A DNA stretch of 47,781 nt from an uncultured Massilia sp. GTDB lineage: Bacteria; Pseudomonadota; Gammaproteobacteria; Burkholderiales; Burkholderiaceae_D. The stretch lies in NCBI GenBank assembly GCA_913777025.1, contig CAJYQM010000102.1:1-47781 (forward strand), written 5' to 3'. The notes under the pieces were generated by a model. It saw only the letters and a program-made list of their open reading frames with translations. It made no database searches and was not told where the DNA came from. This document shows positions 1-47,781 of the stretch, piece by piece. The translations under genes and the position numbers were made by a program. Positions within the stretch are counted from its first letter, which is position 1. Every line of letters begins with the position of its first letter.

Positions 1-1344
1 GCGGCTGACGGCACCACCTGGAAGGTCGGCACGCCGGCCGAAGCCCAGCCGCGCGGCGAGTGGTGGCGCGCCTTCGGCGATCCGGCGCTGGATGCGCTCG
101 TGCTTGATGCCACCGCCAACAACCAGAGCCTGGCCGTGGCCGCGGCCCGGGTCAAGCAGGCCCGCAGCATCGCCGGCATCGCCGAAGCCGACCGGATTCC
201 GCAGATCGGCGTCGGTGTCGGTGCCCAGCGCGCCCGCCTGTCGCCGCTGGAAGCCCAGCAGGCATCGGGCACGCCGGTGGCGCCCGCCAACACCTATTCG
301 GCGCGGCTGTCGGCCAGCTACGAGCTCGACCTGTTCGGCCGGGTGTCGAGCAACGTGGCGGCGGCGCGTGGCGACGCCGGCGCGGTGGAAGCGACCTACC
401 GTTCGGTGCTGCTGTCGCTGCAGGCCGACGTGGCGCAGACCTACCTGCGGCTGCGTGCGCTGGACGCCGAACTGGCGACGGTGGAGCAGACCGTGCGCCT
501 GCGCGAGGAAAGCGTGCGCGTGACCGGACGCCGTTTCGAGTTGGGCGACATCGGCGAATTCGACCTGGCCCGCGCCCGCACCGAATTGTCGACCGCGCGC
601 GCCGAAGCCATCGGCCTGCAGCGCCAGCGCACCACCGCCGAACACGCGCTGGCGGTCCTGCTGGGCAAGCCGGCATCGAACTTCAGCGCGCCGGCGCGGC
701 CGCTGGAAGATGGCGCGACCCTGCCGCTGATCCCGGCCGGTCTGCCGTCCACGCTGCTGGAGCGCCGTCCCGACATCGCCGGCGCCCAGCGCACGATGGA
801 AGCGGCCAATGCGCGCATCGGCGTGGCGCGGTCCGCCATGTTCCCGGCGCTGAGCATCGGCGCCGACGGAGGCGGGGTGGCCAGCACCTTCGGCGACGTG
901 TTCAAGTGGAGCAGCCGCTCCTGGTTGCTGGGCGCGTCGCTGGCCATGCCGCTGATCGACGGCGGCCGCAACCGCGCCAACATCACGCGCAGCGAGGCCG
1001 CGCTCGAGGAGGCGGTGGGCAGCTACCGCCAGAGCGTGCTGAGCGCCTTTGCCGAGGTCGAGGACAACCTGGCCGGCCTGCGCATCCTGGCCGGGCAGAG
1101 CTTCGAGACCGAGCAGGCGCTGGTGTCGGCGCGCCGTTCGGCCGACCTTGCGCAAAAGCTGTACGACGCCGGCCGTTCCGGCTACCTGGAACTGCTGGAC
1201 GCCCAGCGCAACCTGGCCTCGGTCCAGCGCAGCGCGGTGCAGTTGCGCGGCGAACGCGCCGTGACCACGGTGGCGCTGATCCGCGCGCTGGGCGGCGGCT
1301 GGGATGCGCCGCGGCCGGACGATACGGCCCAAGCCCGGCATTGA
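1..1344 (+). CDS. RND efflux outer-membrane channel, NodT/OprM family (5' end missing)
   Basis: The frame is open from base 1, so the start and lipoprotein signal lie outside the window; 447 codons remain. It should be the trimeric outer-membrane exit duct of a tripartite RND or MFS drug pump. The visible part begins near a WWRAFGDPALDAL motif, typical of the start of the first OEP repeat in NodT-family channels. Two OEP repeats of long Ala/Arg/Glu-rich helices follow, with LLERRPDIAGAQR between them, a family hallmark. The C-terminal half carries YDAGRSGYLELLDAQR, also characteristic. The membrane-fusion and pump genes are probably just upstream, since the gene is last before a strong terminator. 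The family call is secure; the exported substrate cannot be told. Confidence 0.93.
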   Translation, partial: AADGTTWKVGTPAEAQPRGEWWRAFGDPALDALVLDATANNQSLAVAAARVKQARSIAGIAEADRIPQIGVGVGAQRARLSPLEAQQASGTPVAPANTYSARLSASYELDLFGRVSSNVAAARGDAGAVEATYRSVLLSLQADVAQTYLRLRALDAELATVEQTVRLREESVRVTGRRFELGDIGEFDLARARTELSTARAEAIGLQRQRTTAEHALAVLLGKPASNFSAPARPLEDGATLPLIPAGLPSTLLERRPDIAGAQRTMEAANARIGVARSAMFPALSIGADGGGVASTFGDVFKWSSRSWLLGASLAMPLIDGGRNRANITRSEAALEEAVGSYRQSVLSAFAEVEDNLAGLRILAGQSFETEQALVSARRSADLAQKLYDAGRSGYLELLDAQRNLASVQRSAVQLRGERAVTTVALIRALGGGWDAPRPDDTAQARH

Positions 1345-1393
1345 ACACAAAAGAGTCTCGTCCTTGGGCTGATTACTACCGATGATGCCCTTT

Positions 1394-1430
1394 GCGGCAG
1401 TCCGCGTGAGCGGCTGCCGTTTTTTCGTTT
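1394..1430 (+). terminator. Rho-independent terminator after the efflux channel gene
   Basis: The arms CGGCAG (1395-1400) and CTGCCG (1414-1419) pair, continue inward as CCGC/GCGG around a GTGA loop with one bulged T, and are followed at once by six T and then CGTTTT. This is a complete intrinsic terminator. Confidence 0.88.
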
Positions 1431-1447
1431 TGTCGAAAAACTTTACA
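1431..1447 (+). promoter_or_regulatory. Copy 1 of a 17-bp box, possible enhancer site
   Basis: TGTCGAAAAACTTTACA matches the copy at 1554-1570 at 15 of 17 positions. Both copies show TGT-N11-ACA end symmetry and lie upstream of a sigma-54 promoter. Such promoters need an enhancer-binding activator, and in PEP-CTERM systems this is usually the PrsR-type response regulator. Assigning the box to PrsR is inference. Confidence 0.55.
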
Positions 1448-1553
1448 TTCATCAATTGCATCATATTGATCAAATTATCAATGTTTTCTGCTCATCTGAG
1501 AGGTATGGTGGATTTGATGATCGATGACTCTTGTACTTGAAATATCTTTTTCC

Positions 1554-1570
1554 TGTCGGAAAATTTTACA
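1554..1570 (+). promoter_or_regulatory. Copy 2 of the 17-bp box, possible enhancer site
   Basis: TGTCGGAAAATTTTACA repeats the 1431-1447 box in the same orientation, 123 bases downstream. It is about 80 bases before the -24 element, a usual distance for a sigma-54 activator site. Confidence 0.55.
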
Positions 1571-1633
1571 GCGAATCCGAAAAATCGCTACTGCTGATAC
1601 GTAAGGGATTGATTCTCCATGGGTTTTTGAAGC

Positions 1634-1649
1634 TGGCACTGTAATTGCT
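1634..1649 (+). promoter_or_regulatory. Sigma-54 (RpoN) -24/-12 promoter
   Basis: TGGCAC (1634-1639) and TTGCT (1645-1649) stand at the exact RpoN spacing: the invariant GG (1635-1636) and GC (1647-1648) are 12 bases apart. Transcription would start near 1660, leaving about 43 bases of leader before the ATG at 1703. PEP-CTERM protein genes are often RpoN-dependent in exosortase-bearing bacteria, which fits the gene downstream. Confidence 0.85.
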
Positions 1650-1702
1650 TTAAGGGAAGTTATAGTAACGAAAAACAACTTTAACTTTCCCAGGGATTCA
1701 CC

Positions 1703-2407
1703 ATGAACAAGACCCTCTTCGCCACACTCGGCTTCGCCGCCGCCCTGTTCGCCACCAGCGCCCAAGCCCACTACCAGACGATCATCCCGACCACGACGAC
1801 GGCCGTCACCGACATGAACCAGCGCTTCAGCACCACCTATGCCCTCGACGGCAACAAATACACCAATGTATGGGTCGGTGTCGTCGCCAAGGGCGACTAT
1901 GGCGTCAACGGCTTCTTCCAGGACGACCAGTATTTCAATCTCTTCGTCGATGGCCTGCAGGTTGCACACTGGAGCAGCAGCGGCGGCAGCAACTACTCGG
2001 TCGACACGAACCTCTACGGCATCGACTACACCCTGAGCGGCTACGTGAGCCTGACCGATGCGCAGTGGACCGCGTTCTCCGCCGACAACAAGCTGAACAT
2101 CACGTGGCAGAACGGTTCGGACGTGACGCCGTCCTCCTTCTGGGGCGGGCCGGACTACGTCAGCTTCAACGTGCAGGGTATCCTGGCCTCGGTGGCGACC
2201 GCTCCGGTTTCGACCACTCCGGTCACCACCACCCCGACCACCACGACACCGGTGACCACGACGCCAGTCACAACCTCGCCGCAGCCGGTCACCAGCGTAC
2301 CGACGACCGGTTCGACGGCGAACGCCGTCCCGGAACCGGGCTCGATCGCGCTGCTGGGCCTGGGCCTGGCCGCGCTCGGCTTCGCACACCGCCGCCGCAA
2401 GGGCTGA
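1703..2407 (+). CDS. PEP-CTERM sorting domain protein, exported
   Basis: This 234-residue protein has a Sec signal peptide at residues 1-22, a soluble Ser/Asn/Tyr-rich domain at about 23-165, and a Thr/Pro/Val-repeat linker at about 166-205. The sorting tail follows: VPEP at 209-212, a hydrophobic helix at 213-228 and a basic RRRK end. That architecture marks a substrate of the exosortase/EpsH system, cleaved near the PEP motif and passed to the cell surface or matrix. The Thr-rich linker is a plausible O-glycosylation region. I recognise no enzymatic domain in the soluble part. The start has a CAGGGA ribosome site nearby. The gene stands alone under a sigma-54 promoter, so it is probably tied to exopolysaccharide or floc regulation. 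Confidence 0.9.
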   Translation: MNKTLFATLGFAAALFATSAQAHYQTIIPTTTTAVTDMNQRFSTTYALDGNKYTNVWVGVVAKGDYGVNGFFQDDQYFNLFVDGLQVAHWSSSGGSNYSVDTNLYGIDYTLSGYVSLTDAQWTAFSADNKLNITWQNGSDVTPSSFWGGPDYVSFNVQGILASVATAPVSTTPVTTTPTTTTPVTTTPVTTSPQPVTSVPTTGSTANAVPEPGSIALLGLGLAALGFAHRRRKG

Positions 2408-2433
2408 TGCCCTCGGCAGCAGGGTAGACACGA

Positions 2434-2460
2434 ACGGGGCCGACGCCCCGTTTGCCGTTT
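2434..2460 (+). terminator. Probable intrinsic terminator after the PEP-CTERM gene
   Basis: ACGGGGC (2434-2440) and GCCCCGT (2445-2451) form a perfect 7-bp stem around CGAC. The T tract that follows is interrupted (TTGCCGTTT), so the terminator may be leaky. Confidence 0.65.
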
Positions 2461-2478
2461 CTGGACTATGATGCGGCC

Positions 2479-3009
2479 ATGCCAGATTCCCTGCTTACCG
2501 GCCTCGCTCCCGTCATCGCGCTTGACACCCGCATCGTCATCCTGGGCAGCTTTCCGGGCGCCGCCTCGCTGGCCGCGCAGCAGTATTACGCCCATCCGCG
2601 CAACCAGTTCTGGAAACTGGTCGGCGCGCTGGTCGGCGAAGATTTGTATGCCCTCCCTTACGACCAGCGCCTGCCTCGCCTACTGGCGCACCGCTTCGGC
2701 CTGTGGGACGTGCTGGCCGCCTGCGAACGCGAGGGCAGCCTCGACTCGGCGATCCGCAAGCCGGCGGCAAACGATTTCGAACGGCTGCACCGCTTGTGTC
2801 CGGCACTGGAGACGGTGGGATTCAATGGGCAGGCCTCGGGCAAGTTTGCGCCGCAGTTTGCGGCGCATGGTTACCGGACTGTGGTGTTGCCGTCGAGTTC
2901 GCCGGCACACATGGCCTTGAACTTCGAGCAAAAGCTGGAGCGCTGGCGTGCCCTGGTCGAACCCGGTGCGGATGTACGGCCGGGCATCCAGATGGATTGG
3001 TTGACGTAA
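2479..3009 (+). CDS. DNA-deoxyinosine (hypoxanthine) glycosylase, UDG superfamily
   Basis: A 176-residue base-excision-repair enzyme expected to remove hypoxanthine arising from adenine deamination. The N-terminal ILGSFPGAASL block and the YYAHPRNQFW block, with the Asn that serves family-6 UDG-fold enzymes, are clear. LPSSSPAH near the C-terminus fits the second active-site loop. The length is usual for the family. I chose the ATG at 2479; an earlier in-frame TTG at 2452 would add nine residues lacking family similarity. The ribosome site is weak. It stands alone, with a short GCCGCTT/AAGCGGC hairpin (3015-3030) after the stop. A G:T/U mismatch glycosylase is the main alternative. Confidence 0.85.
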   Translation: MPDSLLTGLAPVIALDTRIVILGSFPGAASLAAQQYYAHPRNQFWKLVGALVGEDLYALPYDQRLPRLLAHRFGLWDVLAACEREGSLDSAIRKPAANDFERLHRLCPALETVGFNGQASGKFAPQFAAHGYRTVVLPSSSPAHMALNFEQKLERWRALVEPGADVRPGIQMDWLT

Positions 3010-3304
3010 AACAAGCCGCTTCCAAGCGGCGAAACCTGTTGTCGTGTAGAATGACGTTATTGACTTTCCGCCGGAACAAAGTATCTCACGTACTCTTTTA
3101 ATTCGGCGCAACGTCCCTATATTGGATTCATCCCCCAGCGCGTGGGTGCCGTTTGCAGTGGGCGCCTCACGTTTCCGACTTTTCCCTTGTTGCACCGACA
3201 GACCGGCACCCTGTCCCGACGGCCGCGCATTCGCGTTTTTGCCGATCGGCGCTTTTTTCATTGCTGGCCCAGGAAGAGTCGTCTTACATCGTAAAGGACA
3301 TGAC
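3010..3304 (+). other. Intergenic leader region before the IF-1-like gene
   Basis: About 295 bases without a gene. It begins with a 6-7 bp hairpin without a T tract (3015-3030). A possible promoter follows, TTGACT (3060-3065) with TATCTC (3082-3087) 16 bases on. The rest would be an unusually long untranslated leader of about 210 bases. Near its end are two short palindromes each followed by T runs: CGCG-CATT-CGCG then TTTTT (3224-3240), and GCCGATCGGC then GC and TTTTTT (3241-3258). These resemble weak attenuators, but the stems are short and their function is not established. Confidence 0.4.
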
Positions 3305-3568
3305 ATGAAAGAAGAACTGATCGAAATGAGCGGCAAGGTCACCGAAGTGCTGCCGGAGATGCGCTTCCGCGTCGACCTGGAGAATGGGCATCAACTGGTG
3401 GCTTACACGTCGGGCCGCATGAAGAAGAACCACATCCGCATCATCGCGGGTGACCGCGTGACGCTCGAGATGTCGCCGTATGACTTGAACAAGGGCCGCA
3501 TCACCTTCCGTCATATCGACAACCGCGGCTCGTCGCCGTCGCCGGCCTCGCGCCAGCGCCGCCGCTGA
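3305..3568 (+). CDS. infA: Translation initiation factor IF-1, paralogue with basic tail
   Basis: An 87-residue S1/OB-fold protein. The core [19 protein letters not shown], then [24 protein letters not shown] and [13 protein letters not shown], is IF-1 through and through: it would bind the 30S A site with IF-2 and IF-3. Compared with the usual 72 residues it carries a 15-residue Ser/Pro/Arg-rich C-terminal tail ending RQRRR. Betaproteobacteria commonly carry a second infA away from the ribosomal-protein operon, and this isolated, long-leadered gene fits that copy. An AAAGGA ribosome site lies six bases before the ATG. An overlapping ATGACATGA at 3300-3308 forms a two-codon start-stop just before the true start, which might tune initiation. 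Confidence 0.88.
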
Positions 3569-3591
3569 TCCACGGCGCTTGAAGTAGCATG

Positions 3592-3630
3592 AAAGGGCCG
3601 GTCCTTCGCAAGAAGGGCCGGCCCTTTGTC
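3592..3630. terminator. Strong hairpin terminator between convergent genes
   Basis: AAAGGGCCGG (3592-3601) pairs perfectly with CCGGCCCTTT (3618-3627). A T-G wobble and then CCTTC/GAAGG close on a GCAA tetraloop, giving a 16-bp stem. T-rich sequence follows on the plus strand. It sits between the convergent infA-like and HDOD genes and probably serves at least the plus strand. Confidence 0.85.
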
Positions 3631-3651
3631 TTTGAAGACGCGCCCGGATCC

Positions 3652-4515
3652 TCAGTCGGCGTGGAAGGCTTCGATCAGTTCGTCCAGCAGCTCGGCGGTT
3701 TCCTCGTCGGACAGGCCGAGATAGGCCTGGACGCGCGCGCCGCCCTTGTTCCATTCGATCGATTCGGCCTGGCCCTGGTATTTGCTGATCGCGGCTTCCG
3801 CCAGCAGGGACAGCGCAACCAGCGATTGCACGGCGGGCGCCGCACTGGCGTCTTCCAGCACCGTGTAGTCGTGGTGGTGCAGGATGGCCCAGGAGACGTC
3901 GCCGGCCAGGCCCCAGTTGCGGGCCAGCAGGCAGCCGACCGAGGCGTGCGAGGTCGAGTGGCGCTCGTCCTCGAGCGCGGTGAACGGGCGTTCGGTGTCC
4001 AGCGAGGCGGCGGCGTAGGTGGCGCCGTAGTCGGCGAAGCGGTTCATCAGCAGCGGCACGCCGGTGTCGCAGAACAGGCCGAAGGTATGCGCCACGTCGC
4101 TGGCGCCGATGCGCATGCGGCGCGACAGGAACACCATGGCCTGGGCACGGCGCGAGGACAGGTCCCAGAAGCTGGCCAGGGCCGCGCCGTCGGCCGGGAT
4201 CGCCTGGCGCGCGAGCAGCCCGGCCATCAGGGCTGCGACCTGGTTCATGCCGATGAACATGATGGCCTGGTTGATCGACTTCGCCTTGCGGCCGCCGTAG
4301 ACCGACGAGTTGGCGAGCTTCAGCAGGGCGCCCGACATGCCGACGTCGCTGGCGACGATGCGGCCGATCTCATCCGGGGAAGGATCGGGCGATGCCAGCT
4401 CGCGTTGCAGGTCGGCCAGCAGGCTGGGACGCGGCGGAATACGGATCGACTTGATCAGGGCGTCGACCGGATCCTCGGCGGCGCTGGGACGGGCCAGGGC
4501 GGTTGCTGTACTCAT
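3652..4515 (-). CDS. HDOD domain signalling protein
   Basis: A 287-residue cytoplasmic protein with one HDOD domain over about residues 20-230. The signatures are IPPRPSLLADLQREL at the start of the domain, GRIVASDVGMSGALLKLANS, and SINQAIMFIGMNQVAAL. HDOD proteins resemble HD phosphohydrolases but lack the metal-binding residues and act as scaffolds in regulation, stress or motility circuits. No GGDEF, EAL or receiver domain is fused. The ATG at 4515 was chosen because the domain begins soon after. An upstream GTG-ATG at 4566 would add 17 unconvincing residues, and neither start has a strong ribosome site. Its partner is unknown. Confidence 0.85.
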   Translation of the reverse strand: MSTATALARPSAAEDPVDALIKSIRIPPRPSLLADLQRELASPDPSPDEIGRIVASDVGMSGALLKLANSSVYGGRKAKSINQAIMFIGMNQVAALMAGLLARQAIPADGAALASFWDLSSRRAQAMVFLSRRMRIGASDVAHTFGLFCDTGVPLLMNRFADYGATYAAASLDTERPFTALEDERHSTSHASVGCLLARNWGLAGDVSWAILHHHDYTVLEDASAAPAVQSLVALSLLAEAAISKYQGQAESIEWNKGGARVQAYLGLSDEETAELLDELIEAFHAD

Positions 4516-4674
4516 GACTGGGAAGGGAAGATAGTGCTGCACGGAAATATGTGCGAAGCGCATCACTATAAACTACCCGCGTAAAAGTTGCAGCAATGCA
4601 TTTGATTGTTTTGTCGATTTTGAGACTATACAGACGGTGCGACTGGCCCGACGCGAGCGTTGTAAGATTCATAC

Positions 4675-5244
4675 ATGCCTGCTTCCAATCTCATCGGTAT
4701 TGATTTTCTTGCACCTTCCCATCTCGTTGCACGCCAGTTGATCGGGGTGACGGTGCTGGTGAACGGCGTCGGCGGACGCATCGTCGAAACCGAAGCCTAC
4801 GACGGCGAAGATCCGGCCTCGCACAGCTATTCGGGGCCGACCGACCGCAATTTCGCGATGTTCGGGCCGCCCGCCCACGCCTATGTCTACCGCTCCTACG
4901 GCATCCACTGGTGCCTGAATTTCGTCTGCCGCGAAGAGGGGCATGGCGCCGGGGTCCTGATCCGGGCGCTCGAGCCGATGGTAGGATTGGAGGCGATGCA
5001 GGAGCGACGCGGCACCGTCGATGAGTGGCTGCTGTGTTCCGGGCCAGGCAAGTTGTGCCAGGCGCTGGGCGTGACGCGCGCGCTGAACGGCGCTTCGCTG
5101 GCGGCGCCGCCGTTCGAACTGCAGGCGGCGCCGGAGGGGATCGAGGTGGTCAGCGGACCGCGCATCGGGATTTCGAAGGCAGTCGATGTGCCGTGGCGTT
5201 TCGGCCTGAAGGGATCGCGCTACGTGAGCAAGCCCTTCCGTTAA
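4675..5244 (+). CDS. DNA-3-methyladenine glycosylase, AAG/MPG family
   Basis: A 189-residue monofunctional glycosylase that removes 3-methyladenine, hypoxanthine and related damaged purines to start base-excision repair. Family landmarks are VETEAY early on, which holds the catalytic Glu; the [20 protein letters not shown] strip with the intercalating Tyr; [19 protein letters not shown]; and GPRIGISKA near the C-terminus. Length matches bacterial members. The start codon is the only sensible one, and its ribosome site is weak. It is divergent from the HDOD gene, and its stop codon overlaps that of the convergent chemoreceptor gene in a shared TTAA (5241-5244). Confidence 0.92.
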
Positions 5245-6956
5245 CCCCTGGCGCGCCGGCGCGGCGTGCCCTGCATGGCGGCCGCACGGTGTTCGAGCGC
5301 CGGCCGCGCCCCGCGCATCGGGCTGCCCGCCGCGCGCCGTTCGGACGCCACCGGCTGGATGTCCTCGTCGCCGTCGAGCCCGATCTGCGCAGTCCCCTGC
5401 ATCGCATCCCCGCCCTCGATCTGGAACACGGACACCGCGCGCGCCAGGTTGACGGTCTGTTCGTGCAGGCTGGCCGCCGCCGCCGCCGCCTGTTCGACCA
5501 GGGCCGCGTTCTGCTGGGTCATGTCGTCCATCTGCCCGACGGCGAGATTGACCTCGGCGATGCCCTCGGCCTGCTCGCTGCTGGCCACGCTGATGCGGTT
5601 GATGATGTCGTTCACCTGCTGCACCGAGGCCACCACGCTGCCCATGCTGGCGCCGGCCTGGTTGACCGAGGCGCTGCCGTTGTCGATGATCGCCACCGAA
5701 TCGGCGATCAGCGCCTTGATCTCCTTGGCCGCCGAGGCCGAGCGCTGGGCCAGCGTACGCACTTCCGAGGCCACCACCGCGAAGCCGCGTCCCTGCTCGC
5801 CGGCGCGCGCCGCTTCCACCGCCGCGTTCAGGGCCAGGATATTGGTCTGGAACGAAATGCCGTCGATGACGCCGATGATGTCGACGATCTTGCGCGAGCT
5901 GGCGCGGATCGATTCCATCGTCGCCACAGCGCGTCCGACCGCATCGCCGCCGCTGCCGGCCAGGCGCGCCGCTTCCGCCGCCAGCTCGGTGGCCAGCCGC
6001 GCGTTGCTGGCGTTGTCCTTGACTGCCGTGGTCAGGGTCTCCATCGCGCTGGCGGTCTGCTGCAGCGAGCCGGCCTGCATCTCGGTGCGGGTCGACAGGT
6101 CCAGGTTGCCGCTGGCGATTTCCTTGGAGGCCGTGTCGATCGAGCGCACCGAACCGAGCACGCTGCGCAGCGTGCCGTTCAGGTTCGAGATGGTCTGGTC
6201 GAGGGCGCGCGCGGTGTCGGCGATCTCGTCGCGGCCGTCGTTTTGCGCGCTGCCGTCGAGCCGCCCCTCGGACAGCGCATGCACCACGGCGGAAATGGCG
6301 CCGATGTCGCGCAGCATGGCGCGCCGCACCCGTATCGTCACCGCCAGCGACACGCCGATCGACAGCAGCACCAGCACCGCCATCGTCCGGCCCAGGTCCT
6401 GGAATTCCTCGAGCGCGCCGGCATAGGCTTCCTCGCTCAGCGTCTTTTCCAGCGCCGCCAGCTGGGCCAGGTGCTGGTTCAGGATGACGAAGTCCTTTTC
6501 CGCCTTCTGCATCGAATTGGTCGCGATCGATTGGTCGACCTGCGCCATCTCGATGGTCTCCCGCACCGCCTTGCGGTAGGCCGCCAGCGACGCCAGCGAG
6601 GCCTCGACCGGCTTGCGCTCGGCCGGGCTGGCGACTTGCGCCAGGGCGTCGAGCTGGCCTTTCAACGCCGCGTGGCGGCTGTCGATATCCGCGGTCAGGC
6701 CGTCCAGCCTGGCCTTGGCGAAGCTGCCGTTGACCCAGGCCAGCAACTGGTAGGCGTTCGCGTGCACGTACTTGGCGTCGCCCGCCGCCTCGGCCACGCT
6801 CTTGAGGCGCGCCGTGCGTACCTGCACCATGTTTTCCAAGGAGGCGTTCTGGCGCACCATCCCGTAGTAAGCCGCACCCGACAGCATCAGCAGCAGCACC
6901 AGCACGAGGCCCGGTGCCAGCAGCAGCTTCGGACCGATCCGCAATCTTTTCAGCAT
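5241..6956 (-). CDS. Methyl-accepting chemotaxis protein
   Basis: A 571-residue transmembrane chemoreceptor. One helix at about 10-32 leads into a roughly 150-residue helical periplasmic domain of four-helix-bundle type. A second helix at about 190-210 is followed by a HAMP-like linker and a long cytoplasmic signalling coiled coil. The hairpin tip, read as [20 protein letters not shown] then [15 protein letters not shown], is the CheW/CheA contact and is intact. The C-terminus is Arg-rich and lacks the NWETF-type CheR tether. The ATG at 6956 has AGGAG six bases upstream; an earlier in-frame start adds six residues without a ribosome site. The Cache-protein gene lies 75 bases upstream on the same strand, suggesting one transcript and a joint sensing role. 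Confidence 0.93.
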
Positions 6957-7031
6957 GCTTCGCTCCTGCTCCACAATACAAAAGCGGGAGGTGTGGACCG
7001 CCCGCGCCTGTGTTTCGACTTCGACGAGGGA

Positions 7032-7484
7032 TTATTTCTTGTACAGCCCGGCTTCGAGCACGACACCGTCGACCAGCAGGATATAGGTCGTCTTCGGCTC
7101 GATCTTGCCGGTGGTCGGGTTCTTGTACTGGTAGTCGACCCAGCCCTTGCCCTTGGCGGCCGCCAGTTCGATGATCTCGCGGCGGTACTTCTTGCCGTTC
7201 GCATCGGGCACGTCGGTCAAGTCCTTGCCGACGATCGACGGGTTGTAGGGGTGGGCCAGCACGATGCCGGTCTTCACGTCGCGCAGGTCGACGTACAGGG
7301 AGCCCTGCACGAAGTCCGGATCCTTGGCATTGATCCGTTTCATCATCTCGTCCTTGCCCTTGGACTTGATCAGTGCAGCGCCACGCTCGGCCATGGCGAT
7401 GGCGTCTTTTTCGGTCGGTTCGTTGGCCAGTGCGCTGCCAGTCAGCATGCACAAGGCGATTGCGGTTGCCATCAGCTTCATCAT
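7032..7484 (-). CDS. Periplasmic single-Cache domain protein
   Basis: A 150-residue exported protein: a Sec signal peptide at about 1-21 (MMKLMATAIALCMLTGSALA) precedes a stand-alone sCache_2-like domain. YVDLRDVKTGIVLAHPYNP and the following GKDLTDVPDANGK, then GKGWVDYQYKNP, are typical of Cache ligand-binding domains, usually part of chemoreceptors or histidine kinases. Here the domain is free in the periplasm and its gene directly precedes a chemoreceptor gene, so it may be a soluble ligand-binding partner. AAAGGA lies before tandem ATG codons at 7484 and 7481. No transmembrane anchor or enzyme domain is present. Confidence 0.85.
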   Translation of the reverse strand: MMKLMATAIALCMLTGSALANEPTEKDAIAMAERGAALIKSKGKDEMMKRINAKDPDFVQGSLYVDLRDVKTGIVLAHPYNPSIVGKDLTDVPDANGKKYRREIIELAAAKGKGWVDYQYKNPTTGKIEPKTTYILLVDGVVLEAGLYKK

Positions 7485-7759
7485 CAATTCCTTTCGAGAA
7501 CAATGCTTGGACAGAATGTTTCCTATTTGCATTTCGTACTCTACGCCGCGGGTTCTTCGATACGGTTGTGATAGCGCAAAAGCGGGGAGGTGGTTGTGCA
7601 TAAAGGCAACGCTGATCTTCCGCATTGTCTGTGGTACCGATGATGTCGCTTGGAAACTTAATTGATTCTTGGCAACTACATGAAGCGTGTCTCTGCCTAC
7701 TATCAGTTCCTCATGGAAATTTAAGTTCCGTACGTCAACTTATCCCCTGGAGAACGCCT
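7485..7759. other. Divergent intergenic region, Cache gene / kamA-like gene
   Basis: This 275-base gap separates divergent transcription units and must hold promoters for both. I do not see a convincing sigma-70, sigma-28 or sigma-54 consensus in it. The last 130 bases are more AT-rich than the surroundings. The frame of the kamA-like gene is open back to 7625, but those codons do not look like protein. Confidence 0.4.
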
Positions 7760-9178
7760 GTGACCACTGAAGCCACGCCCGCGAAGTTCAAGCCGTACAC
7801 TCGCCAGTCGATCGTCAACGCCCGCCAGTGGCAATGGATGAGCCCGGAACTGCAGGAAGCAGTCCAGGTGGTATCCCACGTGCTGCCGTTCCGGACCAAC
7901 GAATATGTGATGGAGCAATTGATCGACTGGAGCAATGTCCCCGATGATCCGATCTACCGCCTGACCTTCCCGCACCGGGACATGCTGCCGGCAAAAGAAT
8001 ACGAACAGCTGCGCGAGCTGGTGCTGCACAAGAAGGATTCCGCCGCGATCGCCAGGCTGGTGCACGACATCCGCATGCGCATGAACCCGCACCCGGCCGG
8101 CCAGATGACGCACAACGTGCCGCGCGTGAACGATGCGCCGCTCAAGGGCCTGCAGCACAAGTACAAGGAAACCGTGCTGTTCTTCCCCAGCGCCGGCCAG
8201 ACCTGCCACGCCTACTGCACCTTCTGCTTCCGCTGGCCGCAGTTCGTCGGCATGGACGACATGAAGTTCGATGCGCGCGAGTGCAGCGAGCTGGTGTCCT
8301 ACCTGGCCACGCACCCGGACGTGACCGACGTCCTGATCACCGGCGGCGACCCGATGATCATGAATACGCGCTCCCTGGCCGAGATCATCGAGCCGCTGCT
8401 GGCGCCGGAGCTGGGGCACATCCAGAACATCCGCATCGGCACCAAGTCGGTGGCCTACTGGCCGCAGCGCTACGTGTCGGACAAGGACAGCGACGATCTG
8501 CTGCGCTTGTTCGAGCGGGTGGTCAAGTCCGGCAAGAACCTGGCCCTCATGGGCCACTACAACCACGCCGTCGAGCTGCGCAACAACGTGGCCCAGCAGG
8601 CCGTCAAGCGCATCGTCGGCACCGGCGCCACGCTGCGCATGCAGGGCCCGCTGATCCGCCACATCAACGAAGACCCGGCCAGCTGGGCCGAGCTGTGGAC
8701 CACCGGCGTGCGCCTGGGCGCGATCCCCTATTACATGTTCGTCGAGCGCGACACCGGCCCGCGCGACTACTTCGCCCTGCCGCTGGCGCGCGCGCACGAG
8801 ATCTTCCAGTCGGCCTACAGCATGGTCTCGGGCCTGTCGCGCACCGTGCGCGGCCCGTCGATGAGCGCCTTCCCGGGCAAGGTCGTGATCGACGGCGTGG
8901 TCACCATCAACGGCGAAAAGCTGTTCGCGCTGCAGTTCCTGCAGGCCAGGAATCCCGAGTGGGTGCGCAAGCCCTTCTTCGCGAAATACGATCCGGACGC
9001 CACCTGGCTGGATCACCTGAAACCCGCCTTCGGCCGCAAGAAGTTCTTTTTCGAGGGCGAGGAGGGGGCGCACGACGAGCATGGGCTGCATGCGCCGGCA
9101 GGCCGCGTGATCCCGATCCAGCCGGCCGAGGCCCCACGCGAGCGCCGCGCCAGCGACACCCAGCCCGACGCCGCCTGA
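7760..9178 (+). CDS. KamA-family radical SAM protein (lysine 2,3-aminomutase-like)
   Basis: A 472-residue radical SAM enzyme. The cluster motif CHAYCTFC (Cys149, 153, 156) and the SAM-binding VLITGGDP strand are intact. KamA relatives use PLP and a 5'-deoxyadenosyl radical to move an amino group between C2 and C3, as in lysine to beta-lysine. The FPGK segment near the end of the barrel is the likely region of the PLP lysine, though it differs from the PGGGGK of clostridial enzymes. So the substrate, and even PLP use, are uncertain. The GTG at 7760 was chosen because GGAG lies eight bases upstream. The C-terminal 40 residues are polar and probably disordered. It precedes an MFS transporter by 27 bases. 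Confidence 0.85.
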   Translation: MTTEATPAKFKPYTRQSIVNARQWQWMSPELQEAVQVVSHVLPFRTNEYVMEQLIDWSNVPDDPIYRLTFPHRDMLPAKEYEQLRELVLHKKDSAAIARLVHDIRMRMNPHPAGQMTHNVPRVNDAPLKGLQHKYKETVLFFPSAGQTCHAYCTFCFRWPQFVGMDDMKFDARECSELVSYLATHPDVTDVLITGGDPMIMNTRSLAEIIEPLLAPELGHIQNIRIGTKSVAYWPQRYVSDKDSDDLLRLFERVVKSGKNLALMGHYNHAVELRNNVAQQAVKRIVGTGATLRMQGPLIRHINEDPASWAELWTTGVRLGAIPYYMFVERDTGPRDYFALPLARAHEIFQSAYSMVSGLSRTVRGPSMSAFPGKVVIDGVVTINGEKLFALQFLQARNPEWVRKPFFAKYDPDATWLDHLKPAFGRKKFFFEGEEGAHDEHGLHAPAGRVIPIQPAEAPRERRASDTQPDAA

Positions 9179-9205
9179 GCCACCCGCGCCGCCTCCGGAA
9201 TCCTC

Positions 9206-10507
9206 ATGGACGCCGACCAGAACACGCCACGCCTGTCCGGCGTGGCGGTTTTTTTCTATGTGTTCCTGCCGTTCGCACTGGGCCATTACCTGTCTTCCCT
9301 GCTGCGCAACGTGAACGCGGTGCTGGCACCGCAACTGGTCGGCGCGCTCGCGCTCACGCCCGGCCAGCTCGGCCTGCTCACCAGCGCCTTCTTCTTCGCC
9401 TTCGCCCTGGTCCAGCTGCCGGTCGGGATCGCGCTCGACCGCTACGGCCCGCGCAAGGTGCAGCTGGTGCTGATGCTGCTGGCGGCCGGTGGCGCGCTGA
9501 TGTTCGCCCTCGGCACCAGCTTCACCCAGCTGATGCTCGCGCGCGCCGTCATCGGCTGCGGGCTGGGCGGCTGCTTCATGTCGGCGGTGAAGGCGATTTC
9601 GACCTGGATCTCGCCCAGGCGCCTGCCCTCGGTGCAGGGCTACCTGATCGCGGTCGGCGGGCTGGGCGCGGCGTCGGGCACGATGCCGGTGCGCTCGCTG
9701 CTGCAGCACACCGACTGGCGCGGCCTGTTCTGGATGCTGGCGCTGCTGTCCGCCGCCTGCGGCTTGCTCATCTGGCTGGTCTCGCCGAAGAGCCATGCGT
9801 CGAAAGGCAAGGCGCCGACGGTGCGCTCGGTGCTCGACGTCTACCGCGCGCCGGCGTTTCGCACCACGATCTCGCTGGTGCTGGTTCCGCACGCGGTGTT
9901 CTTCGGCATCCAGGGCCTGTGGATCGGACGCTGGCTGTCCGACGTGGCGCGCTTCCCGGATGCCGCCGTGGCCTACCTGCTGTACATGGGCATGGCCTCG
10001 GTGATCTTCGGCGCGATCGCGGTCGGCATGATCACCGAATGGGCCGGGCGCCGCGGGATCGCCGCGCTCGACGTGGCGGCGATCGGCATCGCGCTGTTCC
10101 TGCTGGTGCAGGCGGCCATCGTATTCAACTACCGTCCCGGCCTGCAGACGCTGTCGGTGCTGTTCACGCTGGTCGGCACCATCACCGGCATCGAATACGC
10201 GATCGTGGCCCAGAGCCTGCCGCGCGAGCTGACCGGGCGCGCCGCCACCTGCCTCAACCTCCTGATCTTCATCGGCGCTTTCCTGGTGCAGGCGGGCTTC
10301 GGCCAGGTCGTCGGACTCTGGCCTGCCGACAGCGCCGGCCATGCGCCCGCCATCGCCTATCGCGTGGCGTTCGGCGCGCTGCTGGCGCTGCAGCTGCCGG
10401 GACTGGTCCGCTACTTCCTCCGCCGGCGTCCGGTAAAATGCGCTCTTCCCAAGCTCATCCCCGAGGAAGAAGACTATGAGGTTAGTACGTTACGGCCGCC
10501 TAGGTAA
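9206..10507 (+). CDS. MFS transporter
   Basis: A 433-residue inner-membrane carrier with about 12 predicted helices. The loop between helices 2 and 3 carries DRYGPRKVQ, matching the MFS DRxGRR motif, and the central loop between the six-helix halves is short and basic (SPKSHASKGK). Substrate and direction are unknown. The gene lies just after the KamA-like gene, so it could move that enzyme's substrate or product. Its 3' end overlaps the next gene by 32 bases in another frame, an unusually long overlap, and the extra tail (EEEDYEVSTLRPPR) is not membrane-like. Confidence 0.88.
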   Translation: MDADQNTPRLSGVAVFFYVFLPFALGHYLSSLLRNVNAVLAPQLVGALALTPGQLGLLTSAFFFAFALVQLPVGIALDRYGPRKVQLVLMLLAAGGALMFALGTSFTQLMLARAVIGCGLGGCFMSAVKAISTWISPRRLPSVQGYLIAVGGLGAASGTMPVRSLLQHTDWRGLFWMLALLSAACGLLIWLVSPKSHASKGKAPTVRSVLDVYRAPAFRTTISLVLVPHAVFFGIQGLWIGRWLSDVARFPDAAVAYLLYMGMASVIFGAIAVGMITEWAGRRGIAALDVAAIGIALFLLVQAAIVFNYRPGLQTLSVLFTLVGTITGIEYAIVAQSLPRELTGRAATCLNLLIFIGAFLVQAGFGQVVGLWPADSAGHAPAIAYRVAFGALLALQLPGLVRYFLRRRPVKCALPKLIPEEEDYEVSTLRPPR

Positions 10508-11327
10508 GGAAAAGCCCGGCCTGTTCGACGAAGAGGGCAGGCTGCGCGACCTCTCCGGCATCATCGACGACATCGGCGGCGACGTGCTGTCGGAGAAGTC
10601 GCTGCGCAAGCTGTCCAAGGTCGACTGGAAGACCCTGCCGCTGGTCCGCGGCAACCCGCGCTTCGGCGTGCCGGTCAAGGGCGTCGGCAAGTTCATCGGC
10701 ATCGGCATGAACTACTCGGACCACGCGGCCGAAGTCGGCGCCCCGATCCCGAAGGAGCCGATCATGTTCATGAAGGCGATCACCTGCTTGTCCGGCCCGG
10801 ACGACCCGATCCAGCTGCCGAAGGGTTCCAGGAAGACCGACTGGGAAGTCGAGCTGGGCGTCGTGATCGGCACCCGCGCCCAGTACGTGAGCGAGGAAGA
10901 TGCGCTGAAATACGTGGCCGGCTACTGCGTGGTCAACGACGTGTCGGAACGCGCCTTCCAGTTCGAGCTGGGTTCGCAGTGGGACAAGGGCAAGGGCTGC
11001 GACACCTTCGGCCCGGTCGGTCCCTTCCTGGTGACCAAGGACGAGATCTTCGACGTGCAGGACCTGGACCTCTACCTGGAACTGAACGGCAAGCGCATGC
11101 AGACCGGGAACACCTCGAACATGATCTTCACGGTGGCGCACATCGTCAGCTACCTGTCGCGCTTCATGACGCTGGAGCCGGGCGACATTATCTGCACCGG
11201 CACCCCGCCGGGCGTGGGCCTGGGCCGCACGCCGCAGCGCTTCCTCAAGAAAGGCGACACGCTGCGCCTGGGGATCGCCGGGCTGGGCGAGCAGCAGCAG
11301 GAAGTGCTGGCGTTCCCGAAAATGTAG
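10476..11327 (+). CDS. Fumarylacetoacetate hydrolase family protein
   Basis: A 283-residue FAH-fold hydrolase or lyase of soluble oxo-acids. KFIGIGMNYSDHAAEVG, then KTDWEVELGVVIG with the metal-binding glutamates, VVNDVSER with the metal-binding Asp, and GDIICTGTPPGVG are diagnostic. The closest named subgroup by feel is 2,4-diketo-3-deoxy-sugar-acid hydrolase or ureidoglycolate-lyase-like; the true substrate cannot be read. GAGGAAGAAGACT before the ATG offers a ribosome site within the MFS gene, with which it overlaps by 32 bases. Its TAG stop is formed by the first bases of the palindromic element at 11324-11449. Confidence 0.9.
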   Translation: MRLVRYGRLGKEKPGLFDEEGRLRDLSGIIDDIGGDVLSEKSLRKLSKVDWKTLPLVRGNPRFGVPVKGVGKFIGIGMNYSDHAAEVGAPIPKEPIMFMKAITCLSGPDDPIQLPKGSRKTDWEVELGVVIGTRAQYVSEEDALKYVAGYCVVNDVSERAFQFELGSQWDKGKGCDTFGPVGPFLVTKDEIFDVQDLDLYLELNGKRMQTGNTSNMIFTVAHIVSYLSRFMTLEPGDIICTGTPPGVGLGRTPQRFLKKGDTLRLGIAGLGEQQQEVLAFPKM

Positions 11328-11449
11328 GGTGGACGGCTACGCCGTCCACGCGGTGATAGGCGAGGGCTCCGATCAAGTGCACGATCACGGAGCCGCTAAC
11401 GATCACCGCGTGGACGGCTCAGCCGACTCGCCGTCCGCGTCCACCCTAC
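11324..11449. repeat. Palindromic repeat element between convergent genes
   Basis: A 126-base element with terminal inverted repeats GTAGGGTGGACG and CGTCCACCCTAC. Inside are GCGGTGAT/ATCACCGC arms, a GGCTCCG/CGGAGCC stem and local GGACGGC/GCCGTCC hairpins, so the whole folds into a branched palindrome. It carries no gene. Both ends contain TAG reading outward into the flanking genes, so it gives the stop codon to the FAH gene (11325-11327) and to the convergent aminotransferase gene (11446-11448). It looks like a REP- or MITE-type repeat that also could act as a bidirectional terminator. Confidence 0.82.
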
Positions 11450-12780
11450 GACAACACCTCCATCACCGCCGCATCCACGGCCTCCTTCAGGCGCGCCACG
11501 ATCTCCGACAATTCGGCCGCGCTGACGATGAAGGGCGGCGCCAGCAATATATGATCGCCCTGGCGCCCATCGATGGTCCCGCCCATCGGATACACCAGCA
11601 AACCCTTGCGCATCGCATGCGCCTTTACCGCCGCATGCAGCTTCAGCTCCGGCGCGAACGCTTCCTTGCCTGAACGGTTGCGCACCAGTTCCAGGCCGAT
11701 GAACAGCCCGCGCCCGCGGATGTCGCCGACGTGTTCGTGCTCGCCGAACACGTCGCCCAGCATGCGCCGCAGCGTGGCGCCGCGCTTCTGCACCTGCACC
11801 AGCAGGTCGTCGCGCTCGATCACTTCCTGCACGGCCAGCGCCGCCGCCGCCGCGACCGGGTGGCCGATGTAGGTGTGGCCGTGCAGGAAGACGCCGCTGC
11901 CCCCGCGCAGGCGCTCGACGATGGCACCGTTGACCAGCACCGCGCCGATCGGCGCATAGCCCGCGCCCAGGCCCTTGGCCACCGCGACCAGGTCCGGCGC
12001 CACGCCATCCTGCTCGATCGCGAACATGGTGCCGGTACGGCCCATCCCGCACATGACTTCGTCGGCGATCAACAGGATGCCGTACTTGTCGCACAGCGCG
12101 CGCACGCCGCGGAAGTAGCCCGGCGTCGGCGGGATCGCGCCGCCGGTCGCGCCCACCACGGTCTCGGCGCAGAAGCCGATCACGCGGTCGGGGCCGGCGT
12201 GCAGGATCGCGCCTTCCAGTTCGTCCAGCAGCATCTCGGTGTACTGGCCGACGTCCTGGCCTTCGGCGCGGCCGCGGTACTCGTAGCAGGGCGAGACGCG
12301 CGGCACGTCGATCAGAAGCGGCGCGAAGGGCTTGCGGCGCCACTCGTTGCCGCCTACCGCCAGCGCCCCCAGCGTGTTGCCGTGGTAGCTCTGGCGGCGC
12401 GCGATGAACAGCGAGCGTTTCAGCTCCCCGGCCTCCACGAAATACTGGCGCGCCAGTTTCAAGGCCGTTTCCATCGCCTCCGAGCCGCCCGAGACCAGGT
12501 AGACGCCGCCGATGCCCGCCGGCGCGCGCGCTACCAGGCGGTCGGCCAGGCGCTCGGCGACCTCGGTGGTAAAGAAGCCCGTGTGCGCATAGGCGCAGCG
12601 GTCGATCTGGCGGTGCATGGCGGCGATGATGTCCGGGTGGCCGTGGCCGAGCGAAGACACGGCCGCGCCGCCGCTGGCATCGATATAGGTGTTGCCCTGG
12701 CTGTCGCGCAGGTAGATGCCTTCGCCGCCGACCGCCATCGGCGGAACGGCACGCAGGCTGCGGTGCAGGATGCGGCTCAT
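11446..12780 (-). CDS. Class III PLP-dependent aminotransferase
   Basis: A 444-residue fold-type I aminotransferase of the omega-amino-acid group. SGGSEAMETALKLAR binds the PLP phosphate; LLIADEVMCGMGRTG holds the ring-nitrogen Asp240; and VAKGLGAGYAP holds the Schiff-base Lys269. HTYIGHPVAAAAAL completes the signature. Such enzymes move terminal amino groups (beta-alanine, GABA, putrescine, ornithine), and the specific donor cannot be told. AAGGAG stands seven bases before the ATG at 12780. An upstream in-frame extension of 40 residues lacks similarity and was rejected. Its stop lies in the palindromic repeat. It is divergent from the CMD-family gene. Confidence 0.92.
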   Translation of the reverse strand: MSRILHRSLRAVPPMAVGGEGIYLRDSQGNTYIDASGGAAVSSLGHGHPDIIAAMHRQIDRCAYAHTGFFTTEVAERLADRLVARAPAGIGGVYLVSGGSEAMETALKLARQYFVEAGELKRSLFIARRQSYHGNTLGALAVGGNEWRRKPFAPLLIDVPRVSPCYEYRGRAEGQDVGQYTEMLLDELEGAILHAGPDRVIGFCAETVVGATGGAIPPTPGYFRGVRALCDKYGILLIADEVMCGMGRTGTMFAIEQDGVAPDLVAVAKGLGAGYAPIGAVLVNGAIVERLRGGSGVFLHGHTYIGHPVAAAAALAVQEVIERDDLLVQVQKRGATLRRMLGDVFGEHEHVGDIRGRGLFIGLELVRNRSGKEAFAPELKLHAAVKAHAMRKGLLVYPMGGTIDGRQGDHILLAPPFIVSAAELSEIVARLKEAVDAAVMEVLS

Positions 12781-12872
12781 CACGTTCTCCTTGGAAACTT
12801 TGACGTTTGACAATAAGCGCGAACGCGTCAGTTTCTTTTGATTTTTGCCGGAAGCCGTGCGAATATTTTTGG

Positions 12873-13424
12873 ATGAGCGATCGCCTGCAATCGATTTCAC
12901 CGGAGGACTGGACCGACGCCCAGCGCGCCGCCGCCCGGGACATCATCAATGGCCCGCGCGGCGCCCTGTACGGGCCCTTCGTGCCGCTGCTGCGCAGCCC
13001 GGAGCTGATGGGGTATGCGCAGAAGCTGGGCGAATACCTGCGCTACCGCAGCGCCATCGGCGTGCGCTTGTCGGAACTGGCGATCCTGGTGACCGCGCGC
13101 GAATGGGACCAGCAGGTCGAATGGGCGATCCACGCGCCGATCGCGCGCCAGGTCGGCATCCCGCCCGACGTCATCGACGCCATCGCGCGCCGCGAGCGGC
13201 CCCGGGCGATGCTGGTGGACGAGGGCGTGGTGCATGATTTCTGCATCGAGCTGCACCGTACCAAGCGGGTCTCGGACCGCGTGTATGCCGACGCCCTGGC
13301 GCTGTTCGGCGAGCAGGGCGTGGTCGATCTGATGGGAGTGAACGGCTACTACACCTTCCTGGCGATGGTGATGAATACCGCGCAGACCGAGGCGCCGCCG
13401 TCGAGCGCGGCGCCGCTTCCTTGA
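12873..13424 (+). CDS. Carboxymuconolactone decarboxylase family protein
   Basis: A 183-residue all-helical AhpD/CMD-fold protein. The core at about residues 45-110 (PELMGYAQKLGEYLRY, LSELAILVTAREW) is typical. The CxxC thiol pair of AhpD peroxidase partners is absent: the equivalent stretch reads QQVEWAIHAPIA. It is therefore not an AhpD-type thiol reductase and is closer to the decarboxylase or hypothetical branch. The ATG at 12873 has only a weak ribosome site. Function is unknown. It converges with the old-yellow-enzyme gene, with one base between their stops. Confidence 0.82.
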   Translation: MSDRLQSISPEDWTDAQRAAARDIINGPRGALYGPFVPLLRSPELMGYAQKLGEYLRYRSAIGVRLSELAILVTAREWDQQVEWAIHAPIARQVGIPPDVIDAIARRERPRAMLVDEGVVHDFCIELHRTKRVSDRVYADALALFGEQGVVDLMGVNGYYTFLAMVMNTAQTEAPPSSAAPLP

Positions 13425-13425
13425 C

Positions 13426-14538
13426 TTAATCCAGCGTCGCCAGCGCCGACGGCTCGAAGGCCTTCAGGCCGGCCTGGTCGCCGGCCTTGACCTTGCTCGC
13501 CCACTGCGCATCCGACAGCAGCGCGCGGCCGACCGCGATCAGGTCGAACTCCTCGCGCTCCATGCGCGCCACCAGCTTGTCCAGGCTCGCGGTCTGCGCG
13601 CCCTTGCCGCTGAACGAGGCCATGAATTCGCCGTCCAGGCCCACCGAGCCGACGCTGATGGTGGCAGCACCCGTCAGCTTCTTTGCCCAGCCGGCGAAGT
13701 TCAGGCCATCCTCGCCGTCGAGTTCCGGGAACTCGGCTTCCCAGAAGCGGCGCTGCGAGCAGTGCAGCACGTCGGCGCCGGCTTCGACCAGCGGCAGCAG
13801 CCATTGCGTCATCTCGTCCGGAGTGGCGGCCAGGCGCGCCGTGTAGTCCTGCTGCTTCCACTGGCTGACGCGCAGGATGATCGGGAACTCGGGGCCGACG
13901 GCGGCGCGCATCGCCTTCAGGACCTCGGCGGCAAAGCGGCTGCGTTCAAGGATGGTGGCGCCGTTCCAGCGGTCGGCGCGTTCGTTGGTGCCGCCCCAGA
14001 AGAACTGGTCGATCAGGTAGCCGTGGGCGCCGTGAATCTCGAAGGTGTCGAAGCCGAGGGCTTTGGCGTCAAGCGCGGCCGAGGCGAAGGCGGCGATGGT
14101 GTCGGCGATGTCTTCGTCGCTCATGGCGGCGCCGAAGGGCTTGCCCGGCGAACCCAGGCCGGACGGGCCTTCCGGTGCGGCCGCGGGCGTCCAGTCGGTG
14201 CCCGGGCCGGGAACGGCACCCACGTGCCAGATCTGCGGACCCATCTTGCCGCCGGCGCCGTGCACGGCGTCGATGACGTGCTTCCAGCCGTCCAGCGCGG
14301 CGCCGTGGAAGTCGGGGATCTGCGGCAGGTTCTTCGAAGCCGGACGATTGATGGTCGTGCCTTCCGACAGGATCAGGCCGACGTCGGCAGCGGCGCGGCG
14401 GCGGTAGTATTCGGCGATGGCGCTATTGGGCACGCCGTGGGGCGCGAAGTTGCGCGTCATCGGGGCCATCACGATGCGGTTCTTGAGCTCAAGCCCCTTG
14501 ATGCGGGCCGGTTGAAACAGGACGTCGATAGAGGACAC
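13426..14538 (-). CDS. Old yellow enzyme family NADH:flavin oxidoreductase
   Basis: A 370-residue FMN TIM-barrel ene-reductase. LFQPARIKGLELKNRIVMAP opens the barrel, FDTFEIHGAHGYLIDQFFWG is the classical active-site strip, and IAVGRALLSD near the end is the phosphate-binding motif. It would reduce activated C=C bonds or nitro groups with NAD(P)H. A GTG at 14538 is preferred as start: AAGGAG lies seven bases upstream of it, whereas the ATG two codons earlier (14544) is only one base from that site. A GGACA-N11-TGTCC inverted repeat overlaps this leader and may be a repressor site. Confidence 0.9.
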   Translation of the reverse strand: MSSIDVLFQPARIKGLELKNRIVMAPMTRNFAPHGVPNSAIAEYYRRRAAADVGLILSEGTTINRPASKNLPQIPDFHGAALDGWKHVIDAVHGAGGKMGPQIWHVGAVPGPGTDWTPAAAPEGPSGLGSPGKPFGAAMSDEDIADTIAAFASAALDAKALGFDTFEIHGAHGYLIDQFFWGGTNERADRWNGATILERSRFAAEVLKAMRAAVGPEFPIILRVSQWKQQDYTARLAATPDEMTQWLLPLVEAGADVLHCSQRRFWEAEFPELDGEDGLNFAGWAKKLTGAATISVGSVGLDGEFMASFSGKGAQTASLDKLVARMEREEFDLIAVGRALLSDAQWASKVKAGDQAGLKAFEPSALATLD

Positions 14539-14548
14539 TCGCATGCTC

Positions 14549-14575
14549 CTTGGACAATGGTTGAGAATGTCCGAG
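14549..14575. promoter_or_regulatory. Inverted repeat upstream of the old yellow enzyme gene
   Basis: CTTGGACA (14549-14556) and TGTCCGAG (14568-14575) form a dyad, seven of eight pairs, with an 11-base spacer. It overlaps the gene's ribosome site and leader. Old-yellow-enzyme genes are often held by TetR-, MarR- or LysR-type repressors; which one acts here is unknown. Confidence 0.4.
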
Positions 14576-14588
14576 CATGGTAGCTGAA

Positions 14589-14610
14589 CCCGCCAGACGG
14601 CGCTGGCGGG
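14589..14610 (-). terminator. Possible weak terminator of the esterase/small-protein transcript
   Basis: CCCGCCAG and CTGGCGGG form a perfect 8-bp stem around six bases. On the minus strand only TTCAGC follows, so the T tract is poor. It lies between the small-protein gene and the old-yellow-enzyme gene, where a terminator is expected. Confidence 0.35.
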
Positions 14611-14736
14611 CCTCCGGATTTGGAGCGTTCGACAGGGCCATCAAGGCAAGGGATGCGGCCTACCGACGTATCGTCGAAGACAGTACGCTGGTACGGCGAG
14701 ACGATGCAACGCCGCCCTGGAGGCGCTGTTGGACGC

Positions 14737-14934
14737 TCAGGCGAGCGCTTCCTTCGCGGCCTGTTCGGGAGTGAGATCGTCATAGAACATGTCGGTGAAC
14801 CACTCGACGTGTTCCTCGATGTATTGCTGGGCCTGCGCCTGCTTGGCGCCGCCCGCGATCAGGTGTTTTTCGACTTCGATGCACCAGTTGATGAGTGCCA
14901 TCGTTTCTTCGTCGAGTTCTTCTTTCTTTGCCAT
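14737..14934 (-). CDS. Small acidic hypothetical protein (65 aa)
   Basis: A 65-residue soluble, Glu-rich, predicted helical protein starting MAKKEELDEETMALINW and ending in an Ala/Glu helix. Composition and the clean AAGGGG ribosome site seven bases before the ATG support a real gene. It lies 17 bases downstream of the esterase gene on the same strand and is probably cotranscribed with it. I do not recognise a named family. It has no signal peptide, membrane helix or metal motif; its single Cys is in INWCIE. A longer in-frame start inside the esterase gene lacks support. Confidence 0.72.
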   Translation of the reverse strand: MAKKEELDEETMALINWCIEVEKHLIAGGAKQAQAQQYIEEHVEWFTDMFYDDLTPEQAAKEALA

Positions 14935-14951
14935 GATGTAGCCCCTTGGAT

Positions 14952-15620
14952 TCAGCTCAGTACTTTCTTGAGCCAGGCGGACAAGTGCTGTACCTCGTCC
15001 AGGCAAACGGTGTGCTGCATCGCGTACGCATGCCACTCGACGTCGTAGCCCAGCGACACCAGCAGGTCGTGCGACATCTCCGCGCGGTTGAACGGCACCA
15101 CGTTGTCGTGGCGGCCGTGGGCCATGAAGATCGGCGTGGCCAGGCTTTCCTGGGTGCGTTCCGTCGGCAGCTTGCTTGATAACGGCACGTAGCCGGACAG
15201 GCAGATCATGCCGCCCAGCTTTTCCGGGTGGCGCAGGCCGGTCTGGATGGTCATCGCGCAGCCCTGCGAGAAGCCGGCCAGGATGATGCGCGAGGCCGGG
15301 ATGCCGCGCGCCTTTTCGCGCGCGATGAAGGCTTCGACCTCCTTTTGCGAGGCGCGCAGGCCGTTCTCGTCTTCGCGCCGCACCAGTTCCGCACCGGTGA
15401 TGTCGTACCAGGCGCGCATCACGTAGCCGCCGTTGACCGTGACCGGGATCGTGCGCGCGTGCGGGAAGATGAAACGGATGCCGGGCAGGCCGGACAGGTC
15501 CAGTTCGCGCACGATGGGGACGAAGTCGTTGCCGTCCGCGCCCAGGCCGTGCAGCCAGATAACGGAGATGTCCGGGTTGTCGGCGGTGTCGATCTGGACG
15601 TGTTCCAGCAGCTCGCTCAT
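14952..15620 (-). CDS. Carboxylesterase, alpha/beta hydrolase (EstB/acyl-protein thioesterase type)
   Basis: A 222-residue serine hydrolase. The oxyanion region WLHGLGADGNDF, the nucleophile elbow GFSQG with Ser118, Asp172 in HGRHDNVVP and His203 in MQHTV complete the triad. This is the phospholipase/carboxylesterase family, which hydrolyses short acyl esters or protein thioesters in the cytoplasm. AGGAA precedes the ATG at 15620. The frame stays open far upstream, but that part runs antisense to nothing sensible and out of frame through the Mog gene. It lies 11 bases downstream of Mog and 17 bases upstream of the small acidic protein gene, so all three may be one operon. Confidence 0.92.
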   Translation of the reverse strand: MSELLEHVQIDTADNPDISVIWLHGLGADGNDFVPIVRELDLSGLPGIRFIFPHARTIPVTVNGGYVMRAWYDITGAELVRREDENGLRASQKEVEAFIAREKARGIPASRIILAGFSQGCAMTIQTGLRHPEKLGGMICLSGYVPLSSKLPTERTQESLATPIFMAHGRHDNVVPFNRAEMSHDLLVSLGYDVEWHAYAMQHTVCLDEVQHLSAWLKKVLS

Positions 15621-15631
15621 GCAGGTTCCTT

Positions 15632-16252
15632 TTACGCTTGCGGGGTCGGACGTTGCGCGGACTTCGGCCGGAAGGCCTTGCACACGTCCGGATTGGTTTC
15701 CAGATAAGGTCCGCCGATCAGGTCGATGCAATAGGGAACCGCCGCGAAGATACCCCCCACGGTGGTGTTGCCGGCGGCATCCTTCAAGCCCTCCAGCGTT
15801 TCCTTGATCGATTTCGGCTGGCCCGGCAGGTTCATGACCAAGGCCGCATGGTCGTCCGTCTCGCGGATCACGGCGGTCTGGCGCGACAGGATCGCGGTCG
15901 GCACGAAGTGCAGGCTGATCTGGCGCATCTGCTCGCCGAAGCCCGGCATTTCCTTGGTGCCGATGGCGAGCGTCGCCTCGGGCGTGACGTCGCGCCGCGC
16001 CGGGCCGGTGCCGCCGGTGGTCAGGACCAGGTGGCAGCGCTGCACGTCGACCAGCTCGACCAGCGTCTGCTCGATGCTGGCGCGGTCGTCCGGGATCAGG
16101 CGCGTTTCGACGCGCCAAGGCGTGACGATGGCGCTTTCCAGCCAGGCCTGCAGGGCCGGGATGCCCTTGTCTTCATACACGCCGCCGCTGGCGCGGTCCG
16201 AGACCGACACCAAGCCGATGACCAGTTCCTCGACCTTATTCGTCAGACTCAT
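15632..16252 (-). CDS. mog: Molybdopterin adenylyltransferase-like protein, MogA/MoaB family
   Basis: A 206-residue cytoplasmic enzyme of molybdenum cofactor synthesis. It would adenylate molybdopterin before molybdate insertion. GLVSVSDRASGGVYEDKGIP is the N-terminal family signature; LVLTTGGTGPARRDVTPEAT is the nucleotide and pterin loop; and VMNLPGQPKSIKETL is the third conserved block. Length fits MogA (about 195) rather than the shorter MoaB. The ATG at 16252 lies inside the 3' end of darP, a 17-base overlap, with GAGGGTGAAG acting as both darP codons and ribosome site. A GTG three codons earlier is less likely. Confidence 0.9.
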   Translation of the reverse strand: MSLTNKVEELVIGLVSVSDRASGGVYEDKGIPALQAWLESAIVTPWRVETRLIPDDRASIEQTLVELVDVQRCHLVLTTGGTGPARRDVTPEATLAIGTKEMPGFGEQMRQISLHFVPTAILSRQTAVIRETDDHAALVMNLPGQPKSIKETLEGLKDAAGNTTVGGIFAAVPYCIDLIGGPYLETNPDVCKAFRPKSAQRPTPQA

Positions 16253-16838
16253 CGTCTTCACCCTCGAGCTGGTCCTCGTCCGCAGCCGCGGCCTTCGGCT
16301 TCTTGGCCAGGTCCTTCAGGATCTGGAAGATCTCGCGGTAGGCCTTGGGCGGCTTGTTCTCGGCCTGTTCCTTGCGCGCGTTGCGGATCAGGGTGCGCAG
16401 GTGCTGCACGTCCAGTTCCGGGTTCTCTTCCAGCAGCTGGGTCAGCGCCTTGTCGTCGGCCAGCAGCTTGTCGCGGCGGCGCTCGAGCGCGTGCAGGGCG
16501 GCGGTTTCGGCCTTCGAGGCGCCTTTCCAGCTTTCGATGGTGCGCTGGATGACGGCGACTTCCTCTTCGTCCAGGGTGCGCATCATCTTGCCCACGTACT
16601 GCAGCTGGCGGCGCCGGCCTTCGTGGTTGCTGATGGTCTGGCACATCAGGATCGCATCCTTGACTTCGTCCGGCATCGGCACGCGCTTGACGCGGTCGCG
16701 CGGTTCGGCGATCAGCTGCTCGCCGAGTTTCTGCAATTCGTTGCTCTGGCGTTTGAGCTCCGACTTGGAGGGACGATCGTATTCCGGTTCGAACTCGTCG
16801 GAGCGGAAGCCGACGGCGCCGCGATTTGCATTTGGCAT
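16236..16838 (-). CDS. darP: Ribosome biogenesis factor DarP (YjgA family)
   Basis: A 200-residue, highly charged helical protein of the YjgA/DUF615 family that assists late 50S subunit assembly. PSKSELKRQSNELQKLGEQL and the following block around RVPMPDEVKDAI are diagnostic, and helices rich in Arg and Lys follow. The tail is acidic (DEDQLEGEDDESDE) and encodes the Mog ribosome site. The ATG at 16838 is the usual start (MPNANRG), although no good ribosome site precedes it. It is divergent from pmbA, a pairing (yjgA next to pmbA) widely conserved in proteobacteria. Confidence 0.92.
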   Translation of the reverse strand: MPNANRGAVGFRSDEFEPEYDRPSKSELKRQSNELQKLGEQLIAEPRDRVKRVPMPDEVKDAILMCQTISNHEGRRRQLQYVGKMMRTLDEEEVAVIQRTIESWKGASKAETAALHALERRRDKLLADDKALTQLLEENPELDVQHLRTLIRNARKEQAENKPPKAYREIFQILKDLAKKPKAAAADEDQLEGEDDESDE

Positions 16839-16888
16839 GATATTCAGAGGGGCAGGCGCACGGCCCACCGGTAAAAACAGTAAACGGC

Positions 16889-16897
16889 TGCTATGAT
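16889..16897 (+). promoter_or_regulatory. Possible extended -10 promoter for pmbA
   Basis: TGCTATGAT fits an extended -10 element (TGnTATAAT with one mismatch). Transcription would begin near 16904, 26 bases before the pmbA ATG. There is no matching -35 hexamer, as is common for extended -10 promoters. Confidence 0.42.
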
Positions 16898-16929
16898 AAC
16901 TGTTTTAGGGCTCGCTACGAAAAACGCAC

Positions 16930-18282
16930 ATGAACGACTCCGTCTTCACCCACACCCAGGATCAGCTCAAGCAGCTCGCACAGGACGTGCTGGCATTCGC
17001 CAAGGAACAGGGCGCCAGCAATGCGTCGGTCGAGATCAGCGAAGGGAGCGGACTGGCGGTGACGGTGCGCAAGGGCCAGGTCGAGACCATCGAGCAGAAC
17101 AAGGACAAGGGCATCGGCGTGACGGTGTATTGCGGCCAGCGCCGCGGCCACGCCAGCACCTCCGATTTCTCCAGCCAGTCGCTGCGCGCGACCGTGGAAG
17201 CGGCCTACAACATCGCCCGCTTCACGGCCGAGGACCCGGCCGCCGGCCTGCCGGACGCGGACTTGCTGGAACAGAACCCGCGCGATTTGCGCCTGTGCTA
17301 CCCCTGGGACATCAGCGCCGAGGATGCCGTGCAGATCGCCAAGAGCTGCGAAGACGCCGCCTTTGCCGTCGACAAGCGCATCACCAACAGCGAAGGCGCC
17401 AGCGTCTACGTCCAGCAATCGCACTTCGTGGCCGCCAACAGCCTCGGTTTCTGCGCCGGCTACCCGTTCTCGCGCCATACCCTGTCGGTCGCGCCGATCG
17501 CCGGCCGCGGCAACAACATGCAGCGCGACGACTGGTACTCCTCGGCGCGCGACCCGAAAAAGCTGGCCGACCCGGAAAAGATCGGCCGCTATGCCGCAGA
17601 ACGCGCCCTGGCGCGCCTGAACGCGCGCAAGCTCGACACCCGCACCTGCCCGGTGCTGTTCGAAGCGCCGCTGGCCGCCGGCCTGCTCGGCTCTTTCGTC
17701 CAGGCAACCTCGGGCGGCGCCCTGTACCGCAAGTCGAGCTTCCTGCTCGATACGCTGGGCCAGGCGATCTTCCCGTCGCACATCCAGATCGTCGAAGACC
17801 CGCACGTCATCGGCGGCGTCGGCTCCGCGCCTTTCGACGAAGAGGGCGTGCGCACCCAGACCCGCAAGGTCGTCAGCGATGGCGTACTGCAGGGCTATTT
17901 CCTGTCCTCGTACACGGCGCGCAAGCTGGGCATGCAGACCACCGGCAACGCCGGCGGCTCGCACAACCTGTCGATGACCTCCGGCGACACCAAAATCGCG
18001 GACACCTTCGAAGGCATGCTGCGCAAGATGGGCACCGGCCTCTTGGTCACGGAACTGATGGGGCAGGGCACCAACTACGTCACCGGCGATTATTCGCGCG
18101 GCGCTTCGGGCTACTGGGTCGAGAATGGCGTGATCCAGTATCCGGTCGAGGAAATCACGATCGCGGGCAATATGAAGGAAATGTTCCAGCAGATCGTTGG
18201 CATCGGCAATGACGTGCTGACGCGCGGTAACAAGTCGACCGGTTCGATCCTGATCGAGAAGATGGTGGTTGCTGGTAACTGA
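16930..18282 (+). CDS. pmbA: Metalloprotease PmbA (TldE)
   Basis: A 450-residue cytoplasmic protein that pairs with TldD in a peptidase complex able to finish proteolysis of modified peptides such as microcin B17 and CcdA. VRKGQVETIEQNKDKGIGVTV and FAPLAAGLLGSF-like residues (read here as EAPLAAGLLGSFV) are conserved, as is GTNYVTGDYSRGASGYWVENG. As in other PmbA proteins, the HExxxH zinc site of TldD is not evident, so the partner probably supplies catalysis. Length matches E. coli PmbA (450). The ribosome site is weak. A strong terminator follows the stop. Confidence 0.94.
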   Translation: MNDSVFTHTQDQLKQLAQDVLAFAKEQGASNASVEISEGSGLAVTVRKGQVETIEQNKDKGIGVTVYCGQRRGHASTSDFSSQSLRATVEAAYNIARFTAEDPAAGLPDADLLEQNPRDLRLCYPWDISAEDAVQIAKSCEDAAFAVDKRITNSEGASVYVQQSHFVAANSLGFCAGYPFSRHTLSVAPIAGRGNNMQRDDWYSSARDPKKLADPEKIGRYAAERALARLNARKLDTRTCPVLFEAPLAAGLLGSFVQATSGGALYRKSSFLLDTLGQAIFPSHIQIVEDPHVIGGVGSAPFDEEGVRTQTRKVVSDGVLQGYFLSSYTARKLGMQTTGNAGGSHNLSMTSGDTKIADTFEGMLRKMGTGLLVTELMGQGTNYVTGDYSRGASGYWVENGVIQYPVEEITIAGNMKEMFQQIVGIGNDVLTRGNKSTGSILIEKMVVAGN

Positions 18283-18309
18283 TTTCCGAACACAGCAAGA
18301 ATCCTCACG

Positions 18310-18344
18310 GCAGCATGGGCACCTCGCCCATGCTGCTTTTTTTT
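18310..18344 (+). terminator. Strong intrinsic terminator of pmbA
   Basis: GCAGCATGGGC (18310-18320) and GCCCATGCTGC (18326-18336) form a perfect 11-bp stem around ACCTC, followed by eight T. A textbook terminator. Confidence 0.93.
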
Positions 18345-18539
18345 GCCCAGCGGCCTGAAGCGCCTGGCCTCTTCCAGGCTGGCCTGCCGCAACGTCGCGC
18401 ACATTCCCATTGCCCGGCATGAACGGTGACGCACCGTCGCATGCCCCATGCGCGCACATCCGCCGCACCACTGCGGCGCACCGGGCCGCGCAAGCCGCAT
18501 GTTTCCCCAAGTAATCTCGTAGGCATTGAACTTGCTTAC

Positions 18540-18553
18540 GAAAGGAAACGAAA
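18540..18553 (-). promoter_or_regulatory. AgaR-like operator site 1 (receptor promoter)
   Basis: On the minus strand this reads TTTCGTTTCCTTTC, 13 of 14 matches to the TTTCRTTTYRTTTY core that I recall for E. coli AgaR sites. It resembles the perfect match before the DeoR regulator gene (26992-27005), which suggests that regulator controls the receptor. Confidence 0.6.
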
Positions 18554-18568
18554 CACAGTTTTCAATAG

Positions 18569-18582
18569 AAAAAACAACGAAA
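18569..18582 (-). promoter_or_regulatory. AgaR-like operator site 2 (receptor promoter)
   Basis: The minus strand reads TTTCGTTGTTTTTT, 12 of 14 matches to the same core. It lies 29 bases from site 1, nearly three helix turns, so regulator molecules could bind the same face. Confidence 0.42.
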
Positions 18583-18590
18583 CAAAATAA

Positions 18591-18608
18591 TTTCGAAAGC
18601 TTTCGAAA
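18591..18608. promoter_or_regulatory. Perfect 18-base palindrome before the receptor gene
   Basis: TTTCGAAAGCTTTCGAAA is identical to its reverse complement and sits just upstream of the likely promoter. It shares TTTCG half-sites with the nearby operators. It may be a second regulator's site (LacI-type operators are palindromes of similar length) or part of the AgaR-like array. Confidence 0.6.
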
Positions 18609-18677
18609 GTTTCTTGTGTTTTCTTTCTTGTTTTATTACCATTTCGTAACAATGAAAGTCATAACAGGAGATTGGCC

Positions 18678-21473
18678 ATGGGTAGCAGATTCGAAAACGG
18701 ACTTCGACGCAGCCTGATCGCTGCCGCGGTGGAGATGGCGCTGTGCGGCAGTGCCCTGGCGCAGGCCCAGGCGGCCGACCCGGCGGCTGCGCCCGTGGCC
18801 GGCGAGCAGGCGCCGCCGCAGTCCTCGGTGGTCGTGGTCACCGGCGCGCGCGCCGCGCTGGCGAAGTCCCTGGAACTCAAGCGCAATGCCGACGTGATCC
18901 AGGATTCGATCTCGGCAACGGAACTGGGCCGCTTCCCGGACGACAACGTCGCCGACTCGCTCACCCACATCACCGGCATCTCGGTTTCGCGCACCCGTGG
19001 CGGCGAAGGCCAGTACATCAGCGTCCGCGGCCTGGGCTCGGGCTACAACATCGTCACCCTCAACAAGCGCATCCTGGCGACCGACGGCGACGGCCGCGAC
19101 TTCGCCTTCGACGTGCTGCCGTCCGAAGTGATCAGCGGCGCGGACGTGATGAAATCGGCCGAGGCGGCGCAGATGGAAGGCAGCATCGGCGGCTCGGTCA
19201 ACCTGCGTTCGGCGCGCCCGCTGGACAACAAGGGCCAGCACGGTTCGCTGCGTTTCGAAGCCGAACGCAACGACCTGTCGAAGAAGAACGGCGGCAAGCT
19301 GTCCGGCGTGTTCAGCAAGACCTTCAACAACGACACCATGGGCGTGCTGGTCGGCGCCGTGCTGTCCAAGCGCAAGGTGCGCACCGATTCGCTCGGCTAC
19401 CAGACCTACAACGCCGATTCCCCGGGCAGCTTCGACGTCAACGGCGACGGCGCGATCGGCGCGGACGAGAGCAAGCTGCTGGCACCGTGCTGCATCTCCT
19501 TCGGCTCCATCTTCGAGGAAAAGAAACGCACGGCCCTGTCCGGCGCCTTCGAATGGAAGGTCAATCCGGCATTCCGGATGACGGTCGACGCGCTCGCGAC
19601 GCGCCTGGATTCGCCCCAGGTCGGCTACCAGCAGTCCTACTACATCGAGCACGCCCCGGGCCGCTGGTCCGACGTCGTCGTCAAGGACCACCTGATCACC
19701 AGCATGACGGTCAAGGACCTGATTCCCGAGATGTCCAACGTGACCACCGACCGCGTGGTCGACACCATGCAGTTCGGCTGGCGCGGCGAATGGAAGGTCA
19801 ACAACCGCCTGAAGCTGGCGGGCGACGTCTACCGCTCGACCTCGAAGCGCGATTCCGGCGGCAAGGACAACTTCGTGGTCGCCGGCATCGCCGGCAACAA
19901 TACCGGCTACTACCGCGCCAACAACGGCGCCTTTCCCGACATCCGCGTCCAGCTCCAGGACGGGCGCGACCTCGCCACCGAGCTGGCCGCCGGGCGCCTG
20001 GGCAACAAGGACTATGGTTTCCACTTCGCCGGCCTGACCGGCGTCGACATCAAGGACACCATCGACGGCGCCTCGCTGGACGGCCGCCTGGCCCTGGACG
20101 GCAAGTGGCACATCGACGGCTTCCAGTTCGGCGCCAGCACCACCGACCGCAAGAAGGACCGTAACTCGATCGGCAACGAGAAGAGCGGCGGCGCCTGCCA
20201 GTACTGCAACATGTACTCGACCACCTTCGCCTCGCTCGGCGCCGACGTCCTGCGTCCGATGACCCTGCCGAACTACATGCGCAACGCCGGCGGCAGCTTC
20301 CCGGGAAGCTTCGTGGCCTTCGACGTGCCGGCCTATTTCGCCGCGCTGCAGAAGCTGGACGGCAAGCCGATCCTGGATGCCGACGGCAACCCGACCGGCA
20401 AGACCTACAACGTGGCCAATTCGCAGCCGGTGTTCGTGCCCACCGATTCGTATTCGGTGCGCGAGAAGACCAGCACCCTGTACGGCCAGTTCGAGCTGTC
20501 GGGCGAGAACTGGAACGGCAACGTCGGCGCGCGCGTGGTGCGCACCAAGACCAATTCGCGCAGCGCGATCGACCGCATCGTGTCGATCTACGACCCGACC
20601 CCGGACATCCCGACCAGCAGCCCGAAGATCACCTACAGCGAAGCCGAACCGGTGTCGGAAGACGGCAAGTACACCAAGTTCCTGCCGTCGGCGAACTTCA
20701 GCTGGTGGGCACGCCAGGACTTCGTGGTGCGCGCCGCCGTGGCCAAGGTAATGGCCCGGCCCTCGCTCGACAAGCTGGCGCCGACCCGGACCGACAACAC
20801 GCTCGACCGCAGCTACCTGCTGAGCATCGTCGGCGACCCGAAGCTCAAGCCCACCGAAGCGGTGCAGCAGGACCTGTCGGTCGAGTGGTACTACCGCCCG
20901 AAATCGGCGATCACGGCCGCCATCTTCGCCAAGCAGGTCAAGAACTTCGTGACCTACCAGACCGACGAGCACGTGGACATCGGCGTGCCCGGCCAGCTGT
21001 ACACGGTGACCCATCCGGTCAACGGCGACAAGGCACGCGTGCGCGGCCTGGAACTCGGCGTGCAGCACCTGTTCGACAACGGTTTCGGCATCAACGCCAA
21101 GTTCGCCAAGACGCTGACCAAGGCCTACCAGGGCGGCGTCTACGTCGGCCAGCTCGAAGGGGTGGCCCCGACCGCTTCCTCGCTCGGCTTTTTGTACGAG
21201 AAGAACGGCATCAACGCCTCGATCTCGTTCGACTACACCGGCGAATACACGGCAAGCACCAACGTGCTGGCCGGCTACCCGAACAAGGTCGATTCGCTGA
21301 CCTGGGTGACGGCGTCGGCGTCCTGGGACATCACGAAAAACGTCACGCTGTTTGTCGAGGGCAAGAACCTGAGCGACGCCGTGATGCGCTCGAACCTGGG
21401 ACGCGGCGACGCCCTGTACGGCTTCGAGACCTGGGGCCGTACCTACGCCGGCGGCATGAGCGTGAAGTTCTGA
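18678..21473 (+). CDS. TonB-dependent receptor (TonB-Xanth-Caul subfamily)
   Basis: A 931-residue outer-membrane beta-barrel for energy-dependent uptake of a large ligand, here predicted to be an oligosaccharide. There is a signal peptide at about 1-30. The TonB box region (VVVVTGARAAL) is followed by the plug, with FPDDNVADSLTHITGISVSR and ISVRGLGSGYNIVTLN; the barrel then runs to a terminal Phe (GGMSVKF). This FPDDNVADSL/TLN type is the subfamily of carbohydrate receptors common in Xanthomonas and Caulobacter. There is no STN domain. The ATG at 18678 has AGGAG seven bases upstream; an in-frame TTG two codons earlier was rejected. It is the first gene of the sugar locus, and the permease gene starts 10 bases after its stop. 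Confidence 0.94.
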   Translation: MGSRFENGLRRSLIAAAVEMALCGSALAQAQAADPAAAPVAGEQAPPQSSVVVVTGARAALAKSLELKRNADVIQDSISATELGRFPDDNVADSLTHITGISVSRTRGGEGQYISVRGLGSGYNIVTLNKRILATDGDGRDFAFDVLPSEVISGADVMKSAEAAQMEGSIGGSVNLRSARPLDNKGQHGSLRFEAERNDLSKKNGGKLSGVFSKTFNNDTMGVLVGAVLSKRKVRTDSLGYQTYNADSPGSFDVNGDGAIGADESKLLAPCCISFGSIFEEKKRTALSGAFEWKVNPAFRMTVDALATRLDSPQVGYQQSYYIEHAPGRWSDVVVKDHLITSMTVKDLIPEMSNVTTDRVVDTMQFGWRGEWKVNNRLKLAGDVYRSTSKRDSGGKDNFVVAGIAGNNTGYYRANNGAFPDIRVQLQDGRDLATELAAGRLGNKDYGFHFAGLTGVDIKDTIDGASLDGRLALDGKWHIDGFQFGASTTDRKKDRNSIGNEKSGGACQYCNMYSTTFASLGADVLRPMTLPNYMRNAGGSFPGSFVAFDVPAYFAALQKLDGKPILDADGNPTGKTYNVANSQPVFVPTDSYSVREKTSTLYGQFELSGENWNGNVGARVVRTKTNSRSAIDRIVSIYDPTPDIPTSSPKITYSEAEPVSEDGKYTKFLPSANFSWWARQDFVVRAAVAKVMARPSLDKLAPTRTDNTLDRSYLLSIVGDPKLKPTEAVQQDLSVEWYYRPKSAITAAIFAKQVKNFVTYQTDEHVDIGVPGQLYTVTHPVNGDKARVRGLELGVQHLFDNGFGINAKFAKTLTKAYQGGVYVGQLEGVAPTASSLGFLYEKNGINASISFDYTGEYTASTNVLAGYPNKVDSLTWVTASASWDITKNVTLFVEGKNLSDAVMRSNLGRGDALYGFETWGRTYAGGMSVKF

Positions 21474-21483
21474 GGACGCGACG

Positions 21484-22401
21484 ATGGATACGACGACGAT
21501 GGGCGCGAACCTGGCCGGGCGCCCGGCCGGCTGGCTCGGCTACGCGCTGGCCACCACGCTGCTGTGGGGCGTGTGGGGCGCATTCGCCGGGCTGCCGACC
21601 CAGTACGGCTTTCCCGAAACCCTGGTGTACGTGGTCTGGGCGCTGACGATGGTGCCGCCGGCGCTGGTCGTGCTGGCCCGCGCCGGCTGGCGCGTGCGCC
21701 GCGATGCCCGCTCGGTGGCCTACGGCCTGGCCATCGGCCTGCTCGGCGCCGGCGGCCAGATGGTGCTGTTCTATGCGGTGAAGGCGGGGCCCACCTACCT
21801 GATCTTCCCGCTCATCTCGCTGTCGCCGGTGATCACCATCGCCTTGTCCTTCCTGTTCCTGCGCGAGCGCACCGGTTGGCTCGGCACGGCCGGCATCGTG
21901 CTGGCGATCTGCGCGCTGCCGCTGTTCGACTACACGCCGGGGCAGGCCGCGCAATCCTACGGGCTGTGGTTCGTGCTGGCGCTGGGCGTGCTGGCGGCCT
22001 GGGGCCTGCAGGCGTATTTCATCAAGCTGGCCAACGCCAGCATGGATGCCGAGAGCATCTTCTTCTACATGACCGCGAGCGCGCTGCTGGTGGTGCCGGT
22101 GGCGCTGGCCATGACCGACTTTTCGCAGCCGATCAACTACGGCCCGTCGGGACCGCTGCTGGCTGCCGCCACCCAGGTGCTGAACGCGATCGGCGCGCTG
22201 ACCCTCGTCTACGCCTTCCGCCACGGCAAGGCGCTGGTGGTCTCGCCCCTCGTCAACGCCGGCGCACCCTTGCTCACCACCGTGATCGGCATGGCGCTGG
22301 CGGCCACGGTACCCGGCGGCTACAAGCTGGCCGGCATCGGCCTGTCGCTGGCGGCGGCCCTGCTGCTGGCGCTGCAGCCGGACGACAACGGCCAGGCCTG
22401 A
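21484..22401 (+). CDS. EamA/DMT-superfamily permease, putative amino-sugar transporter
   Basis: A 305-residue inner-membrane protein with about ten hydrophobic helices in two EamA-like halves. The opening TTLLWGVWGAFAGLP and the conserved FLFLRERTGW at the end of the first half are typical; helix 10 ends in a short polar tail. DMT carriers include sugar uptake systems (glucose/ribose, rhamnose) as well as exporters. Position between the outer-membrane receptor and the catabolic enzymes argues that it carries the sugar across the inner membrane, since no PTS, MFS or ABC genes are in the locus. TGAGGA from the preceding stop serves as ribosome site. Confidence 0.86.
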   Translation: MDTTTMGANLAGRPAGWLGYALATTLLWGVWGAFAGLPTQYGFPETLVYVVWALTMVPPALVVLARAGWRVRRDARSVAYGLAIGLLGAGGQMVLFYAVKAGPTYLIFPLISLSPVITIALSFLFLRERTGWLGTAGIVLAICALPLFDYTPGQAAQSYGLWFVLALGVLAAWGLQAYFIKLANASMDAESIFFYMTASALLVVPVALAMTDFSQPINYGPSGPLLAAATQVLNAIGALTLVYAFRHGKALVVSPLVNAGAPLLTTVIGMALAATVPGGYKLAGIGLSLAAALLLALQPDDNGQA

Positions 22402-22421
22402 ACCCATCAAGGAGTCTCTAC

Positions 22422-23726
22422 ATGCACTATTTACTGGATCTGGTCCGGCGCCACAAGGCCGGCGAAGCGGTGGGCATCCACTCGGTCTGCTCGGCCCACC
22501 CGCTGGTGATCGAGGCCGCGGTGGAAACGGCGAAGGAACGCGGCCTGCCGCTGCTGGTCGAGGCCACCTCGAACCAGGTCAACCAGGACGGCGGCTACAC
22601 CGGCATGACCCCGGACGCCTTCCGCGACTTCGTGCACGGCATCGCCGACCGCGCCGGCCTGGCGCGTTCGCAGGTGCTGCTGGGCGGCGACCACCTCGGC
22701 CCGAACGCCTGGCAGCACCTGCCGCCCGGGGAAGCGATGGCGCGCGCCGACATCCTGATCGAACGCTACGTGGCGGCCGGTTTCCGCAAGATCCACCTGG
22801 ACTGCTCGATGTCCTGCGCCGGCGATCCGGTGCCGCTGGCGGACGAGATCGTGGCAGCGCGCGCCGCGCGCCTGTGCGCCGTGGCCGAACGCGCCTGGCA
22901 GGCCGCCGGCGGCGAAGCCCCGGTCTACATCGTCGGCACCGAAGTGCCGGTGCCGGGCGGCGCCCACGAGGACTTGCAGGAACTGGCGGTGACGACCCCG
23001 CACGCCGCCCGCGCCACGATCGAGGCGCATCGCGCCGCCTTCGCCGAAGCCGGCCTGGAAGCGGCCTGGCCGCGCGCGATCGGCCTGGTGGTGCAGCCGG
23101 GCGTCGAGTTCGACCACCACAAGGTGATCGACTACCGTCCCGACAAGGCGCGGGCGCTGAGCCGCTTCATCGAGGAGGTGCCGGGCATGGTGTTCGAAGC
23201 CCATTCGACCGACTACCAGACCGCGGCCCGGCTGGCCGAGCTGGTGCGCGACCATTTCGCGATCCTGAAGGTCGGGCCTGGGCTGACCTTCGCGCTGCGC
23301 GAGACCCTGTGGGCGCTGGCGGACATCGAGCACGAGATGAACGGCGCGGAAGACGGCGCCGGCTTCAAGGCGACGGTGCTGGAAGTGATGCGCGCCGAGC
23401 CGGAGTACTGGCGCAAGTACTACCACGACGCCGGCCGCGCGCGCTTCGACCAGCAGTACAGCCTCAGCGACCGCATCCGCTATTACTGGCCGCATCCGGC
23501 CATCCAGGCCGCCCAGGCCCGCCTGCTGGCCAGCCTGGAACGCACGCCGGCGCCGCTGACCCTGCTGAGCCAGTACCTGCCGGCCCAGTACGAGGCCGTG
23601 CGCGAGGGGCGCTTGCGTAACCGGCCGGCCGATCTGATCAAGGAAGGCGTGGCCCGCGTGCTGCGCCAGTACATGGACGCCTGCACGGCGGGCGCCGCAA
23701 CGAAGGAGCTGGAACCATGCTTGTAG
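22422..23726 (+). CDS. GatZ/KbaZ-like protein, tagatose-(bis)phosphate metabolism
   Basis: A 434-residue TIM-barrel protein of the GatZ/KbaZ family. Landmarks are VGIHSVCSAHPLVIEAAVE, LLVEATSNQVNQDGGYTGM, GGDHLGPNAW, KIHLDCSMSCAGDP and QPGVEFDHHKVIDY. In E. coli, KbaZ supports the catalytic aldolase subunit KbaY. No KbaY and no tagatose-6-phosphate kinase is encoded here. A GatZ-family protein in Agrobacterium is known as a D-tagatose-6-phosphate 4-epimerase, and that activity would complete this pathway to fructose-6-phosphate; here this is inference. AAGGAG precedes the ATG. It overlaps the next gene by 10 bases. Confidence 0.92.
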   Translation: MHYLLDLVRRHKAGEAVGIHSVCSAHPLVIEAAVETAKERGLPLLVEATSNQVNQDGGYTGMTPDAFRDFVHGIADRAGLARSQVLLGGDHLGPNAWQHLPPGEAMARADILIERYVAAGFRKIHLDCSMSCAGDPVPLADEIVAARAARLCAVAERAWQAAGGEAPVYIVGTEVPVPGGAHEDLQELAVTTPHAARATIEAHRAAFAEAGLEAAWPRAIGLVVQPGVEFDHHKVIDYRPDKARALSRFIEEVPGMVFEAHSTDYQTAARLAELVRDHFAILKVGPGLTFALRETLWALADIEHEMNGAEDGAGFKATVLEVMRAEPEYWRKYYHDAGRARFDQQYSLSDRIRYYWPHPAIQAAQARLLASLERTPAPLTLLSQYLPAQYEAVREGRLRNRPADLIKEGVARVLRQYMDACTAGAATKELEPCL

Positions 23727-24898
23727 CACAACGTGAAATACTGGGTATCGCCGAAGACCGCCTCGACCAGGCCGGCGCCGGCCTGACGGCGCGCGAGATC
23801 GCGCAGCAGGCCGGGGTGTGGGGCCGCATCGACGCCCTGGTGGCGCAGCGCCGCGCCGCCCTCGACGCCTTCCTGGCGCCGCTGCTGGCGCGGCCGGAAC
23901 TGCGCATCGTGCTGACCGGGGCCGGCACCTCGGCCTTCATCGGCGAATGCCTGGCGCCGGCGCTGCTGGGCCGCGGCCTGCGCGCCGAGGCGCTGCCGAC
24001 CACCGACATCGTGTCCGGACCGGCATGCTTCCTGCAGCCGGGCGTGCCGACCCTGCTGGTGTCCTTCGCCCGGTCCGGCAGCAGCCCGGAAAGCGTGGCC
24101 GCGGTGGCGCTGGCCGACCAGCTGGTCGGCGAGGTGTACCACCTGGTCGTTACCTGCAACAGCGCCGGCGAGCTGTATCGCGCGGCCCAGGGCCGTGCCA
24201 ACGTGTTCGCGCTGCTGCTGCCGGACGCCACCCACGACCGCGGCTTCGCCATGACCACCAGCTTCACCTCGATGCTGCTGGCGGCCGCGCTGGCCTTCGG
24301 CGTGATGGCGCCCGGCGCCAGCAGCGTTCCGGCCGGCGCCGCGCGGGCCGCGCTCGATGCCTCGCTGCCGCTGCTGCGCGACCTGGTGGCGCGCCGCTTC
24401 CGGCGCGTGGTCTACCTGGGCAGCAACGAACTGCGCGGCCTGGCCCGCGAAGCCTCGCTCAAGCTGCTCGAGCTGACCGACGGCCAGGTGGTCGCGCTGT
24501 TCGACTCGCCGCTCGGCTTCCGCCACGGCCCCAAGACCGTCGTCGATGCCGACACGCTGGTGGTGGTGCTGCTGTCGAACGACGCGCATGCGCGCCGCTA
24601 CGACCTCGACCTGTTGAACGAACTGCGCAGGGACGGCAGCGCCGGCCGCGTGCTGGCGCTGGGCGGGCAGGCCGGCGGCCTGGAGCCGGGCGACCTGGTG
24701 TTCGAGGGCATGGAGGCGGCCGGCGACCTGGCGCTGGCCCTGGCCAGCATCGTGCTGTGCCAGTCGTTCGCGCTGCTGGCGTCGCTGGAACTGGGCCTGC
24801 GCCCGGATACCCCGAGCCGCACCGGCACCGTCAACCGCGTGGTGCGCGGCGTGACCATCTATCCATTCGAGGGAGACGCCCATGTTCCTCGGGATTGA
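23717..24898 (+). CDS. agaS: AgaS-like SIS-domain ketose-aldose isomerase/deaminase
   Basis: A 393-residue protein with two SIS domains. VLTGAGTSAFIGECLAPAL opens the first and SFARSGSSPESVAA is its phosphosugar loop; RRVVYLGSNELRGLAREASL opens the second, with ELTDGQVVALFDSPLGFRHG. This is the AgaS/TagI type, which converts galactosamine-6-phosphate to tagatose-6-phosphate and ammonia. The specificity is inferred from the GatZ-like and sugar-kinase neighbours. The glutamine-amidotransferase domain of GlmS is absent, ruling out synthesis of glucosamine-6-phosphate. AAGGAG lies upstream inside the GatZ-like gene. It overlaps the kinase gene by 17 bases. Confidence 0.9.
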   Translation: MLVAQREILGIAEDRLDQAGAGLTAREIAQQAGVWGRIDALVAQRRAALDAFLAPLLARPELRIVLTGAGTSAFIGECLAPALLGRGLRAEALPTTDIVSGPACFLQPGVPTLLVSFARSGSSPESVAAVALADQLVGEVYHLVVTCNSAGELYRAAQGRANVFALLLPDATHDRGFAMTTSFTSMLLAAALAFGVMAPGASSVPAGAARAALDASLPLLRDLVARRFRRVVYLGSNELRGLAREASLKLLELTDGQVVALFDSPLGFRHGPKTVVDADTLVVVLLSNDAHARRYDLDLLNELRRDGSAGRVLALGGQAGGLEPGDLVFEGMEAAGDLALALASIVLCQSFALLASLELGLRPDTPSRTGTVNRVVRGVTIYPFEGDAHVPRD

Positions 24899-25847
24899 CG
24901 GCGGCGGCACCAAGACCGCCTTCGCATTGGTCGACGGCGACGGCATCGTGCGCGCCCGCCACGAGGACGGCGGCACCTATTACGTCGAGACCGGCATGGA
25001 GGGTGCCGCGGCGGTGCTGGCGCGCGGCTGCCGCGCGGTGCTGGACGCGGCCGGCATCGAGGCCGCCGGCGTGAACTTCGCCTTCTTCGGCATGCCGGCC
25101 TACGGCGAGGACCGCGCCGCGCAAGCGGTGCTGGAAACGCTGCCGCGCGCCATCCTGGGCCACGATCGCTACCTGTGCGGCAACGACATGGTGTGCAGCT
25201 GGGCGGGCTCGCTGGCCTGCGCCGACGGCATCAGCGTCATCGCCGGCACCGGTTCGATGGCCTACGGCGAAGCCGGCGGCAAGCGTGCGCGCGCCGGCGG
25301 CTGGGGCGAGCTGTTCAGCGACGAGGGCTCGGCCTTCTGGATCGCGCGCGAAGGCTTGAGGCTGTTCTCGCGCATGAGCGACGGCCGCGCGCCGCGCGGG
25401 CCCCTGCATGCGCTGGTGCGCACGCGCCTGGAACTGCAGGACGACCTCGACGTCTGCGGCGTCGTCTACGGCCAGATGAACGGCGACCGCAGCCGGGTGG
25501 CGCAGCTGGCGCGCCTGGTCACCGACGCGGCCGCGCTGGGCGACCGCCAGGCCCAGGCCATCCTCGACGCCGCGGCGGCCGAGCTGGCGGAGATCGTGGA
25601 CGCCGTGTCGGTGGCGCTGGGCGCGGTCCCGGATGACGGGCTGGCAGTGTCGTACACGGGCGGCCTGTTCGGCGCCGACGGTCCGCTGCGCGCACCGTTC
25701 GCGCAGGCCCTGGCGGCGCGCGCGGGCCGCTACCGCTTGACGCCGCCGCGCCTGGCGCCGGTGCTGGGCGCGGCCCTGTACGCCGCACGCAGCGCCGGCA
25801 CGCCGCTGGACGAATCGGCCATCGCACGACTGGCGTGCGCCGCTTGA
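24882..25847 (+). CDS. BadF/BadG-family amino-sugar kinase
   Basis: A 321-residue ASKHA-fold kinase of the BadF/BadG/BcrA family, to which N-acetylglucosamine kinases belong. GIDGGGTKTAFALVDGDG is the phosphate-1 loop; VIAGTGSMAYG is the phosphate-2 loop; GGWGELFSDEGSAFWIAREG is the sugar-kinase signature; and YTGGLFGADGPL is the adenosine site. In this context it probably phosphorylates N-acetylgalactosamine or galactosamine at O6 after uptake, as no PTS is present. It overlaps the AgaS-like gene by 17 bases, with GAGGGAGA as ribosome site, so translation is likely coupled. Confidence 0.9.
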   Translation: MFLGIDGGGTKTAFALVDGDGIVRARHEDGGTYYVETGMEGAAAVLARGCRAVLDAAGIEAAGVNFAFFGMPAYGEDRAAQAVLETLPRAILGHDRYLCGNDMVCSWAGSLACADGISVIAGTGSMAYGEAGGKRARAGGWGELFSDEGSAFWIAREGLRLFSRMSDGRAPRGPLHALVRTRLELQDDLDVCGVVYGQMNGDRSRVAQLARLVTDAAALGDRQAQAILDAAAAELAEIVDAVSVALGAVPDDGLAVSYTGGLFGADGPLRAPFAQALAARAGRYRLTPPRLAPVLGAALYAARSAGTPLDESAIARLACAA

Positions 25848-25878
25848 TGCCGCGCCCCACCGACAAGGAGACACGAGC

Positions 25879-26976
25879 ATGCGCTTCACCCTGATGCATT
25901 CGATCCTGGCCGCGCTTTTGGCGGTCCCTTTGGCCGCCGCAGCCGCGGACAGCTACACGATGGCCGACTTCGACAAGGTGCCGAAGATCGACGCCCACCT
26001 GCACCTGCACGGCGCCAGCCAGGATGCCTACCTGGCGCTGGCGCGGCGCGACAACTTCCGCGCGCTGACCATCAACGTCGACTATCCCGACTTCCCGCCG
26101 CTGGAAACCCAGCGCCGCGTCGCCAGCGCCGCCGCCCACGCCCACCCGGAGCAGCTGGCCTGGGCCGCCACCTTCGCGACGAAGGATTTCGAGCGCCCGG
26201 GCTGGAGCCAGGCCACGCTGAAGGACCTGGACGGCGCGCTGGCCGACGGCGCCGTCGGCGTCAAGGTCTGGAAGAACATCGGCATGGAATTGCGCGACCG
26301 CCAGGGCAAGCTGGTGATGGTCGACGATCCGCGCCTGCAGCCGGTGTTCGCCGGCCTGGAACAGCGCGGCGTGATGGTGCTCGGCCACCAGGGCGAGCCG
26401 CACAACTGCTGGCTGCCGGTCGAGCAGATGACGGTGAATAACGACCGCGAATATTTCAGCAAGCATCCGGCCTACCACATGTACAAGCACCCGGAAATGC
26501 CCAGCTACGAGCAGCAGATGGCGGCGCGCGACCACTTGCTGGCCCTGCACCCGCGCCTGCGCTTCACCGGCGTTCACATGGCCTCGCTCGAATGGGACGT
26601 GGACCGGCTGGCGCGCTTCCTCGACCAGCACCCCGGCGTCAACGTCGACGTGGCGGCGCGCATCGGCCAGATCCAGTTCCAGTCGCAGCGCGATCCCAAG
26701 AAAGTGCACGACTTCTTCGTCAAGTACCAGGACCGCCTGATGTACGGCACCGACCTGGCGCAGTCGGAGGGGCAGAGCGACGCCGATTTCGTCAAGGACC
26801 TGGACACGGTGTGGCGGCGCGACTGGCGCTACTTCAATACGGCGGACAGCCTGGCCGTGCCGGAACTGGACCGGCCGGTGCGCGGCCTGGCGCTGCCGCG
26901 CGCGGTGGTCGACAAGCTGTACCGCGTCAACGCCGAGAAGGCGTATCCGCGGGCCTGGCGCAAATCCGGCGTGTGA
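25879..26976 (+). CDS. Exported amidohydrolase family protein (PF04909 type)
   Basis: A 365-residue metal-dependent TIM-barrel hydrolase with a Sec signal peptide at about 1-22. The metal site can be followed: His40 and His42 in DAHLHLHG, Lys129 in GVKVWKNIG, His170 in LGHQGEP, His233 in GVHMASLEWD and Asp292 in YGTDLA. This is the Amidohydro_2 branch, not NagA, so calling it the missing N-acetylgalactosamine-6-phosphate deacetylase is not justified. A periplasmic location also excludes action on a cytoplasmic phosphosugar. It might remove a substituent from the imported glycan. AAGGAG precedes the ATG; the gene is 31 bases after the kinase. Confidence 0.86.
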   Translation: MRFTLMHSILAALLAVPLAAAAADSYTMADFDKVPKIDAHLHLHGASQDAYLALARRDNFRALTINVDYPDFPPLETQRRVASAAAHAHPEQLAWAATFATKDFERPGWSQATLKDLDGALADGAVGVKVWKNIGMELRDRQGKLVMVDDPRLQPVFAGLEQRGVMVLGHQGEPHNCWLPVEQMTVNNDREYFSKHPAYHMYKHPEMPSYEQQMAARDHLLALHPRLRFTGVHMASLEWDVDRLARFLDQHPGVNVDVAARIGQIQFQSQRDPKKVHDFFVKYQDRLMYGTDLAQSEGQSDADFVKDLDTVWRRDWRYFNTADSLAVPELDRPVRGLALPRAVVDKLYRVNAEKAYPRAWRKSGV

Positions 26977-26990
26977 ACAGGAAGGCCGAT

Positions 26991-27006
26991 CTTTCGTTTC
27001 ATTTCG
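26991..27006 (+). promoter_or_regulatory. AgaR-like operator before the DeoR-family regulator gene
   Basis: Bases 26992-27005 read TTTCGTTTCATTTC, a full match to the TTTCRTTTYRTTTY core I recall for AgaR. The site covers the expected -35 position of the promoter whose -10 is at 27021-27026, so binding should block transcription of the regulator and the glycosidase genes behind it. Confidence 0.68.
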
Positions 27007-27020
27007 TAGTTGGCCTCCTG

Positions 27021-27026
27021 TATGAT
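27021..27026 (+). promoter_or_regulatory. Likely -10 element of the regulator promoter
   Basis: TATGAT differs by one base from TATAAT. The best -35 is a weak TTCATT at 26998-27003 with a 17-base spacer, inside the operator. The start would be near 27033 and the ATG is at 27059. Confidence 0.5.
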
Positions 27027-27058
27027 CTGGCCCAAAACGATGGCGATGAAAGATCGGG

Positions 27059-27877
27059 ATGAAGAACAAGAATCAAACGGAAACGAAAGCTTCGACGGCA
27101 GCCGATGCCGAGCTGCTGGTCGAGGAAAGGCGCCGCCGCATCCGTGAAATGGTGAACGAGCGCGGACGGGTCACGGTGACCGAGCTGGCGGCAATGTTCG
27201 ACATCTCGCAGGTCACCGCGCGCAACGACCTGAACGCGCTGTCCGAGATCGGCGCCGTGGTGCGCACGCGCGGCGGCGCGCTGGCCCAGCGCGACGACGA
27301 GGACTTGCCGATCGGCGTCAAGCAGAACCTGCGCCGGGCCGAGAAGGTGCGCATCGCCGAGGCGGCCGTGCAGCTGATCGGCGAGGGCCAGACCATCGTG
27401 CTCGACTCCGGCACCACGACCGCGGAAATCGCCAAGCAGATCCGCGGGCTGAAGCTGCAGTCGGTGAACGTGATCACGAACGCGCTGAACATCGCCGTGC
27501 TGCTGGCCGGCGCGCCGCACGTGAGGCTGGTGATGCTGGGCGGCGTGCTGCGCCCGAGTTCGTATTCGCTGGGCGGGCCGCAGGCGGAAGCGGCCCTGCA
27601 GGGACTGCACGCCGACATCCTGTTCCTCGGCTTCGACGGCCTGGATCCGGACATCGGCGTGATGACCCCGCACCTGCTGGAAGCGCGCCTGAACTCGCGC
27701 ATGCTGGAAATCGCGCGCAGCGTGGTCGCGGTAGGCGATTCGTCCAAGATCGGGCGGCGCAGCCTGTCCGTGATCGCGAAGATCGAACAGGTCGACCGCA
27801 TCATCACCGACGCCGGCGCGGCGCCGGAAGCGGTCGAGGCGCTGCGTTCGCGCGGCGCGCAAGTCGTGCTGGTGTAG
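27059..27877 (+). CDS. DeoR-family transcriptional regulator, AgaR-like
   Basis: A 272-residue repressor. The N-terminal winged helix-turn-helix (RRRIREMVNERGRVTVTELA, then QVTARNDLNALSEIGAVVRT and RGGA) is of DeoR type, with the RNDL recognition helix seen in AgaR. The C-terminal DeoRC effector domain has LDSGTTTAEIAKQI, VNVITNALNIAVLL, GGPQAEAALQ and FLGFDG, typical of proteins that bind phosphorylated sugars. The inducer is probably tagatose- or galactosamine-6-phosphate. It likely represses itself and the receptor operon through the TTTCG-type sites. A strong GC hairpin (27886-27909) separates it from the glycosidase genes. Confidence 0.9.
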   Translation: MKNKNQTETKASTAADAELLVEERRRRIREMVNERGRVTVTELAAMFDISQVTARNDLNALSEIGAVVRTRGGALAQRDDEDLPIGVKQNLRRAEKVRIAEAAVQLIGEGQTIVLDSGTTTAEIAKQIRGLKLQSVNVITNALNIAVLLAGAPHVRLVMLGGVLRPSSYSLGGPQAEAALQGLHADILFLGFDGLDPDIGVMTPHLLEARLNSRMLEIARSVVAVGDSSKIGRRSLSVIAKIEQVDRIITDAGAAPEAVEALRSRGAQVVLV

Positions 27878-27885
27878 GGATGGCG

Positions 27886-27909
27886 GACGCCGGCCCTGGC
27901 CGGCGCGTC
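27886..27909 (+). terminator. GC-rich hairpin between the regulator and glycosidase genes
   Basis: GCCGGC (27889-27894) and GCCGGC (27899-27904) pair around CCTG, with GAC/GTC extending the stem. No T tract follows, so it is more likely a processing or RNA-stability structure than a terminator. It would fit lower or separate expression of the regulator and the enzymes. Confidence 0.35.
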
Positions 27910-27937
27910 ATCCTTACAACGACATGACAGGAGACTT

Positions 27938-30025
27938 ATGGATCAGCATGACGAACGCCGCCGCACCCTGCTGCAGTGGCTGGCCGGGACGGCCGTGGCC
28001 TCGGCCGTCGGCCCCGCCGCCGCCCGCGTGGCCGGGGGCGCGCAGGGCAGGGACGTGGCGCGCATCGGCGACGCCGCCATGGCGCTGGAATTCGACGGCC
28101 AGCTGCAGTGCCGCGTGCTGGACAAGCGCGCCGGCGCCGCCACCGCCGTCACCGCCTTCGCGCCGAGCGAGCGCCTGCGGCTGTCGAACGGCCGCTGGGT
28201 AGAACGCTTCGCGCTCGGCGCGCAGGCGGCCGACCGGCTCGAAGGGCCGCACGGTCCCGGCATCCGCCACCGTTTCACCGGCACGGCGCCGGAAGGGATC
28301 GAAAAGACGGTCGCCGTCACCTTCTACGAGCGCCATCCGGGCTTCGCCGTGGTCCGCGTCTCCTACCGCAACATGGGTAAAAAGCCGCTGCTGGTGTCGG
28401 CCTGGGCCAACAGCGCGCACACGCTGCGTCCCGCGGCCGGCCGCAAGCCGGCCTTCTGGACCTATTCCGGCGCCACCCATCCGGACCGGCGCGACTGGGT
28501 GCAGCCGGCCTACCTCGGCTTCGAACAGCGCAACTTCATGGGCATGAACGGCTCCGACTACGGCGGCGGCACGCCGGCGGTGGACGTCTGGCAGCGCAGC
28601 GGGGGCCTGGCCGTCGGCCACCTCGACACGGTCCCGCGCCTGGTCGCGCTGCCGGTCAAGGCGGACGAGGACGGCGTCTCGCTCGCGGTCGAATACGAAA
28701 ACGAGGCCACGCTGCAGCCGGGCGAGACGCTCGACACCCTGGAGACCTTCCTGGCCGTGCACGGCGGCGATTATTTCGCGCCGCTGGACCGCTTCCGCAA
28801 GCTGATGGCCGAGCGCGGCCTGGCGGCGCCGGACTGCCCGGAGGATTGCTACGAGCCGATCTGGTGCGCCTGGGGCTACGAACGCGATTTCACGGTCCCG
28901 CTGATGGTCGGCACCCTCAAGAAGGCCAAGGAACTCGGCCTGGAATGGGCGGTGCTGGACGACGGCTGGCAGAACAACGAAGGCGACTGGAAGCTCGACA
29001 AGAAGAAATTCCCGAACGGCGAGGCCGACATGCGCGGCCTGGTCGGCGCCATCAAGGACGCCGGCCTGAAGGCGCGCCTGTGGATCACGCCGCTGGCGGT
29101 CGATCCGGGTTCGGACCTGCTGCACGACCATACCGACATGCTGCTGCTGGACGCGGCGGGCGCGCCGCAGCTGATCAGCTGGTGGAACAGCTTCTACCTG
29201 TGCCCGGCCTACGAACCGACCATCGAGATGACGCGCGCCTGGATCCGCAAGATCTTCGGCGAGTGGGGCTACCAGGGCATCAAGATCGACGGCCAGCACT
29301 TGAACGGCGTGGCGCCCTGCCACAACCCGGCCCACAAGCATGCGCGCCCCGAGGAATCGTTCGAGAAGCTGCAGGACTTCTGGAAGATGGTGTACGACAC
29401 CGCGCGCGAGGTGAACCCGGATGCCGTGGTCGAGCTGTGCCCCTGCGGCACCTCGTATGCCTTCCACAACTTCCCCTACATGAACCAGGCCCCGGCCTCG
29501 GACCCGCTGTCGTCCTGGCAGGTGCGCCACAAGGGCAAGACGCTCAAGGCGCTGATGGGCCCATCGGCGCCGTACGCGGGCGACCACGTGGAATTGAGCG
29601 ACGGCGGCCAGGACTTCGCGTCGACGGTCGGCATCGGCGCCGTGCTGTCGACCAAGTTCACCTGGCCGGTCGATCCGAAGCCGAAGGACAGCTTCCTGCT
29701 GACGCCCGAACGCGAAGTGAAGTGGCGCAAGTGGATCGGCACCTACCGCGAGAAGATGCTGCCGAAAGGCGTCTACCGCGGCGAGCTGTACGACATCGGC
29801 TTCGACAAGCCGGAAGGCCATGCGATCGAAAAGGAGGGCCGCATGTATTTCGCCTTCTATGCGCCGCGCTGGGACGGCCCGGTCGAACTGCGCGGCCTGG
29901 GCCCGGGACGCTGGCGCCTGCGCGACTACATCGAGGGGCGCGAGCTGGGCGAGGTCGAGGGCGCGAAGGCGAGCCTGCCGCTGCGCTTCGAGCACGCGCT
30001 GCTGATCGAGGCCGTGCGGGCATGA
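27938..30025 (+). CDS. GH36-type alpha-galactosidase / alpha-N-acetylgalactosaminidase, Tat-like signal
   Basis: A 695-residue glycosidase of the melibiase/GH36 family. Residues 7-40 form a Tat-like signal (RRRTLLQWLAG). A beta-sandwich occupies about 45-290 and the catalytic barrel about 300-590. WAVLDDGWQ (Asp341-342), GIKIDGQHLN with the predicted nucleophile Asp451, and the predicted acid/base Asp522 in QAPASDPLSSW are visible. The usual CxSGGGR strip reads CPCGTSYAFHN, so this is a divergent branch and the substrate may not be plain alpha-galactose. GH36 includes alpha-N-acetylgalactosaminidases, which would fit the amino-sugar genes. Its stop overlaps the start of the GH27 gene (ATGA), so the two are translationally coupled. 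Confidence 0.88.
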   Translation: MDQHDERRRTLLQWLAGTAVASAVGPAAARVAGGAQGRDVARIGDAAMALEFDGQLQCRVLDKRAGAATAVTAFAPSERLRLSNGRWVERFALGAQAADRLEGPHGPGIRHRFTGTAPEGIEKTVAVTFYERHPGFAVVRVSYRNMGKKPLLVSAWANSAHTLRPAAGRKPAFWTYSGATHPDRRDWVQPAYLGFEQRNFMGMNGSDYGGGTPAVDVWQRSGGLAVGHLDTVPRLVALPVKADEDGVSLAVEYENEATLQPGETLDTLETFLAVHGGDYFAPLDRFRKLMAERGLAAPDCPEDCYEPIWCAWGYERDFTVPLMVGTLKKAKELGLEWAVLDDGWQNNEGDWKLDKKKFPNGEADMRGLVGAIKDAGLKARLWITPLAVDPGSDLLHDHTDMLLLDAAGAPQLISWWNSFYLCPAYEPTIEMTRAWIRKIFGEWGYQGIKIDGQHLNGVAPCHNPAHKHARPEESFEKLQDFWKMVYDTAREVNPDAVVELCPCGTSYAFHNFPYMNQAPASDPLSSWQVRHKGKTLKALMGPSAPYAGDHVELSDGGQDFASTVGIGAVLSTKFTWPVDPKPKDSFLLTPEREVKWRKWIGTYREKMLPKGVYRGELYDIGFDKPEGHAIEKEGRMYFAFYAPRWDGPVELRGLGPGRWRLRDYIEGRELGEVEGAKASLPLRFEHALLIEAVRA

Positions 30026-31770
30026 GGCGCCTCACCGTCACCGCCGCCCTGGCGCTCGCCTTCGGCACGGCCGCGGCCCAGGCGCCCACGCCGCCGATGG
30101 GCTGGAATCCGTGGAACGCCTTCCATACCGAAGTGGACGAGGCGAAGATCATGGCCAACGCCGAGGCGCTGCGCCGCACCGGCCTGGCCGATGCCGGCTA
30201 CCGCTACGTCAACATGGACGACGGCTGGTGGCGCACGCGCCGGCCGGACGGGCGCATCGAAGTGCGCACCAGCATGTTCCCGAGCGGCGCGCTGCCCGAC
30301 GGCAGCACCAGCATGCGGCCCTTCGTCGACCGCCTGCACGCGCTCGGGTTCAAGGCCGGCATCTACAGCGAGATCGGCCGCAATGCCTGCTCCCAGGCCT
30401 GGGACCGCCATTCGCCCAACCTGCCCGAGGGGAATACGGCGGCGCGCGAGATCGGCACCTATGGCCACCAGGCCGCCGACGTCGCCCTGCTGCTGGGCGA
30501 GTGGGGATTCGACTACATGAAGGTCGACGCCTGCGGCCTGGCCGACTTCACGCCGGAACAGCCCTGGGTGCGCGACGGTACCCACCGCGTCTTCGGCCCG
30601 TGGATCGTGCGCGGCAAGCCGGATGCGGAAAGCGCCAGGCGGGTCGAGGCGCTGTATGCCGGCCTGCGCAAGCAGATCGACGCCGTGCGCCCGGACGGCG
30701 GCGTCGTGCTGTCGATCTGTGCCTGGGGCGAAGCACGCGTGGCCAACTGGGCCGGCCGCTACGGCAGTTCGTGGCGCACCAGCCCGGACATCGAGCCGAC
30801 CTGGAAGTCGATGCTGCTCAACTTCGACAGCGCCATCAAGCGCCCGCTGTATGCAGGCCCCGGCCACTGGAACGATCCGGACATGCTGGAACTCGGGCAT
30901 GGCGAGTTCGACGAGAAGCACCTGGCCGAGGCGCGCGCCCACATGTCGCTGTGGGCCATCGCCGCGGCCCCGCTGGTGCTGGGCGCGGATCTCACCAGGA
31001 TGCCGCAGGCGCTGATCGACATCGCCGGCAACCGCGAGGTGATCGCGATCGACCAGGATCCGGCCGGCCACCAGGGCGTGACCGTGATGCGCGCCGGCGA
31101 CACCCAGGTAGTAGCGCGCACCCTGGCGGCATCGGGGCAGAAGGCGGTGGCGCTGGTCAACCGCGGCAGCCGGCCGCGCACCGTGACGCTGCCGCTGGCG
31201 CGGCTGCAACTGGCGCCAGCCGCCACCGTGCGCGATGTGTGGACCAAGCGCGAGCGCGGCGTCGACGGCGTGATCAGCGTCGAGCTGGCGCCGCGCGAGA
31301 CGGCACTGCTGCTGGTGCGCGGCCGGCCGCTGCGGCCCGGGCATGCGTATGTGAGCGAGCTGCCGGCGCGGGTGCGCGTGCTGGAAGACGGCAGCGCCGT
31401 GCTCTCGACGGCGCAGGCGGCCGGCTGGGTGCCGGTCCAGGCCAACGCGGCGCCGTCCGGCAAGCCGCTGACGCTGCGGGGCGCCGCCGTCGCCGAAGGC
31501 ATCGGCGTGCTGGCCGGCTCGCGCCTGGCCCTGCGCCTGGACGGCGAGTTCGCGCGCTTCCGCAGCCGCGTCGGCGCGACCACGGCGACCCGGGGCGCGC
31601 TGGTCTATCGCGTGCTTGCGGACGGCAAGCCGGTGTTCGAGCACGGCGGCCCCGGACCGGTCGACATCGACGTGGCGGTCGACGGCGTCAAGACCCTGGA
31701 ACTGGTGACCCGGGGCGAACCGGGCAGGCTGGTGGAGGTGGCCTGGGCGGGGGCGGCACTGCTGCGGTAG
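30022..31770 (+). CDS. GH27 alpha-galactosidase-like enzyme with NPCBM-type domain
   Basis: A 582-residue exported glycosidase: Sec signal at about 1-20, GH27 barrel at about 22-345, a small beta-sandwich to about 435, and a C-terminal NPCBM-like carbohydrate-binding domain. The nucleophile is Asp169 (YMKVDACG) and the acid/base Asp256 (WRTSPDIEPTW). The CEWG motif, whose Glu contacts the sugar 2-hydroxyl in alpha-galactosidases, reads CAWG here (Ala234). Human alpha-N-acetylgalactosaminidase also replaces that Glu with a small residue, making room for the 2-acetamido group. This supports a GalNAc-type substrate but is not proof. The start is the ATGA overlapping the GH36 stop. Confidence 0.88.
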   Translation: MRRLTVTAALALAFGTAAAQAPTPPMGWNPWNAFHTEVDEAKIMANAEALRRTGLADAGYRYVNMDDGWWRTRRPDGRIEVRTSMFPSGALPDGSTSMRPFVDRLHALGFKAGIYSEIGRNACSQAWDRHSPNLPEGNTAAREIGTYGHQAADVALLLGEWGFDYMKVDACGLADFTPEQPWVRDGTHRVFGPWIVRGKPDAESARRVEALYAGLRKQIDAVRPDGGVVLSICAWGEARVANWAGRYGSSWRTSPDIEPTWKSMLLNFDSAIKRPLYAGPGHWNDPDMLELGHGEFDEKHLAEARAHMSLWAIAAAPLVLGADLTRMPQALIDIAGNREVIAIDQDPAGHQGVTVMRAGDTQVVARTLAASGQKAVALVNRGSRPRTVTLPLARLQLAPAATVRDVWTKRERGVDGVISVELAPRETALLLVRGRPLRPGHAYVSELPARVRVLEDGSAVLSTAQAAGWVPVQANAAPSGKPLTLRGAAVAEGIGVLAGSRLALRLDGEFARFRSRVGATTATRGALVYRVLADGKPVFEHGGPGPVDIDVAVDGVKTLELVTRGEPGRLVEVAWAGAALLR

Positions 31771-31793
31771 GCGCCGGCATCCGAGTGAAGGGC

Positions 31794-31816
31794 AGGGCGG
31801 CGCGCGCCGCCCTTTT
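31794..31816 (+). terminator. Intrinsic terminator ending the sugar locus
   Basis: AGGGCGGC (31794-31801) and GCCGCCCT (31806-31813) form a perfect 8-bp stem around GCGC, followed by TTT. It lies between the GH27 gene and the convergent LysR-type gene. Confidence 0.75.
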
Positions 31817-32724
31817 CATGTCAGCGGCCCGAAGATTTCCCGGTACAGGCCCGCGATCCAGTCCACGAACACCCGCACCCGCGGCGACAGCTGGCGCCGG
31901 TATGGGTACAAGGCCGACAGCGGAAACGCCGGGCTGCGCCAATCCTGCAACACCTCGACCAGGTGACCGTCGCGCAGTTCCTGCTCGATGTGAAAGCGCG
32001 GCACCTGGATCAATCCGCAGCCGCGCAAGGCCCCCAGCACATAGTTTTCCGCATCGTTCACCGACAGCCAGCCTTTCAGGTCGAAGCGCCGCAGTTCGCC
32101 GTCGACTTCCAGTTCGAGCGGGTAGTCGAGGCCACCGCTGCTGGCGAAGAAGCGCACCACCTGGTGCGCCGCCAGCTCGTCCGGATGGCGCGGCGTCCCG
32201 TTTGCCGCCAGGTAGCCGGGACTGGCCACGATCGCCTGCGGCATCCGCGCCAGGCGCCGCGCGACCAGGTTGAGGTCGCGCGGGTCGCCGGCCCGGATCA
32301 CGCAATCGACGCCCTCGCGCACCAGGTCGACCAGGCGGTCGCCGCTGCTGAGCACCAGTTCGATGTCCGGGTAGAGCGCGTGGAACTCGCCGATGCGCGG
32401 CAGCACGACGCGGGTGGCGTGGGTGCCGGACATGTCGACCCGCAGCACGCCGCGCGGACTGGAGGCGCCATGGCGGAACACGGCCTCGGCGTCGTCCAGG
32501 TCGGTCAGCACCTGCACGCAGCGTTCATAGTAGGCCTGGCCGTCGAGCGTCGGGCGCACGTGGCGCGTGGTGCGTTCCAGCAGCCGCGTGCCGAGCCGCG
32601 TTTCCAGGTCCTTGATGGCGTGCGTGGCGGTGGCGCGCGGGATGCCGAGCATGTCGGCGGCGCGGCTGAAGCTGTTCTGTTCGACGATGCGGGTAAACAG
32701 CTGGAGCGTATCGAGGCGGTCCAT
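31816..32724 (-). CDS. LysR-family transcriptional regulator
   Basis: A 302-residue LysR protein. The N-terminal helix-turn-helix (LQLFTRIVEQNSFSRAADML, then GIPRATATHAIKDLETRLGT and RLLERTTR) is standard for the large CrgA/DmlR-like group. The C-terminal part is the periplasmic-binding-like effector domain (PDIELVLSSGDRLVDLVREG). It is divergent from the first SDR gene with 103 bases between, so it most likely controls the SDR-SDR-tautomerase unit. No good ribosome site precedes the ATG. The inducer is unknown, perhaps a quinone or reactive carbonyl given the neighbouring reductases. Confidence 0.92.
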   Translation of the reverse strand: MDRLDTLQLFTRIVEQNSFSRAADMLGIPRATATHAIKDLETRLGTRLLERTTRHVRPTLDGQAYYERCVQVLTDLDDAEAVFRHGASSPRGVLRVDMSGTHATRVVLPRIGEFHALYPDIELVLSSGDRLVDLVREGVDCVIRAGDPRDLNLVARRLARMPQAIVASPGYLAANGTPRHPDELAAHQVVRFFASSGGLDYPLELEVDGELRRFDLKGWLSVNDAENYVLGALRGCGLIQVPRFHIEQELRDGHLVEVLQDWRSPAFPLSALYPYRRQLSPRVRVFVDWIAGLYREIFGPLT

Positions 32725-32784
32725 ATTGTTGATGAATCTTGAATAGTGTTGTTCTTACTGCCTAGTTTATCTCTGTTGGCGAAA

Positions 32785-32805
32785 CGATGAAAATGTCCTT
32801 CATCG
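32785..32805. promoter_or_regulatory. Inverted repeat in the LysR/SDR divergent region
   Basis: CGATGAA (32785-32791) and TTCATCG (32799-32805) form a perfect 7-bp dyad with a 7-base spacer, 23 bases before the SDR ATG. A GATGAA half-site recurs close to the LysR start at about 32731-32736. It is a candidate LysR operator, or a small leader hairpin. Confidence 0.45.
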
Positions 32806-32827
32806 AGACCTATCCAAGGAGAGCAAC

Positions 32828-33568
32828 ATGAACAAGGACTTCCAGGGCGTCGCCCTCGTCACCGGCGCCTCGCGCGGCATCGGCCACGCCATCGCCCTGC
32901 GCCTCGCGCGCGACGGCTTCGACATCGTCGTCAATTACGCGGGCAATGCCGCCAAGGCGCAGGAAACGGTGGCCGCCATCGAATGGCTGGGCCGCAAGGC
33001 GGTCGCGATCCAGGCCGACGTGGCCGACCCGGATGCCGTGGCGCGCCTGTTCGATGAGACAAAACAGGCCTTCGGCCGCCTCGACGTCGTCGTCAACAGC
33101 GCCGGCGTGATGCCGATGGCGACGATCAGCCCGGACAAGCTGGCCGACTTCGACCGCGTCATCGCCACCAACCTGCGCGGCAGCTTCCTGGTGCTCGGGC
33201 ACGCCGCCCGGCATTTGACGGCGGGCGGCCGCATCATCGCGCTGTCCACCAGCGTGATCGCCAAATCCTTCCCGGGCTACGGCCCCTACATTGCCAGCAA
33301 GGCCGGCACCGAGGGCCTGGTCCACGTGCTGGCCAACGAATTGCGCGGGCGCGGCATCACCGTCAACGCCATCGCGCCGGGACCGGTGGGCACCGAGCTG
33401 TTCTTCAACGGCAAGACGGAAGAGCAGGTTGCCCAGATCGCCAAGCAGGCGCCGCTCGAACGCATCGGCACGCCGGACGAGATCGCGAATGCGGTCGCCT
33501 TCCTGGCGGGGCCGGACGGCGCCTGGGTGAATTCGCAGGTCGTGCGCGTCAACGGCGGCTTTGCCTGA
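32828..33568 (+). CDS. SDR-family oxidoreductase (3-oxoacyl reductase-like)
   Basis: A 246-residue classical short-chain dehydrogenase. TGASRGIG is the cofactor loop, NSAGVM the strand-4 motif, STSV holds the catalytic Ser, and YGPYIASKAG has the Tyr-x3-Lys pair; NAIAPGPVGTEL is the usual C-terminal loop. NADPH preference is likely since an acidic residue at the end of strand 2 is not evident (NYAGNAAK). Substrate unknown. AAGGAG precedes the ATG by about seven bases. It is first in a three-gene unit with another SDR and a tautomerase, divergent from LysR. Confidence 0.92.
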   Translation: MNKDFQGVALVTGASRGIGHAIALRLARDGFDIVVNYAGNAAKAQETVAAIEWLGRKAVAIQADVADPDAVARLFDETKQAFGRLDVVVNSAGVMPMATISPDKLADFDRVIATNLRGSFLVLGHAARHLTAGGRIIALSTSVIAKSFPGYGPYIASKAGTEGLVHVLANELRGRGITVNAIAPGPVGTELFFNGKTEEQVAQIAKQAPLERIGTPDEIANAVAFLAGPDGAWVNSQVVRVNGGFA

Positions 33569-33578
33569 GGAGCATGCC

Positions 33579-34481
33579 ATGAACCAAGTGATCCTCGTCA
33601 CGGGCGCGTCCAGCGGCTTCGGCGCGATGAGCGCGCGCGCCCTGGCCGACGCCGGCCACACCGTCTACGCCAGCATGCGCGACACCGGTGGCCGCAACGC
33701 CGCGCAGCTTGCAGAAGTGCAGGATTACGCCCGCAGCCGGAGCGTGGACCTGCGCGCCATCGAACTGGACGTGCAGTCGCAAGCCTCGGCCGATGCCGCC
33801 GTGGCACGCGTGCTGGCCGAGCAGGGCCGCCTGGACGTGGTCCTGCACAACGCCGGCCACATGGTCTTCGGCGCGGCCGAGGCGTTCACGCCGGAGCAGT
33901 ACGCCCAGCTCTACGACGTCAACGTGCTCGGCACCCAGCGCCTCAACCGCGCCGCGCTGCCGCAACTGCGGCGCCAGGGCCGCGGCCTGCTGCTGTGGGT
34001 CGGCAGCAGCAGCCATCGCGGCGGCACGCCACCCTTCCTGGGCCCGTATTTCGCCGCCAAGGCCGCGATGGACGCGCTGGCCGTGAGCTATGCCGGCGAA
34101 CTGGCGCGCTGGGGCATCGAGACCACCATCGTGGTGCCCGGCGCCTTCGGCAAGGGCACCAACCATTTCGCGCATGCCGGCGCGCCGGACGACCGTGCGC
34201 GCCAGGCCGAGTACGACGCCGGCCCCACCCACGGCCTGGCCGAGGACGCGCTGCACCGGCTGGCGGCCATCGAACCGCCCGACGCCGACCCGGCCGCGGT
34301 GGCGCGCGCCATCGTCGACGTGGTCGCGGCGCCGGCCGGACGGCGCCCGTTCCGGGTGCACGTCGATCCGTCCGACGACGGTTGCGAAGTCGTCAACGCC
34401 GTGGCCGACCGCGTGCGTGCCGAATTCCTGCGCCGCATCGGCCTGGACGACCTGCTGGCGCCGCATGCCGCCCAGGCCTGA
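33579..34481 (+). CDS. SDR-family oxidoreductase
   Basis: A 300-residue short-chain dehydrogenase of the slightly longer classical type. TGASSGFGAMSARALADAGH binds the cofactor, VLHNAGHM is the NAG motif, VGSSSHRG has the catalytic Ser, and PYFAAKAAMDAL has Tyr and Lys. The C-terminal extension of about 50 residues is unassigned. The ATG at 33579 has GAGGAG seven bases upstream, made partly from the stop of the previous gene; a start six codons earlier was rejected. The gap to the preceding stop is 10 bases, so the two SDRs are one transcript. Confidence 0.9.
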   Translation: MNQVILVTGASSGFGAMSARALADAGHTVYASMRDTGGRNAAQLAEVQDYARSRSVDLRAIELDVQSQASADAAVARVLAEQGRLDVVLHNAGHMVFGAAEAFTPEQYAQLYDVNVLGTQRLNRAALPQLRRQGRGLLLWVGSSSHRGGTPPFLGPYFAAKAAMDALAVSYAGELARWGIETTIVVPGAFGKGTNHFAHAGAPDDRARQAEYDAGPTHGLAEDALHRLAAIEPPDADPAAVARAIVDVVAAPAGRRPFRVHVDPSDDGCEVVNAVADRVRAEFLRRIGLDDLLAPHAAQA

Positions 34482-34518
34482 ACATTTTATTTACTGTTTC
34501 ACAACAAGGAGAAGCACC

Positions 34519-34737
34519 ATGCCATTCGCAAACTACAAATTCCCGGAAGGGATCCTGGACCACGCCCGCAAGGAAGAGATCATCCACCGCACCACGGCGA
34601 TGTTCGTCGAATACTTCGGCGAGGGCGTGCGCCCGTACTCGATGGTGCTGGTCGAGGAAGTCGCCGACGGCGGCTGGGGCCGTGCCGACGAGACCTTGAC
34701 GCTCGAGAAGATGGGCTTGCCGCCGAAGTCCAGGTAA
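34519..34737 (+). CDS. 4-oxalocrotonate tautomerase-like small protein
   Basis: A 72-residue protein beginning MPFANYKFPEG. Removal of Met would expose Pro2 as catalytic base, as in tautomerase-superfamily enzymes. The rest (ILDHARKEEIIHRTTAMFVE, then RPYSMVLVEEVADGGWG) has the beta-alpha-beta pattern and the VxVEEV-like strand of the 4-OT family. It would isomerise enol or dienol acids. AAGGAG precedes the ATG, and the gene lies 37 bases after the second SDR. Confidence 0.85.
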   Translation: MPFANYKFPEGILDHARKEEIIHRTTAMFVEYFGEGVRPYSMVLVEEVADGGWGRADETLTLEKMGLPPKSR

Positions 34738-34742
34738 CAAAA

Positions 34743-34773
34743 GCGGGCCGGGCCAAAAAATGGCCCGGCCCGC
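34743..34773. terminator. Strong hairpin after the tautomerase gene
   Basis: GCGGGCCGGGCCA (34743-34755) and TGGCCCGGCCCGC (34761-34773) make a perfect 13-bp stem around five A. A weak TTTT follows after six bases on the plus strand. A run of A just upstream gives a T tract for the minus strand. Confidence 0.7.
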
Positions 34774-34842
34774 ACGCGAATTTTGGGTTCCTGTAATAAT
34801 GTGCGGCTACGCATTGTTGATCCCCAGCTACAAGGAACCCGC

Positions 34843-35496
34843 ATGGACATCGTCAAAGTCTCCCAGCAGCGCTACAGCGCCAAAGCCTACAACCCGGAAC
34901 GCCGCGTCCCGGAAGACATCATGCAGCAGATCTACGAAGTGCTGCGCAACAGCCCGTCGTCGGTCAACTCGCAGCCCTGGCACTTTGTTGTCGCCAGCAC
35001 GCCGGAAGCCAAGGCGCGCCTGGCCAAGGGCGTGCAGGGCGGCTACGCCTTCAACGAAGCCAAGGTGCGCGACGCCTCGCACGTGATCCTGTTCTGCACG
35101 AAGGTGGATGCCGACGCCGCGCACCTCGACCGCATCCTGGATAAAGAGGAAGCCGACGGCCGTTTCGCCGACGAGACCGTCCGGGGCTATTCCGCCAAGA
35201 GCCGCCAGCACTTCACCAACCTGCACCGCTACACTTATAAAGACCTGCCGCAGTGGTACGAGAAGCAGGTCTACATCGCGCTGGGCAACGCCATGCTGGC
35301 CGCCGCGGCACTGGGCGTCGACAGCACCCCGATGGAAGGCATCGACGTGGGCGCGCTGGACGCCGAACTGGGCCTGCACGAGAAGGGCCTGTCGAGCCTG
35401 GTGATGCTGAGCCTGGGCTACCATGCCGACAGCGATTTCAATGCCAATCTGCCGAAGTCGCGCCTGGCGCAAGAGCAGGTTTTCACCTTCCTGTAA
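34843..35496 (+). CDS. Oxygen-insensitive NAD(P)H nitroreductase, NfsB type
   Basis: A 217-residue FMN enzyme, exactly the length of E. coli NfsB/dihydropteridine reductase. RYSAKAYNPERRVPEDIMQQ opens the fold and binds FMN phosphate; SSVNSQPWHFVV is the second FMN loop; and ALGVDSTPMEGID with LGYHADSD forms the third. It would reduce nitroaromatics, quinones or pteridines as a cytoplasmic homodimer. AAGGA precedes the ATG at 34843; an upstream in-frame start lacks similarity. Its stop abuts the stop of the convergent SGNH-like gene with no spacer. Confidence 0.9.
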   Translation: MDIVKVSQQRYSAKAYNPERRVPEDIMQQIYEVLRNSPSSVNSQPWHFVVASTPEAKARLAKGVQGGYAFNEAKVRDASHVILFCTKVDADAAHLDRILDKEEADGRFADETVRGYSAKSRQHFTNLHRYTYKDLPQWYEKQVYIALGNAMLAAAALGVDSTPMEGIDVGALDAELGLHEKGLSSLVMLSLGYHADSDFNANLPKSRLAQEQVFTFL

Positions 35497-36318
35497 TCAC
35501 CTCACGATCCCGAACGGCCTGAGCAACGGAAACCAGGCCTGTTCGAGGATCTTCGCGAATCCCTCGCCGCTCGGATACAGCTCGTTGTCCCAGTCCCGGG
35601 CATAGTGCTCCGGATCGCTCGCCAGCACGCCGCGGCTGTCGACGTGGAACACGCGCTCGATCGGCGAGTGGAACTCGGCCAGCACCTGGTCGTTGATCGC
35701 ATCCACCAGCAGACGCAGCACCTCCCTGCGCCAGGCCAGGTCGGGCGCCACCCCGGCGCCGTCCAGCATCGCCGTGATCCAGCCGCCGTGGGCGTTGGTG
35801 AAGCCGCGGCCGTCGGGGATGATGTAATCGTAGCCGTTCAGGAAGATCGGCTGCAGCCAGGTGGTCTTGCGGTAGGCCCAGCGGATGCTGCGGATGATGC
35901 CGTTCAAGCCTTCGTCGATGTGGTACAGCAACAGGTCGAGGCGTTCCGGCGACAGGCAGCCGGCCGGATCGGCGGCGCCCGCGCAATCGTCGTGCAGGGC
36001 CAGGCCGTATTCGAGCGCGTCGTTGGCGGCGCCGCCCAGGTAGAACTCGGAAAAGCGGAAGCCCGGCGCCAGCCGGGTGCGGATGATGTCGGCGTAGGCG
36101 CCGTCCCCGATGTACTGGTTCAGGCGCGCGCCATTGAAGCCGAGCAGGCGGATGGCCGCGTGTTCCGGCGCGACCCGGGGGTGAACGGCCAGCGCGTTCA
36201 GCAGGGTCTGGTCGCCGTGCCAGAACCAGGAGTCGCCGAGCGCCAGCCCGGCAGGGGCACGGTCGCCAGTTTCCGGACTCTCGTCCGGCCGATACACCTT
36301 GCCTGTGATCCGCTCCAT
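35497..36318 (-). CDS. SGNH/GDSL hydrolase-like protein, catalytic His apparently replaced
   Basis: A 273-residue protein with GLALGDSWFW near the N-terminus (nucleophile Ser30) and LGGAANDALEYG (Asn99, Asp100), matching SGNH blocks I and III. The C-terminal block reads DWDNELYPSGEGF, where relatives have an ELHP-type stretch with the catalytic His; the codon here is TAT, one transition from CAT. The protein may thus be inactive or use another base. No signal peptide is seen. The ATG at 36318 has GGAGG five bases upstream; the frame extends into the M14 gene but without similarity. It lies 53 bases after the M14 gene. Confidence 0.72.
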   Translation of the reverse strand: MERITGKVYRPDESPETGDRAPAGLALGDSWFWHGDQTLLNALAVHPRVAPEHAAIRLLGFNGARLNQYIGDGAYADIIRTRLAPGFRFSEFYLGGAANDALEYGLALHDDCAGAADPAGCLSPERLDLLLYHIDEGLNGIIRSIRWAYRKTTWLQPIFLNGYDYIIPDGRGFTNAHGGWITAMLDGAGVAPDLAWRREVLRLLVDAINDQVLAEFHSPIERVFHVDSRGVLASDPEHYARDWDNELYPSGEGFAKILEQAWFPLLRPFGIVR

Positions 36319-36371
36319 CGCCGCCTCCACGTCCGCCTTTTGACAGGGGCGGGCCGGGCAGGTTCCGGGGA

Positions 36372-37520
36372 TTACTTCAGCGTGCGGATCGCCTGCAGCA
36401 CGGGCTGCAGCACGGCGGCGCCCAGGCGGGCACTGCGCGCGCCGTCCCAGCCGACCAGCGGGTCCGGGTCGTTGGCGTTGTCCTTGAACGGCAGTTCCAG
36501 CGTCAGCGACAGGCAGCCGAAGGCGTGGGTGATGTAGGGCGAACCCATGGTCAGGACTTCGTCGGTGAACGGCGCCTTTTCGTAACCGTACTCCGTCTGG
36601 AAGTCCGGGCTGGCGATCATGAAGTTCTCGGCGAAGGTCTTCTCGGCCGCGGCCTGGTCCGGCGTGAAGTTCGGCAGGGCATCGCTGCCGGCCACGAACA
36701 CGTAGGGCAGGCCCTCGTCGCCGTGCACGTCCAGGCACATGTCGACACCGGTTTCATGCATCTTCTGGCGCACCAGGAACACTTCCGGGCTGCGTTCCAT
36801 GGTCGGGTCATACCACTCGCGGTTCAGGTTGGCGCCGGCGGCGTTGGTGCGCAGGTTGCCGCGCACCGAGCCGTCCGGGTTCATGTTCGGCACCACGTAG
36901 AACACCGACTCTTTCAATAACTGACGCCCGAACGGGTGGGCCGGATCGAGCAGGGCGTCCAGCATGCCTTCGACGAACCACTCGGCCATCGTCTCGCCCG
37001 GGTGCTGGCGTGCGATCACCCACACCTTCTTCTTGTTTTCGGCCGGAGCGCCGGCCGCCGGCTCGCCGATGACCAGCATGTTCAGGTCGCGGCCGTCGAC
37101 GGTCGAACCCAGGTCGACCATGCGCACGTGCTCGGACAATTGGGCGCGGTCGAGCAGTTCCAGGTGCCGTTCCCACGAGTAGGGCTCGAAGTAGGCGTAA
37201 TAGACGCTGTCCATGGCCGGGGTGTGCTCGATGGTCAACACCTGGCCATCGAAGCTGGTCGGCACGCGGAACCAGTTGACGCGGTCATAGCTTGCCATCG
37301 CGTTGTAGTCTTCCCAGCCTTTCGGGTATGCCGACTGGCCAGCATTGAGCAGGCGGATCGTGCAGGGCTGTGCTTGCGCGCCCTGCAGGCGGAAGTAGAA
37401 CCACTGGACGATGTCGGCGTGCGAGTCCTTGCGGATGTTCAGGTCGATGGCGTTGGCGCTCGTGGCGTTCACGATCTCGATGGCGCCAGCGTCGAACTGG
37501 CTGCTGATCTTGATAGACAT
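36372..37520 (-). CDS. M14-family zinc carboxypeptidase (cytosolic type)
   Basis: A 382-residue metallocarboxypeptidase of the cytosolic (CCP/Nna1-like) branch. An N-terminal beta domain (1-120) precedes the catalytic domain. The zinc ligands are visible: His173 and Glu176 in RQHPGETMAEW, and His266 in LDVHGDEG; the general base is Glu342 in LTLELPFKD. NPDGSVRGNLRTNAAGANLN is the substrate carboxylate loop. There is no signal peptide, in contrast to secreted M14 enzymes; eukaryotic relatives trim acidic side chains. The ATG at 37520 has AGGA seven bases upstream, preferred over an earlier Met 13 codons back. Confidence 0.92.
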   Translation of the reverse strand: MSIKISSQFDAGAIEIVNATSANAIDLNIRKDSHADIVQWFYFRLQGAQAQPCTIRLLNAGQSAYPKGWEDYNAMASYDRVNWFRVPTSFDGQVLTIEHTPAMDSVYYAYFEPYSWERHLELLDRAQLSEHVRMVDLGSTVDGRDLNMLVIGEPAAGAPAENKKKVWVIARQHPGETMAEWFVEGMLDALLDPAHPFGRQLLKESVFYVVPNMNPDGSVRGNLRTNAAGANLNREWYDPTMERSPEVFLVRQKMHETGVDMCLDVHGDEGLPYVFVAGSDALPNFTPDQAAAEKTFAENFMIASPDFQTEYGYEKAPFTDEVLTMGSPYITHAFGCLSLTLELPFKDNANDPDPLVGWDGARSARLGAAVLQPVLQAIRTLK

Positions 37521-37684
37521 TGTTGTGTCCTGATTTTTGTTGGGTGATGAGGGCTGCATGATAACGCCTTTCTCTCGGCATATCCGGTGGTCTGAGATGG
37601 CGCAAAGGCCAGGGATGACGCTTTTGCTACCTTTCTTGCTCGGTCGCAGTGTCTATGCGTTGGTGATAAGAAAAGGATGACGGC

Positions 37685-37945
37685 ATGTCGGAAATTCGAA
37701 TGAGCCGGGTGGAGATCAGCAGCATCGACGCCAATGGTTTCTGGCTCGATTGCCGCGGCGAGGAACTGTACCTGCCGTTCGCGCTGTTCCCCTGGTTCCA
37801 GCACGCCACCGTGGCCCAGCTGTGCCGGGTCGAGTGCATCGGCGAATCCTGCCTGTACTGGCCGGGGCTGGACCTGGAACTGGCGCTGGACAGGATCCGC
37901 GATCCGATGACGGGGGCGCAGTATGCGGGCGGCGTGGACTGCTAG
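37685..37945 (+). CDS. DUF2442 domain protein
   Basis: An 86-residue protein. GFWLDCRGEELYLPFALFPW is the conserved DUF2442 core. Members are often found beside RelE/DUF4160-like genes, but no such partner is present here. AAGGA lies eight bases before the ATG. Its stop TAG shares the CTAG (37942-37945) with the convergent paaX stop. Function unknown. Confidence 0.82.
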   Translation: MSEIRMSRVEISSIDANGFWLDCRGEELYLPFALFPWFQHATVAQLCRVECIGESCLYWPGLDLELALDRIRDPMTGAQYAGGVDC

Positions 37946-38868
37946 CGCAGCCCGCCGAAGCGTTCATAAAAGCCCGCATCCGCTTCCGGCGCCGCCGCAT
38001 CCTCGCGCCGCAGCACGTCCATCAGGTGGGTTTCGGCCGGCTCCCATACCAGCCGGTAGATCGCCTGCGCCAGCGCATACGCCTCCGAGCCCGGCCAGGG
38101 CGTCGGCAGCAGGTCCAGCGGCAGCATCGGATCGTGCAGCTGGACGCGGCGGTAGGCGTGGATCAAGAGGCTGCGCATCACGAAGGCCGCCTGCGGTGCC
38201 GGCGCCGCGCCGCCACGCAGCAGCGTCAGCAGCGGCGTGAAATCGTCGATGAAGCGGCGGTAGCGGGCCGTCACGCCGGACAGGTCCCAGCCCTCGCGCA
38301 CCAGTTCGCCCAGCGGACGCGAACCCACGCCGGGCAGTTCGCGCGCGCTGCAGACGAAGATGCGGCCGTCGCCGTCGATGCGCCGCAGGATCTCGGCCAG
38401 GCTGGCCCCATCGAACGAGGGATGGGCCAGCAGCCCCGGCGCCAGCATGGCGAAGCCTTCCCATTCCAGCTCCTTGCGCACGGCATTGCGCAGCGCCGCA
38501 GTGATGCTGCCGTTCGGCGCCATCAGCAGGGTCCAGCCGCCGTCCCAATCCAGGCCGGGCGGGGCGTAGATGCGGCGGTTGGCGCGCTCGAAGCGCGGAC
38601 GCGCCTCTTCCTGCAGGGCGTAGGCACTGCGCCGGCCTTCCCGGCTGGCGACCAGCCAGCCTTCCTGCACCAGGCGGAACACGCTGGTTCGGACCAGGCG
38701 CTCGGTCGCGCCCATCGGCGCCACCAGTTCGATCAGGCTGCCCAGCCACAGGCGCGCGCCGTGCGGGGCGATGGCGTCACCGAAGATGGTCATCACCAGC
38801 GAGTTGGCGCGCGGCGGATCGGTGCCGAGGAAGTGGTCGATCCACTGGCTGCCGGTGGGTTGGGTCAT
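37942..38868 (-). CDS. paaX: Phenylacetate operon repressor PaaX
   Basis: A 308-residue repressor that releases the paa operon when phenylacetyl-CoA binds. An N-terminal winged helix ([20 protein letters not shown], then [20 protein letters not shown]) is followed by the PaaX central and C-terminal domains ([32 protein letters not shown]). Length agrees with E. coli PaaX (316). It is divergent from paaA with 92 bases between, the expected place for its operator. The ATG at 38868 starts [14 protein letters not shown]. Confidence 0.94.
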
Positions 38869-38902
38869 GTTTGTTGCGCCTCGATATGATTCAAAATTCT
38901 GG

Positions 38903-38931
38903 TGTACATCCGATTTTTTGTATCGTATTAT
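38903..38931 (+). promoter_or_regulatory. Likely paaA promoter
   Basis: TGTACA (38903-38908) and TATTAT (38926-38931) are 17 bases apart. Direct repeats TGATTCA (38887-38893) and GGATTCA (38932-38938) flank it. PaaX sites in E. coli contain TGATTC, but in an inverted arrangement, so these repeats are only candidate operators. Confidence 0.5.
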
Positions 38932-38960
38932 GGATTCAGACAGGAGACAAGGGAGACATT

Positions 38961-39947
38961 ATGTACGCCCAGATGGTGGAAACCGGCCTCAAGAAAGTCC
39001 AGACGCAAGAGGACATGAGTGCCGAAGAGCAAGCTTTCCAGGCCCGCATCGACGCCGGGGTGAAAATCGAGCCCAAGGACTGGATGCCCGAGGCCTATCG
39101 CAAGACCCTGGTGCGCCAGATTTCGCAGCACGCGCACTCCGAGATCGTCGGCCAGCTGCCGGAAGGGAACTGGGTCACGCGCGCGCCCACGCTCAAGCGC
39201 AAGGCCATCCTGCTGGCCAAGATCCAGGACGAAGCCGGCCACGGCCTCTATCTGTACAGCGCCGCCGAAACCCTGGGCGTCTCGCGCGACGAACTGCTCG
39301 ACGCCCTGCACGCCGGCAAGGCCAAGTATTCGAGCATCTTCAACTACCCCACGCTGACCTGGGCCGACATCGGCGCCATCGGCTGGCTGGTCGACGGCTC
39401 GGCCATCATCAACCAGATCCCGCTGTGCCGCTGCTCGTACGGCCCGTATGCGCGCGCCATGGTCCGCGTCTGCAAGGAAGAGTCCTTCCACGCGCGCCAG
39501 GGCTACGACATCATGATGAAGCTGGCCCAGGGCTCGCCCGAGCAGAAGGCGATGGCCCAGGATGCCCTGAACCGCTGGTGGTGGCCCTCGCTGATGATGT
39601 TCGGCCCCTCGGACGCGGCATCCGTCAACAGCGCGCAGTCGAGCAAATGGCGCATCAAGCTGTTCTCGAACGACGAACTGCGCCAGCGCATGGTCGACCA
39701 GACCGTGCCGCAGGCCGAATTCCTCGGCCTCACCATTCCCGACCCGGACCTCAGGTGGAACGAGGAACGCGGCAGCTACGACTTCGGCGAGATCGACTGG
39801 ACCGAGTTCCACAATGTCCTGAAGGGCAATGGCCCGTGCAACCGCGAGCGCCTGCAGACGCGCGTCAAGGCCTGGGAAGACGGGGCGTGGTTCAGGGAGG
39901 CGCTGGTGGCGCATGCGGATAAACACGCGGCCAGGGAAGCCGCCTGA
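38961..39947 (+). CDS. paaA: 1,2-phenylacetyl-CoA epoxidase subunit PaaA
   Basis: A 328-residue ferritin-like catalytic subunit of the PaaABCE monooxygenase that epoxidises the ring of phenylacetyl-CoA. The two diiron ExxH motifs are in [12 protein letters not shown] and [28 protein letters not shown] and [17 protein letters not shown] are conserved PaaA stretches. The ATG at 38961 ([12 protein letters not shown]) has GGGAG six bases upstream; an in-frame start 30 codons earlier falls in the promoter. First gene of the operon. Confidence 0.96.
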
Positions 39948-39980
39948 CACCATCGCGAACACAAGAATACGGAGACAGCA

Positions 39981-40265
39981 ATGAGCAAAGAATGGCCCCT
40001 GTGGGAAGTCTTCATCCGCAGCCAGCACGGACTCGCCCACAAGCATGTCGGCAGCCTGCACGCCCCGGATGCGGAAATGGCGATCAACAACGCGCGCGAC
40101 GTCTACACCCGCCGCAACGAAGGCGTGTCGATCTGGGTGGTGCGCGCCGCCGACATCGTCGCCTCCAGCCCGGCCGACAAGGATGCGCTGTTCGAGCCGT
40201 CCAACAGCAAGGTCTACCGCCACCCGACCTTCTTCCCGATGCCGGAAGAAGTCAAGAACCTGTGA
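39981..40265 (+). CDS. paaB: 1,2-phenylacetyl-CoA epoxidase subunit PaaB
   Basis: A 94-residue structural subunit that bridges PaaA-PaaC pairs in the epoxidase. WPLWEVFIRSQHGLAHKHVG and NARDVYTRRNEGVSIWVV are diagnostic, as is the C-terminal KVYRHPTFFPMPEEVKNL-like end. GGAGA precedes the ATG. It is 33 bases after paaA and eight bases before paaC. Confidence 0.96.
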   Translation: MSKEWPLWEVFIRSQHGLAHKHVGSLHAPDAEMAINNARDVYTRRNEGVSIWVVRAADIVASSPADKDALFEPSNSKVYRHPTFFPMPEEVKNL

Positions 40266-40273
40266 GGTTGGCC

Positions 40274-41035
40274 GTGGACGCGAACCAAGCCAAATTCGAC
40301 TATCTGCTGCGCCAGGGCGACAACGCCCTGATCCTGTCCCAGCAACTGTCCCAGCTGTGCGGCAAGGGCCCGGCACTGGAAGAAGACATGGCGCTGACCA
40401 ACGTCGCCCTCGACCTGCTCGGCCAGACCCGCATGTGGCTGAGCTATGCCGGCGAACTGGAAGGGCAGGGCCGCGACGAGGACCGCCTGGCCTACCTGCG
40501 CGACACCCGCGACTTCCGCAACGTGCTGCTGGTCGAACAGCCGAACGGCGACTACGCCCAGGTCATGGTGCGCCAGTTCTTCTTCGACACCTGGCACTAC
40601 TTCCTGATGCGCGGCCTGCTGGCCTCCAGCGACAAGCGCATCGGCGAGATCGCGGAAAAATCGATCAAGGAAGTCACCTACCACCTGCGCCGCAGCGGCG
40701 ACCTGGTGGTGCGCCTGGGTGATGGTACCGACGTCAGCCACGCCAGGATGCAGGCCGCCGTCGACGAACTCTGGACGTATGCGGGCGAGATGTTCATCTA
40801 CGACGAGGTCGACCAGGCCATGCAGGCCCAGGGCGTCGCCCCGGATGCCGGACAGCTGCGCGCCGCCTTCCTGAACCACGTCACCGAGGTGTTCGAGGAA
40901 GCGACCCTGACCGTGCCTTCGCCGGACAGCTACATGCAGCTCGGCGGCAAGCAGGGCCGGCACAGCGAGCGCCTCGGCTACATCCTGGCCGAGATGCAGT
41001 TCCTGCAGCGCGCCTATCCGGGCGTCGAGTGGTGA
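40274..41035 (+). CDS. paaC: 1,2-phenylacetyl-CoA epoxidase subunit PaaC
   Basis: A 253-residue ferritin-like partner of PaaA without a competent diiron centre. LLRQGDNALILSQQLSQLCG, FFFDTWHYFLMRGLL, SIKEVTYHLRRSGDLVVRLG and GRHSERLGYILAEMQFLQR are conserved. The start is a GTG at 40274 with GAGG six bases upstream; no ATG is available near the conserved N-terminus. The frame is open further upstream through paaB but out of context. Confidence 0.94.
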   Translation: MDANQAKFDYLLRQGDNALILSQQLSQLCGKGPALEEDMALTNVALDLLGQTRMWLSYAGELEGQGRDEDRLAYLRDTRDFRNVLLVEQPNGDYAQVMVRQFFFDTWHYFLMRGLLASSDKRIGEIAEKSIKEVTYHLRRSGDLVVRLGDGTDVSHARMQAAVDELWTYAGEMFIYDEVDQAMQAQGVAPDAGQLRAAFLNHVTEVFEEATLTVPSPDSYMQLGGKQGRHSERLGYILAEMQFLQRAYPGVEW

Positions 41036-41040
41036 GCGTG

Positions 41041-41565
41041 ATGAGCGCCGTGGCGGTATCAAACGAACAGGTCTGGGCCTGGCTCGCCGACGTGCCCGAT
41101 CCCGAGATCCCGGTGATCTCGGTGGTGGACCTGGGCATCGTGCGCGGCGTCGCCGTCGACGAGGGCAGCGGCGAATGCGTGGTCACGATCACGCCGACCT
41201 ATTCCGGCTGCCCCGCGATGCAGGTGATCGCCGAGGACGTGGAAAACGCGCTGCGCGCCCGGGGCCTGGAGCGCGTGCGCATCGAGACCCGACTGTCTCC
41301 GGCCTGGACTACCGACTGGATGAGCGAAGCCGGCAAGGCGGCCTTGACCGGCTACGGCATCGCGCCGCCGGTGCAGCAGGTGATCGACATCAGCGGCTTG
41401 CAAAGGGGTGTGAAACGCCACGCGATCCGCCAGCCGGACGTGGCCTGCCCGCATTGCGGCTCGATGCACACCCGCCTCACCAGCCAGTTCGGCTCGACAC
41501 CGTGCAAGGCGCTGTACCAGTGCCTCGATTGCCGCGAGCCTTTCGATTATTTCAAGTGTCATTGA
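41041..41565 (+). CDS. paaD: Phenylacetate degradation protein PaaD (MIP18/DUF59 type)
   Basis: A 174-residue protein thought to mature or repair the iron-sulfur or diiron centres of the epoxidase. The N-terminal MIP18-like domain has PDPEIPVISVVDLGIVR and TPTYSGCPAM with the reactive Cys. A C-terminal pair CPHC and CLDC is a likely metal-binding zinc ribbon, as usual for PaaD. The ATG at 41041 was chosen; GTG codons at 41029 and 41032 overlap the paaC stop and remain possible. Confidence 0.94.
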   Translation: MSAVAVSNEQVWAWLADVPDPEIPVISVVDLGIVRGVAVDEGSGECVVTITPTYSGCPAMQVIAEDVENALRARGLERVRIETRLSPAWTTDWMSEAGKAALTGYGIAPPVQQVIDISGLQRGVKRHAIRQPDVACPHCGSMHTRLTSQFGSTPCKALYQCLDCREPFDYFKCH

Positions 41566-41569
41566 ACCC

Positions 41570-42649
41570 ATGAGCAAGTTCTACCCACTGAGCGTGGCCA
41601 AGGTGAAGCACGAAACGCGCGACGCCATCGCCGTCACCTTCGACGTGCCGCCGGCGCTGAAAGACACCTTCCAGTACCGCCAGGGCCAGCACCTGACGCT
41701 GCGCGCCGTGATAGGCGGCGAAGACGTGCGCCGCTCGTATTCGATCTGCGCCGCCGTGCAGGACGAGCAATTGCGCGTGGCGATCAAGCGCGTGCCGGGC
41801 GGCACCTTCTCGACCTGGGCCAACGAGCACCTCCAGCCCGGCGTCACGCTCGACGTGATGCCGCCGGAAGGCCGCTTCAATCTGCCCCTGGACCCGGCCA
41901 GCCGACGCCACTACCTCGCCTTTGCGGCCGGCAGCGGCATCACGCCGATCCTGTCGATCGTCAAGACGACCTTGCTGGCCGAACCGCACAGCCGCTTCAC
42001 CATCCTGTACGGCAACCGCGCCTCCTCGTCCGTCATCTTCCGCGACGAGCTGGCCGAGCTGAAGGACATCTACATGGAGCGGCTGAACCTCGTCTACGTG
42101 ATGAGCCGCGAGCAGCAGGACATCGAACTGTTCAACGGCCGCATCACCCAGGACAAGTGCCGCAAGCTGTTCCAGCACTGGCTGCGCGTCGAGGACGTCG
42201 ACTACGCCTTCATCTGCGGCCCGGAAGACATGATGCACGGCGTTTCCAGCGCGCTGCAGGAAGCCGGCATGCCGAAGGAGCGCATCCGCATCGAACTGTT
42301 CGCCGCCAACGCCGCCCTGCAGGTGCGCGAGCCGCGCAGCGTCTACGCCGTCGAGTCGCGCCACCAGACCGAAGTCACCGTGATCATGGACGGCAACCAC
42401 GCCAGCTTCACGATGGACAAGGACAAGGAGTCCCTGCTCGACGCCGGCCTGCGCGCCGGCATCGACATGCGCTATTCCTGCAAGGGCGGCGTGTGCTCGA
42501 CCTGCCGCTGCAAGGTGCTGGAGGGGACGGTGGACATGGACGTCAACTACGCGCTCGAGGATTACGAGGTGGCGCGGGGGTTCGTGTTGAGTTGCCAGAG
42601 TTTTCCGGTGACGGACAAGCTGGTGGTCGATTTCGACGTCGCTGAATAG
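41570..42649 (+). CDS. paaE: 1,2-phenylacetyl-CoA epoxidase reductase subunit PaaE
   Basis: A 359-residue reductase passing electrons from NADPH through FAD and a plant-type [2Fe-2S] cluster to PaaAC. The FAD domain has RRSYSICA, the nucleotide domain AAGSGITPILSIVK and FICGPEDMM, and the ferredoxin domain SCKGGVCSTCRCKV with a fourth Cys in LSCQSFP. It begins four bases after the paaD stop, with no clear ribosome site, so translation is probably coupled. It is the last of the five tightly packed epoxidase genes. Confidence 0.96.
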   Translation: MSKFYPLSVAKVKHETRDAIAVTFDVPPALKDTFQYRQGQHLTLRAVIGGEDVRRSYSICAAVQDEQLRVAIKRVPGGTFSTWANEHLQPGVTLDVMPPEGRFNLPLDPASRRHYLAFAAGSGITPILSIVKTTLLAEPHSRFTILYGNRASSSVIFRDELAELKDIYMERLNLVYVMSREQQDIELFNGRITQDKCRKLFQHWLRVEDVDYAFICGPEDMMHGVSSALQEAGMPKERIRIELFAANAALQVREPRSVYAVESRHQTEVTVIMDGNHASFTMDKDKESLLDAGLRAGIDMRYSCKGGVCSTCRCKVLEGTVDMDVNYALEDYEVARGFVLSCQSFPVTDKLVVDFDVAE

Positions 42650-42667
42650 TACCGTTAGCTTAAAGAC

Positions 42668-42695
42668 CGTCGTTCCCGCCTCCGCGGGAACGACG
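42668..42695. repeat. Short REP-like palindrome between paaE and paaG
   Basis: CGTCGTTCCCGC (42668-42679) and GCGGGAACGACG (42684-42695) form a perfect 12-bp stem around CTCC. Related TTCCCGC/GCGGGAA hairpins are scattered through many beta- and gammaproteobacterial genomes. No T tract follows. It may stabilise the upstream paaABCDE message. Confidence 0.75.
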
Positions 42696-42753
42696 AGCAA
42701 ACAAAAGAATAATCGTCGCGTCTAATAAGAGGCCGGACAAAGGAGGAGACACC

Positions 42754-43545
42754 ATGAGCTACGAATCCATCCAATTCACGATCGCCAAGGACATCGCCAC
42801 CCTGACCCTGAACCGCCCGGATCGCCTGAACAGCTTCACCCAGGCCATGCACCGCGAAGTCCGCGACGCACTCGACCAGGTACAGGCCGACAAGTCGGTG
42901 CGCGTGCTGCTGCTCACCGGCGCCGGCCGCGGCTTCTGCGCCGGCCAGGACTTGAACGATCGCGCCGTCGAGCCGGGCGCACCGGGCGTCGACCTGGGCG
43001 AATCCGTCGAAAAATACTATGCCCCGCTGGTCACCACGCTGCGCACCCTGCCCATGCCCGTGATCTGCGCCGTCAACGGCGTGGCCGCCGGCGCGGGCGC
43101 CAACCTGGCGCTGGCCTGCGACATCGTGCTGGCCGCGAAATCCGCCAGCTTCATCGAAGCCTTCAGCAAGCTGGGCCTGATCCCGGACACCGGCGGCACC
43201 TGGGCGCTGCCGCGCCTGATCGGTCCCGCGCGCGCGATGGGCCTGGCCATGCTGGGCGAGCGCCTGAGCGCCGAAAAGGCCGAGGCCTGGGGCCTGATCT
43301 GGCGCTGCGTGCCGGACGACGCCCTCATGATGGAAGCGATGGCCATGGCCGAGCACTTCGCCGCCGCGCCGACCAAAGGACTGGCCTACACCAAGAAGGC
43401 GATGCTGGCCAGCTGGACCAATACGCTGGAACAGCAGCTGGCACTGGAAGCATCGATGATGCGCGAACTGGGCTACAGCCACGACTATCGCGAAGGCGTC
43501 GCCGCCTTCATCGAGAAGCGCCAGCCCCACTTCAAGGGGGAATGA
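42754..43545 (+). CDS. paaG: 2-(1,2-epoxy-1,2-dihydrophenyl)acetyl-CoA isomerase PaaG
   Basis: A 263-residue crotonase-fold enzyme that turns the ring epoxide into an oxepin for hydrolytic opening. LTLNRPDRLNSFTQAM, GRGFCAGQDLND, and AVNGVAAGAGANLALACDIV (oxyanion hole), then FIEAFSKLGLIPDTGGTWAL with the catalytic acid, identify PaaG rather than PaaF. Length equals E. coli PaaG (262). AGGAGGAGAC precedes the ATG. It follows the REP-like palindrome, and paaH starts three bases after its stop. Confidence 0.93.
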   Translation: MSYESIQFTIAKDIATLTLNRPDRLNSFTQAMHREVRDALDQVQADKSVRVLLLTGAGRGFCAGQDLNDRAVEPGAPGVDLGESVEKYYAPLVTTLRTLPMPVICAVNGVAAGAGANLALACDIVLAAKSASFIEAFSKLGLIPDTGGTWALPRLIGPARAMGLAMLGERLSAEKAEAWGLIWRCVPDDALMMEAMAMAEHFAAAPTKGLAYTKKAMLASWTNTLEQQLALEASMMRELGYSHDYREGVAAFIEKRQPHFKGE

Positions 43546-43548
43546 GCC

Positions 43549-45129
43549 ATGGCCCAGGCACTGGATAAAAGCAGCGTCGTCGGCGTGGTCGGCAGCGGCG
43601 CCATGGGGGCCGGCATCGCCCAGGTGGCGGCCGCCGCGGGGCACACGGTGCGGCTGTTCGACAGCCGTCCCGAGGCAGTCAGCAAGGCCATCGACGGCAT
43701 CGGCAAGATGTTCGCCAAGCTGGTCGAGAAGGGCCGCATGGGCGCGGCGGAGGCCGATCTGGCGCGCGAGCGCCTGCGGCCGGCCGGCACGCTGGACGAA
43801 CTGAAGGACGCCAGCCTGGTGGTCGAAGCCGTGGTCGAGGACCTGGACGTCAAGCGCACCCTGTTTCGGGAACTGGAGGACATCGTCGGCCCCGGTTGCA
43901 TCCTGGCCACCAACACCTCGTCGATCTCGGTCACGGCCATCGCCGCGCCGCTGGAGCGGCCCGAACGCCTGGTGGGCATGCACTTCTTCAACCCGGTGCC
44001 GCTGATGGCGCTGGTCGAAGTGATCAGCGGCGTCGCCACCGACAGCACCGTGGCCGACAGCGTGGCCGCCCTTGCTGCCGCCTGGGGCAAGGACCCGGTG
44101 CACGCGAAGTCCACCCCCGGCTTCATCGTCAACCGCGTGGCGCGTCCCTTCTATGCCGAGGCGCTGCGCCTCCTGGGCGAACAGGCCGGCGACCCGGCCA
44201 CGCTCGACGCCGTGATGCGCGACGCGGGCGGTTTCCGCATGGGGCCCTTCGAGCTGATGGACCTGATCGGGCACGACGTGAACTTTTCCGTCACCCGCTC
44301 GGTGTTCGACGCCTGTTTCAATGACCCGCGCTTCACACCCTCGGTGCTGCAGCAGGAACTGGTGAACGCCGGCTTCCTCGGCCGCAAATCCGGGCGCGGC
44401 TTCTACCGCTACGGCAACGATGCGCCGCGCATCGAAGCGCGCACCGAGCCGCGTGCGGAAAAGCCCCAGACCGTGCGCGTCACGCGCGTGCGCAAGCATG
44501 CGGAGCCGGTGTTCGACGCGCTGCACGACGTCGTCAACGCGCGCCTGCAGGCAGCCGGCATCGCGATCAGCCATCCCGGCCTGCTGGACGGCGTCGAGGG
44601 CCGCGAAGCGCCGGCCTTCCACGTCCACGGCGCCAACATCTTCCTGACCGATGGCCGCAGCGCGACCCAGCGCGCCTACGACGACGACTACGCCGACACG
44701 ATCCTGTTCGACCTGATGCTGGATCCGGGCAAGGCCACGCGCATCGCGCTGGCTAGGGCCGACCAGTGCGGCGAGGCCGCCTGGCAGGGCGTCGTCGGCC
44801 TGTTCCAGGCGGCCGGCTTCGACGTCACGCGCCTGGACGACGTGCCCGGCATGGCCGTGATGCGCACGGTCGCCATGCTGGCCAACGAAGCCTCCGACGC
44901 CGTCAACCAGGGCGTCTGCAACGCGCAAGCCGTCGACATCGCGATGCAGAAGGGCGTGAATTATCCGTGCGGCCCGCTGGCCTGGGCCGATGCGATCGGC
45001 CTGGCCCACGTGGCCGCGGTGCTGTCCAACCTGGCGGCCATCTACGGGGAAGACCGCTACCGCGTCTCGCCGCTGCTGCGCCGCAAACTGTATGCCCATC
45101 CGGAGAAAGCCCGATTCCATGCACGCTGA
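43549..45129 (+). CDS. paaH: 3-hydroxyacyl-CoA dehydrogenase PaaH
   Basis: A 526-residue NAD-dependent dehydrogenase that oxidises 3-hydroxyadipyl-CoA to 3-oxoadipyl-CoA. GVVGSGAMGAGIAQVAAAAG is the Rossmann loop; NTSSISVTAIAA and GMHFFNPVPLM hold substrate and catalytic residues; TPGFIVNRVARPFY starts the helical domain. A second C-terminal 3HCDH_C repeat (residues about 290-510) makes it longer than fatty-acid enzymes, as normal for PaaH. It overlaps paaI by 11 bases. Confidence 0.95.
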   Translation: MAQALDKSSVVGVVGSGAMGAGIAQVAAAAGHTVRLFDSRPEAVSKAIDGIGKMFAKLVEKGRMGAAEADLARERLRPAGTLDELKDASLVVEAVVEDLDVKRTLFRELEDIVGPGCILATNTSSISVTAIAAPLERPERLVGMHFFNPVPLMALVEVISGVATDSTVADSVAALAAAWGKDPVHAKSTPGFIVNRVARPFYAEALRLLGEQAGDPATLDAVMRDAGGFRMGPFELMDLIGHDVNFSVTRSVFDACFNDPRFTPSVLQQELVNAGFLGRKSGRGFYRYGNDAPRIEARTEPRAEKPQTVRVTRVRKHAEPVFDALHDVVNARLQAAGIAISHPGLLDGVEGREAPAFHVHGANIFLTDGRSATQRAYDDDYADTILFDLMLDPGKATRIALARADQCGEAAWQGVVGLFQAAGFDVTRLDDVPGMAVMRTVAMLANEASDAVNQGVCNAQAVDIAMQKGVNYPCGPLAWADAIGLAHVAAVLSNLAAIYGEDRYRVSPLLRRKLYAHPEKARFHAR

Positions 45130-45562
45130 ATCACAAGCACAAGCCCTGGCCGAACTGGCCGGCAAGACCATGTACGAACGCGACCCGGCCAGCCAGGCGC
45201 TGGGCATGACGCTGGATGACATCCGGCCCGGCTACGCGCGCATGTCGATGCGGGTGCGCGGGGACATGCTGAACGGCCACGGCACCTGCCACGGCGGCTA
45301 CATCTTCATGCTGGCCGACAGCGCCTTTGCCTTCGCCTGCAATTCGCACAACTTCAATACCGTCGGCGCCGGTTGCACGATCGATTACCTGTCCCCGGGA
45401 CGCGAGGGCGACGTGCTGGTGGCGGAAGCGGTCGAGCAGGCGCTGTCGGGCAAGACCGGCGTCTACGACATCGCGGTCAGCAACCAGGAAGGGCGCACTG
45501 TCGCGCTGTTCCGCGGCAAATCGCACCGTGTGAGCGGGATGGTGGCGGAAGTCGCGCAGTAA
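45119..45562 (+). CDS. paaI: Hydroxyphenylacetyl-CoA thioesterase PaaI
   Basis: A 147-residue hotdog-fold thioesterase that frees CoA from stalled phenylacetate intermediates. GHGTCHGGYIFMLADSAFAF carries the HGG motif and the catalytic Asp; CTIDYLSPGREGDVLVAEA follows in the usual order. The ATG at 45119 lies inside the paaH 3' end. A large palindromic element begins nine bases after its stop. Confidence 0.94.
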   Translation: MHAESQAQALAELAGKTMYERDPASQALGMTLDDIRPGYARMSMRVRGDMLNGHGTCHGGYIFMLADSAFAFACNSHNFNTVGAGCTIDYLSPGREGDVLVAEAVEQALSGKTGVYDIAVSNQEGRTVALFRGKSHRVSGMVAEVAQ

Positions 45563-45571
45563 TTATTAATA

Positions 45572-45717
45572 GGGGCCTCACAAAACCGTCGCGAGCGGCG
45601 GCAGTTTCGGTGGGGGCGCCTAGCCTGAGAAGCGCAGCTGTACAAGAGTACAGCGAGCATCGCAAGGCTCGGCGCCCCCACCGAAAATGCAACGCGCAGT
45701 AGGTTTGGTGAGGTCCC
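45572..45717. repeat. Nested palindromic element within the paa operon
   Basis: A 146-base element. The ends GGGGCCTCACAAAACC (45572-45587) and GGTTTGGTGAGGTCCC (45702-45717) are inverted repeats, 14 of 16 pairs. Inside, TTTCGGTGGGGGCGCC (45605-45620) pairs perfectly with 45671-45686; AGCCT/AGGCT pair next; and GCTGTAC/GTACAGC closes an inner AAGA loop (45637-45654). The whole can fold into one long interrupted hairpin. It holds no gene and ends just before the paaK ribosome site, so it looks like a MITE- or BIME-type repeat that landed between paaI and paaK. Confidence 0.82.
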
Positions 45718-45731
45718 GTAAGGAGACAGAG

Positions 45732-47051
45732 ATGGTGCAACATATGCCGGAAGCAGGCGAACTGGAACCGATCGAGCGCGCCAGCCGCGACGAGCTGCAG
45801 GCGCTGCAGCTCGAACGCCTGAAATGGAGCCTGAAACACGCCTACGAGAACGTGCCGCACTACCGCCGCGCTTTTGACGAGGCCGGGGTGCATCCGGACG
45901 ACCTGAAAACCCTGGCCGACCTGGCGAAATTCCCCTTCACCGAAAAGAAGGCGCTGCGCGACAACTACCCGTTCGGCATGTTCGCGGTCCCGCGCGACAA
46001 GGTCGTGCGCGTGCACGCGTCGTCAGGCACCACCGGCAAGCCCACCGTCGTCGGCTACACGCAGAACGACATCGACACCTGGGCGAACGTGGTGGCCCGC
46101 TCGATCCGCGCCGCCGGCGGGCGTCCCGGCGACATGGTGCACGTCGCCTATGGCTACGGGCTGTTCACCGGCGGCCTCGGTGCCCACTATGGCGCCGAGC
46201 GCCTGGGTTGCACCGTGGTGCCGATGTCGGGTGGGCAGACCGAGAAGCAGGTCCAGCTGATCCAGGACTTCCAGCCTTCGATCATCATGGTCACGCCATC
46301 CTATATGCTCAACATCGTCGAGGAGTTCAAGCGCCAGGGGATCGACCCGGCCACGTCCTCGCTGAAGGTCGGCATCTTCGGCGCCGAACCCTGGACCGAC
46401 GCCATGCGCCGCGAGATCGAGGAGCGCGCCGGCATCGATGCGGTCGACATCTACGGCCTGTCCGAAGTGATGGGGCCGGGCGTGGCCAGCGAGTGTATCG
46501 AGAGCAAGGACGGCCCGACCATCTGGGAAGACCATTTTTATCCGGAGATCATCGACCCGGACACCGGCGAGGTGCTGCCGGACGGGGCAGAGGGCGAGCT
46601 GGTGTTCACCTCGCTGACCAAGGAAGCGCTGCCCATCATCCGCTACCGCACGCGCGACCTGACGCGCCTGTTGCCGCCGACCTCGCGCTCGATGCGGCGC
46701 ATGGGCCGCATCAACGGGCGCTCGGACGACATGCTGATCATCCGCGGCGTGAACGTGTTCCCGAGCCAGGTCGAAGAGCTCATCCTCGGCATGCCGGCGC
46801 TGGCGCCGCAGTACCAGCTGGTCGTCACGCGCGACGGCCACCTGGATGCGCTCGAAGTGCATTGCGAGCTGCGCGAAGGTGCGCTGCCGCAGGATGACGC
46901 GCAGTGTTCCAGCCTTGGGCGCGACCTGCAGCACAGGATCAAGACCTACATCGGCGTCACGACCACCGTGAAACTGCTGCCGGCCCAGGGCATCGAACGC
47001 TCGATGACGGGCAAGGCGCGGCGCGTGGTCGACAGGCGCCCCAAACAATAA
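45732..47051 (+). CDS. paaK: Phenylacetate-CoA ligase PaaK
   Basis: A 439-residue adenylate-forming ligase that activates phenylacetate with ATP and CoA, the first pathway step. VHASSGTTGKPTVVGYTQND is the P-loop-like motif; IYGLSEVMGPGVASEC is the aryl pocket; YRTRDLTR has the ribose-binding Asp; and RINGRSDDMLIIRGVNVFPS starts the mobile C-terminal domain, with SMTGKARRV holding the catalytic Lys. The ATG at 45732 has AAGGAG seven bases upstream; an earlier in-frame start lies inside the palindromic element and was rejected. Confidence 0.95.
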   Translation: MVQHMPEAGELEPIERASRDELQALQLERLKWSLKHAYENVPHYRRAFDEAGVHPDDLKTLADLAKFPFTEKKALRDNYPFGMFAVPRDKVVRVHASSGTTGKPTVVGYTQNDIDTWANVVARSIRAAGGRPGDMVHVAYGYGLFTGGLGAHYGAERLGCTVVPMSGGQTEKQVQLIQDFQPSIIMVTPSYMLNIVEEFKRQGIDPATSSLKVGIFGAEPWTDAMRREIEERAGIDAVDIYGLSEVMGPGVASECIESKDGPTIWEDHFYPEIIDPDTGEVLPDGAEGELVFTSLTKEALPIIRYRTRDLTRLLPPTSRSMRRMGRINGRSDDMLIIRGVNVFPSQVEELILGMPALAPQYQLVVTRDGHLDALEVHCELREGALPQDDAQCSSLGRDLQHRIKTYIGVTTTVKLLPAQGIERSMTGKARRVVDRRPKQ

Positions 47052-47063
47052 TTGGAGACCTTC

Positions 47064-47781
47064 ATGACTGACGCATTCATCGTCGACGCCATCCGCACTC
47101 CCTTCGCCCGCTACGGCGGATCGCTGGCCGGCGTGCGCGCCGACGACCTGGCCGCGCTGCCCATCGCCGCCCTCATCGAACGCAACAAGGGCGTGGACTG
47201 GGCCATGGTCGACGAGTTGTACTACGGCTGCGCCAACCAGGCGGGCGAGGACAACCGCAACGTCGGCCACATGGCCGGGCTGCTGGCCGGCCTGCCGCCC
47301 GAGGTGCCGGGCAACACCATCAACCGCCTGTGCGGCTCCAGCCTGGATGCGGTGGGCATTGCCGCGCGCGCAATCCGCGCGGGCGAAGCGAACCTGGTCA
47401 TCGCCGGCGGCGTCGAGAGCATGACGCGCGCCCCTTTCGTGATGGGCAAGGCCGACAGCGCATTCTCGCGCGCCGCGAAAATCGAGGACACCACCATCGG
47501 CTGGCGCTTCGTGAACCCGAAGATGAAGGCGCAGTACGGCATCGATTCGATGCCCGAGACGGCCGAGAACGTGGCGCGCGAATTCGGCGTGGCGCGTGGC
47601 GACCAGGATGCGTTTGCCCTCCGCAGCCAGCAGAGATGGGCGCGCGCGCAAGCGGCCGGCTTATTCAAGGACGAGATCGTGCCCGTCACCCTGCACAGTA
47701 AAAAGGGCGAGTCGCGCGTGTTCGATACCGACGAGCATCCGCGCCCGGACACGACGCTCGAAGCGCTGTCGCGCTTGAAAG
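47064..47781 (+). CDS. 3-oxoadipyl-CoA thiolase (3' end beyond window)
   Basis: The first 239 codons of a thiolase, starting MTDAFIVDAIRTPFARYGG. The nucleophile is Cys90 in INRLCGSSLDAVG, followed by VIAGGVESMTRAPFVMGKA, as in PcaF/PaaJ enzymes that split 3-oxoadipyl-CoA into succinyl-CoA and acetyl-CoA. GGAG lies seven bases before the ATG and the gene is 12 bases after paaK, so it belongs to the paa operon and should be paaJ (or pcaF shared with the beta-ketoadipate path). The C-terminal catalytic Cys and His lie outside the window. Confidence 0.93.
   Translation, partial: MTDAFIVDAIRTPFARYGGSLAGVRADDLAALPIAALIERNKGVDWAMVDELYYGCANQAGEDNRNVGHMAGLLAGLPPEVPGNTINRLCGSSLDAVGIAARAIRAGEANLVIAGGVESMTRAPFVMGKADSAFSRAAKIEDTTIGWRFVNPKMKAQYGIDSMPETAENVAREFGVARGDQDAFALRSQQRWARAQAAGLFKDEIVPVTLHSKKGESRVFDTDEHPRPDTTLEALSRLK

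Follow-up and report, generated by a model that had tools for sequence, protein, structure and literature searches.

A predicted PTS-free and aldolase-free gene module for the catabolism of alpha-linked galactosamine

The aga/gam regulon of E. coli contains AgaS, KbaZ and AgaR and leads from galactosamine-6-phosphate (GalN-6-P) to tagatose-6-phosphate, and genetic evidence assigns the GalN-6-P deaminase/isomerase function to AgaS (PMC3668189). In the aga system of Shewanella (AgaP, AgaK, OmpAga) a permease and a kinase replace the PTS, and an outer-membrane protein and AgaS are present as well (PMC2996990, PMC12118421); the latter source mentions AgaZ as a proposed tagatose-6-phosphate kinase. 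In Flavonifractor plautii, a GalNAc deacetylase is paired with an alpha-galactosaminidase of family GH36, FpGalNase (PMC11762096). A review of GalNAc catabolism from 2025 still has tagatose-6-phosphate converted by a kinase plus an aldolase, with GatZ/KbaZ given as a subunit of the latter (PMC12118421). It has also been reported that GatZ and KbaZ of E. coli convert fructose-6-phosphate to tagatose-6-phosphate, i.e., that they are C4-epimerases (PMC11907403).

The locus described here lies within a stretch of 47,781 nt (the window) and comprises nine genes on the plus strand (18678-31770), which are separated by gaps of 10-82 bp or overlap by 4-17 bp. The initial annotation had listed this tightly spaced single-strand gene set, from a TonB-dependent receptor to a GH27 enzyme, and profile families and coordinates confirmed all nine genes:

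18594..18609, + strand: predicted operator ahead of the receptor gene, direct repeat CGAAAG-CTTT-CGAAAG amid a series of CGAAAG/CTTTCG half-sites
18678..21473, + strand: TonB-dependent outer-membrane receptor (TIGR01782, 554 bits, cut-off 310; Pfam plug and barrel)
21484..22401, + strand: EamA/DMT inner-membrane permease (PF00892, E 4.5e-19)
22422..23726, + strand: GatZ/KbaZ family, predicted tagatose-6-phosphate 4-epimerase (PF08013, E 5.7e-192; TIGR02810)
23717..24898, + strand: AgaS family, predicted GalN-6-P deaminase/isomerase (TIGR02815, 459 bits, E 1e-137, below the cut-off of 529)
24882..25847, + strand: BadF-type amino-sugar kinase, predicted to phosphorylate GalN and perhaps GalNAc (BcrAD_BadFG, PF01869, E 1.3e-50)
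25879..26976, + strand: Amidohydro_2 metallohydrolase with Sec-like signal, candidate N-deacetylase (PF04909, E 4.1e-9)
27059..27877, + strand: DeoR-family repressor, AgaR-like (NF040755 AgaR, 249 bits, cut-off 260)
27938..30025, + strand: FpGalNase-group GH36 enzyme carrying a Tat-like signal, predicted to act as an exo-alpha-galactosaminidase in the periplasm (Melibiase, PF02065)
30022..31770, + strand: GH27 enzyme with NPCBM domain and Sec-like signal (Melibiase_2, PF16499; NPCBM, PF08305)

The view that this set is unlike the aga clusters of E. coli and Shewanella is supported by the comparison. In contrast to the aga/gam regulon, the cluster contains no PTS, AgaA or KbaY gene, a kinase and a DMT permease are found in their stead, and the operon adds signal-bearing glycosidases and a TonB receptor. 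It differs from the Shewanella system in having no AgaA gene in the cluster and in the presence of GH36/GH27 and an exported Amidohydro_2 protein; its DMT permease and BadF kinase may also differ from AgaP and AgaK. With the F. plautii pair the cluster shares a GH36 enzyme, the part that was compared and that is just 27-28% identical, and, as a candidate feature, the logic of deacetylation followed by cleavage.

The arrangement is not due to chance. The six core genes, for GH36, amidohydrolase, DMT permease, GatZ, AgaS and kinase, occur together, in varying order, in 35 of the 38 loci that were fetched with GH36 as the query. In one exception (L019) gatZ, agaS, the kinase gene and a partial amidohydrolase gene are located elsewhere in the genome, and in the two others the missing gene (DMT in L031, kinase in L034) would fall beyond the end of the stretch covered. 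The EamA/DMT gene is present in 36 of the 38 loci and GH27 in 19. Close relatives of the receptor (79-87%) were found in 10 loci, and the matched receptors of the other loci are just 21-46% identical. Among 97 genomes of the family only three contain the GH36, and all three belong to the nine that carry AgaS. The cluster can do without GH36, since in one family genome (G020) a TBDR-GH27-DMT-gatZ-agaS cluster lies at the edge of a contig and no GH36 match was obtained.

The GatZ protein scores 652 bits against TIGR02810 (cut-off 569) and stays below the narrower models for KbaZ (638 of 707) and GatZ (541 of 579). It shares 53% identity with E. coli GatZ (2fiq; 222 of 416 aligned residues), and all seven active-site residues named in PMC11907403 are kept, namely C23, E47, D90, H91, E174, H261 and K283, which are Cys20, Glu44, Asp87, His88, Glu171, His257 and Lys279 in the E. 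coli numbering. For six of them, 33 or more of the 35 alignment rows have the identical residue, and the cysteine position holds Cys or a gap in every row. In contrast to the E. coli enzymes, no tagatose-bisphosphate aldolase partner (KbaY/GatY) is encoded in the window cluster. GatY/KbaY matches above the cut-off were found in none of 21 locus-bearing genomes; seven had no match at E <= 0.001, and 14 had class II aldolase matches below the cut-off, which might cleave tagatose bisphosphate. LacD was not matched in any of these 21 genomes, all of them other than the window's own genome, where the best GatY/KbaY score was 156 bits (cut-off 444). Because the 21 genomes lack both an above-cut-off GatY/KbaY and LacD, GatZ probably works alone. 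With no aldolase in the cluster and none above the cut-off in the genomes searched, the route most likely runs from GalN-6-P via tagatose-6-phosphate to fructose-6-phosphate by C4-epimerisation.

From the observed families, their conserved co-location, the kept GatZ residues and the missing above-cut-off aldolase partner we infer, with a probability of about 60% that leaves the deacetylation step aside, a PTS-free and aldolase-free catabolic module for alpha-linked galactosamine, i.e., a GalN-type variant of the aga systems. Judging from gene context alone, the TonB receptor would take alpha-GalN(Ac) oligosaccharides into the periplasm, where the exported Amidohydro_2 protein might strip N-acyl groups; this second step, which was likewise deduced from context alone, is the least certain one, with about one chance in three. 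By analogy with homologues, the Tat-exported GH36 enzyme would free GalN at the non-reducing end, with GH27 perhaps helping, and the DMT permease, again from context alone, would bring GalN into the cell. The remaining steps are modelled on homologues: the BadF-type kinase would form GalN-6-P, AgaS would deaminate and isomerise it to tagatose-6-phosphate and ammonia, and GatZ alone would yield fructose-6-phosphate by epimerisation at C4, so that a tagatose-6-phosphate kinase and a bisphosphate aldolase would not be needed; the AgaR-like repressor would bind to CGAAAG-repeat operators. Of the route from the outer membrane to glycolysis in the initial annotation, the alpha-linked amino-galactose pathway is supported; GatZ does not have to be part of an aldolase, and GalN is favored over GalNAc. 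A clear match of the SIS (AgaS-like) or the GatZ-like protein to another pathway, which would have spoken against this route, was looked for in the sequences and not found.

The GH36 enzyme is predicted to be a periplasmic exo-alpha-galactosaminidase of the FpGalNase group, the group trait used here being activity on alpha-GalN and not on alpha-GalNAc. FpGalNase is its closest solved relative (PDB 8x1b, 9awt and 9ayu, E 1.7e-77 to 1.7e-75), and other GH36 proteins follow in the PDB sequence search from E 3.5e-11. Foldseek with the structure model gave FpGalNase in the top three rows (E 5e-56 to 5e-54; best other GH36 4e-32). Of nine FpGalNase residues compared, seven (W317, D346, D347, W387, K461, C513 and D532; PMC11762096) align to identical residues. 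The nucleophile D463 is paired with Q453 in HMMER's own gap placement, and the KxD motif is kept only after a gap shift. Y464, which was suggested to be related to specificity (PMC11762096), is not conserved, and the loop at this place has a two-residue insertion. The structure model is mediocre; its pLDDT falls under 50 in several stretches, among them 502-511, which contains C503, and 516-539, which contains D522. Of the enzyme's 36 called relatives, 26 have a double arginine among their N-terminal 30 residues.

For the second step alone, a function other than deacetylation is slightly favored, namely that the Amidohydro_2 protein is a lactonase or another hydrolase that acts on a side product or a substituent. 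Its signal was called by inspection, and its model (pLDDT 89) has the fold of PF04909 enzymes. H170, H233 and D292 are invariant among 31 sequences, and H40 and H42 are present in at least 90% of them; we take these five residues to be the metal site of the superfamily. The structural neighbors listed are mostly decarboxylases, lactonase-type enzymes and uncharacterised PF04909/COG3618 proteins rather than sugar deacetylases, which speaks for such another function. However, the gene is present in 37 of the 38 GH36 loci. It was not found at the locus of Burkholderia arboris, a single case, where a gene of family GH114 (endo-alpha-1,4-polygalactosaminidases) follows GH36 and DMT, gatZ, agaS, kinase and deoR are present. 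Furthermore, an independent ABC/GH4 cluster in Pelagibacterium, with GatZ, DeoR, BadF kinase and SIS protein, again has an amidohydrolase homologue, there beside a GH4 glycosidase and without an evident signal peptide.

A pathway of the Shewanella type is rather unlikely. In it acetylated GalNAc would be freed and imported, the BadF kinase would phosphorylate it, a NagA whose gene lies outside the cluster would remove the acetyl group in the cytoplasm, and the exported amidohydrolase would be otherwise employed. The profile search revealed no NagA/AgaA among the nine genes, yet the window's own genome encodes a NagA above the cut-off, and NagA is able to replace AgaA in E. coli (PMC3668189). 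The kinase has a weak NCBIfam match to a GlcNAc kinase (NagK_SO3507, 76 of 370 bits), and among PDB entries it comes closest to a MurNAc/GlcNAc kinase, a hexokinase and GlcNAc kinases. A NagA-like gene adjoins the cluster in four of 40 loci, all from Duganella, with an MFS gene next to it in both of the two examined. However, no NagA-like match (E 1e-8) was obtained in the other 36 loci, each searched over no more than some 26 kb, the GH36 belongs to the galactosaminidase group, and the GH114 neighbor in B. arboris also speaks against this pathway. Three clusters of other Oxalobacteraceae (L080, L081, L082) are of the GalNAc type. They resemble the window in AgaS (44-48% identity), GatZ (53-54%) and DeoR (41-42%), but all three carry instead genes for a NagA-like protein, a ROK kinase, an MFS transporter and GH31, and two of them, within the stretches covered, GH109. 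The galactosaminidase-like GH36, the absence of NagA/AgaA from the cluster and the presence of such parts in the GalNAc-type sisters therefore point to de-N-acetylated GalN as the substrate. GalNAc may enter the same pathway as well, and the kinase may accept it, because each of eight locus-bearing genomes checked, including the four Duganella genomes with the adjoining NagA-like gene, has a single AgaS.

It is very improbable that GH36/GH27 free galactose from plain alpha-galactosides, followed by the kinase (galactose-6-phosphate), AgaS as galactose-6-phosphate/tagatose-6-phosphate isomerase and GatZ. In favor of this, most solved GH36/GH27 relatives among the matches listed are alpha-galactosidases, and the PDB relatives of AgaS, which shares 177 of 363 aligned residues (49%) with 3c3j, bear the title of putative ketose/aldose isomerases. 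However, FpGalNase is far nearer to the GH36 than alpha-galactosidases are, the genetic assignment of E. coli AgaS (PMC3668189) is a different one, and the regulator matches AgaR best. The GH27 enzyme has Ala at position 234 where rice alpha-galactosidase has Glu, which is missing in 18 of 18 rows; this is weak evidence, since two other solved GH27 enzymes also lack the Glu.

Of the three glycan sources considered in the initial annotation, the alpha-1,4-linked galactosamine polymers (fungal galactosaminogalactan and Pel-like polysaccharide), and not the mucin-type glycans, gain indirect support from the GH114 neighbor in B. arboris; they are candidate sources at most, because neither the window's own genome nor any of 24 others searched (25 besides B. 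arboris) contains GH114. The recurring natural arrangement is most simply explained by GatZ being an enzyme by itself. With the locus come environmental relatives of the enzyme that is used to convert blood from A to O, as well as a possible new family of deacetylases; both could help to break galactosamine-containing biofilm polymers, e.g., galactosaminogalactan and Pel. A more far-reaching idea, which we regard as doubtful, is that the Amidohydro_2 protein is the first of a new glycan N-deacetylase family and, together with an environmental branch of GH36 galactosaminidases, forms a route on which alpha-GalNAc/GalN exopolysaccharides outside the gut would be deacetylated first, then cleaved and then imported, before kinase, AgaS and the GatZ epimerase lead to fructose-6-phosphate without a tagatose-bisphosphate aldolase; the Pelagibacterium cluster would then be a cytoplasmic ABC/GH4 version that keeps the enzyme order.

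The best profile match of the DeoR protein is AgaR (NF040755), slightly below the cut-off. Four CGAAAG half-sites are present in the 168 bp ahead of the first gene, a number reached in none of 5000 dinucleotide shuffles, a statistic for which the half-site had been picked after inspection of the sequence. Spaced CGAAAG repeats (gap 3-5) were found at 13 places in 11 of the 40 loci, nine before the TBDR or DMT gene, one before deoR, two in a divergent DMT/GH36 gap (L058) and one inside deoR (L044). CGAAAG repeats are present in loci of Oxalobacteraceae and in that of B. arboris.

The window carries a real and conserved, patchily distributed catabolic module for alpha-linked amino-galactose, which is best read as a galactosamine (GalN)-type variant of the aga pathway that is free of a PTS and of an aldolase. 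The features are:

18678-31770, + strand: nine-gene cluster with small gaps or overlaps, assigned by family profile matches
18594-18609, upstream of the receptor gene: direct repeat CGAAAG-CTTT-CGAAAG, a predicted operator found by sequence inspection

The cluster encodes a TonB-dependent receptor, an EamA/DMT permease, a GatZ/KbaZ protein, an AgaS-family SIS protein, a BadF-type kinase, an Amidohydro_2 protein, a DeoR regulator, a GH36 enzyme, and a GH27 enzyme with an NPCBM domain. The initial annotation had listed these nine genes from the bare sequence, and both its list and its coordinates proved correct. Signal peptides were assigned by eye and not taken from predictor output. The GH36 protein appears to begin with a twin-arginine-like signal (RRRTLLQWLAG), the amidohydrolase and the GH27 enzyme with Sec-like signals, and 26 of the 36 called GH36 relatives have a double arginine within the first 30 residues.

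With the GH36 protein as the single query and one genome per species, 38 loci were retrieved, which stem from Massilia, Duganella, Pseudoduganella, Roseateles/Pelomonas, Brevundimonas, Asticcacaulis, Sphingomonas, Sphingopyxis, Novosphingobium, and four less precisely named records. The genes of these loci were called with a simple codon-usage script, which misses some (none were called in L031, two in L033), and therefore the presence counts were taken from tblastn. The genes for GH36, amidohydrolase, DMT permease, GatZ, AgaS, and kinase are all present in 35 of the 38 loci. In one exception, L019, gatZ, agaS, the kinase gene, and a partial amidohydrolase gene are located elsewhere in the same genome; the other two, L031 and L034, are cut off at the end of the stretch. 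Taken singly, amidohydrolase, gatZ, and agaS were each found in 37 loci, the DMT permease, kinase, and DeoR genes in 36, the TonB receptor gene in 34, and the GH27 gene in 19. The receptor has a close relative (79-87% identity) in 10 loci and shows just 21-46% identity elsewhere, and for DeoR 15 loci reach an identity of 60% or more, so that both are looser members of the cluster. Gene order and strand vary between groups of loci. In sphingomonads the amidohydrolase gene is divergent from GH36-DMT-gatZ-agaS-kinase, and in Pelomonas the deoR-kinase-agaS-gatZ-DMT block sits on the opposite strand. The association of the same genes despite these rearrangements is strong evidence that they work jointly. 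Clustering of the called genes revealed no gene unlike the nine of the window in more than four loci.

The distribution is patchy. Within the window's family, 3 of 97 genomes contain the GH36 gene and 9 contain agaS, the former three being among the latter nine; loci lacking GH36 were sampled solely via AgaS in these 97 genomes, and four of the six additional AgaS genomes were examined. Beyond the genome of the window itself, a GH36 search of 399 genomes of its order gave four weak matches. As far as the searches show, the gene combination, an environmental GH36 enzyme resembling the alpha-galactosaminidase of Flavonifractor plautii (FpGalNase), and the constant amidohydrolase are new, and the individual reactions belong to known families. 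No title or abstract opening describing such a gene set was found in a literature search that covered subscription journals thinly.

The GH36 enzyme points to the substrate. Its nearest solved proteins, 8x1b, 9awt, and 9ayu, are all FpGalNase, an alpha-D-galactosamine galactosaminidase (E 1.7e-77 to 1.7e-75), and the next GH36 structures, titled alpha-galactosidases, begin at E 3.5e-11. The fold ranking of the predicted model agrees (5e-56 to 5e-54 versus FpGalNase, 4e-32 versus the best other GH36 enzyme); its mean pLDDT is 74.6, and the surroundings of the active site are too uncertain to judge the C2 pocket. PMC11762096 names nine residues of FpGalNase, seven of which align with identical residues. 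D463 of FpGalNase pairs with Q453 under the gap placement of HMMER, and the KID and KGD motifs coincide once the gap is moved; at least 35 of 37 rows share D451, and Y464 of FpGalNase is not conserved in the window's enzyme. Galactosaminidase activity is likely, yet not assured, because the identity to FpGalNase is just 27-28%. In the GH27 enzyme, position 234 varies (A, T, N, or L across 18 rows), and the Glu found there in the rice enzyme is also missing from other solved GH27 enzymes, so that this position decides nothing. A window-type cluster at a contig edge in G020 (L083:144-7671), the fourth of the AgaS genomes examined in the family, encodes a receptor (46%), GH27 (33%), DMT permease (63%), GatZ (57%), and AgaS (54%), and no GH36 match was found anywhere in that genome; GH27 may be the cutting glycosidase there. 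Near the GH27 gene, three Roseateles/Pelomonas loci share a further gene (L036:14824-16575). The one copy scanned encodes DUF4874, DUF4832, and ricin-B lectin domains; its product might be an uncharacterised glycosidase that acts on the same glycan.

In three other genomes of the family, one of them of the window's genus (G056), AgaS, GatZ, and DeoR genes are clustered with other partners. All three clusters include genes for a NagA-like deacetylase, a ROK kinase, an MFS sugar porter, and GH31, and GH109 was also seen in two. Families were scanned for L080 and partly for L081, the remainder being assigned by tblastn matches. The cluster from the window's genus (L080:1766-13889) comprises AgaS, ROK kinase, GatZ, DeoR, NagA-like, MFS, GH31 with NPCBM, and GH109 genes; none of the genes scanned there was recognisable as a tagatose-bisphosphate aldolase. 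Alpha-N-acetylgalactosaminidases are known from GH109, and this set suits GalNAc. In comparison, the window's cluster has exchanged the deacetylase, kinase, porter, and glycosidases for others, and its set suits GalN that enters the cytoplasm already deacetylated. However, 4 of 40 loci, all from Duganella, speak against a clear-cut division between GalN and GalNAc: in these, a NagA-like gene adjoins the window-type cluster, followed by an MFS gene in both loci examined. In some Duganella, a block of DeoR (41% identical to that of the window), NagA-like, and MFS genes lies divergently beside the window-type cluster (L092:3378-7049), as if both pathways had merged. All eight genomes checked, including those of the four loci with an adjoining NagA-like gene, contain a single AgaS. 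Therefore, GalNAc may use the same path in Duganella, and the predicted kinase may accept both sugars.

The amidohydrolase might remove N-acetyl groups from the glycan before cleavage, a tentative assignment; judged by family, the role of a lactonase or of some other hydrolase is no less probable. Its predicted fold is that of PF04909 enzymes, which include decarboxylases and lactonases. Across 31 sequences, H170, H233, and D292 are invariant, and H40 and H42 are kept in 90% or more. Sugar deacetylases were absent among the fold matches listed, which does not rule them out. Burkholderia arboris provides a single case that fits a deacetylating role. On its 1.26-Mb replicon (L058), the DMT, gatZ, agaS, kinase, and deoR genes are divergent from GH36 (57% identity), next to which lies, on the same strand, a gene of the GH114 endo-alpha-1,4-polygalactosaminidase family (PF03537, E 7e-87). 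No amidohydrolase homologue was found in this 26-kb locus, nor is the replicon, the part of the strain's genome covered here, one of the six plasmid records that the amidohydrolase query hit. GH114 enzymes are expected, according to PMC12054363, to pick out the deacetylated regions of galactosamine polymers, and thus the amidohydrolase is perhaps dispensable where the polymer is cut at such positions.

The compartment of the amidohydrolase seems to follow that of the glycosidase, as judged by eye from two N-termini: signal-like in the window, with no obvious signal peptide in a distant homologue (28%) from Pelagibacterium, which is clustered with GatZ, DeoR, a BadF kinase, a SIS protein, GH4, and an ABC transporter. 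This ABC-transporter/GH4 version is located on a plasmid of Pelagibacterium sp. H642 (L060:1143-11702), and its SIS protein is short. Close relatives of this homologue seem to be rare, since a search of 385 genomes of the class of genome G107 gave no hit at E <= 1e-15 beyond G107 itself.

The glycan could plausibly stem from fungal galactosaminogalactan or a Pel-like polymer; nothing in the window itself proves either. To include a polymer-cutting GH114 enzyme in the window's system would be too strong: in a search of 26 genomes or records, the only GH114 genes were three copies on the B. arboris replicon, and the other 25, the window's own included, had none. In Pseudoalteromonas sp. THAF3 (L069:9881-20693), a GH114 gene adjoins a pel operon, which links this GH114 type with Pel-like polymers.

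The window's GatZ shares 222 identical residues with E. coli GatZ over 416 aligned positions and retains all seven named residues. E. coli GatZ and KbaZ have been described as converting fructose-6-P to tagatose-6-P, the reverse direction also being reported for GatZ (PMC11907403). The economical reading would be GalN to GalN-6-P to tagatose-6-P to fructose-6-P, and the predicted GatZ probably acts alone. An older proposal, cited in PMC12118421, regards AgaZ itself as a tagatose-6-P kinase; the genome-wide survey here covered GatY/KbaY and LacD. The view that GatZ obligatorily serves a GatY/KbaY aldolase was rejected, because no such partner exceeded the cut-off in the window's genome (83.5% complete, 542 contigs) or in any of the 21 locus-bearing genomes, which are of unstated completeness, and LacD was unmatched in all 21. 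Brevundimonas and six sphingomonads, seven of the 21 in all, had no GatY/KbaY match at E <= 0.001, and the weaker class II aldolase matches in the other 14 are probably ordinary fructose-bisphosphate aldolases.

Four half-sites of the predicted operator occur in 168 bp, a number reached in none of 5000 shuffles (the half-site had been picked by eye beforehand). Of 40 loci, 11 contain the spaced repeat (gap of 3-5 bp), at 13 places altogether. Nine of these places precede a receptor or DMT gene and one precedes deoR; two lie between the divergent genes of the B. arboris locus, and one lies within deoR of L044. The upstream repeat is confined to Oxalobacteraceae loci and B. arboris, and the sphingomonad and Roseateles/Pelomonas loci lack the exact CGAAAG spaced-repeat form. 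Downstream of the locus, at 39992-47051, genes for a PaaA/PaaC-type phenylacetate protein (39992-41035) and an AMP-binding CoA-ligase-like protein (45687-47051) suggest a putative phenylacetate degradation cluster.
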